A DNA stretch of 38,155 nt from the NCBI RefSeq assembly GCF_001467945.1, contig NZ_LNYQ01000013.1:1056507-1094661 (forward strand). The letters run 5' to 3'. The notes below the pieces were generated by a model. It saw nothing but the letters and a program-made list of their open reading frames with translations. It searched no databases and was not told where the DNA came from. The stretch is from Legionella parisiensis (lineage in GTDB: Bacteria > Pseudomonadota > Gammaproteobacteria > Legionellales > Legionellaceae). Of the stretch, positions 1-38,155 are shown one piece after another (positions within the stretch are counted from its first letter, which is position 1; each line of letters starts with the position of its first letter). The position numbers were made by a program, and so were the translations under genes.

Positions 1-84
1 AAAATGAAACTCATTCAGCGTAGAGCTTATGGTTTTAGGAATTTTGAAAATTACAGAGTGCGTGTTAAGGTGCTCTGCGGGTGA
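1..84 (+). pseudogene. C-terminal tail of an ISL3-type transposase (partial)
   Basis: Frame 1 reads to a TGA at 82-84 and encodes KLIQRRAYGFRNFENYRVRV near its end. This resembles the conserved C-terminal signature of DDE transposases of the ISL3 (IS204/IS1001/IS1165) family. Only the last 27 codons are in the window, so I cannot say whether the upstream part is intact. It lies outside the att repeat and so belongs to DNA flanking the element. Confidence 0.6.
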
Positions 85-119
85 TTATAGCTGCCCCCTT
101 AAATGGGAAAGAGCCTAAA

Positions 120-212
120 ATGAACCTATGCCCAAGAAAATGTTTAGGATTTAAAATGCCAAAAGAAGTGTTTATACAGCAACATAAAAATGATTGTCGC
201 ACTTGGAGCTAG
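120..212 (+). pseudogene. Remnant of an IS30-family transposase C-terminus
   Basis: From 120 the plus strand encodes MNLCPRKCLGFKMPKEVF and stops at 210-212. The N-x-x-PRKxLGFKxPxEVF pattern is the end of IS30 transposases. A different frame just before the stop encodes VALGA, like the usual IS30 ending, which suggests a frameshift. There is no upstream catalytic domain. With the ISL3 tail at 1-84 it shows that the DNA beyond the element boundary is littered with decayed insertion sequences. Confidence 0.6.
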
Positions 213-251
213 ATTGCGCCGAGGGGAGATTCTATAAGGCCTTACTGGGAT

Positions 252-296
252 TGGTCGGGACGGAAGGATTTGAACCTTCGACCACTAGCACCCCAT
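252..296. repeat. Left attachment-site repeat (tRNA-Pro 3' fragment)
   Basis: These 45 bases are identical to 18494-18538 and comprise, on the minus strand, the anticodon-loop end, T arm, 3' acceptor strand and encoded CCA of tRNA-Pro. Identity stops at both ends (the next bases differ), so this is a duplicated attachment core and not a whole tRNA gene. Confidence 0.9.
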
Positions 297-321
297 TCTT
301 AAAAAGACCATTTTCAAACAG

Positions 322-338
322 TATCAATTGATATCAAA
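322..338. promoter_or_regulatory. Palindromic TATCAA motif upstream of integrase
   Basis: TATCAATTGATATCAAA lies between the att core and int, with further ATATCAAA and GTATCA copies at about 341 and 397-405. A 15-bp inverted copy occurs at 5206-5220, just ahead of the replication-like gene. The shared motif suggests a common DNA-binding protein (excisionase or repressor), but this is inference from repetition only. Confidence 0.4.
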
Positions 339-425
339 AAGTATCATTAACTTATTGTATTTTCTTAATTTTTATCATCTGCTATACTTCAAAAAATATC
401 AAACGATTTCATGTGAGATCTCACG

Positions 426-450
426 AAAGTACACCTAGAAGTACACCTAA
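426..450. repeat. Left subterminal tandem repeat (AAGTACACCTAG type)
   Basis: Two tandem copies of an AAGTACACCTA unit sit about 130 bp inside the left att core. The same double unit, in the same orientation with one base changed, is at 18402-18426, about 68 bp inside the right att core. Paired short repeats next to both att cores are what integrase arm-type or excisionase binding sites look like. The left copy precedes the likely int start codon. Confidence 0.55.
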
Positions 451-466
451 TTTTTTAAGTGGTGCA

Positions 467-1681
467 ATGATGGAAAGACAATTTACAGATGCTTATATTC
501 GATCACTAAAACCAAGATCTGCTCGTTACGAAGAGTTCAGAGATGGAGGTTTTGGCATCCGTGTAACCCCAAAAGGGCTAAAGACTTTTCTTTATCGTTA
601 CAGAATCAACGGTCAAAGGCATTTCATCACCATAGGTCACTACCCTGCTATGAGTTTATCGGAAGCGAAGAAACGTTTTATCGATTTAAGCGACATACGC
701 CATGGCGAAGTAAATCCCAAAGAGCAGATCGCAGAACAAAAACAGAAAGACCAAAGTACCGTAAAAAATCTGATACTCCACTGGTACACCAACTACATTG
801 AAAAACACCGCGCCCAACCACTGCAAGTCTGGCAGCACATCAAAATAGACATCATCCCCTTATTAGGCAATAAGAAGCTGGAACACTTAAAAACTCGTGA
901 GATAACTCAAGCCCTAGATAAAATTGTAGGACGTGGCTCCCCTGTTCATGCCAACAAAGTCTTAAGCACACTAAAACAAGCATTCAACTACGCAGTCAGC
1001 CGAGGCGAAATGCTACTAAACCCTGCCATGACCATACGAGCCAGAGACATAGGTGGTATAGAAAAACCCAGAGAACGCTATTTAACCCTCGATGAAGTAA
1101 AAACACTATGGCAATTCCTCGACAGCGAAGAACATGGCACCTCTTTTCAAATTCGAGCAGCTCTGAAAATCATCCTGCTAACAGGCGTAAGAACGGGAGA
1201 AATCCGAGTAGCCAAATGGTCAGAATTCGATTTTGAAAACTCCTTATGGACTATCCCAGCCGAGAATACCAAAACCAACATAGTCATGAGAATTCACCTC
1301 ACGGAAATAACCAAAAAGGTATTGAGAGAACTCAAAGCACACAGCGATTCAGAATACGTCATTACAGGCGCAGACGATCGAAGTATTTTATCCGACCGAG
1401 CTATGCCAAGAGCAGTAATCAGAATACAATCACGAGTAGGCATCCCCCACTGGACAGCTCACGATTTAAGACGCACTTTTGCAACTCAGCTTGGTGAAGC
1501 TTTGCATGTTGATCCGGTGGTGATTGAGAAATGTCTTGGACATAAAATGCCGAAGATCATGGCAACTTACAATAAGAATGAAATGTTGCCTCAACGGAAA
1601 GAAGCTTTAAATGCCTGGTCAGAGCTTATTGAAAATATGCAGCAAGAAAATGTAGTAATAATCCAATCTAGAACCGCTTAA
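467..1681 (+). CDS. P4-type tyrosine integrase
   Basis: Site-specific recombinase that should integrate and excise this element at tRNA-Pro. The N-terminus (FTDAYIRSLKP, DGGFGIRVTPKGLKTF) is the DUF4102 arm-binding domain of P4-type integrases, followed by a SAM-like core-binding domain and the catalytic domain. Catalytic residues are visible: Arg in TGVRTGE, His and Arg in AHDLRRTF, His in LGHK and the nucleophile Tyr in ATYNK. Length is about 404 residues, normal for the family. The frame stays open to a GTG at 413, but that extension encodes only the tandem repeat at 426-450. I place the start at ATG 467 (or 470), where the conserved domain begins; no strong ribosome-binding site decides it. 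No frameshift is seen. Confidence 0.93.
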   Translation: MMERQFTDAYIRSLKPRSARYEEFRDGGFGIRVTPKGLKTFLYRYRINGQRHFITIGHYPAMSLSEAKKRFIDLSDIRHGEVNPKEQIAEQKQKDQSTVKNLILHWYTNYIEKHRAQPLQVWQHIKIDIIPLLGNKKLEHLKTREITQALDKIVGRGSPVHANKVLSTLKQAFNYAVSRGEMLLNPAMTIRARDIGGIEKPRERYLTLDEVKTLWQFLDSEEHGTSFQIRAALKIILLTGVRTGEIRVAKWSEFDFENSLWTIPAENTKTNIVMRIHLTEITKKVLRELKAHSDSEYVITGADDRSILSDRAMPRAVIRIQSRVGIPHWTAHDLRRTFATQLGEALHVDPVVIEKCLGHKMPKIMATYNKNEMLPQRKEALNAWSELIENMQQENVVIIQSRTA

Positions 1682-1695
1682 AGAAAGAAGGAAAT

Positions 1696-1722
1696 GAGTG
1701 GGTTACAAAATGTAACCCACTC
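1696..1722. terminator. Perfect hairpin between convergent int and the ATP-binding regulator
   Basis: A 12-bp perfect stem (GAGTGGGTTACA with its complement) closes a 3-base loop between the stop of int and the stop of the convergent minus-strand gene. There is no long T run, so termination would be weak. The stem contains GGTTACA, which recurs near 4629, 4663 and 5234, so it may also be an operator. Confidence 0.45.
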
Positions 1723-1777
1723 AAATTAAAAGAATGAACATCTATAAACTGAAAAAATAAGTACCTCGGATGGGTTA

Positions 1778-3217
1778 CTAACCGAATATTTTTTCTCTAA
1801 GAGTTTCTGATAAGACATATTTCGCAAATTTTCTGCTTGGACCACTAGACTGTATTGCTCCATCCGCCACTAATGCTTTAATTAATGTGCTTGCTTTCTC
1901 GCTTGATATGCTAAAACATTTCCGCACACTCTCATTATCTGCATAATTTTGCATAATTATCATAATAATAACCATTAATCGTTTTTCTTCTGGGGAGAAG
2001 TCTGCAAAAGATTTTGGTGCTGATAATATAGTGGTAAATGAATTTTCTTGATCAATAAATATGGGAGGAGGTACTTTGATATCTAAAGTCGCGGCATACA
2101 ATCTATCAATTCCTTGTCCATCCATTTCACCGAATCCGAATTTTTTCATTAATTCTGCCAATAAAGGATTACGCCAATCCCTCTTATGAATTAAATTATA
2201 AATGGTTAAACCAGGCATAAGACCACCTGGGTTTTCTATTTCGATTCGGTTATCAAACATTGAAATTTTAACTGGTTGATGCATCTTCCTGTAATCTCGA
2301 TGTACAAGACTATTTGTTATTACTTCTCTTAATACAACATCTGAATAAGCAGGAACATCTTCACGCTTTATTTTTTCTATTGTAGGAACCATCCAAACAT
2401 ACTGCTTTAAAATCTCAATGCTTTGTTTAATTTGATTAGGCAAATTACCCCTTATATCGTACTTTCTGAGAGGATTATGTCTCACATTACCTTTAAAAAT
2501 CTGAAACTCAATATAACTATTTCGGAACTCACTTTTTTGTTGAGGATCTTTAGCAAAACACAACCATCCTGCACCTGAAACTTCATAATGATTAGGTTTA
2601 TGTTTTATTAATATGCGAGCATCAATCAAAGCAGCAAGATTCTTTTTTCCATTAATATTATCAACATCTAGATTAGGTATTGATTCACTTAGCTTATTTA
2701 ACTCTAAATCATCAATCTTTGTATTTTTTACTGGAGACTCATCAAAGTAGGTTTCTTGATAACTAATTAAAAGATCTTTGATTTCCTGCATAGACATAGG
2801 AATAGTTGACGAACCAGTCCGTTTATAACAAGCTTTTCCACCGAATGGTATGCGATCTTTTATGAATACGGGTTTCGTCTTACTTGATAGGATATGTATA
2901 GCCAATAATTTTATATTTCCAATTTTTATTGGAAATGCATCGACATTTAAACTTGGCTCCTGACTATCATTCGCTATATGCGATACTTTTTGAATGATAT
3001 CGTCCCAGTCCTCCCCTATCCCTTTGGGAATAAAAGAATCGTCCACTCCAAATACAAAGCACCCACCTCGCTCAAGATTCCCAAAAGCATTAATATGCTC
3101 TTTAATTCGATCATTGTTATCAGATAGTTTAAGTTTAAAGTCTAAAAAATTATACTCAGCCTTACTTTGTAAAGCCTCTTCTACAATTTCTTTCCAATAA
3201 GCATGATCACTTAGCAC
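1778..3217 (-). CDS. AlbA_2 (Schlafen-like) ATP-binding transcriptional regulator
   Basis: A 479-residue protein of the COG2865 type. The N-terminal ~140 residues carry an AlbA_2/Schlafen-type domain (GGCFVFGVDD). Around residues 295-350 lies a GHKL-like ATP-binding motif set (REVITNSLVHRDYR, then IEIENPGGL and GFGEMDGQGIDRL). The C-terminus looks like a winged helix. Such proteins are common in mobile elements and are usually annotated as putative regulators or helicase-related; their biochemistry is not settled. It is transcribed toward int. The start is GTG with AGGG about 9 bases upstream. The gene-free 0.84 kb upstream carries repeats that could be its operator. Confidence 0.85.
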   Translation of the reverse strand: MLSDHAYWKEIVEEALQSKAEYNFLDFKLKLSDNNDRIKEHINAFGNLERGGCFVFGVDDSFIPKGIGEDWDDIIQKVSHIANDSQEPSLNVDAFPIKIGNIKLLAIHILSSKTKPVFIKDRIPFGGKACYKRTGSSTIPMSMQEIKDLLISYQETYFDESPVKNTKIDDLELNKLSESIPNLDVDNINGKKNLAALIDARILIKHKPNHYEVSGAGWLCFAKDPQQKSEFRNSYIEFQIFKGNVRHNPLRKYDIRGNLPNQIKQSIEILKQYVWMVPTIEKIKREDVPAYSDVVLREVITNSLVHRDYRKMHQPVKISMFDNRIEIENPGGLMPGLTIYNLIHKRDWRNPLLAELMKKFGFGEMDGQGIDRLYAATLDIKVPPPIFIDQENSFTTILSAPKSFADFSPEEKRLMVIIMIIMQNYADNESVRKCFSISSEKASTLIKALVADGAIQSSGPSRKFAKYVLSETLREKIFG

Positions 3218-3872
3218 TTAATATAACCCTATGATTTTTAATGAAATAAAATGAAATTAATCTTTAATCTCTAATAACCTCTGATAAGAATACATCCAAC
3301 AAATGATAAAAACAATAATTCACCTAAAATAAAAACTAGCTAGCCAGGAAAAGACAAACAATATAATTAAATCACTATCATTTCAACAATATAACCATCT
3401 GATTATTAATCATATTTTATTAAAAACACTTTCCACATCTGATAACCTCTAATAAAATAAAGACTATTTTTTACCAATAAAAAACACCATTCAATAAAGA
3501 GTTAAATCAGCGATATCAGTTGTTTCCAAAATGGAAATAACTGAAATTGAGCAACTTCAGAAAAAGGGATGAAAAGTCTTTCTATGTTTGATAGTTAGTT
3601 ATTCCTAAAAAAGGAAAAATTAGGAATAAAAGGAATAAAGTCAGGAATAAAAAATCTAAAATATGTTATAAATCATAAAATTAAATTTCCTTAAATCCTT
3701 TTATAAAGAAAGTATGAAATAAGTAATAAAACGAACAAAAAAAGTAATAAATTGGAAATAAATTATTTAAAAATCATATAAATCAATTACATTTACTTAA
3801 ACTCTTTATAAAAAGTATAAAATATGAAGTAACAAGTAATAACGATGATTTTAAATGATACGCTGTAGAAGG
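3218..3872. other. AT-rich intergenic region with short direct repeats
   Basis: No coding frame convinces here. I see two copies of a TAACCTCT(A/G)ATAA motif (near 3270-3285 and 3440-3458), a TTTCC-AAAAT-GGAAA palindrome near 3524, and three AGGAATAAA repeats (3622-3630, 3631-3639, 3643-3651). The rest is A/T runs. It probably holds the promoter and operator of the divergent minus-strand regulator. Confidence 0.5.
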
Positions 3873-3982
3873 GTCCGTGATGTCATCACTGAGATTGGCG
3901 CTCCTGATAACAGGATCTTGTTCTGACGCCCTGGTATTTCAATTCTCTTGGCCAGTTACTTGAACTCGAGATCATCACGGAC
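3873..3982 (+). ncRNA. Foldable inverted-repeat segment: candidate structured RNA or operator
   Basis: A 10-bp perfect inverted repeat (GTCCGTGATG at 3873-3882, complement at 3973-3982) encloses two further hairpins. One has GGCG/CGCC (3897-3900, 3927-3930) around TCCTG-ATAA-CAGGA (3902-3915). The other pairs CTGG (3931-3934) with CCAG (3952-3955). That could make a closed multibranch fold of 110 nt. Its left arm also contains the DNA palindrome GTGATG-T-CATCAC (3877-3889), so a repressor site is an equal alternative. It sits about 80 bp upstream of the small HTH gene. No known RNA family is recognised and the strand is a guess. Confidence 0.35.
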
Positions 3983-4060
3983 TTGTACATGTTAATAAAA
4001 TTTATACTGTTGTCAATAGATGTATAATATACGAATAGAACATTAATAAGAGTACGTACT

Positions 4061-4435
4061 ATGAAATGCAAAATTGAATCCACCTTTCTCTATGACGGAC
4101 TTGGTTTTCCTATTAAATTAGAAAATGTAGAAATGATTAATATCAATGACGAATGGCTGCCTAAAATTGATGTTCAGTATATTGCCGATAAAATAATAAA
4201 AAAACTGGCTACTCAAGAAAAGCGATTAACTGGCAATCAAGTTAAATTCATTCGTTCTTATTTTTCTATGCCCCTGCGAGAATTTGGTGAAATTGTGGTT
4301 CACGAATCACACACCGCTCTAAGTAAATGGGAAAAATTTGAGGATGAGATAACCAATATGAATGAAAATACCGAACAAGTATTACGACTCTATATTATCG
4401 AACAAACACAAACTAAGACCATCCGAAAAGAATAA
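4061..4435 (+). CDS. Small HTH protein, MqsA/HigA antitoxin-like
   Basis: A 124-residue protein. Residues about 55-115 (LTGNQVKFIRSYFSMPLREF, then ALSKWEKFE) follow the HTH pattern of MqsA/YgiT-type antitoxins and related regulators (LTGxEIxFLR...LSxWE). The N-terminal half lacks the zinc-binding cysteines of MqsA (one Cys only). No toxin gene is adjacent: upstream is the foldable segment at 3873-3982 and downstream is the origin-like region. A TATAAT box lies at 4023-4028. I infer a DNA-binding regulator of the element, perhaps autoregulating through the palindromes upstream. An orphan antitoxin is possible. Confidence 0.6.
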   Translation: MKCKIESTFLYDGLGFPIKLENVEMININDEWLPKIDVQYIADKIIKKLATQEKRLTGNQVKFIRSYFSMPLREFGEIVVHESHTALSKWEKFEDEITNMNENTEQVLRLYIIEQTQTKTIRKE

Positions 4436-4547
4436 TTTTTATTCAGCCCTCTAAAAAAGCCGGCATTTTATTAATGACAAATACAAAAAGCCAAAATGTA
4501 TTCAACTAAATCTATATAAATAACAGTATCCTCAACACTCCAAGGTT

Positions 4548-4583
4548 ACGGCTAGAGTCACGGCCAGAGTCGCGGCTAGAGTG
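4548..4583. repeat. Three tandem 12-bp repeats (ACGGCTAGAGTC type)
   Basis: Units ACGGCTAGAGTC, ACGGCCAGAGTC and GCGGCTAGAGTG follow each other without a gap, differing at two or fewer positions each from the first. They are GC-richer than the surrounding DNA. Iteron-like. Confidence 0.75.
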
Positions 4584-4662
4584 AAATCATATTGGGTTAA
4601 TATTCAAACCAAAAGCAAATCGCAAATGGTTACAATTTATAACCGGTTGAAAAAGATAAACC

Positions 4663-4679
4663 GGTGACAAATTGTCACC
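4663..4679. promoter_or_regulatory. Perfect 17-bp palindrome, probable operator
   Basis: GGTGACAA-A-TTGTCACC is a perfect inverted repeat, extendable by three more base pairs with one mismatch. A degenerate partner (GGTTACAATTTATAACC) lies about 35 bp upstream. The spacing and symmetry suit a dimeric repressor. Confidence 0.5.
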
Positions 4680-4854
4680 AGTTAAAAATTAACTTCATAT
4701 ACGTTCAATTAATAACAACTGCAAAAAACCTTTGACAAAGAATCTGACTTGAATAAACATCATCAATAGATAGCCATTAAACTAAACTTTCACCACAATT
4801 TTTTTAACTCCCCAAATCAATGAGCATAACTCCGTCCAAAACAAGGCCGACCTT

Positions 4855-4889
4855 AACCCGACACATCAACCCGGCACAAACCCGACATA
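4855..4889. repeat. Three AACCCGRCAYA direct repeats
   Basis: AACCCGACACA (4855-4865), AACCCGGCACA (4868-4878) and AACCCGACATA (4879-4889) are close-spaced direct repeats about 370 bp upstream of the replication-like gene, a second iteron-like set. Confidence 0.65.
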
Positions 4890-5252
4890 GGAAGATTCAG
4901 TACTAGCAAGGAGAGAAAGCCTGTCGAATCTAAAAACCAGACAAAGCAAAACTCTCTAGGCCGACCCACCTCATAACTCCAAAATCTGTTTTTTATGTTT
5001 TTACGCGCGCGAGGAAAAAATTTTTAAACAATTTTGAACAAAAATAACCAATTACCAATGCAAAAACTTTCCAGTAAAAAAAATAAGGTTCATTTAATAT
5101 CATTTGCTATCAAACCCATTTCCCCTATTGACACTCTCAACCAATTTCCTAGAATGAATCAAGTTTAATGCATCTTGGTTATCTAAATGTCATCGATTGA
5201 TAGTATTTGATATCAATTGAAATAAAAATACAGGGTTACAACAGGAGTAAAA

Positions 5253-5957
5253 ATGGATTTCTTATTCGTCACCACATACGAACTGGACGCACTAAGCGAA
5301 ATCCCTCTCATGCAAAGAGTGGTCTATCTCATGGGCATCCGCCCCTACATGGACAGAAAAACGTTCATGGTAGGCATTAAACGCAAAATCAGTTACCAGT
5401 CACTGAGAGAAACACTTTATGTCGCCCCCATCAAAGGCGTAAAAACAGGCTGCCCTAGCCATCAACAAATGAAACGCGTAATTAAATCTCTGGCACGCCA
5501 AGGCATTATAGAAATTTGCTCAACAAACAAAAACCTCATAGTGAAATGTCTTCTGGCTAATCCATATGAGCCGATAGAGATTGAAAATGAATCTCAGCCT
5601 GAAAAAAGTCCATCAATCCAAGCAAAACAGAATCAATCATCATCACCAGAAAATCTGAAATCAATGAAAACCGAAAAACCAGCTTATTTACCAAAATCAG
5701 CAATCAAAACCCAACCCAGCAGTAATCTAAAAGATCTATATCAAAAATTCGAACAATTCTGGCAACTCTACCCTCTACCTAGTTATAAGTCCGAAGCATG
5801 GAAGCAATTTCAGCAAATCGATCCTGATAAGGGGCTTTTTGCACAGATCATGGATGGATTACAAGAGCAGTTAACTAAAGTTAATCGTTCAGGAGCTTAT
5901 TGGCCTTATCCTGCTAGTTGGTTGGGACAAAAAAGTTGGTGTGGTAATAGAGTATGA
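5253..5957 (+). CDS. Putative replication/DNA-binding protein of the element
   Basis: A 234-residue protein. Residues 1-105 look like a winged-helix domain (MKRVIKSLARQGIIEI is a typical recognition-helix plus wing pattern). Residues about 110-160 are a polar Ser/Lys/Pro linker. The C-terminal part (FEQFWQLYPLPSYKSEAWKQ, then YWPYPASWLGQKSW) matches the small conserved end of phage replication and replisome-organiser proteins (FWxxYPxxxxKxxA...P.TWL). A clear AGGAG lies 8 bases before ATG. It follows the iteron-bearing region, which supports a replication-initiation role. The family is not one I can name with certainty. Confidence 0.6.
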   Translation: MDFLFVTTYELDALSEIPLMQRVVYLMGIRPYMDRKTFMVGIKRKISYQSLRETLYVAPIKGVKTGCPSHQQMKRVIKSLARQGIIEICSTNKNLIVKCLLANPYEPIEIENESQPEKSPSIQAKQNQSSSPENLKSMKTEKPAYLPKSAIKTQPSSNLKDLYQKFEQFWQLYPLPSYKSEAWKQFQQIDPDKGLFAQIMDGLQEQLTKVNRSGAYWPYPASWLGQKSWCGNRV

Positions 5958-6084
5958 AGATTACTACAAGAAGCTTAAAACTATGGCGAGTGTACAAACT
6001 CAGTATTCTGGTTGCTTAGCATATACTTGCAGCATATCATGGAGGTATTTTATCACGTGGTAATATAGGCCGACAGGAAAGATT

Positions 6085-8400
6085 ATGCGAATAAGTTTTA
6101 TAGAAGTTCAGAATTTTAGAAAACTGAAATCTATTCGAATTGATTTATCAAAAAATAGAACCCTGTTTGTTGGAGCAAATAACAGTGGTAAAACTACAGC
6201 AATGATTGCTCTACGCCGATTTCTTGTCGATCAAAAATTTAATGCCTATGATTTCACACTTTCGAACTGGACACAGATAAACAAAATCGGTGCAAAGTGG
6301 GAAAAAGCAGATATAACTCCTCTCGACTTGACTGAATGGGAAGGTACTCTTCCCTTAATGGATGTATGGTTAGATGTTGAACCAAATGAAATTCACTACG
6401 TGCAGCACTTGCTGCCAACTTTAGATTGGACGGGTGGTTTGTTGGGGGTCAGACTGCGACTAGAACCTAAAAAACTGGAAGAGTTGCATAACGAATATGT
6501 TGTTGCCCGGCATCATGCCATTAGTACCATTAATTCAGCCAAACAAGACAAAGACAGAGATTATAAAGTTCCCCTCTGGCCGTCTTGTATGAAAGATTTT
6601 CTGGAACGTAGTCTAAGCAGTAGGTTTCGTGTGCATTCTTACATTTTAGATCCTAATAAACTTGTTGCCCCGAAAAATGGCTCGGCACAACCGCAATTAT
6701 TATCACCAACTGCGGAATATATGGAGGAGAACCCTTTTGCAGGCCTCATTCGTATTGATGAAATCAATGCTCAAAGAGGTTTTTCAGATGCTCATAGTAA
6801 TGGGGACTCATTTTCTGAAAGAGGAGAAGAGAACATCGGACGCGGCGACACACGCAAATTATCCAACCAACTGCGGTCATATTATGATAAGCACCTTGAC
6901 CCATCCGAAATGCCCGAATCAGGTGACGTGGATGCATTAGAAGCTATTCACGAAGCACAAGAGATATTTGATAAAAAGCTGGCCACGAGTTTTTCAGAAG
7001 TATTAAAAGAGGTTCAAAATCTTGGCTATCCCGGGATCAGCGATCCAACGTTGACTATTTCAACACGTATAAAACCAATGGATGGTCTTAATCATCCTTC
7101 TGCACTTCAATACGAAGTCATTTCTAACTATGAAGACGTACAGGGAATACCACCTAGATTGCCAGAACAATATAACGGTTTGGGTTATCAAAATTTGATT
7201 TCGATGGTTTTCCGCCTAATGAGCTTCCGTAATGAATGGATGCAGGTAGGTAAGATTGGAAAAAAAGCGATTACCAAATCGAGCGAAACAGCTTTTCCGC
7301 CACCACTGCATTTAGTACTTGTTGAGGAACCCGAAGCACATTTGCATGTACAAGTTCAGCAAGTTTTTATTCGCCGCGCATATGAGATACTGCGTAATCA
7401 TCAAGACTTGAAAGAAAATAGAACACTGACCACCCAACTAGTAGTCTCCACGCATTCAAGTCATATTGCTCATGAATGCGAATTCGAGTGCTTACGATAT
7501 TTTCGACGTAAGCCTGCGAGCAATCCTGGTGATGTTCCAACATCTACAATTATTAATCTTTCCGAAGTATTTGGTAAACAGGACGAAACTGCAAAATTTG
7601 TTACCCGCTATCTAAAATCAGCGCATTGTGACTTGTTCTTTGCTGATGCTGCTATTTTTATCGAAGGTGCGGCGGAACGAATGATGATTCCTCATTTCAT
7701 TCGAGAAAACTTCCCCAACTTAAATCAAAGATATTTAACCTTGTTAGAAATTGGCGGAAGCCATGCTCACTGTTTCCGGCCACTTATCGAGCATTTAGGA
7801 CTAACTACGCTTATCATTTCAGATATTGATGCAGCAGAAAACAAAGGCCGTAAGCCTTCTCAACCTATTGTGAAAGGTGGAAATCAAGTTACACGCAACA
7901 CCACTCTGCGAACCTGGATACCAGGTAAAGAATCGATTGATGATCTTTTAGATTCAGCTCCCTCCGATAAGATCAAAATCTACTCTGAGGCAAATTTCTT
8001 GGTACGAGTCGCTTATCAATTACCGCTAAAAATCACTCTTGATCCCTCTGCTGGAGAGATAAATATAGCTGCCAACACTTTTGAAGATGCTCTAGTGTAT
8101 GAGAATATTGACCTGTTTAAAACCTTGGAAGGCAACGGCCTGGTCAAGAAGTTCAATGAGGCCTTGAACCAAAACAAAACTCCTGCTGATCTAACCACAG
8201 CGATGTTTGAGGCTTTGAAATCAGGAAGCAAAGCAGAGTTTGCACTTGATTTACTCTTTTTAAAAGACCCAAAAGTATTCAATGTTCCAACTTATATTCG
8301 AGAAGGTTTGGAATGGCTACAAGAGCAGGTATGTAATAAGGAAGAGGTATCTGAAAATATTAGCCTCTCATCCTCGGATCAGGGAGGAGTTGCGCAATGA
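6085..8400 (+). CDS. gajA: GajA-like OLD-family ATPase-nuclease
   Basis: Nuclease subunit of a Gabija-type (class 2 OLD) antiphage system. The N-terminus has an SMC/ABC-like ATPase with Walker A GANNSGKT (residues 30-37), a signature-like GLGYQNLISMVF and Walker B LVLVEEPEAH at about 412. The C-terminal TOPRIM domain shows the acidic FIEGAAE (about 524) and SDIDAA (about 578). At 771 residues it is longer than B. cereus GajA (about 580), with extra sequence at about 130-280 and at the C-terminus. AGGAAAG precedes ATG. It overlaps the helicase gene by 4 bp (ATGA), so the two are translationally coupled. In characterised Gabija, nucleotide depletion triggers GajA to cleave DNA; activity here is inferred. 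Confidence 0.9.
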   Translation: MRISFIEVQNFRKLKSIRIDLSKNRTLFVGANNSGKTTAMIALRRFLVDQKFNAYDFTLSNWTQINKIGAKWEKADITPLDLTEWEGTLPLMDVWLDVEPNEIHYVQHLLPTLDWTGGLLGVRLRLEPKKLEELHNEYVVARHHAISTINSAKQDKDRDYKVPLWPSCMKDFLERSLSSRFRVHSYILDPNKLVAPKNGSAQPQLLSPTAEYMEENPFAGLIRIDEINAQRGFSDAHSNGDSFSERGEENIGRGDTRKLSNQLRSYYDKHLDPSEMPESGDVDALEAIHEAQEIFDKKLATSFSEVLKEVQNLGYPGISDPTLTISTRIKPMDGLNHPSALQYEVISNYEDVQGIPPRLPEQYNGLGYQNLISMVFRLMSFRNEWMQVGKIGKKAITKSSETAFPPPLHLVLVEEPEAHLHVQVQQVFIRRAYEILRNHQDLKENRTLTTQLVVSTHSSHIAHECEFECLRYFRRKPASNPGDVPTSTIINLSEVFGKQDETAKFVTRYLKSAHCDLFFADAAIFIEGAAERMMIPHFIRENFPNLNQRYLTLLEIGGSHAHCFRPLIEHLGLTTLIISDIDAAENKGRKPSQPIVKGGNQVTRNTTLRTWIPGKESIDDLLDSAPSDKIKIYSEANFLVRVAYQLPLKITLDPSAGEINIAANTFEDALVYENIDLFKTLEGNGLVKKFNEALNQNKTPADLTTAMFEALKSGSKAEFALDLLFLKDPKVFNVPTYIREGLEWLQEQVCNKEEVSENISLSSSDQGGVAQ

Positions 8401-10304
8401 AAGATGTCCTTGCTGCATATGATAATAATATTGATGATAAGGCGGACACTGAAATAATAGATTGTCTTAGTTCGCAAACACCAAAAAGTTTTTTCCTATT
8501 TGCTGGGGCAGGTTCAGGAAAAACACGTTCTCTTATTAAAGCATTGCAGTACCTTCAAACCAACCATAGCAGGTATCTTCGACTTTATGGAAAACGTGTC
8601 GGCGTTATCACATATACGAATAAAGCATGTGAGGAAATTAAACGGCGAACAGGTTTTGACCCAATGGTTAAGGTTTCAACCATCCATGGTTTCGTATGGA
8701 CTTTAATCCAAGGATTTAATGAAGATATAAAGTCGTGGCTTAAAGTTGAATTAGAAAATGAGATTACTGATTTACGAGAAAAACAAGATAAAGGGCGTGG
8801 TGGCAAAGCTAGTATTGATCGTGAGAAAAGTATTGAAGCCAAGACAAGACGTTTAATCTCATTAGCTGAAATAAGGGAGTTTACCTACAATCCTAACGGT
8901 GAAAACCATGGACGTGATTCTCTTAACCACAGTGAAGTTATTAAGATATCTGCTGCTTTTCTTATTGGAAAGCCAGTTATGCAACAGCTTCTCATTAATA
9001 AATTCCCAATTCTTCTGATTGATGAGAGCCAAGACACTAATAAAACTTTAATGGATGCCTTTTTTTTAGTTCAAGCCCAGCATCCCGTTGAGTTCAGGCT
9101 GGGCCTATTTGGTGATATGATGCAGAAAATTTATGCAGATGGCAAAGCCGATCTTGGTCAGAATCTCCCTGCAGATTGGGCGAAACCAGAGAAAGTAATG
9201 AATCACCGTTGCCCTAAAAGAATAATTACTCTGATAAATAAAATCCGAACAGATGTAGATAAGAAAGAACAAAAACCTCGAACAGACGCAGCAGAAGGAA
9301 TTGTAAGATTCTTTATTTTAAAGGCAAGCTCTCCCGATAAAATAGCTGCTGAAAAGTTAATTGCAAGCAAGATGGCAGAAATCAGCGGAGATATTGCATG
9401 GAATAAGCCACAAGAAGTTAAGACGCTTATTCTTGAACATCACATGGCAGCAAAGCGGATGGGATTTCACGATATGTATGAACCCCTTTACCGGAACGAT
9501 GCTCTTCGTATTGGATTATTGGACGGTACTCTAAGTGGCTTGAAATTTTTTACTGACCGCGTTCTACCACTTGTGGAAGCGCGAATGATAAATGATGCCT
9601 TTGCTGTTGCAGCTATTGTAAGAAAGCATTCCCCGCTTTTAAGCAAGCCCATGTTAAAATCAGTTGGCGATAAACAACCTGCGCAAATTCAAAAAACCAA
9701 AGAAGCAGTGGAATCTCTTTGGAAGTTATGGGAAGGAAATAAAACACCTAGATTTATAGACATTCTTCGTAATGTTGCCAAAACTAATCTTTTTGAAATT
9801 CCTGAAAGCTTACAACCAATTGCTTCTCGGAGTGATGAACAACAACTACTTGCTGAGGTGGAAACTAAGAAAAGAATAGAAGACCACCGGGAAAATGAAA
9901 CGGTTCTGGACAACTGGGATGAATTCCTTCTTACATCATTCGATCAGGCTAAATCTTACGTTGATTATGTGAATGATAGGGCCAACTTTGATACTCATCA
10001 AGGTGTTAAAGGACTGGAATTTCCCCGAGTCATGGTAATCATTGATGACAGTGCCGCAAAAGGATTTCTTTTTTCTTACGAAAAACTTTTTGGTGTTAAA
10101 GCAAAAACAAAAAGTGACCTGGAGAATGAAGGTGCTGGGAAAGAAACAGGGATAGAACGAACGCGTCGGCTTTTCTATGTTACTTGTAGTCGTACCAAAG
10201 AAAGCCTAGCTATTGCAGCATATTCAAATAATCCTCAAGGCATTAAACAACATGTCATCACTCAAGAGTGGTTTGCGGAAAATGAAATAGAAATAATTGA
10301 ATAG
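8397..10304 (+). CDS. gajB: GajB-like UvrD/Rep-family helicase
   Basis: Superfamily 1 helicase partner of the OLD nuclease. Motifs in order: Q/Walker A FLFAGAGSGKT (about 32-42), Ia GVITYTNKACEEI, II ILLIDESQDT, III LGLFGDMMQKIY, V THQGVKGLEFPRVMVI and VI RRLFYVTCSRTKESL. At 635 residues it is larger than B. cereus GajB (about 490). The only gene it is coupled to is the OLD nuclease, and that pairing defines class 2 OLD/Gabija loci. In the known system GajB senses DNA ends and promotes GajA activity. A hairpin right after the stop closes the transcript. All helicase motifs look intact. Confidence 0.9.
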   Translation: MKDVLAAYDNNIDDKADTEIIDCLSSQTPKSFFLFAGAGSGKTRSLIKALQYLQTNHSRYLRLYGKRVGVITYTNKACEEIKRRTGFDPMVKVSTIHGFVWTLIQGFNEDIKSWLKVELENEITDLREKQDKGRGGKASIDREKSIEAKTRRLISLAEIREFTYNPNGENHGRDSLNHSEVIKISAAFLIGKPVMQQLLINKFPILLIDESQDTNKTLMDAFFLVQAQHPVEFRLGLFGDMMQKIYADGKADLGQNLPADWAKPEKVMNHRCPKRIITLINKIRTDVDKKEQKPRTDAAEGIVRFFILKASSPDKIAAEKLIASKMAEISGDIAWNKPQEVKTLILEHHMAAKRMGFHDMYEPLYRNDALRIGLLDGTLSGLKFFTDRVLPLVEARMINDAFAVAAIVRKHSPLLSKPMLKSVGDKQPAQIQKTKEAVESLWKLWEGNKTPRFIDILRNVAKTNLFEIPESLQPIASRSDEQQLLAEVETKKRIEDHRENETVLDNWDEFLLTSFDQAKSYVDYVNDRANFDTHQGVKGLEFPRVMVIIDDSAAKGFLFSYEKLFGVKAKTKSDLENEGAGKETGIERTRRLFYVTCSRTKESLAIAAYSNNPQGIKQHVITQEWFAENEIEIIE

Positions 10305-10341
10305 TCTAGTCAAGCCCCATATAGTCAGTGAATCTAAATTT

Positions 10342-10376
10342 CTAACAAAAAGTGATTTGTTAGGTGTTTAATTTTT
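10342..10376. terminator. Hairpin terminator between gajB and the convergent membrane gene
   Basis: CTAACAAA (10342-10349) pairs perfectly with TTTGTTAG (10356-10363) across a 6-base loop, followed by a T run at 10371-10376 on the plus strand. It ends the gajAB transcript and overlaps the last codon of the minus-strand gene. Confidence 0.6.
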
Positions 10377-10959
10377 TACATTCCGATAAATATTGTTTTC
10401 TTAAACTGTTACGGAACTTAAGGCCAGCTTTAATCTTTATTTTTTTATCTAGTGACGTTTTTATGTATGCTCTAAATGTATAAATACAAAAATAAGTCAT
10501 CACTTTGTTTTTTCTAAAAATAAATTTATCTGGTTCACCATTAATTTTCATAGTACGGAATATATCTGGCGCATGATATATATTAACACTTCGCCCATCA
10601 TCTAAATAAAAGTCATCGTTAGTTCTAGGATTAAATTTCGCATATTCATTGTACATATAACTAACATCAATTATATATTTCTGCCGACTTAATATGTGGA
10701 CATGCCACAATATACTGGGATTAATAATTGCGGCTCTTTTTCCTATATTTGTAATATTTATAGTGTAAGCAAATCTGTTTAAAATACTGGGGTTTTCTTC
10801 CGAAGGTAGAATATAATTAGAAAACTTTGCTTTTATTCTTAACTTACTATCGCTGATAGTGAGCCACAATGCAATACAACCAACAATCAACGTGCCAATT
10901 GCGGATATGCTCTCAATAACATCATGGAAATTAATATTTATTAAATAATCCTTTAGCAT
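10360..10959 (-). CDS. Membrane-anchored protein of unknown function
   Basis: A 199-residue protein with one hydrophobic segment at about 19-36 (IGTLIVGCIALWLTIS). The rest is a polar, aromatic-rich soluble part that looks mainly beta-stranded, with a basic C-terminus (KKIKIKAGLKFRNSLRKQ). I do not recognise the family. It is convergent with gajB and faces away from the recombinase leader. Proteins of this shape (one TM plus small soluble domain) are frequent next to antiphage genes, so it may be a membrane effector or cargo, but nothing in the sequence shows an activity. Confidence 0.7.
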   Translation of the reverse strand: MLKDYLININFHDVIESISAIGTLIVGCIALWLTISDSKLRIKAKFSNYILPSEENPSILNRFAYTINITNIGKRAAIINPSILWHVHILSRQKYIIDVSYMYNEYAKFNPRTNDDFYLDDGRSVNIYHAPDIFRTMKINGEPDKFIFRKNKVMTYFCIYTFRAYIKTSLDKKIKIKAGLKFRNSLRKQYLSECKKLNT

Positions 10960-11004
10960 ACGTAATATCCTTATTTGCTAATTTTCATTCTATTTAAGCA
11001 TATC

Positions 11005-11040
11005 TTCTGCGTCACGGCATAAATATGCAGTGACGCAGAA
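11005..11040. other. Strong 36-nt hairpin upstream of the ribozyme
   Basis: TTCTGCGTCAC (11005-11015) pairs perfectly with GTGACGCAGAA (11030-11040), and inside it GCAT pairs with ATGC around AAAT, with one base opposed on each side. No T run follows on either strand, so it is not a typical terminator. It may terminate weakly, protect an RNA end or mark a recombination site. Confidence 0.6.
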
Positions 11041-11171
11041 ACTCATATTAAATATTTAATTTTAAAATCAATAAATTAACCCTATCAATTCTATCCCACA
11101 CCACAGGATTGAACAAAATATTCCTCCCAAACCTATTGCTCCCAGATCTTGCCTTTGCTAAATTTTTCATA

Positions 11172-11223
11172 AGCATAACTGATGAGCCTGTGCAACTCAG
11201 GCGAAACCTTAGGGTCTTATGCT
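11172..11223 (+). ncRNA. Type I hammerhead self-cleaving ribozyme
   Basis: All conserved core positions are present. Stem I pairs AGCATAA (11172-11178) with TTATGCT (11217-11223), 7 bp, open-ended. The core CUGAUGA is at 11179-11185. Stem II pairs GCCUG (11186-11190) with CAGGC (11198-11202) over a 7-nt loop. GAAA is at 11203-11206. Stem III is A-CC with GG-U around UUAG (11206-11215), including the required A15.1-U16.1 pair. The cleavage nucleotide is C (GUC), so cut is predicted between 11216 and 11217. Stems II and III are closed by loops and stem I is open, which makes it type I. It lies about 0.3 kb upstream of the paired recombinases on the same strand. Promoter not identified. Confidence 0.85.
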
Positions 11224-11547
11224 AAGCCACTCTCATCCCATAACCTGTGGCTGGACGTCTAGTCGGGAATCTGTAGTTCTAGGATAGGCTACCATCGGGT
11301 AGATAAGTTAATAATCACTTCTTTATTAACCATGGATCAGCGGCAGCTGCTGTTGGATTGCCGTGCGTTTTTGTATTTAAACAATAAGGAGATAAACCAC
11401 TAAAAAACCGTTGTACCACAATAATCATTAACCTTGATTTGCCCCACTATTTCGAGCCTTGCAGCGCAAGCTGGATATCCTCTTTGAGTGAATCGCTCGA
11501 TTAACACTAAACCAAAGACAGGGCAAATAAATTGATTGAATAAAATT

Positions 11548-12357
11548 ATGCGCAAACACTCTTTAAGACAAATAGCAAGCCAGTATCTGGATCATGATAA
11601 TAGCGGTAGCCCTCGTGGTAAAAAATATCGTCGCTTTGTTATTCTTAGGATGATTGACGATCTCTTTGTTCTTGGACTTGCACCATCCAATTGGCCAGGT
11701 TTGACTTCAATCCAGTTGCAACAACTGATTCAACATTGGCATAAGAAAAAGGTTAAGCCTTCTACTCTCATGAATTACATGACCATCATCCGAAAATTTC
11801 TAAACCATGTGGGTCATACTGCTGAAAATATTGATAATCACAGTCTTGGTTTGCAAACTAAGAAAATTAAGAAGAAAACTCGGAAATCCCCTGATGATAT
11901 AATAGAGAAGATCAATGACCCTGTTGCCAAAATCCTTTTGGGCTTCCAAATTCATTTTGGTTTGACCTTGAGCGAAGCCATGCGAATTTTGCCCGGGGTA
12001 CATATTCAAGAACATGAATTATTACTAACACGAGAAATCACTTTTAATAGCAAAGATAGGAAGATTCCTATTCGCTCCGAAGCTCAAATAAAGCTTATAC
12101 AAGATTTTAATCTATTAACCCAAGGGAACAGCTGTCTTATCGCCACTCATGGTTATAGAGCTATCTGTTTTAGCTGGCAAAAGGTCATGAAGTCCTTAAG
12201 GCTCCCTGGAAAGAAATGCTGGCGTTATCTTTATGCCCAGCAATTAAGTTCAAAATTATCATCTCAAATATCCCATTACCGTTTGTCCTTACTCATCATG
12301 GATGAAATGGGTCTGAAATCCCGTACCACACTTTGGAGTTATCTCAATGAGCAATAA
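11548..12357 (+). CDS. Degenerate tyrosine recombinase (first of an overlapping pair)
   Basis: About 269 residues from ATG 11548; an in-frame TTG at 11536 is an alternative start and neither has a good ribosome-binding site. It has an N-terminal SAM-like core-binding region (STLMNYMTIIRKFLNHVG) and a C-terminal half that aligns by eye with the catalytic domain of the next gene. The box I Arg is replaced (FGLTLSEA against FGLRREES), box II keeps Arg but not His (KCWRYLYAQ against HGIRHAYAQ), the last His is Leu (MGLKSR against LGHSR), while the Tyr of WSYL is kept. It is therefore probably not an independent recombinase but a structural partner or accessory DNA-binding subunit. Its end overlaps the next start by 11 bp. 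Confidence 0.75.
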   Translation: MRKHSLRQIASQYLDHDNSGSPRGKKYRRFVILRMIDDLFVLGLAPSNWPGLTSIQLQQLIQHWHKKKVKPSTLMNYMTIIRKFLNHVGHTAENIDNHSLGLQTKKIKKKTRKSPDDIIEKINDPVAKILLGFQIHFGLTLSEAMRILPGVHIQEHELLLTREITFNSKDRKIPIRSEAQIKLIQDFNLLTQGNSCLIATHGYRAICFSWQKVMKSLRLPGKKCWRYLYAQQLSSKLSSQISHYRLSLLIMDEMGLKSRTTLWSYLNEQ

Positions 12358-13243
12358 ACTACGTAGCGCACTTTACTCAGTACACCAATTAATCAGACAG
12401 ATGCAGGGTTATTCCTATGCCAGCAAGGCAGATATGAAACATATGATTAACCGCTGCATGAAAGACCTGCATGAGTTGGGTTTTAAAGTTGGCCATTTAA
12501 ATGGCTTAAAGCCCAAACATATTTATGTGCTTGTTGAACATTGGAAAAAACAGGGTAAGAGTCCCGCAACTATCAAGAATTATATGTCCAAACTGCGTAA
12601 ACTCGCTTATTTTCTGGATAAGCCTAAACTGGTTAAAACTGGTAATGACTCCTATCAAATTGATAAGCGCACTTATATTCCTACTCAAAATAAAGCCATC
12701 CACCATATCGATTTAAATTTATGTACCGATCCGCACATACGCCTTTCACTTGAAGCACAAATGCTTTTTGGCCTACGAAGGGAAGAATCCATGAAATTTG
12801 TAGTCAGTGAAGCATGGCATGGTGATTGTTTGCATATCAAACCCAGTTGGACAAAAGGCGGTATCGGTCGATTGCTTAAAATCACCAATGAAGAGCAAAT
12901 GAAATGGCTATTAAAAGTCTCGCAACAAATTAGACGGGGTGAATCATTAATCCCTGCAGAAAGAACCTATAAGCAACATTTAAGTCATTATCAACAGCAG
13001 GCTAAGTTAATGGGTGTCTGTAAATTACATGGTATCCGTCATGCTTATGCTCAACGTAGATATATCGAATTAACGAAACAGTTAGATCCTTTAAATATAG
13101 GTTTGAGATGTCCAATTGCTGGGGGAAAAACAGCTCAAGAGCTAAGTCAAATAGAGAAAAAAATCGATAAACAGGTTAGAGCAATGATCAGTCGTGAACT
13201 TGGCCATTCACGTATAAATATCACCAGAACTTATTTAGGTTAA
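12347..13243 (+). CDS. Tyrosine recombinase with complete catalytic set (second of pair)
   Basis: A 298-residue recombinase whose ATG lies within the end of the preceding gene, so it is translationally coupled. It has an N-terminal core-binding domain (SPATIKNYMSKLRKLAYFL). Catalytic residues are Arg144 (FGLRREES), probable Lys170, His228/Arg231 (HGIRHAYAQ), His287 (LGHSR) and Tyr296 (RTYLG) three residues from the C-terminus. It resembles the phage-integrase N-terminal/Integrase_1 families seen in proteobacterial elements. Overlapping recombinase pairs and trios have been described as bipartite modules and RIT elements. Its target site is unknown. A diverged fragment of the same C-terminus lies at 14785-14862. 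Confidence 0.85.
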   Translation: MSNKLRSALYSVHQLIRQMQGYSYASKADMKHMINRCMKDLHELGFKVGHLNGLKPKHIYVLVEHWKKQGKSPATIKNYMSKLRKLAYFLDKPKLVKTGNDSYQIDKRTYIPTQNKAIHHIDLNLCTDPHIRLSLEAQMLFGLRREESMKFVVSEAWHGDCLHIKPSWTKGGIGRLLKITNEEQMKWLLKVSQQIRRGESLIPAERTYKQHLSHYQQQAKLMGVCKLHGIRHAYAQRRYIELTKQLDPLNIGLRCPIAGGKTAQELSQIEKKIDKQVRAMISRELGHSRINITRTYLG

Positions 13244-13257
13244 CTGGACTAATTATG

Positions 13258-13833
13258 TTACACCTCGCTAACAGAAGCAGAGTTAGCTGCTTTATAGTGA
13301 TCAAGCATTTCATTCCATAATAATTGAATATTAGCTCTTGAAATAGGAATATTAGTTACATTACTGGATAGAAACCCAGCGTGCTCACATGAGTTTACAA
13401 ATGAGAATAACCCATCAAAATACCCCTTAATATTTAAAAAACCTATGGGTTTTATTAATTCTCCAATTTTTATAGCGTTCCATGTCTCAATTGCTTCTTC
13501 TAGCGTTCCAAGGCCACCTGGCATCACAACAAACATATCAGATATTTTTTGCATTATGGCCTTACGTTGTTGCATGGAATCTACAATATGTAATTCATCT
13601 AATATTTTTAAAGGCTTTTCTTGTTCAATAAGATGATTAGTAATTATCCCTACTACCCTTCCGCCATATTCTTTTACAGTATTGGCAAGAAGCCCCATCA
13701 TCCCTAGACTTGAACCACCATAAACTAACGTAAAACCATCAGCAGCTATTTTTTTACCTAATAAAATCGCTGCATCACTATATTCATTATCATTACCAAA
13801 TTGAGCACCCAAATAAACGCAAACAGTTTTCAT
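13258..13833 (-). CDS. LOG-family protein (cytokinin-riboside-phosphate phosphoribohydrolase type)
   Basis: A 191-residue Rossmann-fold protein of the TIGR00730/LOG family. It shows the N-terminal VCVYLGAQFG, the nucleotide-binding LVYGGSSLGMMG, MQQRKAIM and the signature MPGGLGTLEEAIETW. LOG proteins hydrolyse the N-glycosidic bond of nucleoside 5'-monophosphates, releasing ribose 5-phosphate. Older lysine decarboxylase annotations of this family are wrong. The start is ATG at 13833. It is convergent with the recombinase pair, ending 14 bp from it. Being inside the element, it is either ordinary metabolic cargo or part of a nucleotide-based defence; the sequence does not decide. Confidence 0.9.
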   Translation of the reverse strand: MKTVCVYLGAQFGNDNEYSDAAILLGKKIAADGFTLVYGGSSLGMMGLLANTVKEYGGRVVGIITNHLIEQEKPLKILDELHIVDSMQQRKAIMQKISDMFVVMPGGLGTLEEAIETWNAIKIGELIKPIGFLNIKGYFDGLFSFVNSCEHAGFLSSNVTNIPISRANIQLLWNEMLDHYKAANSASVSEV

Positions 13834-13932
13834 ATAGATCCAGATAATTTCGAAAGAGAATTACAAATATGATGCCATGGTAGGTTAATTTAAGGCTGAG
13901 AGGCAAGCGTAGACTTGGTGCAGCTTACGCGC

Positions 13933-14041
13933 CAATAGGGTCGCTCCTTGCTTTTCCGTCATGTACCTACGGCTTTTGTTTTTCTAATAAAATTTAATTT
14001 CATTGAATTGTTAAAGATAAAGGCAAGACGCGACCCCATTA
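13933..14041. repeat. MITE-like inverted-repeat segment
   Basis: CCAATAGGGTCGCTCCTTGC at the left end is matched on the opposite strand at the right end by TAATGGGGTCGCGTCTTGCC, with GGGTCGC and TTGC exact. The ~110-bp segment has no coding capacity and lies between the starts-and-ends of two minus-strand genes. A small imperfect hairpin (GCGTA ... TACGC) precedes it. It may be a non-autonomous transposon or a repeated Legionella intergenic element. Confidence 0.4.
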
Positions 14042-14064
14042 GCTGATTAAAAAACAAGAGCTTA

Positions 14065-14733
14065 TTATTTAATTGTATTGTTACTATAAAACAAAACTAC
14101 TTGTTCCTGTAAATGTTTTATAAAGCTTTGAAATTGTGAGACGACTTCTGTTAAATAACCTTCGCTAAATATAATTTCATCTCGGGAATACTTTTCCAGA
14201 TTTAAAGTTTGGCTTGTAGAAATGATATTCAAAATATCATTATGTTTATCTATATAACCACCAGCGTGTGAAATTTTATCACGTATTTTATTTATATTAT
14301 TTATTTTATTCCATTCATCTATGTCATCTGGAAAATCAAGTTGTATTACCTTCTTTAAATAAGTTCTTGCACGCTTAATACCTGAACCATACATATCATT
14401 ATATGAAATTTGAGATTCAAGCTCTGATTCAAAACATACGCACAACTGATTCATGAAGTCCTCAAATTTTGCAAAAATTAACTGTATATAAGCTTGTCTC
14501 TGTAGTTGTGGAAAGTTATTTTTAAACTCCGTATATAAATCAACTCTTGATTCAAACGAGTCGATATGAGGAGATAATGCAGGATCGTCAACCTCTAAGT
14601 ATTCGTTATAATCTTGCAAATCCTGAACCCAATGATCATTTGATCTTTTAACAAAAAAATTAAAGTTCTTCAGAAATTCTTGAAAATAGGCAATTTTTTG
14701 TAAGGGTACTAATTGATTTTGATTAGCCATCAT
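14065..14733 (-). CDS. HEPN-like protein, possible abortive-infection RNase
   Basis: About 222 residues, mostly helical and acidic. I see RDKISH followed by GGY at about residues 151-158, matching the R-x4-6-H motif of HEPN domains, which form metal-independent RNases in toxin and abortive-infection systems. The region before it (YIQLIFAKFEDFMNQLCVCF) is a long amphipathic helix typical of the fold. No MNT nucleotidyltransferase or other antitoxin partner is adjacent. The start is uncertain: ATG 14733 has a weak GGA 7 bases upstream, while a TTG at 14745 lacks one. Very AT-rich like its neighbours, consistent with recent transfer. Function is inferred from a short motif and context. Confidence 0.6.
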   Translation of the reverse strand: MMANQNQLVPLQKIAYFQEFLKNFNFFVKRSNDHWVQDLQDYNEYLEVDDPALSPHIDSFESRVDLYTEFKNNFPQLQRQAYIQLIFAKFEDFMNQLCVCFESELESQISYNDMYGSGIKRARTYLKKVIQLDFPDDIDEWNKINNINKIRDKISHAGGYIDKHNDILNIISTSQTLNLEKYSRDEIIFSEGYLTEVVSQFQSFIKHLQEQVVLFYSNNTIK

Positions 14734-14784
14734 TATGAAATCCAATGTTTACATTTATTTAATTATAGTCCTCTGTTTTTTTCT

Positions 14785-14862
14785 TGATCGGCAAGCACGG
14801 CAATTATTAGCCGAAAACTTGGGCATTCGCGTTTGAATATTACTAAAACTTATCTTGGATGA
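14785..14862 (+). pseudogene. Remnant of a tyrosine recombinase C-terminus
   Basis: The plus strand encodes AIISRKLGHSRLNITKTYLG and stops at 14860-14862, closely matching the last 20 residues of the intact recombinase ending at 13243 (AMISRELGHSRINITRTYLG). A one-base deletion near 14798 breaks the frame upstream. The DNA is diverged at third positions, so this is an older paralogue and not a recent duplication. Only the last quarter-hundred codons survive. It marks the probable end of a former second recombinase module. Confidence 0.75.
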
Positions 14863-15112
14863 ATATTGTGATTATAAATTTGATGATCGAACAAAAGTAA
14901 TGGAATTACATTTTAAAAATTGGAGACGCTACACAAACGACGAGTTATTCTCCATTAATATTGGCACCTTGCTTCATTTGAAATAAAGTCAGGCAATTAA
15001 AAATACTCCTAGCTGCAAAATCAACCATACCTACAAGTTTATAAGCAAAACTTCAATTACTGATCTATTATCGAAATAAAACAAATTAATTTTTCAAGTT
15101 TAAAGGCATTCT
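14863..15112. other. Intergenic stretch upstream of the FRG gene
   Basis: Apart from a 28-codon frame (14900-14986, starting MELHFKNWRRY) that may be the tail of a lost gene, I see only AT-rich DNA that should contain the promoter of the FRG gene. No repeats or strong hairpins stand out. Confidence 0.4.
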
Positions 15113-15922
15113 ATGGATATTCAAGACTCAAGGATTGATGCAAGCCATAATACTCCGCAAATTAAATTTAGAACCTGGAGTGCATTTCTAAAATTTATCA
15201 TTAAAAACAAAGACAAACTACAGAATTGTATATTTAGAGGTCAGCGAAACCCAGACTGGTCATTAACACCTACTTTTTATAGAATTATCACTGGAAATAG
15301 GGATGAATCCATTAGGCATAGCAATTTTCATCTAGAAAATTTCAAAAAAAATACACGTGGACGACATACTATCTCGTACACTGATCCAATTGATTTCGAT
15401 GATAACTGGTGGGCTCTTGGTCAGCATTACGGCTTAGCAACTCCACTATTAGATTGGGTATCTTCACCGTATGTAGCGGCTTTTTTTTCTTTTCACAAAG
15501 AAAATTCATTTGCGAAAAGCACTTATCGGTCAGTTCATGTATTAGATTTTGATAAAATTGAAAATATTCTGACAAGCTATAATCGAGGTAACTCAGATCA
15601 GCTGAATGAAATAAGAAGAGTCGACCCATTAACACATGAAAATCAAAGATTAGTTAGTCAGCAAGGTATTTTTACTTTTATTCAGGAAACTAACAATGAG
15701 GATAATTATTCCTCTATTGATAAATACTTAATAACATTTAGAAATAAATTTGCTGAAAATATAGGCGACGAAATTTTGCATTTAAAAATTTTAATTCGTG
15801 AAACAGAAAGGAATAAAATTCTGGAACATCTCGATTTAATGAATATCAATGAATCAACCCTTTTCCCTGATCTAAATGGAGCGGCCGCTTATTGCAACTA
15901 TTTACTGAAAAGGAGGGAATAG
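15113..15922 (+). CDS. FRG-domain protein, putative defence gene
   Basis: A 269-residue protein with an FRG domain in the first ~130 residues: the namesake IFRGQRNPDWSLTPTFYR at about 42-59 and the second motif GQHYGLATPLLDWVSSPYVA with AAFFSF near 105-125. The FRG fold is recurrent in defence islands, but its activity is not established to my knowledge. The C-terminal half (residues 140-269) is Asn/Ile/Glu-rich without a motif I know. It is followed 2 bp later by a one-TM protein with its own strong AGGAGG inside this gene's last codons, so the two make an operon. This suggests a soluble sensor with a membrane partner (inference). Confidence 0.8.
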   Translation: MDIQDSRIDASHNTPQIKFRTWSAFLKFIIKNKDKLQNCIFRGQRNPDWSLTPTFYRIITGNRDESIRHSNFHLENFKKNTRGRHTISYTDPIDFDDNWWALGQHYGLATPLLDWVSSPYVAAFFSFHKENSFAKSTYRSVHVLDFDKIENILTSYNRGNSDQLNEIRRVDPLTHENQRLVSQQGIFTFIQETNNEDNYSSIDKYLITFRNKFAENIGDEILHLKILIRETERNKILEHLDLMNINESTLFPDLNGAAAYCNYLLKRRE

Positions 15923-15924
15923 TA

Positions 15925-16263
15925 ATGTGGATGAATATATCAAATTTCTTTCTCAATAATATAGTTGGTTTCATTGGCATATTTTTTTCATGGCTATTTA
16001 CATACAAGTATTATAAGAAAAGCTTAAATCAGCAAGCCACAGAAGCCAACAAGGAAATAATAAATTTGATAAACCAATCCAATAACCAAACAATCTCAAA
16101 ACAGTATTTGATTGAACAAGCTGTCACAGAATATTTAAAAAAAGGAACTCCTGTGAATTTTATTGATTCTCTTGCCATCTCAAATGAAGAAAAAGCTGAA
16201 ATCTATGATACTGCTGTGCTTAGAGGCAGGGGAAGAGCAGCCAAAAATAATCCTTACCGATAA
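15925..16263 (+). CDS. Small one-TM protein paired with the FRG gene
   Basis: A 112-residue protein. AGGAGG at 15911-15916 places the start at ATG 15925; an upstream in-frame TTG inside the FRG gene is unlikely. Residues 6-25 (FFLNNIVGFIGIFFSWLFTY) form one membrane helix, then a Lys-rich boundary (KYYKKS) implies the remainder is cytoplasmic. Residues about 30-60 are Asn/Gln/Ile-rich and may form a coiled coil. The C-terminus is basic (RGRGRAAKNNPYR). Its spacing of 2 bp from the FRG stop and shared transcript suggest joint action, for example as a membrane effector. I do not recognise the family. Confidence 0.75.
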   Translation: MWMNISNFFLNNIVGFIGIFFSWLFTYKYYKKSLNQQATEANKEIINLINQSNNQTISKQYLIEQAVTEYLKKGTPVNFIDSLAISNEEKAEIYDTAVLRGRGRAAKNNPYR

Positions 16264-16308
16264 TTAAGCAAGCGTAGGTCGGAATAGTCAATTTACCTTA
16301 CTTAAGAA

Positions 16309-18279
16309 TTATATTGTTGGGATGCCAACTTGACTCAGATAGTCATATACAGAATCATAAAATTCCGGCAATCTTGTTTCATCACTCTGATCGCCCTTTG
16401 GAACAAAAATTACCATTCCCTGTCGGGCCCTGGTAAGCAATACCCTGTAGGTATTTAATAAGTACCTTTTGCGTGTTTCATCATTGATGTTTGACCATTT
16501 TGTTCCACTAAATTTTTTGTAACTCCAACCAGTAGCTGTTTTTCTTAAATTTGCATCCCAAGCAACACAGGTCCAATCGAGCTCTAGGCCTTGAATATCG
16601 AATTCGGTAGCGACGTCCTCCAAAAAATTAGATGAACGTACATCATCATGTGGATTTAAAAACCATTGAATTGGATCTATCTCAGACTTAATATGAATTC
16701 CATAAGGTTTTAATCTATATGCTCCTGACGAGGCAATGATGCCCATGCTTTCGGAGCCCCTTGACTTACTTTTAAGCCAATGTTTTGCTATATTGAGATC
16801 TCGTGTTAAAATAATTGGATAGAGTGGATTTAAGTTATCCAGAATTCGTTTGGCATCTTCTAATTGGCAATCTAAAATTGCCTTCACGAACATTGAGAGT
16901 TTCTCTGACCGAAAAGACCTCATTGAAACTGCAAGATGAAGTTCATCCCTTATATTGATTTGACCTTCTCGAAAATCCGAGTAAATATTTTGTCCATTAG
17001 TATACTCAGTATCTGTAAGTTTGTTGGAAACATACACATCCCAATGAGGATAATCTTTTTTTATGGCATGAAACCACTCAGAAAGTCCTGCTTCACCAGT
17101 ATTGATTTCTTGGCCACCGCCAATTAAGCATATAATAATGGACCAATCCTGATGGCGATCCATAACACTAATTAAGAACTCAGGTTCTGACATATCAAAA
17201 TCTGAGATACCTTTTTTTCTTTTCATGAAAAAAGTTGTTTGCTCTAAGGTCCAGGCCCGTTGAGCCTCATCAAATACAGCAACTCGCTCAACAGGAGGAA
17301 GGAAATGCTGAAGGGCATCATCTCTAAAATGATGAATATTCTGTATAAATGCCTTAGTTTTAGATTGTGCTTCCTTTTTGGATATTTTACTTTTAGTTCT
17401 TTTTCCGTCTGCCACTTCATCGCGTGCAAGTGCCTCTTGAAGCACAGCAACCAATGGACCATTACCAGATAAAAACACTGCATGTTCACCGGCATCTATA
17501 TCATGTCGTTCGTTTGCAATGTTAAGGCCAGCAAGAGTTTTTCCAGCGCCAGGAACCCCAGTAATAAAACAAATCGATTTACGATTGTTTAGCTTGGAAC
17601 TATCAATTATCTCTGAAATTGCTTTAGAAGTGAGACTAAGATTAATTGCACCAGAATCTGAACGGGATATTTCTGCAACACTATGCCCTTTATAGAGTGC
17701 TTGTGCAGCTTCAATAATTGTTGGTGTTGGTTTATATATTGAGTCCATCCATGTTTCTGAAATGAGATTAGCAGCTGATATCGACCTCGTAACTTCATTT
17801 ATGATTGCAAGAAGATTTTCCTTATTTGCCCTAAGCGGTGAATATACTTTGTCATTATATCTATCTATATTGTTATAGAAATTCGGTGCATCAGTAGCTA
17901 CTAAAATTGGCACTATATAACGAGAATGGCTTTGTTCGTGAAAATTTTTCAAATCTAAAGCGTAATCTAGCGCCTGGGTTAACGCGCTATTTGTGTATTG
18001 TTTATCCCCTACTTTAAACTCTAAAACGAAGATGATTCCTTTATGAAGAAGGATAACATCCACTCTTTTCCCCATTCTTGGAATAGAGAATTCAAATGCA
18101 ATATAGGAACTCGCTAAGGCTGATCCAATGGTTTTACAGATCTCGATCTGTTTTAACCAAGCGTTGCGCTGTAACTCATCAAGAGAAAAGGAATGGAAGG
18201 TAGATAACTCGCCAAGAATGTAACTTGGGGAGTCTTTGATAAATTGTTCGATGTCAGAAGCATAGTAAGCACGAGACAT
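16309..18279 (-). CDS. PD-(D/E)XK nuclease fused to DUF2075 helicase-like NTPase
   Basis: A 656-residue fusion. Residues about 60-110 carry a PD-(D/E)XK-type site: Asp74 (KRVDVILL), Glu87 and Lys89 (LEFKVG) and a downstream Gln102/Tyr106 (TQALDYAL). Residues 230-640 are the DUF2075/COG3410 P-loop domain with Walker A GVPGAGKT (241-248), Walker B VAVFDEAQRAW (Asp337, Glu338), and a helicase-like C-terminus (LDWTCVAWD, YRVLLTRARQGMVIFVP). Such proteins are found in defence islands and probably act alone on nucleic acid. The gene ends 45 bp from the FRG-TM operon (convergent) and is the last gene before the right att core. No frameshift; both active sites look intact. Confidence 0.85.
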   Translation of the reverse strand: MSRAYYASDIEQFIKDSPSYILGELSTFHSFSLDELQRNAWLKQIEICKTIGSALASSYIAFEFSIPRMGKRVDVILLHKGIIFVLEFKVGDKQYTNSALTQALDYALDLKNFHEQSHSRYIVPILVATDAPNFYNNIDRYNDKVYSPLRANKENLLAIINEVTRSISAANLISETWMDSIYKPTPTIIEAAQALYKGHSVAEISRSDSGAINLSLTSKAISEIIDSSKLNNRKSICFITGVPGAGKTLAGLNIANERHDIDAGEHAVFLSGNGPLVAVLQEALARDEVADGKRTKSKISKKEAQSKTKAFIQNIHHFRDDALQHFLPPVERVAVFDEAQRAWTLEQTTFFMKRKKGISDFDMSEPEFLISVMDRHQDWSIIICLIGGGQEINTGEAGLSEWFHAIKKDYPHWDVYVSNKLTDTEYTNGQNIYSDFREGQINIRDELHLAVSMRSFRSEKLSMFVKAILDCQLEDAKRILDNLNPLYPIILTRDLNIAKHWLKSKSRGSESMGIIASSGAYRLKPYGIHIKSEIDPIQWFLNPHDDVRSSNFLEDVATEFDIQGLELDWTCVAWDANLRKTATGWSYKKFSGTKWSNINDETRKRYLLNTYRVLLTRARQGMVIFVPKGDQSDETRLPEFYDSVYDYLSQVGIPTI

Positions 18280-18401
18280 TGTATTAAGTTTTGCTATCCC
18301 AATTATTTGTTGTTTAAAAGCCTATCACTTATGAATTATAGGTCATTTAACTATCAATATTTAATGATGAGTTATTTTGATTTAATAATTTCTAAAAAAC
18401 A

Positions 18402-18426
18402 AAAGTACACCCAGAAGTACACCTAG
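18402..18426. repeat. Right subterminal tandem repeat (AAGTACACC type)
   Basis: Same double unit as 426-450, in the same orientation with one internal difference. It lies between the last element gene and the right att core. Candidate integrase arm or excisionase binding site. Confidence 0.55.
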
Positions 18427-18493
18427 CAGAATTTTTGATTTTAAAGGAGTATAACCAAGAAGATGCAACTGACTGATTTAAAAGGGGATTTGA

Positions 18494-18538
18494 TGGTCGG
18501 GACGGAAGGATTTGAACCTTCGACCACTAGCACCCCAT
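18494..18538. repeat. Right attachment-site repeat (inside tRNA-Pro)
   Basis: Identical to 252-296 over 45 bp. It is the 3' part of the intact tRNA gene, so strand exchange here preserves the tRNA. Confidence 0.9.
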
Positions 18539-18570
18539 GCTAGTACGCTACCAGGCTGCGCTACGCCCCG
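18494..18570 (-). tRNA. tRNA-Pro (anticodon GGG)
   Basis: Minus-strand gene of 77 nt with encoded CCA. The acceptor strand CGGGGCG pairs with CGTCCCG (one G-U), the anticodon stem CTAGC/GCTAG closes the loop ATGGGGT with anticodon GGG, and the T arm GAAGG-TTCAAAT-CCTTC is complete. Its 3' 45 nt are the right attachment core, so insertion left the tRNA functional. The element lies on its 3' side. Confidence 0.95.
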
Positions 18571-18634
18571 ACTTGGTGGCAAATGATAACTAAGTCTGAG
18601 AGAAATAACAAGGGGTTATTGGCTGTTGGGATAT

Positions 18635-18667
18635 TTGTAGCCAGGGTACCCAGGCTACAATTTTTTT
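18635..18667 (+). terminator. Hairpin with T run (Legionella-like AGCC-GGGTACCC-GGCT repeat)
   Basis: TTGTAGCC (18635-18642) pairs with GGCTACAA (18653-18660) around the palindrome GGGTACCC, followed by seven T. It has rho-independent form on the plus strand but no plus-strand gene precedes it, so it may serve as a block at the element border, or be one of the CCTGGGT/ACCCAGG hairpins also found at 23722 and 33414. Confidence 0.55.
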
Positions 18668-19190
18668 ATTTTTGCGGGATTATTTTTTTAGAACCTTCTG
18701 AAAGAATAAAGCCACATGCGTTAATTCCTGACATGCATAAAGCCTGCTTTTCTTTTTTTTGTATTGTCCAGTAAGAACCATAAGGCTTTACTAATTGATT
18801 TATTGAAGGAGATAAGTGAATCGTCATCCATAAATAAGTACCCTTATCTTTTGGATTTGGCCAGCGATAATAACAAACCAGGTCATCTTTCTCATTAATC
18901 AACGCCTGCATAAACCCGACTCTTTCTGGTGCTTCCCATCCCTGATAATCCATCTGCCAGTATAATTTTCCTACTTGGAATGCTTCAGGATTGTATTGAT
19001 GCTCTTTGACAATTTCAGGCGGAGGGCAAAAATGCAACTCTTCAGTCATTGGTTCAGCCATTGGTTTTTCAGGTTTATTCCAAATTTTTTCCAAAACGTC
19101 ATGAATTAGTGGATGATAATAGACTCCAATTACAACACCGATTACAAAAATCGCGAGTATTAAAACAATAATTTTAAAATAAGAATACAC
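18666..19190 (-). CDS. Hypothetical inner-membrane-anchored protein
   Basis: A 174-residue protein with an N-terminal hydrophobic segment at about 5-26 (FKIIVLILAIFVIGVVIGVY), then a soluble, probably periplasmic domain with four cysteines spread over CPPPE, VCYYRW, LCMSG and NACGF. Trp/Tyr-rich stretches (YWQMDYQGWEAPERVGF) suggest a compact beta domain. The start is GTG with GGAG 6 bases upstream. I do not recognise the family; it looks like a core Legionella gene just outside the element. It precedes (upstream in transcription) the tRNA and is followed by the terminator-like hairpin. Confidence 0.7.
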   Translation of the reverse strand: MYSYFKIIVLILAIFVIGVVIGVYYHPLIHDVLEKIWNKPEKPMAEPMTEELHFCPPPEIVKEHQYNPEAFQVGKLYWQMDYQGWEAPERVGFMQALINEKDDLVCYYRWPNPKDKGTYLWMTIHLSPSINQLVKPYGSYWTIQKKEKQALCMSGINACGFILSEGSKKIIPQK

Positions 19191-19247
19191 TTAAAACTCC
19201 TGGTAACTCTTCAAGGTTTCTGTAAAAGCACTTGAAGAGTATCATGA

Positions 19248-19604
19248 TTATAATAATATTTTAATCTTATGAGCTTCAAATTTAGAGTGTGAAATTTGAA
19301 TGTAGTTTTTGCAACTCAATAATTCTGCATATTGCAGGGCAGCTACTGCATTATTCAATATCTCTTTTGCCAGATCAGGAGAGTCTTCTATAATTAAAAA
19401 AGCAGCAGTGCTCATTTGTACTGAAGCCATATGGAGTTTATTAGAACAGACTTTTTTTTCCTGATTATCTGCCAAAGAGGTGATTACCCGGGACAGCTCG
19501 TAGCATTGATTGGCCAAAAATTCTTTGCTTGGTCCAGCCTGCACATTCATACTGAATACAAGGAAACTGAATATTAACGCTCTTTTAAAAATTATTTTAA
19601 CCAT
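19248..19604 (-). CDS. Small secreted protein of unknown function
   Basis: A 118-residue protein with a Sec signal peptide (residues 1-23, ending NVQAG, probable cleavage after VQA). The mature part is helical with three Cys (NQCYEL, KVCSNK, LSCKNY) and many Ala/Leu heptads (EILNNAVAALQYAELL). CAGGAG lies 6 bases before ATG. It is probably periplasmic. Not in an obvious operon: 57 bp separate it from the next minus-strand gene. No known family recognised. Confidence 0.7.
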   Translation of the reverse strand: MVKIIFKRALIFSFLVFSMNVQAGPSKEFLANQCYELSRVITSLADNQEKKVCSNKLHMASVQMSTAAFLIIEDSPDLAKEILNNAVAALQYAELLSCKNYIQISHSKFEAHKIKILL

Positions 19605-19816
19605 AGAAACTCCTGTAAGTTGCTCAATAAACCTGTTTTATTTCACACAATCCTGTGCATGAAAAATAAGTTCTACTTTGAGAAGAAGAAACCTCCCTAT
19701 TAAACGCTACAGATGGCCAATGACGTGAAGCTTTGGTGAAACGAAATGTAACCCGGATTGAGTTTCCGAGTTACGATAAAAGTCATTGATCTTAGTGCTT
19801 AACCGTTTGTAGTTGA

Positions 19817-20974
19817 TTAAGCAAAAGCATTAATGCCTGTAATATGTTTTCCCAGTACCAGAGTATGGACGTTATCTGTCCCCTCATACGTAAAGACTGA
19901 TTCTAAATTAAGCATGTGACGAATCACATGATATTCAAGGCTGATCCCGTTTGCTCCTAATAAATTCCTGCATTTTCGCGCAATGTTCAATGCCTCACGG
20001 CAGGCATTACCCTTGGCGAGAGAAATCATCACTGGATTCTCACGGTGGTTATCTTTTATTCGGCCTATCTGTAAATTAAGACATTGTGCCTTAATAATTT
20101 CAGTATACATATCTGCCAAGTCTTTTTGAATAAGCTGGAAAGAAGCTAAAGGCTTGTTAAACTGTTTACGCTCTAACAGATAGTCACGGGTAATATCAAA
20201 GCATGCCATTGCAGCGCCCAGAGCTCCCCAAGCAATTCCGTATCGCGCTTGACTTAAGCAACTTAATGGAGCACCTAAACCTTTTTCACTACCAGGAAGA
20301 TAGTTTTCATCAGGGACAAAAACATTATCAAAAACCAATTCCCCAGTAATGGACGCACGTAAGGACATTTTTAATTTGATTTCAGGACGGCTTAATCCTT
20401 GAGAGTTCGTTTCCACAATAAAACCACGAACTCCTTCATCGGTTTTTGCCCAAACAATAGCGATATCAGCGATTGGTGAATTGGTTATCCACATTTTTGC
20501 ACCATTCAAACTCCAGCCGCCCTTAACTTTCTTCGCGGTAGTCCTCATACCTGCTGGATCCGAGCCAAAATCAGGTTCGGTCAAACCAAAGCAACCAATG
20601 ATCTCGCCCGTAGCCATTCCTGGTAAAAAGCGCACACGTTGCTCTTCAGAACCAAAACGAAAAATAGGATACATGCATAAAGAACTTTGTACCGAAACAA
20701 AACTGCGTAAGCCACTATCACCGCGCTCGAGTTCCTGGCAAACCAAACCGTACGCTACATAAGATGCCTCAGCACCGCCGTATTCTGCAGGTAATGTCAA
20801 GCCCAATAAACCTAATTCTGCAGATTTTCTAATAAGCTCGCGTGGAAATTGAGCATGTTCAAAAGACTCAGCCATCAAAGGCATTACATCGTTGCTGACG
20901 AAACGCGCTACACTATCACGTATCATGCGCTCATCACCATTTAACTGCTCATCAAGAAACAACAAGTCGTCCAC
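19817..20974 (-). CDS. gcdH: Glutaryl-CoA dehydrogenase-like acyl-CoA dehydrogenase
   Basis: FAD-dependent enzyme; family members convert glutaryl-CoA to crotonyl-CoA in lysine/tryptophan breakdown. At 385 residues it has the three-domain acyl-CoA dehydrogenase layout. GCDH-type signatures are GLRSFVSVQSSL with the carboxylate-binding Arg, FGLTEPDFGSDPAGM, NGAKMWITNSPIADI, ARYGIAWGALGAA, RKQFNKPLASFQLIQ, and the catalytic Glu in TYEGTDNVH. The start is GTG with GGGAG 7 bases upstream, lying 23 bp inside the end of the E1 gene, so the pair is coupled. The Arg and flanking motifs favour GCDH over short-chain homologues; substrate is still inferred. Confidence 0.88.
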   Translation of the reverse strand: MDDLLFLDEQLNGDERMIRDSVARFVSNDVMPLMAESFEHAQFPRELIRKSAELGLLGLTLPAEYGGAEASYVAYGLVCQELERGDSGLRSFVSVQSSLCMYPIFRFGSEEQRVRFLPGMATGEIIGCFGLTEPDFGSDPAGMRTTAKKVKGGWSLNGAKMWITNSPIADIAIVWAKTDEGVRGFIVETNSQGLSRPEIKLKMSLRASITGELVFDNVFVPDENYLPGSEKGLGAPLSCLSQARYGIAWGALGAAMACFDITRDYLLERKQFNKPLASFQLIQKDLADMYTEIIKAQCLNLQIGRIKDNHRENPVMISLAKGNACREALNIARKCRNLLGANGISLEYHVIRHMLNLESVFTYEGTDNVHTLVLGKHITGINAFA

Positions 20975-23189
20975 TTTCTTTCTCCCTTTTATCAGACTGT
21001 AACGTAATTACGGCTTCAATAATACTTTCTTTACTGGGTAACAAATATTGCCAAGCGTTACCCAAGGGAATAAAGCAATCTTTACCCGTAATTCGTTTGA
21101 TTTTCAACCTGGATGAAGCTTCTTCTAACAGCAAGGTCATCAAGCCTTCACTAACTGAACCACTTTGCCTGCCCTCATCCACAATTAATACCTGTTTTGC
21201 TTTGGTTACTTCTTTCAAAATTGCTTTAACCGGCAAGGGACTAAGCCAACGCAAATCCACTATTTTCACGGAAATGTTGTGTTCTTTTTGCAGCACTGCA
21301 GCTGCTTGACGTGACAAATAATACCCGTTGGCATAGGTTAAAATAACCGTTGCTCCCTCGCCGAAAACCCCTACCTCACCCAAGGGAATCGTGGCATCTG
21401 GGGCTGGATAATTAAAAAGCCATCCGTTATCGCCGGGCACATGCAAGTCTTTAGTCATGTATAAAGCAATAGGCTCTAAAAAGACAACCACCCTTCCTTC
21501 TTCATAAGCCAAACGCATACACGTGCGCAACATTTTTGCTGCGTCTGGTCCATTTGAAGGGCATGCGACAATTACTCCTGGCAAATCACGTAATACAGCA
21601 ATCGAGTTATCATTATGGAAATGCCCACCAAATCCTTTTTGATAAGCCAATGAGGCGATGCGAAGGACCATAGGGTTTTGATATTGACCGCTGGAAAAAA
21701 AGGATAATGTGGATGCTTCACCACGTAACTGGTCTTCTGCATTGTGCAAATAAGCTAAAAACTGAATTTCAGGAACGGGGATAAAACCATTGTGCGCCAA
21801 GCCAATTGCAGTACCTAGGATTGTCGTTTCATCCAATAGAGTATCAAATACCCGACGCTTTCCAAAGCGAGCCTGCAGATCAGCAGTTACTCGATAAACA
21901 CCCCCTTTTTTGCCTACATCTTCACCAAATACCATCATATTGGGGTATTGCAGCATTAAATCAGTCAAAGCAAAATTAATCTGCTGACATAAATTTCGTT
22001 TTTGGGCTAATTGTGGATATGCATTAGCAAAGACTGCTGTCCGTCTTTCTTCGTCAGGCAGAGGAAATGCCTGTTTTTTAGGCATGCTAGGAATTAACGA
22101 CGACATTACTGCTTCAGCACTGGAAAGTTTGGGTTGTCCTATCGCATCTACTGCTTTTGCTTCAATTAAATCTTTATTATTGTGGTAAAGACTCAGCATG
22201 TCTTCGACTGTCATCCAGCCTTCGCGATAAAGAAGACCGGCTGTATGCAACAAAGGATCTTGAGCTTCTCTTGCTTCTATTTCAGCGGGTGTACAGTATT
22301 GTGACTCAATATCAGAACCGGCATGACCTAATAAGCGCACACAACGCATATGTAAAAAGACAGGTTGCTTTTTTACACGCGCCAAATATTCTGCTTCTTG
22401 TGCACCCGCATATGCATCTGCGATATTCAAGCCGTCACAGGCAATGTAATGCAATCCAGGGCGAGCTCGAACAGAACGCTCTATCCAATCCGGGGGTGTG
22501 GGTACAGAAATTCCAATTCCATTGTCTTCACAAATAAATACAATGGGTAAAGGATAATTTTGCTGTGTAATCCAGGAGCAAGAATTTAAAGTAGCTTGTG
22601 CAGAAGCATGATTCGTTGATGCATCACCGAAGGAGCAAATGATGACTGAATCTGGATTTAAGTTGCCGTGAATATTTAATTCTTTTGCACGAGTAATCGA
22701 TAATGCAGCACCCAAAGCTTTGGGTAAATGGGAGGCAATTGTTGAGGTTTGCGGCGGGATATTTAAAGAAACACTACCAAATACTTTATGGCGCCCTCCG
22801 GAAATCGGATCAGTTGCCGCAGCAACTAAAGAAAATAAGATATCCCTAACACCGTCTACACCTTGTATTTTCTTGGCACGCTGTAAATAAAAAGCGCCGC
22901 TTCGATAATGCAAAAATGCCATGTCGTCTGGACGAAAAACCTGTCCCCAAACTGCATTACCTTCGTGGCCGCTGCTGCCTATAGTATAAAAAGACAAGCC
23001 TTTTTCCTTAAGCTGTCTGGCAATCAAATCAAGAAGGCGTGATTTAATTTGCGAATCAAAAAGCTCTATCGCAGTTTTTTTATCCAATTCCGCTGTGTCC
23101 GGACTCATTGTACTCTTGGGTTTTGGAAAGTCTGCTTGCTCTACTCGCTTTAAAAATTGCTCATCAACTATAATGGCCCTGTCTAACAT
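20952..23189 (-). CDS. Fused alpha-beta 2-oxoacid dehydrogenase E1 (thiamine diphosphate)
   Basis: A 745-residue fusion of the two E1 subunits that are separate genes in most branched-chain 2-oxoacid dehydrogenases. The alpha half (about 1-360) has HYRSGAFYL and the thiamine diphosphate motif SFGDASTNHASAQATLNS. The beta half (about 395-745) has VFGEDVGKKGGVYRVT, DETTILGTAIGLA, PEIQFLAYLHNAEDQLRGEA and VDEGRQSGSVSEG. Activity is oxidative decarboxylation onto an E2 lipoyl domain; no E2 or E3 gene is in the window. I choose ATG 23189 since CAGGA lies 7 bases upstream; GTG 23192 is possible. The coupled gcdH raises 2-oxoadipate as substrate, but branched-chain 2-oxoacids are the default call. 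Confidence 0.85.
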   Translation of the reverse strand: MLDRAIIVDEQFLKRVEQADFPKPKSTMSPDTAELDKKTAIELFDSQIKSRLLDLIARQLKEKGLSFYTIGSSGHEGNAVWGQVFRPDDMAFLHYRSGAFYLQRAKKIQGVDGVRDILFSLVAAATDPISGGRHKVFGSVSLNIPPQTSTIASHLPKALGAALSITRAKELNIHGNLNPDSVIICSFGDASTNHASAQATLNSCSWITQQNYPLPIVFICEDNGIGISVPTPPDWIERSVRARPGLHYIACDGLNIADAYAGAQEAEYLARVKKQPVFLHMRCVRLLGHAGSDIESQYCTPAEIEAREAQDPLLHTAGLLYREGWMTVEDMLSLYHNNKDLIEAKAVDAIGQPKLSSAEAVMSSLIPSMPKKQAFPLPDEERRTAVFANAYPQLAQKRNLCQQINFALTDLMLQYPNMMVFGEDVGKKGGVYRVTADLQARFGKRRVFDTLLDETTILGTAIGLAHNGFIPVPEIQFLAYLHNAEDQLRGEASTLSFFSSGQYQNPMVLRIASLAYQKGFGGHFHNDNSIAVLRDLPGVIVACPSNGPDAAKMLRTCMRLAYEEGRVVVFLEPIALYMTKDLHVPGDNGWLFNYPAPDATIPLGEVGVFGEGATVILTYANGYYLSRQAAAVLQKEHNISVKIVDLRWLSPLPVKAILKEVTKAKQVLIVDEGRQSGSVSEGLMTLLLEEASSRLKIKRITGKDCFIPLGNAWQYLLPSKESIIEAVITLQSDKREKESGRLVVS

Positions 23190-23468
23190 CACTACATCCT
23201 GTTGAGTGTTTTTTATAAAGAGATGATGAGTATATACTGATTCAAAATGAACAGGAAGAATGAGTTTACATCATCTGTTAAAAGGTCCGTTGTTGCTTAT
23301 AATTTTCATATTTTTATCGCCTGGAGCCTGAAATAATTGATCTTTTTATAATGCCAGGATTCGTTTCGATCTTACGCAATATAGCACATCGCAACTGCTC
23401 AAATCTTGAGATAAGTGAACAAATAATCTACACTTCTTTGTGAAAGCATCCATTAAAGGGGACTTTAT

Positions 23469-23711
23469 ATGAAATGGATTATTCTGTTAGGAAGTGTTGT
23501 TTTGATGGCTGGGTGTTGTTGCACCAGTGGTGTAACCTACTACACGCCATCCTATACACCGGTTTATGCTCGAACAGTTACCTACAAACCAGTAGTTACT
23601 TATAGACCGGTAGTTACACGTGTTGTGACACCTGTTGTTCAACCTGTAACGGTTTATTCTTACCCAGTAGGACCTTTAGATGTGACGACAACAACAATTG
23701 ATTTTTATTAA
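23469..23711 (+). CDS. Small lipoprotein with Thr/Val/Pro-rich repeats
   Basis: An 80-residue protein with a lipoprotein signal and lipobox LMAGC (Cys16, followed by two more Cys). The mature part is low complexity: YTPSYTPVYARTVTYKPVVT and similar units of TxxPVVT type. AAGGGG lies 8 bases before ATG. It is probably outer-membrane or periplasmic, of unknown role. It stands alone, divergent from the E1 operon. Confidence 0.8.
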   Translation: MKWIILLGSVVLMAGCCCTSGVTYYTPSYTPVYARTVTYKPVVTYRPVVTRVVTPVVQPVTVYSYPVGPLDVTTTTIDFY

Positions 23712-23721
23712 TTAAAAATGC

Positions 23722-23754
23722 ATCCTGGGTGAAGGCTTAACCGTAACCCAGGAT
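23722..23754 (+). terminator. ATCCTGGGT/ACCCAGGAT hairpin
   Basis: A 9-bp perfect stem (23722-23730 with 23746-23754) follows the lipoprotein gene and separates it from convergent topA. Shares the CCTGGGT/ACCCAGG stem with the hairpin at 33414. T content after the stem is modest. Confidence 0.5.
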
Positions 23755-23811
23755 TTACAAGGTGTCTTGCAAAAAATATTTCTTCGCATATTCAGTTCGG
23801 ATCTGTTGATC

Positions 23812-26097
23812 CTAATCAGCATCTTCCTTGGAAGAATAACCACATCCCTCTTGTGGGCAAAGGATTTGCCGGCCAAATTTTTTGCTTTCTTTTACCGTTA
23901 AAATAGGCCAATTACATTTTGGGCATGGCTGATTAATCGGTTCATTCCATAAGGCATAATCGCATTTAGGATAATTGCCACAGGAATAGAAAATTTTTCC
24001 CTTCCTTGATTTACGTTGCAAAATCTTTGCTTCATGGCACTTGGGACACTCCACACCCGTATCAGCCGGTTTCTCAATAGGCTCCATATGCTTGCATTGC
24101 GGATAATTGCTGCAGCCTATAAAACGACCATAACGTCCTGTTTTGACATGTAAGGGACCGGAGCATACTGGACAGTCTCTTCCCTCAACAACTTCCGGTT
24201 CATTTTTTTCGTTATCCTGACCGCCCATGTCTTGAGTATAATCACATTCAGGGTAACCAGTACAGCCAATGAAGCGTCCACGTTTACCTAATCTTATTGA
24301 CAATGGTTTTCCACATTTTGGACAACTTTCATCCAGAATTTCAGAGGTTACATCTTTACGCTGCACTTGTTGATCTGTGGTTTCAATTTGCTGCACAAAT
24401 GGTTTCCAGAATTCTTCTAAAACAGGAATCCATTCTTTTTCACCGCGCGAAATAGCATCCAAAGTATCTTCAAGCTCTGCAGTAAATTTATAGTCTACAT
24501 AACGCGTAAAATAACCCGTCAAAAAGCGATTCACGATACGGCCAACATCAGTTGGAAAGAATCTTTTCTTATCGACAACAACATATTCACGCTGTTGTAA
24601 GGTATGAATAATGGACGCATAAGTTGAAGGACGGCCAATATCATATTCTTCCAGTGCCTTCACAAGCGTTGCTTCCGAGTATCTTGGCGGCGGCTCAGTA
24701 AAATGTTGATTGGCTAAGATGTCATCTATTTTGACTTTCTCGCCGACGACCAATGGGGGTAATAATGAACCCTCATTGTCATCATCTTTGCTATCATCAC
24801 GACCTTCCTCATACACGGAAAGAAATCCGGGAAAAGTAATTGTAGAACCATTAGCACGGAAAATAGAGCCCTCGCCGCAGCTTAAATCCACTGCAACCGT
24901 ATCCAGTATCGCATCAGCCATTTGGCACGCAACCGTACGCTTCCAGATCAAGCTGTAGAGTTTGTATTGATCTGTGGTTAATGATGATTGCACCATTTCT
25001 GGTGAACGTTTAATGGAAGTTGGTCGAATCGCTTCATGAGCTTCCTGGGCATTTTTCGATTTGGTTTTGTAAACCCTTGGGCTTTCAGGGCAATTATCAG
25101 CTCCATAACGCTCAGTAATAAACTGTCGCGTTTCTTCTATGGCTTCTGCAGATAAATTAACCGAATCCGTACGCATATAGCTAATAAGGCCGACTGTTCC
25201 TGTGCCAATATCTATCCCTTCATACAATTGTTGGGCGACCATCATTGACTTTCGAGCAGTAAACCCTAATTTTCGTGCGGCTTCCTGTTGTAACGTTGAA
25301 GTAATAAACGGCGGTGAAGGCTTACGCTTGCGCTGCTTTTTCTCAATTTGAGTAACCAGCAAATAGCCTTGCGCCTGACGAATCAAATCCTCTTTGATTT
25401 GTTGCGCCTGATTTTCTTTAGTTACCGTAAATTGCTGTAATTTTTCATTTTTATAATGAGTCAAACGTGCTTCAAAGGATACCTTTGTATGCATGCATTG
25501 GGCTAAAATCTTCCAATATTCTTGAGCGACAAAACGTTCAATTTCCTCTTCTCGTTCAACAATAAGTCGTAAAGCCGGGCTTTGTACCCGCCCCGCAGAA
25601 AGCCCTCTTCTAACCTTTTTCCATAACAAAGGGGATAAATTAAATCCCACTAAATAATCCAATGCCCGTCGTGCTTGTTGGGCATTCACTAAATCCATAG
25701 AAATAGAACGTGGATGATTTATTGCATCCTGAATTGCTGATTTGGTAATTTCATTAAAAAAAATCCGGTGAATGGGTTTATCTTTTGTTAGATTTTTTTC
25801 CTTCATTAATTCATAAATATGCCAAGAAATGGCCTCGCCTTCGCGATCAGGGTCCGTTGCGAGCAGTAAGGAATCTGACTTTTTGAGCATTTTCGCAATG
25901 GTTTCGATATGGCGTGAGTTCTTTTCAATAGGAACATACGTCATTGCAAAATGCTTATCGGGATTGACCGAGCCTTTACGTGCTGGCAAATCACGCACAT
26001 GCCCATAAGAGGCAACCACCTCATAATCATCACCCAAATATTTTTGAATTGTCTTCGCTTTGGCGGGTGACTCAACGATCACCAAATGTTTACTCAT
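23812..26097 (-). CDS. topA: DNA topoisomerase I
   Basis: Type IA topoisomerase relaxing negative supercoils. The 761-residue protein has an N-terminal TOPRIM domain (LVIVESPAKAKTI with Glu9; ATDPDREGE with Asp82, Asp84, Glu86), the active-site Tyr region GLISYMRTDS near residue 310, and four C-terminal zinc-ribbon units (CPKCGKPLSIRLGKRGRFIG, CPVCSGPLHVKTGRYGRFIG, CPKCHEAKILQRKSRKGKIF, CPKCNWPILTVKESKKFGRQ). Length is close to the gammaproteobacterial norm, slightly shorter than E. coli (865). It lies downstream of smg-dprA in the same direction, as in many gammaproteobacteria. Confidence 0.97.
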   Translation of the reverse strand: MSKHLVIVESPAKAKTIQKYLGDDYEVVASYGHVRDLPARKGSVNPDKHFAMTYVPIEKNSRHIETIAKMLKKSDSLLLATDPDREGEAISWHIYELMKEKNLTKDKPIHRIFFNEITKSAIQDAINHPRSISMDLVNAQQARRALDYLVGFNLSPLLWKKVRRGLSAGRVQSPALRLIVEREEEIERFVAQEYWKILAQCMHTKVSFEARLTHYKNEKLQQFTVTKENQAQQIKEDLIRQAQGYLLVTQIEKKQRKRKPSPPFITSTLQQEAARKLGFTARKSMMVAQQLYEGIDIGTGTVGLISYMRTDSVNLSAEAIEETRQFITERYGADNCPESPRVYKTKSKNAQEAHEAIRPTSIKRSPEMVQSSLTTDQYKLYSLIWKRTVACQMADAILDTVAVDLSCGEGSIFRANGSTITFPGFLSVYEEGRDDSKDDDNEGSLLPPLVVGEKVKIDDILANQHFTEPPPRYSEATLVKALEEYDIGRPSTYASIIHTLQQREYVVVDKKRFFPTDVGRIVNRFLTGYFTRYVDYKFTAELEDTLDAISRGEKEWIPVLEEFWKPFVQQIETTDQQVQRKDVTSEILDESCPKCGKPLSIRLGKRGRFIGCTGYPECDYTQDMGGQDNEKNEPEVVEGRDCPVCSGPLHVKTGRYGRFIGCSNYPQCKHMEPIEKPADTGVECPKCHEAKILQRKSRKGKIFYSCGNYPKCDYALWNEPINQPCPKCNWPILTVKESKKFGRQILCPQEGCGYSSKEDAD

Positions 26098-26333
26098 AGT
26101 AACGTCAACCTTATCCTTTTCACTTCATCCCTAAGCACCAGGATGCCCGATCTTGAAAACACAAGCACGGAAACATTAGCGCTGAAAATGAAATATCACC
26201 AACTTCTTGTAATATAGGTAATATACCCAAGAAACTCCAAAATGCCAGATTTTAGCCTATTGCTTTTTCCATCCAGAACAAAACAAATCGTCTAAACGAG
26301 CACTTTTAAGTGTCATGGGCATAGAATGATTTT

Positions 26334-26771
26334 TTAATGCAATGTCAATTCATCTTCTGATTGATAAAGAACTAAATCAAGAAAAGCAAGCTGTTCTTCA
26401 TTCAATGAACTCGCCAGAGCATTTCTTATGGTCCATTTAGTCTCTTGAAGAGTTACGATACGAGATTCAGAAAATTGTAATTGGTTCATAATCATTTCAA
26501 ACGATTCTGGATTAAGAACTTTCCATAATTTCATACGCATGAGAAATTGATAACTGGCCTTGGTTAATTTCATTTGCTCGTCATAAGTAAAAATTCGTGT
26601 GGAGGTGTGTTGTTGCAACTTCAAATGCAAAACTTCTTCCTCTGAAGCCCCAATATCTTCTTCATTAAGTTGTTCTGATGCATCCTGATCAGCGGTTTTA
26701 TGGCTTTTTTGCAGCTGGGTAAGACTTTTTTCAAATAAACTCAATAACATTTCAAATAAGTTATCTTTCAT
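26334..26771 (-). CDS. smg: Smg family protein (DUF494)
   Basis: A 145-residue helical, acidic protein (usual length about 155) of the DUF494/Smg family, which sits next to dprA and topA in many proteobacteria. Its role is unknown. The N-terminus (NLFEMLLSLFEKSL) and the central TRIFTYDEQMKLTKASYQFL match the family. A GAGGTG at the end of dprA serves as ribosome-binding site, with 3 bp between the genes, so the two are coupled. Confidence 0.88.
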   Translation of the reverse strand: MKDNLFEMLLSLFEKSLTQLQKSHKTADQDASEQLNEEDIGASEEEVLHLKLQQHTSTRIFTYDEQMKLTKASYQFLMRMKLWKVLNPESFEMIMNQLQFSESRIVTLQETKWTIRNALASSLNEEQLAFLDLVLYQSEDELTLH

Positions 26772-26774
26772 ATA

Positions 26775-27848
26775 CTAACACCTCATATAGCCACCGGGCA
26801 CAGATACAACAGCCCCATTTAATTCTAATTCTGCAAGCTCACTCGTAACTTGCTCAACGGTGCATCCACTACGTAAAATGATCTGATCAACAGTTGTCAT
26901 TTCAAAGCCAATGAACTTTACTAGGTTTTTATTCCCGCTGGCAAGAGATAAAATAGGTTTATCAACTGTTTGTTCTTCAGTTTCAATCTGTAACTCCTCA
27001 AGAACATCAACAACTGACGTAACTAATTTGGCTCCTTGCTGTAACAGGTAATGACAACCTCGAGCCAGAGGATTGTGAATGGAACCCGGGATCGCTAAAA
27101 CATCTCGGTTTTGTTCCAAAGCCATTCGTGCTGTGATTAATGAACCACTTTTAATTGCTGACTCAACAACCAAAGTGCACAATGACAAACCACTTATTAT
27201 ACGATTTCTTCTAGGGAAATGTCCAGCAGTTGGTGGACTTTTTAAGCAAAATTCGCTCAATAACAATCCATTTTGGGTAATTTTTTGCGATAAAGACGTG
27301 TGCCGATGAGGATATATCCGATCAATTCCAGTGCCTAAAACTGCAATTGTTTGTCCTCCTGCCTCCAAACATCCCATATGGGCCTGAGCGTCAACACCTA
27401 GTGCCAAACCACTGACAATAGTAACTCCTTGCGATGCGATTGCTTTTGCAAATTGCCGTGCATTTTCACTTCCAGTGACAGTAGGATTGCGGCTACCAAC
27501 TACTGCCAAAGCAGGTTGATTTAAACAAGAAAGCTGTCCTTTTGCATACAAAACGATAGGAGGATCCGTAATTTCCTTCAATAAAGCGGGATACTCAGGC
27601 GAATCCCATGTCAGTATATGATGATCGTCTGCAGCCGCCAACCAACTCAGATCTTCTTGAACTAAACTCAAATCAAAACCAGCTATAGTGTGTGCCAAAG
27701 CAAAGGGCAAACCCGCTTGTTCCAGTTCCACTGCTGAAAGCTGAAACATTTGTTGTAAATCAGGCCAACGTTTTTGTAGTTTGCCTGCTGTACGCGGTCC
27801 CACTCGTTCCATTCGGTTTAATGCAAGATAACAGGATAAATTATTCAT
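26775..27848 (-). CDS. dprA: DNA processing protein DprA
   Basis: Loads RecA onto incoming single-stranded DNA during natural transformation. The 357-residue protein has an N-terminal SAM-like region, a Rossmann-fold core at about 110-300 (ALAVVGSRNPTVTG, VSGLALGVDAQAHMGCLEAG, AVLGTGIDRIYP, EFCLKSPPTAGHFPRRNRII), and a C-terminal DprA winged helix (VDQIILRSGCTVEQVTSELA). Its first ATG overlaps the stop of the LysM gene by 4 bp, and smg follows 3 bp after its stop, so these three form one operon. Legionella are naturally competent, in line with an intact gene. Confidence 0.95.
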   Translation of the reverse strand: MNNLSCYLALNRMERVGPRTAGKLQKRWPDLQQMFQLSAVELEQAGLPFALAHTIAGFDLSLVQEDLSWLAAADDHHILTWDSPEYPALLKEITDPPIVLYAKGQLSCLNQPALAVVGSRNPTVTGSENARQFAKAIASQGVTIVSGLALGVDAQAHMGCLEAGGQTIAVLGTGIDRIYPHRHTSLSQKITQNGLLLSEFCLKSPPTAGHFPRRNRIISGLSLCTLVVESAIKSGSLITARMALEQNRDVLAIPGSIHNPLARGCHYLLQQGAKLVTSVVDVLEELQIETEEQTVDKPILSLASGNKNLVKFIGFEMTTVDQIILRSGCTVEQVTSELAELELNGAVVSVPGGYMRC

Positions 27849-28882
27849 GGGTTGGTCACTAGATTTAATAAATAAACAGGGCGGGTTGAACGAACAATTA
27901 AAGCAAAACTGGTTTTAGTAAACACGCGGAAAACCATAGCCTCCCCAATGCGTTCGCGAGGCAATCGTACAGGGAACAGGTTATTTTTGGGATCATTGAC
28001 GATACGTGCTTTTCTATGGATAGCCAGGACATCCCCTGCTTCCAGTCCATCTCGGGCACCTAAACTAATCACAACCACACCGCCAACGCCCTCTTCGACA
28101 TTCCCATCAGGCATACCATTAGGCATATCGATAATAAATCCCTTCACAAGGTACAAGGGCGCTTTGGGTACAAAATTCAAATTAAATCCAGGGCTATTAT
28201 TAATTAGGACACTATCTTCTACTCGAACGCCTTCATTAATCTCGGTTAATAAAATAGTTGCGGGTTCCCCTCCTGTAAGCAACTCCGCATTAGCTACCAA
28301 ATTCGCTCGATATCCCAAAAGTTCTTTAGTTACGGGATGCACATAATCCTTTCCGCCCCTAAAAACAGAATACGCAGGAACCCCTCTTCTAGGCAGTATT
28401 CGTGAAGGATGTAATCCTTTAACATAGGCTCTATCCCCTTGGCCAGCCAACATGTGCTCTCCTATTAGAGATATGATGTACGGCGCTCGATTGATAACAT
28501 CCTGATCCAATATAAGCGAGACGTTTAAAAAAGGTTTAATCTCGTTTAAAGGAATTGCAGGGATGGGGTCATCTAAAGGTAAGGGACGGATATTAGGTGA
28601 TAATTTTATTGTGCCGTTCGATAGTACTTTAATATAAGGTCTATTTCCAGAATAGGCTAAAAGCAGAACTGCTCCTGGATATAAACGATTGGGATTTTTT
28701 ATCTTCGGATTGGCTAGCCAAAGTTCCTTCCATTCCCAGGGATTATCTAAATAGCGACCAGCTATACTCCATAAGGTATCACCATGTTGAACCACATACC
28801 GCTCAGGGGCATCTGATTTTAAACTTAAAGCATAATTCAAAGTGGTGAAAAAAAAGAAGAATATAAAGAGAATAAATCTCAT
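27845..28882 (-). CDS. LysM-domain periplasmic protein
   Basis: About 345 residues from the likely start ATG 28882, chosen since it begins the signal peptide (MRFILFIFFFFFTTLNYALS) and has AAGGA 9 bases upstream; the frame extends to 28945 without a signal. One LysM domain follows (VVQHGDTLWSIAGRYLDNPW ... LYPGAVLLL, residues about 30-80), which binds peptidoglycan glycan strands. The remainder is a beta-rich domain of the type found in LysM proteins encoded beside dprA in gammaproteobacteria. It is first in the dprA-smg operon and divergent from def, with 91 bp between the starts. Confidence 0.88.
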   Translation of the reverse strand: MRFILFIFFFFFTTLNYALSLKSDAPERYVVQHGDTLWSIAGRYLDNPWEWKELWLANPKIKNPNRLYPGAVLLLAYSGNRPYIKVLSNGTIKLSPNIRPLPLDDPIPAIPLNEIKPFLNVSLILDQDVINRAPYIISLIGEHMLAGQGDRAYVKGLHPSRILPRRGVPAYSVFRGGKDYVHPVTKELLGYRANLVANAELLTGGEPATILLTEINEGVRVEDSVLINNSPGFNLNFVPKAPLYLVKGFIIDMPNGMPDGNVEEGVGGVVVISLGARDGLEAGDVLAIHRKARIVNDPKNNLFPVRLPRERIGEAMVFRVFTKTSFALIVRSTRPVYLLNLVTNP

Positions 28883-28973
28883 TAGAGTCAATCCTTTGTT
28901 GGAATATCTTGCAGCCTTACAATATATGAAGGATAATATTAACATGATTTTTGTGTAGAGAACCAGATAAACA

Positions 28974-29483
28974 ATGGCTATTCATCCGATTCTATATTTA
29001 CCTGATGCTCGATTAAGAGCGGTTGCAAAACCTGTTGTTGATTTTGACGACAAATTGCAAACTTTGATTGACGATATGTTTGAGACAATGTACGACGCTC
29101 GCGGCGTTGGCCTTGCTGCACCTCAAATTGGTATTGGCCTGCGTTTGTCCGTGATTGATATTACAGGCGACAAACAGAATCAAATAGTTATTATAAATCC
29201 CGAAATCATCGCGTCAGAAGGCGAAAAAAAATTTGAAGAAGGCTGTCTTTCCGTTCCCGGCGCTTACGATACGGTTATCCGTGCAGAAAAAGTTACGGTA
29301 AAAGCCTTGGATAGAAATGGTAACCCTCATGAAATTAAAGCCGAAGGCTTGCTCGCTGAATGTTTACAACATGAAATTGATCACATGAATGGTAAACTGT
29401 TTATTGATCTGCTTTCTCCATTGAAAAAAGCCATGGCGCGTAAAAAATTAGATAAATTTAAACGTCAACAAACACGTAAATAA
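28974..29483 (+). CDS. def: Peptide deformylase
   Basis: Removes the N-formyl group from nascent proteins. All three metal-site motifs are present: GVGLAAPQIG (motif 1), EEGCLSVPG (motif 2, Cys ligand) and QHEIDHMNGKLF (motif 3, HExxH). Length 169, normal for type 1 enzymes. It is followed by fmt 277 bp downstream, the usual def-fmt-rsmB order though with an unusually large gap holding an inverted repeat. Confidence 0.97.
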   Translation: MAIHPILYLPDARLRAVAKPVVDFDDKLQTLIDDMFETMYDARGVGLAAPQIGIGLRLSVIDITGDKQNQIVIINPEIIASEGEKKFEEGCLSVPGAYDTVIRAEKVTVKALDRNGNPHEIKAEGLLAECLQHEIDHMNGKLFIDLLSPLKKAMARKKLDKFKRQQTRK

Positions 29484-29557
29484 TTATCTGAATGATATAG
29501 ACACAAAATTAAAAAATACCTTATTGCTAAATAATAAATTTTTACAAGCTTCTCTAC

Positions 29558-29645
29558 GTACCGCGCTTTAGCGCGGTATCCAGAAAGATACCGTGGCTTT
29601 CTTTTTAAAATAAGATCTCTGGTTACTGCGAGTAAAGCGCGGTAC
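29558..29645. repeat. 13-bp inverted repeat with internal perfect hairpin, def-fmt gap
   Basis: GTACCGCGCTTTA (29558-29570) recurs inverted at 29633-29645. The left copy also forms a perfect 8-bp hairpin of its own (TACCGCGC-TTTA-GCGCGGTA, 29559-29578). It probably is a Legionella intergenic repeat or a terminator/attenuator between def and fmt. No T run follows the hairpin. Confidence 0.6.
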
Positions 29646-29760
29646 ATAGGGAAAGGAAGTCTGTAGTGCTTTATTAGAGACAATGCACTACATGGCCTCA
29701 CAGTTTTTTACTCAAGATGCGTCTCTTAAAAACGCTCCTTGATCAAGATGAGTAGTTATT

Positions 29761-30705
29761 ATGAGTCGATTGAACATCGTTTTTGCTGGAACCCCAGAAT
29801 TTGGTTTGCCTTGTCTGAACGCACTGCTGCATTCAATACATCATATTCAAGCAATTTATACGCAACCAGACCGTCCTGCTGGACGCGGCCGAAAACTACA
29901 AGCCTCTGCTGTAAAAGAGTGGGCATTAAACCATCAGATTCCAGTCTATCAACCACTGAATTTTAAAAATACTGAAGCAATCTCAGAGCTTGCGGGATTA
30001 CAGCCTGATGTCATGGTCGTTATCGCTTATGGGTTAATCTTGCCTAAAGCTGTGCTGGAAATTCCCCATTTGGGCTGTATTAATGTGCATGCCTCCTTGT
30101 TACCTCGCTGGCGTGGGGCCTCGCCTATTCAATCCGCCATTCTTCATGGCGATAGAGAGTCTGGAGTAACAATTATGCAAATGGATGCTGGCATGGATAC
30201 AGGTGCTATGCTGCGTCAAATTGCCTGTCCAATAAGTACAGCAGAGACTGCACGAAGCTTGCATGACAATCTGGCTAAAATCTCCGCTCAACCTTTACTG
30301 CAAACCTTAGACGAATTAGCTACCCAATGTGCAAAACCTGAAATTCAAAATAATGAATTAGCCACCTATGCCAGCAAAATTAATAAAGAAGACGCACACA
30401 TTAACTGGCAACAAACTGCAGTAGAAATCGATCGAAAAATTCGCGCGTTTAATCCCTGGCCAATCGCTTACACACACTTAAATGAAGAAATTTTGCGAAT
30501 CCATCAAGCCCAGGTTGTTGCACTACCCTTTTCCCAAACACCGGGTACTGTAGTCAACATCGATAAAAAAGGGATGTTGGTTGCAACTGGAGAGCAAGGC
30601 TTGCTTGTAGAACGAATCCAGCTTCCAGGTGCTAAAGTGATTTCCATCGCAGATTGGTTAAATTCCCCCAAATCACAAGTACATGCGGGATTTGTATTTT
30701 CATGA
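29761..30705 (+). CDS. fmt: Methionyl-tRNA formyltransferase
   Basis: Formylates initiator Met-tRNA using 10-formyltetrahydrofolate. The 314-residue protein has the N-terminal formyltransferase domain ([47 protein letters not shown] with Asn/His catalytic residues, [11 protein letters not shown] with catalytic Asp) and a C-terminal OB-like tRNA-binding domain from about 205 (IRAFNPWP...). The stop TGA shares bases with the ATG of rsmB (4-bp overlap). Confidence 0.96.
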
Positions 30706-31982
30706 ACAAGAATGAACGACTGCATGCCTTAAAAATTTTAACTCACTTATTAACTGACAAATCATCCTTATCCCAGCTTATGCCTGCAACAGCTGAAGTA
30801 AGCCCGATGACCAAAGAGATTTGCTTTGGCTTTTGTCGTCATTATTTTCGTTTACAAGCCTTAGCGGCATGTTTACTTCAAAAAAAGCCTAAGGAAGTGG
30901 AAGTCTGGGTTTCGCTGCTTATCGGTCTTTATCAATTACACTATATGCAGTTGCCCGATTATGCCGTAGTCAAAGAAACAGTTGCCTTACTTGAAAAAAT
31001 CAAAAAAACATGGGCAAAAGGCTTAGTGAACGCCGTTTTACGCAATTTTTGCCGCCAGCAAAAAGAACTTTTAGCACGTCTTAGCACAGATCCTTTATTT
31101 ATTCATGGCCAGCCCCAATGGTTATTGGAACGTTTACAAGCAGATTGGCCTGATGACTGGCAATCCATTGCCCAAGCAAATGACATGCATCCACCCATGA
31201 CATTAAGAGTGAACGTACAAAAAAATTCTGTTGCGGAATATGTACAAGTTTTAAAGCGAGAAGGCATTGCTGCTGAACCCCATCCTGTAGCACCTGAAGG
31301 AATTAATTTAATAAAACCTTGCGACGTACGCCAGCTCCCTGGTTTTGCAGAAGGATGTATTTCCGTTCAAGATGGCGCAGCACAATTGGCTACCTCTTTA
31401 TTGTCCCTAAAACCAGGGTTACGTCTTCTCGATGCCTGTTGTGCTCCCGGGGGAAAAACCTGCCATATTTTAGAAAAAGAACCTAATCTGTCGGCGTGTA
31501 TTGCTCTAGATGTTGATCCCAAGCGGTTGAAACGCGTGCGAGAAAACTTAGATCGCCTTAACTTGCATGCAACGTTAATGGAGGGCGATGCTTTAACTCC
31601 TGCCAAATGGTGGGACGGTCAACTTTTTGATCGTATTTTGTTAGATGCCCCTTGTTCTGCAACAGGTGTCATTCGACGCCATTCAGACATAAAAATATTA
31701 CGTAACAATGAAGAAATTGGTGCTATAACCAAAATCCAGCATAAAATGCTCGATTGCTTATGGCCTTTACTCGCAAAAGGCGGCTTACTTGTTTATGCCA
31801 CTTGTTCGGTGATGCCTGCTGAAAATGAGCAACAAATTGCAAATTTTGTTGCAACCCATCCAGACTGTACGATAATAAAAGAATACGGGTTCAATGGCCA
31901 TGCAACTCAGCATGGCCTACAAATTTTACCCGGGGAACAAGGTATGGATGGATTTTTTTACGCTATGCTATTTAAAGGGTAA
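30702..31982 (+). CDS. rsmB: 16S rRNA (cytosine-967-C5) methyltransferase
   Basis: Methylates C967 of 16S rRNA. The 426-residue protein has an N-terminal NusB-like RNA-binding domain (about 1-135) and a C-terminal Rossmann methyltransferase with SAM motif [11 protein letters not shown], the proline-cysteine motif DAPCSATG and the catalytic [14 protein letters not shown]. The start at ATG 30702 overlaps the fmt stop by 4 bp; an upstream in-frame TTG inside fmt is not needed. The coupling fmt-rsmB is common in gammaproteobacteria. Confidence 0.95.
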
Positions 31983-32054
31983 TAACTCTTCCCAAGTTAA
32001 CTTGAACATTGGAGTTGAGTGTAAGTTGTAAGTGCTTCTATTTAAGGATAAAAA

Positions 32055-32810
32055 ATGACATTCAATTGGCCGTTAATTATCGTTTTGTTCTGCTTATCCA
32101 TCCCAGGTGTTGTCATTGCAATAAAACGTTTAATTTATTTTTTGTTACCAGATAATTCGGAAGAATTACAAAAACGGGTGAGTCGTTTCGCCACCTTGCA
32201 AACCTTATTCATGGTTTTAGTTCTTTGCATTACGGGTGCGGTTCTATCTAACACTACTGGCTTACATGCCACAATACTTGAAGAACTTTTACTGGGTACT
32301 GTAGGAATAAATGCACTTCTTCCTATTTTATTACCAACTGTTTTGTATGGCTTTTTTGGGTTGCTGGTGTTTCTAGTTCTTTACTATGGCGTCATTGCAC
32401 GCATCATAGATAAAAAAAACATGGAAATCATGACTAATATCCGCATGGCTCTCGGTGTAGATGGCTGTGTTCTTTATGGAGGTGTAGTAGAGGAAGTCAT
32501 TGCCCGATGGGGATTAATGAATCTTGCCACCTTTTTTGCACTGCTCTTTACGAAACAATATCCTGCCTTAATCATTTGGATTTCAATTGTCATTAGTGGT
32601 TTAGTATTTGCAATTAGCCAACTCCCGGTTTACCTTGCCGCGGGTTGTACCTCAACTCGACGTTTCATTTATTCTCTAATTTTACTTAGCCTTTACCAAT
32701 CATTACTTTTCGGGTATCTATTTTGGCAATATGGGCTTATTGTAGGGATATTAGCGCATATGTTGTTCCATTTGGGATGGGCAGTATTTGAAAATGTAAA
32801 AAAATCGTAA
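32055..32810 (+). CDS. CPBP-family intramembrane protease-like protein
   Basis: A 251-residue polytopic protein with about six to seven hydrophobic segments (e.g. WPLIIVLFCLSIPGVVIAI, GFFGLLVFLVLYYGVIARI, ALIIWISIVISGLVFAI, LIVGILAHMLFHLGWAVF). Motif 1 of the CPBP/Abi (CAAX protease) family is present as VVEEVIARWG (EExxxR), and a His motif as HMLFHLGW. The FxxxH motif appears as FAISQLP, lacking His, so catalytic competence is uncertain. AAGGA is 7 bases before ATG. It stands alone after rsmB. Confidence 0.75.
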   Translation: MTFNWPLIIVLFCLSIPGVVIAIKRLIYFLLPDNSEELQKRVSRFATLQTLFMVLVLCITGAVLSNTTGLHATILEELLLGTVGINALLPILLPTVLYGFFGLLVFLVLYYGVIARIIDKKNMEIMTNIRMALGVDGCVLYGGVVEEVIARWGLMNLATFFALLFTKQYPALIIWISIVISGLVFAISQLPVYLAAGCTSTRRFIYSLILLSLYQSLLFGYLFWQYGLIVGILAHMLFHLGWAVFENVKKS

Positions 32811-32821
32811 AACCATCCCCC

Positions 32822-32841
32822 CTTAATCTTGCCTTAACCTT
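32822..32841 (+). promoter_or_regulatory. Tandem PmrA-like boxes
   Basis: CTTAATCTT (32822-32830), 2 bp, CTTAACCTT (32833-32841). The Legionella PmrA element is, as I recall, cTTAATatT twice with 2-bp spacing. A TATCCT -10-like box follows at 32849-32854, and the gene starts at 32886. Spacing and repeat structure fit; the second box has one less typical base. Confidence 0.5.
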
Positions 32842-32885
32842 AATCTTTTATCCTACAAGGGAATGAGTTAAGTTAGGGGTAGGAT

Positions 32886-33383
32886 ATGTCTTCAAGTAAT
32901 GAATTTGCTGTGTTGGTAAATCAATTACACAGATCACCTAATGATCCTGTTTTAAAGCAAGCTGTAGTTCAACATTTACCTAAAATGATGGCTTTAGCTC
33001 AAGATAACCCTATGGCCCTATATCATTTAGCTCATATTTATCCACCAACATCTTCTCAGTACAAACAAACGATGCGCCAAGCTGCTAATTTGGGATGTAC
33101 TAATGCCATGTTGGTTATGTGCCAAATATTGGGAAAATCAACAGAGTCTGGCGATCTGAAAAAAGCAGCACATTATGTAGCTATGATTAATAAGTCTGAT
33201 GATACATACATCAAAGAGCAGACGAAATTACTCGTTGATGAATATCCTCAATTAGCAAGAGCATTACAAGAGCAAGCGAAACCAAATTTAAGTTACAGTC
33301 TCGCTCATCGGTTCTTTACACCACAACAAGAAAAGGAAGAATCATCACTGGAGCTTATGCGCACGGCAACATGCAAAGTCTAA
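32886..33383 (+). CDS. Candidate Dot/Icm effector or Sel1-like helical protein
   Basis: A 165-residue protein with helix pairs resembling Sel1/TPR-type repeats (MALYHLAHIYPPTSSQYKQT, then MRQAANLGCTNAMLVMC). There is no signal peptide or TM. The C-terminal 25 residues contain EKEESSLE, close to the glutamate-rich E-block of Dot/Icm translocation signals. The PmrA-like tandem boxes upstream are typical of effector genes. TAGGA precedes ATG closely. I infer a small secreted effector; a cytosolic housekeeping role is not excluded. I cannot match it to a named effector. Confidence 0.5.
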   Translation: MSSSNEFAVLVNQLHRSPNDPVLKQAVVQHLPKMMALAQDNPMALYHLAHIYPPTSSQYKQTMRQAANLGCTNAMLVMCQILGKSTESGDLKKAAHYVAMINKSDDTYIKEQTKLLVDEYPQLARALQEQAKPNLSYSLAHRFFTPQQEKEESSLELMRTATCKV

Positions 33384-33413
33384 TTCTCATACATTAAATT
33401 TAAAAAACCGGAG

Positions 33414-33438
33414 CCTGGGTGAAACAAAGCAACCCAGG
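33414..33438. terminator. CCTGGGT/ACCCAGG hairpin between convergent genes
   Basis: CCTGGGT (33414-33420) pairs with ACCCAGG (33432-33438), 7 bp, in the 67-bp gap between two convergent genes. Same stem as at 23724-23752. Likely bidirectional terminator or intergenic repeat. Confidence 0.5.
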
Positions 33439-33450
33439 TAACAGTGAATT

Positions 33451-34743
33451 TTAAACAATCAAAAAGCGAAAATTCTTTTGAATCTCATTCAAATCAAACT
33501 GATTTAAATACAAAGAAAAACTCATCCAAGCACTTAACGCCGCTAAATCTTGAAAAGGAGGCGGAAGATAAACTGGATTAGTTAAGACTCCACGCTCTTT
33601 TAACTCAGTAAGTAAGGGCAAATCATCCAGAACTAATTTTCCGGTAAATAATAAGGGAATAGAGTCAACATGTTTTCGACTGATCGCAAAACGGATGTAA
33701 TTGTAAATTAATACAAAACCTTTAGCATAAGATAAATCTTTGGTAAAAGGTCCTCCAGTTGGTGTACTTCCCCTAAAAACACGTACTGTTTGATTGTAAC
33801 TGTCTTCCTCGCTTAAACCACAATCCATAAAATAATTATAAATATCGAGAAAGTTTGCCCCTTGTGTGACCATATCTAGAGCAATCACACGATTGGTAAT
33901 CTTTAGCATGCGGCTGGGATATGAAGAAAACGTCACAACTTCGGTAATTACTGCCAGACCTTCTTGAATAACACTACTGGAAGGCGAACCCTTGGAAAGG
34001 AAAAAACAATTAGGTTGTATGGAACCATTCAAGGTTGTTCCTACGTGCACCCAACCTTCATGGACCTCCAGATAACGAAGATCCCGATCACTGAACATAG
34101 CCTGTTGACTTAGTTTTATGCTGTCCGCTCCAGCAGAGGCATCGGCAATCATATCGTCACTGACCATCACGGTTACCTTGCCAGGATGTTTATCAAAAAA
34201 CTGTCCCAAACGTGCTTGCAAAATTTCTTGAGCCTGTTGGGGTGTATAACGTTTTACATCAGCTTCAGATTGCAATTGGACACTAAGGCCTGATAATACA
34301 TCAAAGAGTAAAGTCCCCATTTCCGACATGCGTGGCCCACCCGCATAAAACACATCATTTGGGCTCCCATACAATTCCATTGCTAATTCAGAAAATGCGG
34401 GAGTACCTCGCACAGCGAGCATTTGCGTGGCTCGACTATATTCCTCACACTGCCGGCGTATCAAACGAGTCAAGGTAGAATATTGTCCAAGTTGATTTTG
34501 AGTATCACGCAAAATAATACGAAACTCTTCTTGTTTCTCGTGAACATCAAAAGGCAAAGGCTTTTTGTCGTAATATTCTTTATCAACAGCAGGAAGCTTT
34601 TTGCCTTTATTTTTAAAGAATTCCTTTTTTATCGTCTCATCCCATTTAATACTATCAAGAATCCTGATCTTGCGTTGCGCTTCCACGATACGCTGCGATA
34701 ATTCCTGTACAATAAGCAACTCAGCTGATTCTGATGGTGTCAT
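33451..34743 (-). CDS. QEGLA-motif (DUF1704, MATCAP-like) metallopeptidase family protein
   Basis: A 430-residue protein of the TIGR02421/DUF1704 family, once annotated as a flavohemoglobin expression modulator. The zinc site HExxxH is present as VHEGWVHVG, followed by VIQEGLAVITE, the family signature with the third ligand Glu. The N-terminal 120 residues are helical and charged. The eukaryotic relatives (MATCAP) are tubulin carboxypeptidases, so peptidase activity is plausible. It follows the dapA-lipoprotein pair in the same direction by 10 bp, so may be cotranscribed. Confidence 0.8.
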   Translation of the reverse strand: MTPSESAELLIVQELSQRIVEAQRKIRILDSIKWDETIKKEFFKNKGKKLPAVDKEYYDKKPLPFDVHEKQEEFRIILRDTQNQLGQYSTLTRLIRRQCEEYSRATQMLAVRGTPAFSELAMELYGSPNDVFYAGGPRMSEMGTLLFDVLSGLSVQLQSEADVKRYTPQQAQEILQARLGQFFDKHPGKVTVMVSDDMIADASAGADSIKLSQQAMFSDRDLRYLEVHEGWVHVGTTLNGSIQPNCFFLSKGSPSSSVIQEGLAVITEVVTFSSYPSRMLKITNRVIALDMVTQGANFLDIYNYFMDCGLSEEDSYNQTVRVFRGSTPTGGPFTKDLSYAKGFVLIYNYIRFAISRKHVDSIPLLFTGKLVLDDLPLLTELKERGVLTNPVYLPPPFQDLAALSAWMSFSLYLNQFDLNEIQKNFRFLIV

Positions 34744-34753
34744 AATAAACCCT

Positions 34754-34966
34754 TTATGATACAGGTGGAGCGATACTTACCTGTGCATTCTGATTCTGTT
34801 GAGGCAAATCATAAAAACTACTAATGTTTGCTTTCGTTAATGGTGGTGGAACTTCCAATGAGGGACCATTACGACTGCTCAGATAAAGATGCTCACCATT
34901 ACTTGCATAACGACTACACCCAGTGAGTAAAAGCACAAAAAAAACAATAAAACCCAAATTTTTCAC
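34754..34966 (-). CDS. Short BamC-like lipoprotein
   Basis: A 70-residue lipoprotein, signal peptide with lipobox LLTGC (Cys17). The mature part YLSSRNGPSLEVPPPL plus FYDLP matches the N-terminal unstructured stretch of BamC/NlpB, which in E. coli is encoded directly after dapA and binds BamD. The two helix-grip domains of BamC are missing. The GTG start abuts the dapA stop with no gap. Possibly a minimal BamC that retains only the BamD-binding part. Confidence 0.7.
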   Translation of the reverse strand: MKNLGFIVFFVLLLTGCSRYASNGEHLYLSSRNGPSLEVPPPLTKANISSFYDLPQQNQNAQVSIAPPVS

Positions 34967-35839
34967 TTAAATCAACTCCAAACTTTTCATTACCTTTTCC
35001 AACGGTTCATGATGTTCCTTAGATAAACGAGTTAACGGCATCCTTAATTCATTCTCCATTAACCCCATTCTGCTTGCTGCCCATTTTACTGCAATTGGAT
35101 TTGTTTCAATAAACAATAATTCATATAGAGGCATCAGTTGTTCGTTTAAACGCAAACATGCAGCATGATCACCATCTAATGCTGAGTCGCATAATTTAGC
35201 CATTAATTTTGCGACCACATTCGCTGCGGCTGAAATATTTCCCTTGGCTCCAGAAAGCATCCAGGATGCTGCGGTAAAATCATCACCACTAAATACATCA
35301 ATACTGCCTTCTGAAAGGCGTAAAATCTGTTGTAACCGCGTCATCTGCCCAGTAGCGTCTTTTATCCCCACAATATTGGAAATTTTGGCAAGTCTGGCTA
35401 CCGTTTCAGGCAACATATCACAAGCAGTTCGTGTTGGCACGTTATAAAGAATAATCGGTATAGCAACTGCTTCAGCTATTTGGCTGTAATGCTGATACAA
35501 ACCCTCTTGAGTAGGTCTGATATAAGCTGGTGTCATGATTAAAGCAGCGTGAGCCCCACATTCCATTGCTTCCTGAGTTAATTGAATACAATCCCGAGTT
35601 GCATTCATGGCTGTACCCGCAATAACAGGAATCCGTTCTTTAGCTTGGTCTATTACTGTTTTTATAACTAACAGTTTTTCTTCATGAGATAAAGTACCGG
35701 ACTCGCCCGTAGAGCCTGCCGCAACCAGAGCATGGCTGCCCATTTCAATATGAAACTCGACCAAATCCCGTAAACGCGGCACATCAATCTGATCATCTTT
35801 CATGGGAGTTAATAAAGCTACAATGCTTCCTTTAAACAT
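34967..35839 (-). CDS. dapA: 4-hydroxy-tetrahydrodipicolinate synthase
   Basis: First committed step of lysine/diaminopimelate synthesis: condenses pyruvate with aspartate semialdehyde. A TIM-barrel of 290 residues with [11 protein letters not shown] (pyruvate carboxylate binding), [13 protein letters not shown] (catalytic Tyr and substrate-binding Arg) and [10 protein letters not shown] (Schiff-base Lys). AGGGGA precedes ATG. It leads the cluster with the BamC-like lipoprotein. Confidence 0.96.
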
Positions 35840-36070
35840 AAGGTCCCCTAATTTTTTGTTCCTATGTTAATACTACTGGAAAATGTAGGTCAGAGTAAAA
35901 TCTGATATTTAAAAAAATGTTCGGCAAAACATATTATGATCATTTATTTTACATTAAATATTTTTTTTGTACTAAAATCATAGTGAAGATGAAGCAACCA
36001 GGATTTTCTTGTCAATGAATATCTGCTTTATCAATGCAGGAATCCTGAAAACTATAGAAAGGAGTTCACT

Positions 36071-36328
36071 ATGAAGAAAATTATCGCTCCCTTATGTTTT
36101 GCTGGTATATCAGCTTTTATGCTTGGGGGTTGTACTGGCGCTCAAGTAGGTACTGCCGCTGGCGGTGCTGCAGGGGCAGGCATAGGCTATGCTGCAACTG
36201 GAGGTAGTGCTGTAGGAACAGTAATTGGTGCAGGAGCGGGTGCATTGGTAGGAAATGCAATCGGCCGAGACCAAGATCGACGATATTACTATAGTCGTGG
36301 TTATTATCGTCCTTATTACTATTACTAA
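36071..36328 (+). CDS. Glycine-zipper lipoprotein
   Basis: An 85-residue lipoprotein with signal peptide and lipobox MLGGC (Cys21). A glycine-zipper stretch follows (GTAAGGAAGAGIGYAATGGS, then GTVIGAGAGALVGNAIGRDQ) as in SlyB/OmpA-like osmotically regulated lipoproteins, able to pack into a membrane. The C-terminus is Tyr-rich (RRYYYSRGYYRPYYYY). GGAG lies 6 bases before ATG. A terminator hairpin follows. Confidence 0.85.
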   Translation: MKKIIAPLCFAGISAFMLGGCTGAQVGTAAGGAAGAGIGYAATGGSAVGTVIGAGAGALVGNAIGRDQDRRYYYSRGYYRPYYYY

Positions 36329-36348
36329 TATCAATACAAATAAATATA

Positions 36349-36380
36349 CCCTTAATCTCCAAAAGAGGTTAAGGGTTTTA
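36349..36380 (+). terminator. Rho-independent terminator after the glycine-zipper lipoprotein
   Basis: CCCTTAA (36349-36355) pairs with TTAAGGG (36369-36375), with T-G and CTC/GAG extending the stem, followed by TTTT. It is placed 20 bp after the stop. Confidence 0.75.
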
Positions 36381-36555
36381 AATTGTAACAGTTAAGCCAA
36401 GAATATTTCATTCAACGAGGTTAAAGTTTAAAGAAATAAAAAATCTTACTGAATGTAGGCAATATCAAATTTCCATTGCTATACTTTTAAAAGAATTTTT
36501 AGATTAATCGTAAGCGATTGATCATTCAATCAAAATAATACAAGGACTGTTCATC

Positions 36556-37338
36556 ATGCGCTTAAAAAATAAAGTAGCAATAATCACTGGGGCTGCAAGT
36601 GGGATAGGTAAAGAAATCGCCTTGGTCTATGCAAAAGAAGGGGCTAAAGTTGCTATTGCTGATCTCAATCTGGAGCAAGCCAAGAGTGCGGCAGAAGAAA
36701 TAAAGTCTAAAGGTGGCGAGGCGATGGCTGTTGCCATGAATGTCACCGATGAAAACGAAGTTGATAAAGGTGTCGATGATGTTGCCAAACATTTTGGCGG
36801 CGTTGACGTAATGGTCAGCAATGCAGGAATACAAATTATCAGCCCTGTAGAACAATTGGCTTTTTCTGATTGGAAAAAATTAATATCCATCCAGCTGGAT
36901 GGAGCTTTTTTAACGACACGCGCAGCATTAAGACACATGTATGCCTCCGGTAAAGGAGGAAGTATTATTTATATGGGATCAGTCCATTCCAAAGAAGCCT
37001 CTAAACTGAAAGCACCTTATGTTACTGCAAAACATGGTTTGATTGGTTTGTGTAAAGTAGTTGCCAAAGAAGGGGCAGCCCATAATGTGCGCGCTAATGT
37101 CATTTGCCCAGGCTTCGTACGTACGCCTTTAGTAGATAAACAGATTCCTGAACAAGCTAAAGAATTAGGCATCACTGAAGAACAAGTCATCAAGAATGTC
37201 ATGCTTAAGGATACAGTTGACGGAGAGTTCACTACTACGGACGACGTAGCGCAAACTGCATTATTTTTTGCTTCCTTTGCATCAAACGCCCTCACAGGCC
37301 AATCATTGATAGTAAGTCATGGATGGTTCATGGAGTAA
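36556..37338 (+). CDS. bdhA: 3-hydroxybutyrate dehydrogenase
   Basis: Short-chain dehydrogenase interconverting 3-hydroxybutyrate and acetoacetate with NAD, used to mobilise poly-3-hydroxybutyrate. 260 residues. NAD site [15 protein letters not shown] motif (VSNAGIQII), catalytic Ser in MGSVHS and Tyr-x3-Lys in YVTAKHG, ending VSHGWFME, typical for the family. AAGGA precedes ATG. The patatin gene starts 6 bp after its stop, matching the bdhA-patD operon of L. pneumophila, linked to intracellular replication. Confidence 0.93.
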
Positions 37339-37344
37339 GCCCCT

Positions 37345-38155
37345 ATGGCTCGGACGAATAAAGGTAAAACCCAAAAGCAGCAGCATCATCATATTGCCTG
37401 CTGTTTTCAAGGAGGAGGCGCTTTAGGCGCCTATCAAGTAGGCGTTTTACATGCTCTTGATGAAGCAGGCTATGATCCAAGTTGGTTTGCTGGTACCTCA
37501 ATAGGTGCCATCAATGCTGCAATTGCAGCAGGCAATCCACCTAAAGAACGTGTTGAAAAAATGTATCAATTTTGGGAGACCATTGCCACACCTTCTTTTA
37601 TAGAGGGCACATTTTTTCCCAATGATGATGAGGGCCGAAAGATAGAACATCTCTTCTCTGCCCAATCCGCATTACTTTTTGGCCAGCCAGGTTTTTTTGC
37701 ACCGCGTTTCCCCCCTCTTCTTATGGGGTATTATGATAGGCCCGATAGCATAAGTTTTTACGATACTAGTAATTTAAAATCTACTTTAGAACAATTTATC
37801 GATTTTGATCGCCTCAACTCCAAAGAAACCCGCATAAGCGTTGGCGCGGTTGAAATCTGTTCGGGTGAAATGGTGTATTTTGATTCACAAGATACAAGAA
37901 TTAGGCCTGAGCATATTATGGCAAGCGGGGCCTTACCTCCTGGTTTTCCAGCTGTTGAAATTGATGGAGAATATTATTGGGATGGCGGAATTTCCAGTAA
38001 TTCCCCAGCAACTTACGTCTTATCAGTCAATCGATGCCCCCGAAATTTACTGTGTTTTGCGATTCATTTATTTGACTCTTATGGCTTGTACCCTTGTTCA
38101 TTGGATGCAGTAATGAAGCGCAAAAAGGATATAGAGTATTCAAGCCGTTTTGCCC
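37345..38155 (+). CDS. patD: Patatin-like phospholipase PatD (partial, runs off window)
   Basis: The first 270 residues of a patatin-family lipase; the frame is open to the window end. The oxyanion loop GGGALGAYQVG, the nucleophile elbow GTSIG with Ser52 and the dyad partner DGG (Asp213) are all present, so the catalytic dyad is complete. It lies 6 bp after bdhA. In L. pneumophila the pair is an operon and PatD is a phospholipase A that contributes to host-cell infection. It lacks a signal peptide. Confidence 0.92.
   Translation, partial: MARTNKGKTQKQQHHHIACCFQGGGALGAYQVGVLHALDEAGYDPSWFAGTSIGAINAAIAAGNPPKERVEKMYQFWETIATPSFIEGTFFPNDDEGRKIEHLFSAQSALLFGQPGFFAPRFPPLLMGYYDRPDSISFYDTSNLKSTLEQFIDFDRLNSKETRISVGAVEICSGEMVYFDSQDTRIRPEHIMASGALPPGFPAVEIDGEYYWDGGISSNSPATYVLSVNRCPRNLLCFAIHLFDSYGLYPCSLDAVMKRKKDIEYSSRFA

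What the first reader, a model, noticed from the sequence alone, without database searches (positions are those of the whole stretch)
11172..11223. Complete type I hammerhead ribozyme in the leader of a recombinase pair
All conserved core bases, the A15.1-U16.1 pair, a GUC cleavage triplet and three stems (7, 5 and 3 bp) are present. The predicted cut is between 11216 and 11217. Stem I arms (AGCATAA with TTATGCT) are exact complements and span the core, which is very unlikely by chance. Hammerheads are known in bacteria, some near phage and integrase genes, but their role is unclear. Here it would cut the leader about 0.3 kb upstream of the recombinases, which may set mRNA 5' ends or process an RNA partner. 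A short stem III may demand loop-loop contacts for fast cleavage.
Basis: partly seen in the sequence, partly recalled or inferred. Interest (0 to 1): 0.93.

Follow-up and report, generated by a model that had tools for sequence, protein, structure and literature searches.

The report
Hammerhead ribozyme starts conjugation operon
A self-cutting RNA motif that recurs across Legionella relatives lies at the predicted start of the message for two genes that likely launch DNA transfer between cells rather than ordinary recombination, so it would trim the front end of that message.

Summary
The hammerhead at 11172-11223 is real. Core, stems and predicted cut (11216|11217) are as described. None arose in 100 shuffled windows, and over 42 distinct relatives its three stems show 94 compensatory cells against 31 in shuffles. 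It precedes RAGATH-13 in 35 of 35 loci searched, 19 outside the model's training rows.

It is part of a larger block: a palindrome (11005-11040), a promoter-like pair ending just before the ribozyme (33 of 33 sibling leaders), the hammerhead, a covarying pseudoknot, RAGATH-32-like and RAGATH-13 RNAs, and the gene pair. The second gene is homologous to SGI1 MpsA, a reported atypical relaxase (30% identity, E=3e-26), and keeps its catalytic residues; the first has lost them. The palindrome core recurs upstream of such genes on plasmids of other genera. In 17 Legionellaceae genomes, 18 of 19 type IV secretion loci have the RAGATH-13 leader downstream on the same strand. Published Legionella islands lacked an identifiable relaxase and oriT; this block is a candidate for both.

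Predicted role: removing the first ~45 nt, leaving a 5'-OH before the pseudoknot. Cleavage, start site and nicking are untested.

The parts
11005..11040 (.). Palindrome TTCTGCGTCACGGC-N8-GCAGTGACGCAGAA; putative origin of transfer (oriT) and left edge of the conserved block
   Evidence: Left flanks diverge here in the 11 aligned sequences; about 163 bp upstream of the hammerhead in relatives; GTCACT/AGTGAC core recurs upstream of MpsA-like genes in other genera. oriT function is inferred.
11136..11141 (+). predicted -35 element (TTGCTC)
11159..11164 (+). predicted -10 element (TAAATT, 17-bp spacing); implies a start at about 11171-11172
11172..11223 (+). type I hammerhead ribozyme, predicted cleavage 11216|11217
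11225..11268 (+). H-type pseudoknot directly after the ribozyme: hairpin 11225-11230/11247-11252, loop 11236-11239 pairing with 11265-11268
   Evidence: helix 4 99.2% paired with three compensatory pairs, helix 5 94.8% paired with one
11247..11310 (+). RAGATH-32-like RNA (diverged copy)
   Evidence: 35.5 bits against a gathering score of 41.8 here; above gathering in 3 of 14 loci and 20 of 20 (49-105 bits)
11433..11528 (+). RAGATH-13 RNA, directly before the first gene
   Evidence: 101.1 bits against gathering 80
11548..12357 (+). Rec1: tyrosine-recombinase-like protein without the catalytic Arg-I, Lys and His; likely accessory partner (listed ORF opens at TTG 11536; ATG at 11548)
12347..13243 (+). 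Rec2: MpsA-like tyrosine-recombinase-fold protein with R/K/HxxRH/H/Y retained; likely atypical relaxase
   Evidence: PF12834 and PF12835; alignment; 30% identity to an SGI1 MpsA-type protein, E=3e-26
252..296 (.). left attachment repeat of the 18.2-kb integrative element (45-bp copy of the tRNA-Pro 3' end)
   Evidence: 100% repeat of 18494-18538
18494..18538 (.). right attachment repeat inside tRNA-Pro
413..1681 (+). integrase of the integrative element
   Evidence: PF00589, PF13356, PF22022

Best explanation
The motif is a hammerhead RNA with covarying stems at the predicted transcription start of an operon likely encoding an MpsA-like tyrosine-recombinase-fold relaxase beside a putative origin of transfer, and it would cut off the first ~45 nucleotides of that transcript, leaving a 5'-OH end in front of a pseudoknot. 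Shown by calls: the hammerhead fold and its conservation; its fixed place in the order palindrome, promoter-like sequence, hammerhead, pseudoknot, RAGATH-13 (RAGATH-32 between them in most), gene pair; the homology of Rec2 to MpsA; the use of the same hammerhead-pseudoknot leader before orf64-SSB-ArdA operons; and the linkage to conjugative type IV secretion loci. Inferred: the transcription start, the cleavage, that the palindrome is oriT, that Rec2 nicks it, and that the 5'-OH end plus pseudoknot stabilises or times expression of genes needed for DNA processing and for establishment in a recipient. The window's copy sits in an 18.2-kb tRNA-Pro-integrated element in which no type IV secretion gene was recognised, so it would be mobilised by a conjugative element supplied in trans.
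For: Hammerhead: three stems 91.8% paired cells against 79.3% shuffled and 29-38% slid, 94 double-change cells against 30.8, 0 of 500 shuffles; with the pseudoknot 93.9% and 128 cells against 40.9; 0 chance hits in 100 shuffled windows; 35 of 35 RAGATH-13 loci searched. Transcript 5' end: TTG-N15-18-TA pair ending 3-10 nt before stem I in 33 of 33 gene-pair leaders and 14 of 15 downstream-type leaders, 3.8% in shuffled upstream sequence. Relaxase: the L104 protein carries 5 of 5 published MpsA catalytic residues at the published positions (PMC6414798 passages); Rec2 aligns to it at E=3e-26; catalytic residues kept. Mobilisation context: a coupling-protein gene annotated within 250 bp downstream of the homologue in 4 of 12 annotated non-Legionella plasmid records, Pfam-confirmed in the three of these tested; in 17 genomes 18 of 19 TIGR03752 loci have the RAGATH-13 leader 11-38 kb downstream on the same strand (positions). 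Published gap: no relaxase or oriT found in Legionella GI-T4SS islands, but a tandem integrase pair 1-17 kb downstream of 13 of 14 clusters (PMC3864950 section 16). Leading-region genes: 12 of 15 downstream-type hammerheads directly precede orf64 homologues, with SSB next in 10 of these 12 (the other two stretches end first); SSB and ArdA by Pfam in L022.
Against: No cleavage, transcript end or nick was measured here. Rfam hammerhead models score below gathering and folding energy alone is ordinary. Outside Legionella the MpsA-like plasmid records have no such hammerhead leader (0 of 13, L101-L113), so the relaxase does not need it. The core palindrome was found upstream in 7 of 13 such records by the strict search (an eighth, L103, with a longer spacer), not all, and 7 of 12 annotated records list no coupling protein in the stretch fetched. 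Of 34 oriented stretches with the leader, 28 have both genes, three only rec1 (L023, L068, L084) and three neither (L024, L073, L080). Gene order and partner differ from SGI1: MpsB resembles only an N-terminal domain, Rec1 is full length and comes first. One of 19 secretion loci lacks a downstream leader (G430 C2:4572), three of the 17 genomes have leaders but no secretion marker match, and 21 of 39 leaders in these genomes lie at no marker. Stem III of the window copy is short, so cleavage may be slow.
Confidence: 0.66

Rival explanations
1. One reading: the pair are site-specific recombinases (integrases) acting on the palindrome as a crossover site, and the hammerhead tunes their mRNA.
For: PF12834/PF12835 and tyrosine-recombinase catalytic residues; the palindrome marks the edge of homology between loci; five loci have a second palindrome 0.16-7 kb upstream.
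Against: The gap between the GTCACT-type and AGTGAC-type words varies from 11 to 31 nt across relatives (13-17 in the Legionella stretches), whereas known crossover cores have a fixed 6-8 bp spacer (recalled); the island has its own integrase and tRNA attachment repeats; coupling proteins neighbour some homologues; the closest characterised homologue is a mobilisation protein. A gene-cassette reading is weak: the nearest ORF left of 55 palindromes is co-oriented in 28, opposite in 21, absent in 6.
Confidence: 0.17
2. The leader is a trans-acting RNA transfer factor, like the sgm-sRNA that SGI1 needs between oriT and mpsA; the hammerhead matures its 5' end and RAGATH-13 is its functional domain.
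For: Same place between inverted-repeat site and gene as sgm-sRNA, whose primary transcript is matured by cleavages (PMC9299015 passages); in the loci scanned RAGATH-13 occurs on gene-pair leaders and ends about 20 nt before the first gene in this window; three leaders persist with neither gene found.
Against: No Rfam RNA reached gathering in the SGI1-type record L104, so no homology between the two RNAs is shown; the hammerhead-pseudoknot part also precedes SSB/ArdA operons, which argues for a general leader role.
Confidence: 0.25
3. The hammerhead mainly cuts read-through RNA from upstream genes, separating cargo transcripts from the operon.
For: Of 28 co-oriented left genes, 19 end within 60 bp of the palindrome.
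Against: The upstream gene in this window reads the other way (10360-10959, minus strand); the promoter-like position relative to stem I is conserved in both leader classes, which this role would not require.
Confidence: 0.1
4. A non-functional relic or chance hammerhead-like sequence.
For: Sub-threshold Rfam score, ordinary folding energy.
Against: Compensatory changes in all three stems, retention in 35 of 35 loci searched, 0 in 100 shuffled windows.
Confidence: 0.03

Closest known systems
Bacterial type I hammerheads near integrases and ardA (Perreault et al. 2011, PMC3088659; passages read)
   Same: Same ribozyme class; that paper already notes ardA immediately downstream of a hammerhead in three Legionella strains, and three hammerheads around ardA in Agrobacterium that cleave when expressed in E. 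coli.
   Different: In the passages read I saw no relaxase pair, predicted +1 position, pseudoknot after the ribozyme, RAGATH RNAs, oriT-like palindrome or conjugation context (it does describe pseudoknots inside hammerheads).
RAGATH-13 (RF02688) and RAGATH-32 (RF02922) RNAs
   Same: RAGATH-13 present above its gathering score; RAGATH-32 recognised in 23 of 34 sibling loci scanned.
   Different: Here they are parts of one leader with the hammerhead; the Rfam RAGATH-32 match starts at the 3' arm of the hairpin that follows the ribozyme (11247), so the hairpin's 5' arm and the pseudoknot lie outside or unpaired in that model.
SGI1 mobilisation module: oriT, sgm-sRNA, MpsA, MpsB (PMC6414798, PMC9299015; abstracts and passages)
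   Same: Inverted-repeat site, RNA-coding leader, then an MpsA-like protein (30% identity) with a second recombinase-like protein.
   Different: No hammerhead or RAGATH RNA found in the SGI1-type record; partner protein and gene order differ.
Tyrosine-recombinase-like relaxases TcpM and MobK (PMC8152469; abstract and passages)
   Same: Recombinase fold used as relaxase; for MobK an oriT with inverted repeats near the gene.
   Different: No sequence comparison to TcpM or MobK was made here.
Frpo single-stranded promoters of plasmid leading regions (PMC11541004; passages)
   Same: Special leader elements before SSB and anti-defence operons of conjugative elements.
   Different: Here the conserved element is a ribozyme-pseudoknot RNA after a double-strand-type promoter; single-strand promoter folding was not tested.

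Membership tests
Type I hammerhead ribozyme | Conserved core CUGANGA / GAAA / UH with A15.1-U16.1 | tested here: met
   these columns invariant except N7 in the 43 rows of A1
Type I hammerhead ribozyme | Three helices around the core, open end at stem I | tested here: met
   helices 90.8, 97.1 and 87.9% paired, each with compensatory pairs; the two outermost stem I pairs fail in 11 and 15 of 42 rows
Type I hammerhead ribozyme | Rfam model above gathering score (a database cut-off, not a biochemical definition) | tested here: not met
   HH9 22.2 bits against 52
Type I hammerhead ribozyme | Self-cleavage at the predicted site | not tested
   bench step referred
Type I hammerhead ribozyme | Stem I-stem II tertiary contacts | not testable with these tools
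   -
RAGATH-13 RNA | Covariance model above gathering score | tested here: met
   101.1 against 80 bits
RAGATH-32 RNA | Covariance model above gathering score | tested here: not met
   window copy 35.5 against 41.8; met in 3 of 14 and 20 of 20 sibling loci
Tyrosine-recombinase-like relaxases (MpsA kind) | Homology to MpsA with R, K, HxxRH, H, Y retained | tested here: met
Tyrosine-recombinase-like relaxases (MpsA kind) | Inverted-repeat oriT upstream | tested here: inconclusive
   conserved palindrome at the expected place; function not shown
Tyrosine-recombinase-like relaxases (MpsA kind) | Linkage to conjugation genes | tested here: met
   coupling protein beside 4 of 12 annotated plasmid homologues (Pfam for three); leader at 18 of 19 T4SS loci
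Tyrosine-recombinase-like relaxases (MpsA kind) | Nicks oriT and is required for transfer | not tested
   -
Integron-like cassette system | Cassettes in one orientation between recombination sites | tested here: not met
   28 same, 21 opposite, 6 none, of 55 palindromes
Tyrosine-recombinase crossover core | Fixed spacing between arms | tested here: not met
   word-to-word gap 11-31 nt across relatives, 13-17 within the Legionella stretches

The most novel reading that the evidence does not exclude
A hammerhead ribozyme matures the 5' end of a non-coding RNA (pseudoknot plus RAGATH-13) that is itself part of a bacterial conjugation machine: an RNA transfer factor working with an MpsA-like relaxase at the palindromic oriT. 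This would give bacterial hammerheads, and RAGATH-13, a physiological role in DNA transfer and supply the missing relaxase and oriT of the Legionella islands.
Probability: 0.25. Interest if true: 0.93.

Novelty: new variant of a known kind. Interest (0 to 1): 0.8.

Why it matters
The role of bacterial hammerheads near integrases and ardA was left open in 2011 (PMC3088659, passages). Placing them at the predicted +1 of relaxase-type and SSB/ArdA operons turns this into a specific, testable 5'-end hypothesis. The same block offers a candidate for the relaxase and oriT reported missing from Legionella GI-T4SS islands (PMC3864950), and a cross-genus signature (MpsA-like gene plus GTCACT/AGTGAC palindrome) for elements that plasmid typing may overlook: 91 of 138 plasmid records with a homologue are labelled non-mobilizable.

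Tried and rejected
Integron-like cassettes: suggested by second palindromes upstream and stop codons close to the palindrome, rejected because orientation is mixed (28/21/6 of 55). Mobile end of a 2.2-kb unit: in conjugative elements the palindrome lies internally, so it is not simply an element end. The 3'-end copy of Rec2 at 14784-14863 as an attachment repeat: among the loci compared it was found only here and in the 98%-identical L005, so treated as a remnant. Folding energy as proof of the ribozyme: uninformative. E. coli genomes: no match to the leader. RAGATH-13 outside Legionellaceae: 3 of 369 class genomes match, all three Legionellaceae. Papers: the only direct prior art seen for a hammerhead before ardA is PMC3088659; 'hammerhead' plus 'relaxase' gave 6 papers (titles and abstract starts seen, none on this subject); 'hammerhead ribozyme' plus 'Legionella' gave 10; 'RAGATH-13' gave 0; further searches. 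Lautner 2013 is known only through PMC3864950 (look-up failed). The original RAGATH papers were not seen. My script filed one hammerhead (L013:5050) in the wrong class; one search corrects it. No structure prediction was run.

Full report
OBSERVATION. The 52-nt stretch 11172-11223 reads exactly as described: stem I AGCATAA/TTATGCT, core CTGATGA and GAA, stem II GCCTG/CAGGC, stem III A-U plus two C-G pairs, cut predicted between 11216 and 11217. The descriptor finds one site in the window and none in 100 dinucleotide shuffles. Rfam hammerhead models give only a sub-threshold hit (HH9, 22.2 bits against 52) and the folding energy is ordinary, so the evidence has to be comparative.

COMPARATIVE EVIDENCE. 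The relatives of Rec2 fetched are 11 Legionella loci, so the window is taken to be from a Legionella-type genome. Hammerheads of the same design lie upstream of the same gene pair in related loci. On 43 aligned leaders of two classes (42 distinct rows) the three ribozyme stems alone show 91.8% paired cells (shuffled 79.3; slid versions 29-38), 94 double-change cells (shuffled 30.8) and a covariation score of 0.367 (shuffled 0.169), each reached by 0 of 500 shuffles; ten pairs have changes on both sides (8 of 500 shuffles reach that), and the number of further pair types is not exceptional (221 of 500). Adding the following hairpin and pseudoknot gives 93.9% and 128 cells against 83.3% and 40.9. 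The two outermost stem I pairs fail in 11 and 15 of 42 rows. A covariance model of these rows finds the leader upstream of RAGATH-13 in 35 of 35 loci given to it, out of 107 RAGATH-13 matches; 16 of the 35 hold training rows and 19 do not. It matches 62 of 112 Legionellaceae genomes and 7 of 369 class genomes, four of them from other families with weaker scores. Among those four, L117 precedes a Rec1-like protein (27% identity, E=8e-22) and L120 precedes an SSB; L119 is at a contig end and cannot be judged; L118 and L124, from one genome, showed no clear partner gene.

ANATOMY. From left to right: a palindrome (11005-11040), a promoter-like pair TTGCTC/TAAATT with 17-bp spacing (11136-11164), the hammerhead, a hairpin whose loop pairs downstream (pseudoknot 11225-11268), a RAGATH-32-like stretch, RAGATH-13 (101.1 bits), Rec1 and Rec2. 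A TTG-N15-18-TA pair ends 3-10 nt before stem I in 33 of 33 gene-pair leaders and 14 of 15 downstream-type leaders, against 3.8% of shuffled upstream sequences, so the transcript is predicted to start at or next to the first base of the ribozyme. The ribozyme would therefore remove only itself and replace a 5'-triphosphate by a 5'-OH 8 nt before the pseudoknot hairpin. The start is inferred from conservation, not measured. Left flanks stop being alike at the palindrome in the 11 sequences aligned; to its right, six of the eight closest loci (L007-L012) align to within 15 bp of the Rec2 stop codon, while L005 and L006 continue further.

SECOND LEADER CLASS. Fifteen further hammerhead-pseudoknot leaders in the fetched stretches lie away from the gene-pair leader. 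Twelve directly precede a homologue of a 64-aa ORF; SSB comes next in 10 of these 12, and the other two stretches end before it; ArdA follows SSB directly in eight of the 10. Three precede other genes that I did not identify. SSB and ArdA are Pfam-supported in L022. SSB and anti-restriction genes are typical of conjugative leading regions (PMC11541004, passages). A hammerhead before ardA in three Legionella strains is prior art (PMC3088659, passages).

WHAT THE GENES ARE. Rec2 keeps the FGLR arginine, TKGG lysine, HxxRH, LGH and the tyrosine; Rec1 has lost the first arginine, the lysine and the histidine. A Salmonella record (L104) encodes a 321-aa homologue with R162, H247, R250, H251 and Y319, all five positions published for SGI1 MpsA, so I take it to be MpsA or an allele of it. 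Rec2 aligns to it with 30% identity, E=3e-26, and both match PF12835. MpsA is reported as an atypical relaxase needed, with MpsB, for transfer from oriT (PMC6414798, abstract and passages). Of 12 annotated non-Legionella plasmid records fetched (L103 has no annotation), four list a coupling-protein gene within 250 bp downstream of the homologue (L101, L102, L105, L109), one more within 4 kb (L110) and seven none in the stretch; Pfam confirms the three tested. Of 34 oriented Legionellaceae stretches with the leader, 28 have both genes, three only rec1 and three neither.

THE PALINDROME. In the own genome the strict pattern occurs only at the other leader copies. In 17 genomes one search lists 38 distinct sites: by position I place 29 directly before a leader, five further upstream of one (up to 7.5 kb), and four on their own; two of these four turn out to lie about 160 nt before a weak hammerhead-leader match (L088, L089), the other two (L090, L091) do not. 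A strict search finds a GTCAC-core palindrome 390-570 bp upstream of the homologue in 7 of 13 non-Legionella plasmid records (two Acinetobacter, Vibrio, two Shewanella, Agrobacterium, Shinella), none in 81 kb elsewhere in those records, against 0.005 expected per 13; an eighth (Halioglobus) has it with a longer spacer. Five of 13 lack it even so (L102, L104, L107, L111, L113), L111 having only 431 bp upstream. Several of the seven are related pairs, so the number of independent lineages is smaller. The gap between the two words varies from 11 to 31 nt, which argues for a hairpin or oriT rather than a crossover core. The SGI1-type record has a different palindrome (GTCTCT/AGAGAC) 418 bp upstream of its gene, within the 304-428 bp implied by the oriT and start-codon coordinates in PMC6414798.

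CONJUGATION LINK. I searched marker TIGR03752 in 17 of the 57 RAGATH-13-positive genomes, chosen mainly for having few contigs. After merging pieces and dropping three hits of about 22 bits or less, 19 secretion loci remain (the G388 locus is in pieces below the curated cut-off). Eighteen have a RAGATH-13 match 11-38 kb downstream on the same strand (positions; two of these matches are below RAGATH-13's own cut-off); the exception (G430 C2:4572) lies near a contig end. Three of the 17 genomes have no marker match, and 21 of their 39 RAGATH-13 matches lie at no marker. An L. adelaidensis plasmid shows the order T4SS genes, TraD, leader, gene pair, cargo, ArdA. PMC3864950 (section 16) reports that these islands have no identifiable relaxase or oriT although one transfers, that a tandem integrase pair lies 1-17 kb downstream of 13 of 14 clusters, and that deleting one of the pair increased the episomal form for unknown reasons. 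That last point fits loss of DNA processing but could also mean a role in excision. That the published tandem integrases are the same genes as Rec1/Rec2 is inferred from position and genus, not from a sequence comparison.

THE WINDOW ELEMENT. A 45-bp copy of the tRNA-Pro 3' end at 252-296 bounds an 18.2-kb element with an integrase, Gabija (GajA/GajB), two further candidate defence proteins and the block. Its 14 main ORFs of at least 80 aa were scanned with Pfam and no secretion gene was recognised; overlapping shorter ORFs were not scanned. A 14.6-kb circular L. fallonii plasmid has a similar set with a rec1-like gene only.

MECHANISM. Best supported: a hammerhead at the predicted +1 of relaxase-type and SSB/ArdA operons, exchanging the 5' end in front of a pseudoknot, likely for message stability or timing during transfer. 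The bolder reading, an RNA transfer factor like the sgm-sRNA encoded between oriT and mpsA in SGI1 (PMC9299015, abstract and passages), is not excluded, but no RNA homology links the two. Neither cleavage nor nicking has been measured.

Noticed in passing
252-18538: Complete integrative element bounded by 45-bp tRNA-Pro repeats, carrying Gabija (6085-10304) and PADLOC candidate defence proteins PDC-S15 (15113-15922) and PDC-S41 (16309-18279).
   Followed up: partly
14784-14863: Remnant of the last ~20 codons of a second Rec2-like gene, among the loci compared shared only with L005.
   Followed up: partly
L023, L068, L084, L087: Leaders followed by a rec1 homologue but no rec2 homologue found nearby, which might rely on a relaxase in trans.
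   Followed up: partly
L024, L073, L080: RAGATH-13 leaders with neither a rec1 nor a rec2 homologue found in the stretch.
   Followed up: partly
L008:2420 and 4662; L024:7941 and 8104; L075:6204 and 7582; L080:6734 and 7571; L070 (two sites 7 kb apart): A second palindrome upstream of the leader, in L080 with a copy of the following inverted repeat and one gene between.
   Followed up: partly
about 11095-11120 and the same place in relatives: A further inverted repeat (TTTGTCC..GGACAAA type in many relatives, degenerate here) between palindrome and promoter; possible operator or oriT part.
   Followed up: no
L105:348-565: PAGEV RNA (RF03037) on the 4.9-kb Vibrio plasmid pSIO1, upstream of its MpsA-like gene; possibly another RNA tied to such a module.
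   Followed up: no
L100:2329-2438 and 4945-5054: L. israelensis plasmid with two hammerhead leaders, one before the gene pair and one ahead of an SSB gene, beside an AcaB-family regulator.
   Followed up: partly
   Followed up: no
L071:7628 (minus-strand reading), L083:9930 and 10694: Downstream-type hammerheads before genes other than orf64-SSB-ArdA.
   Followed up: no
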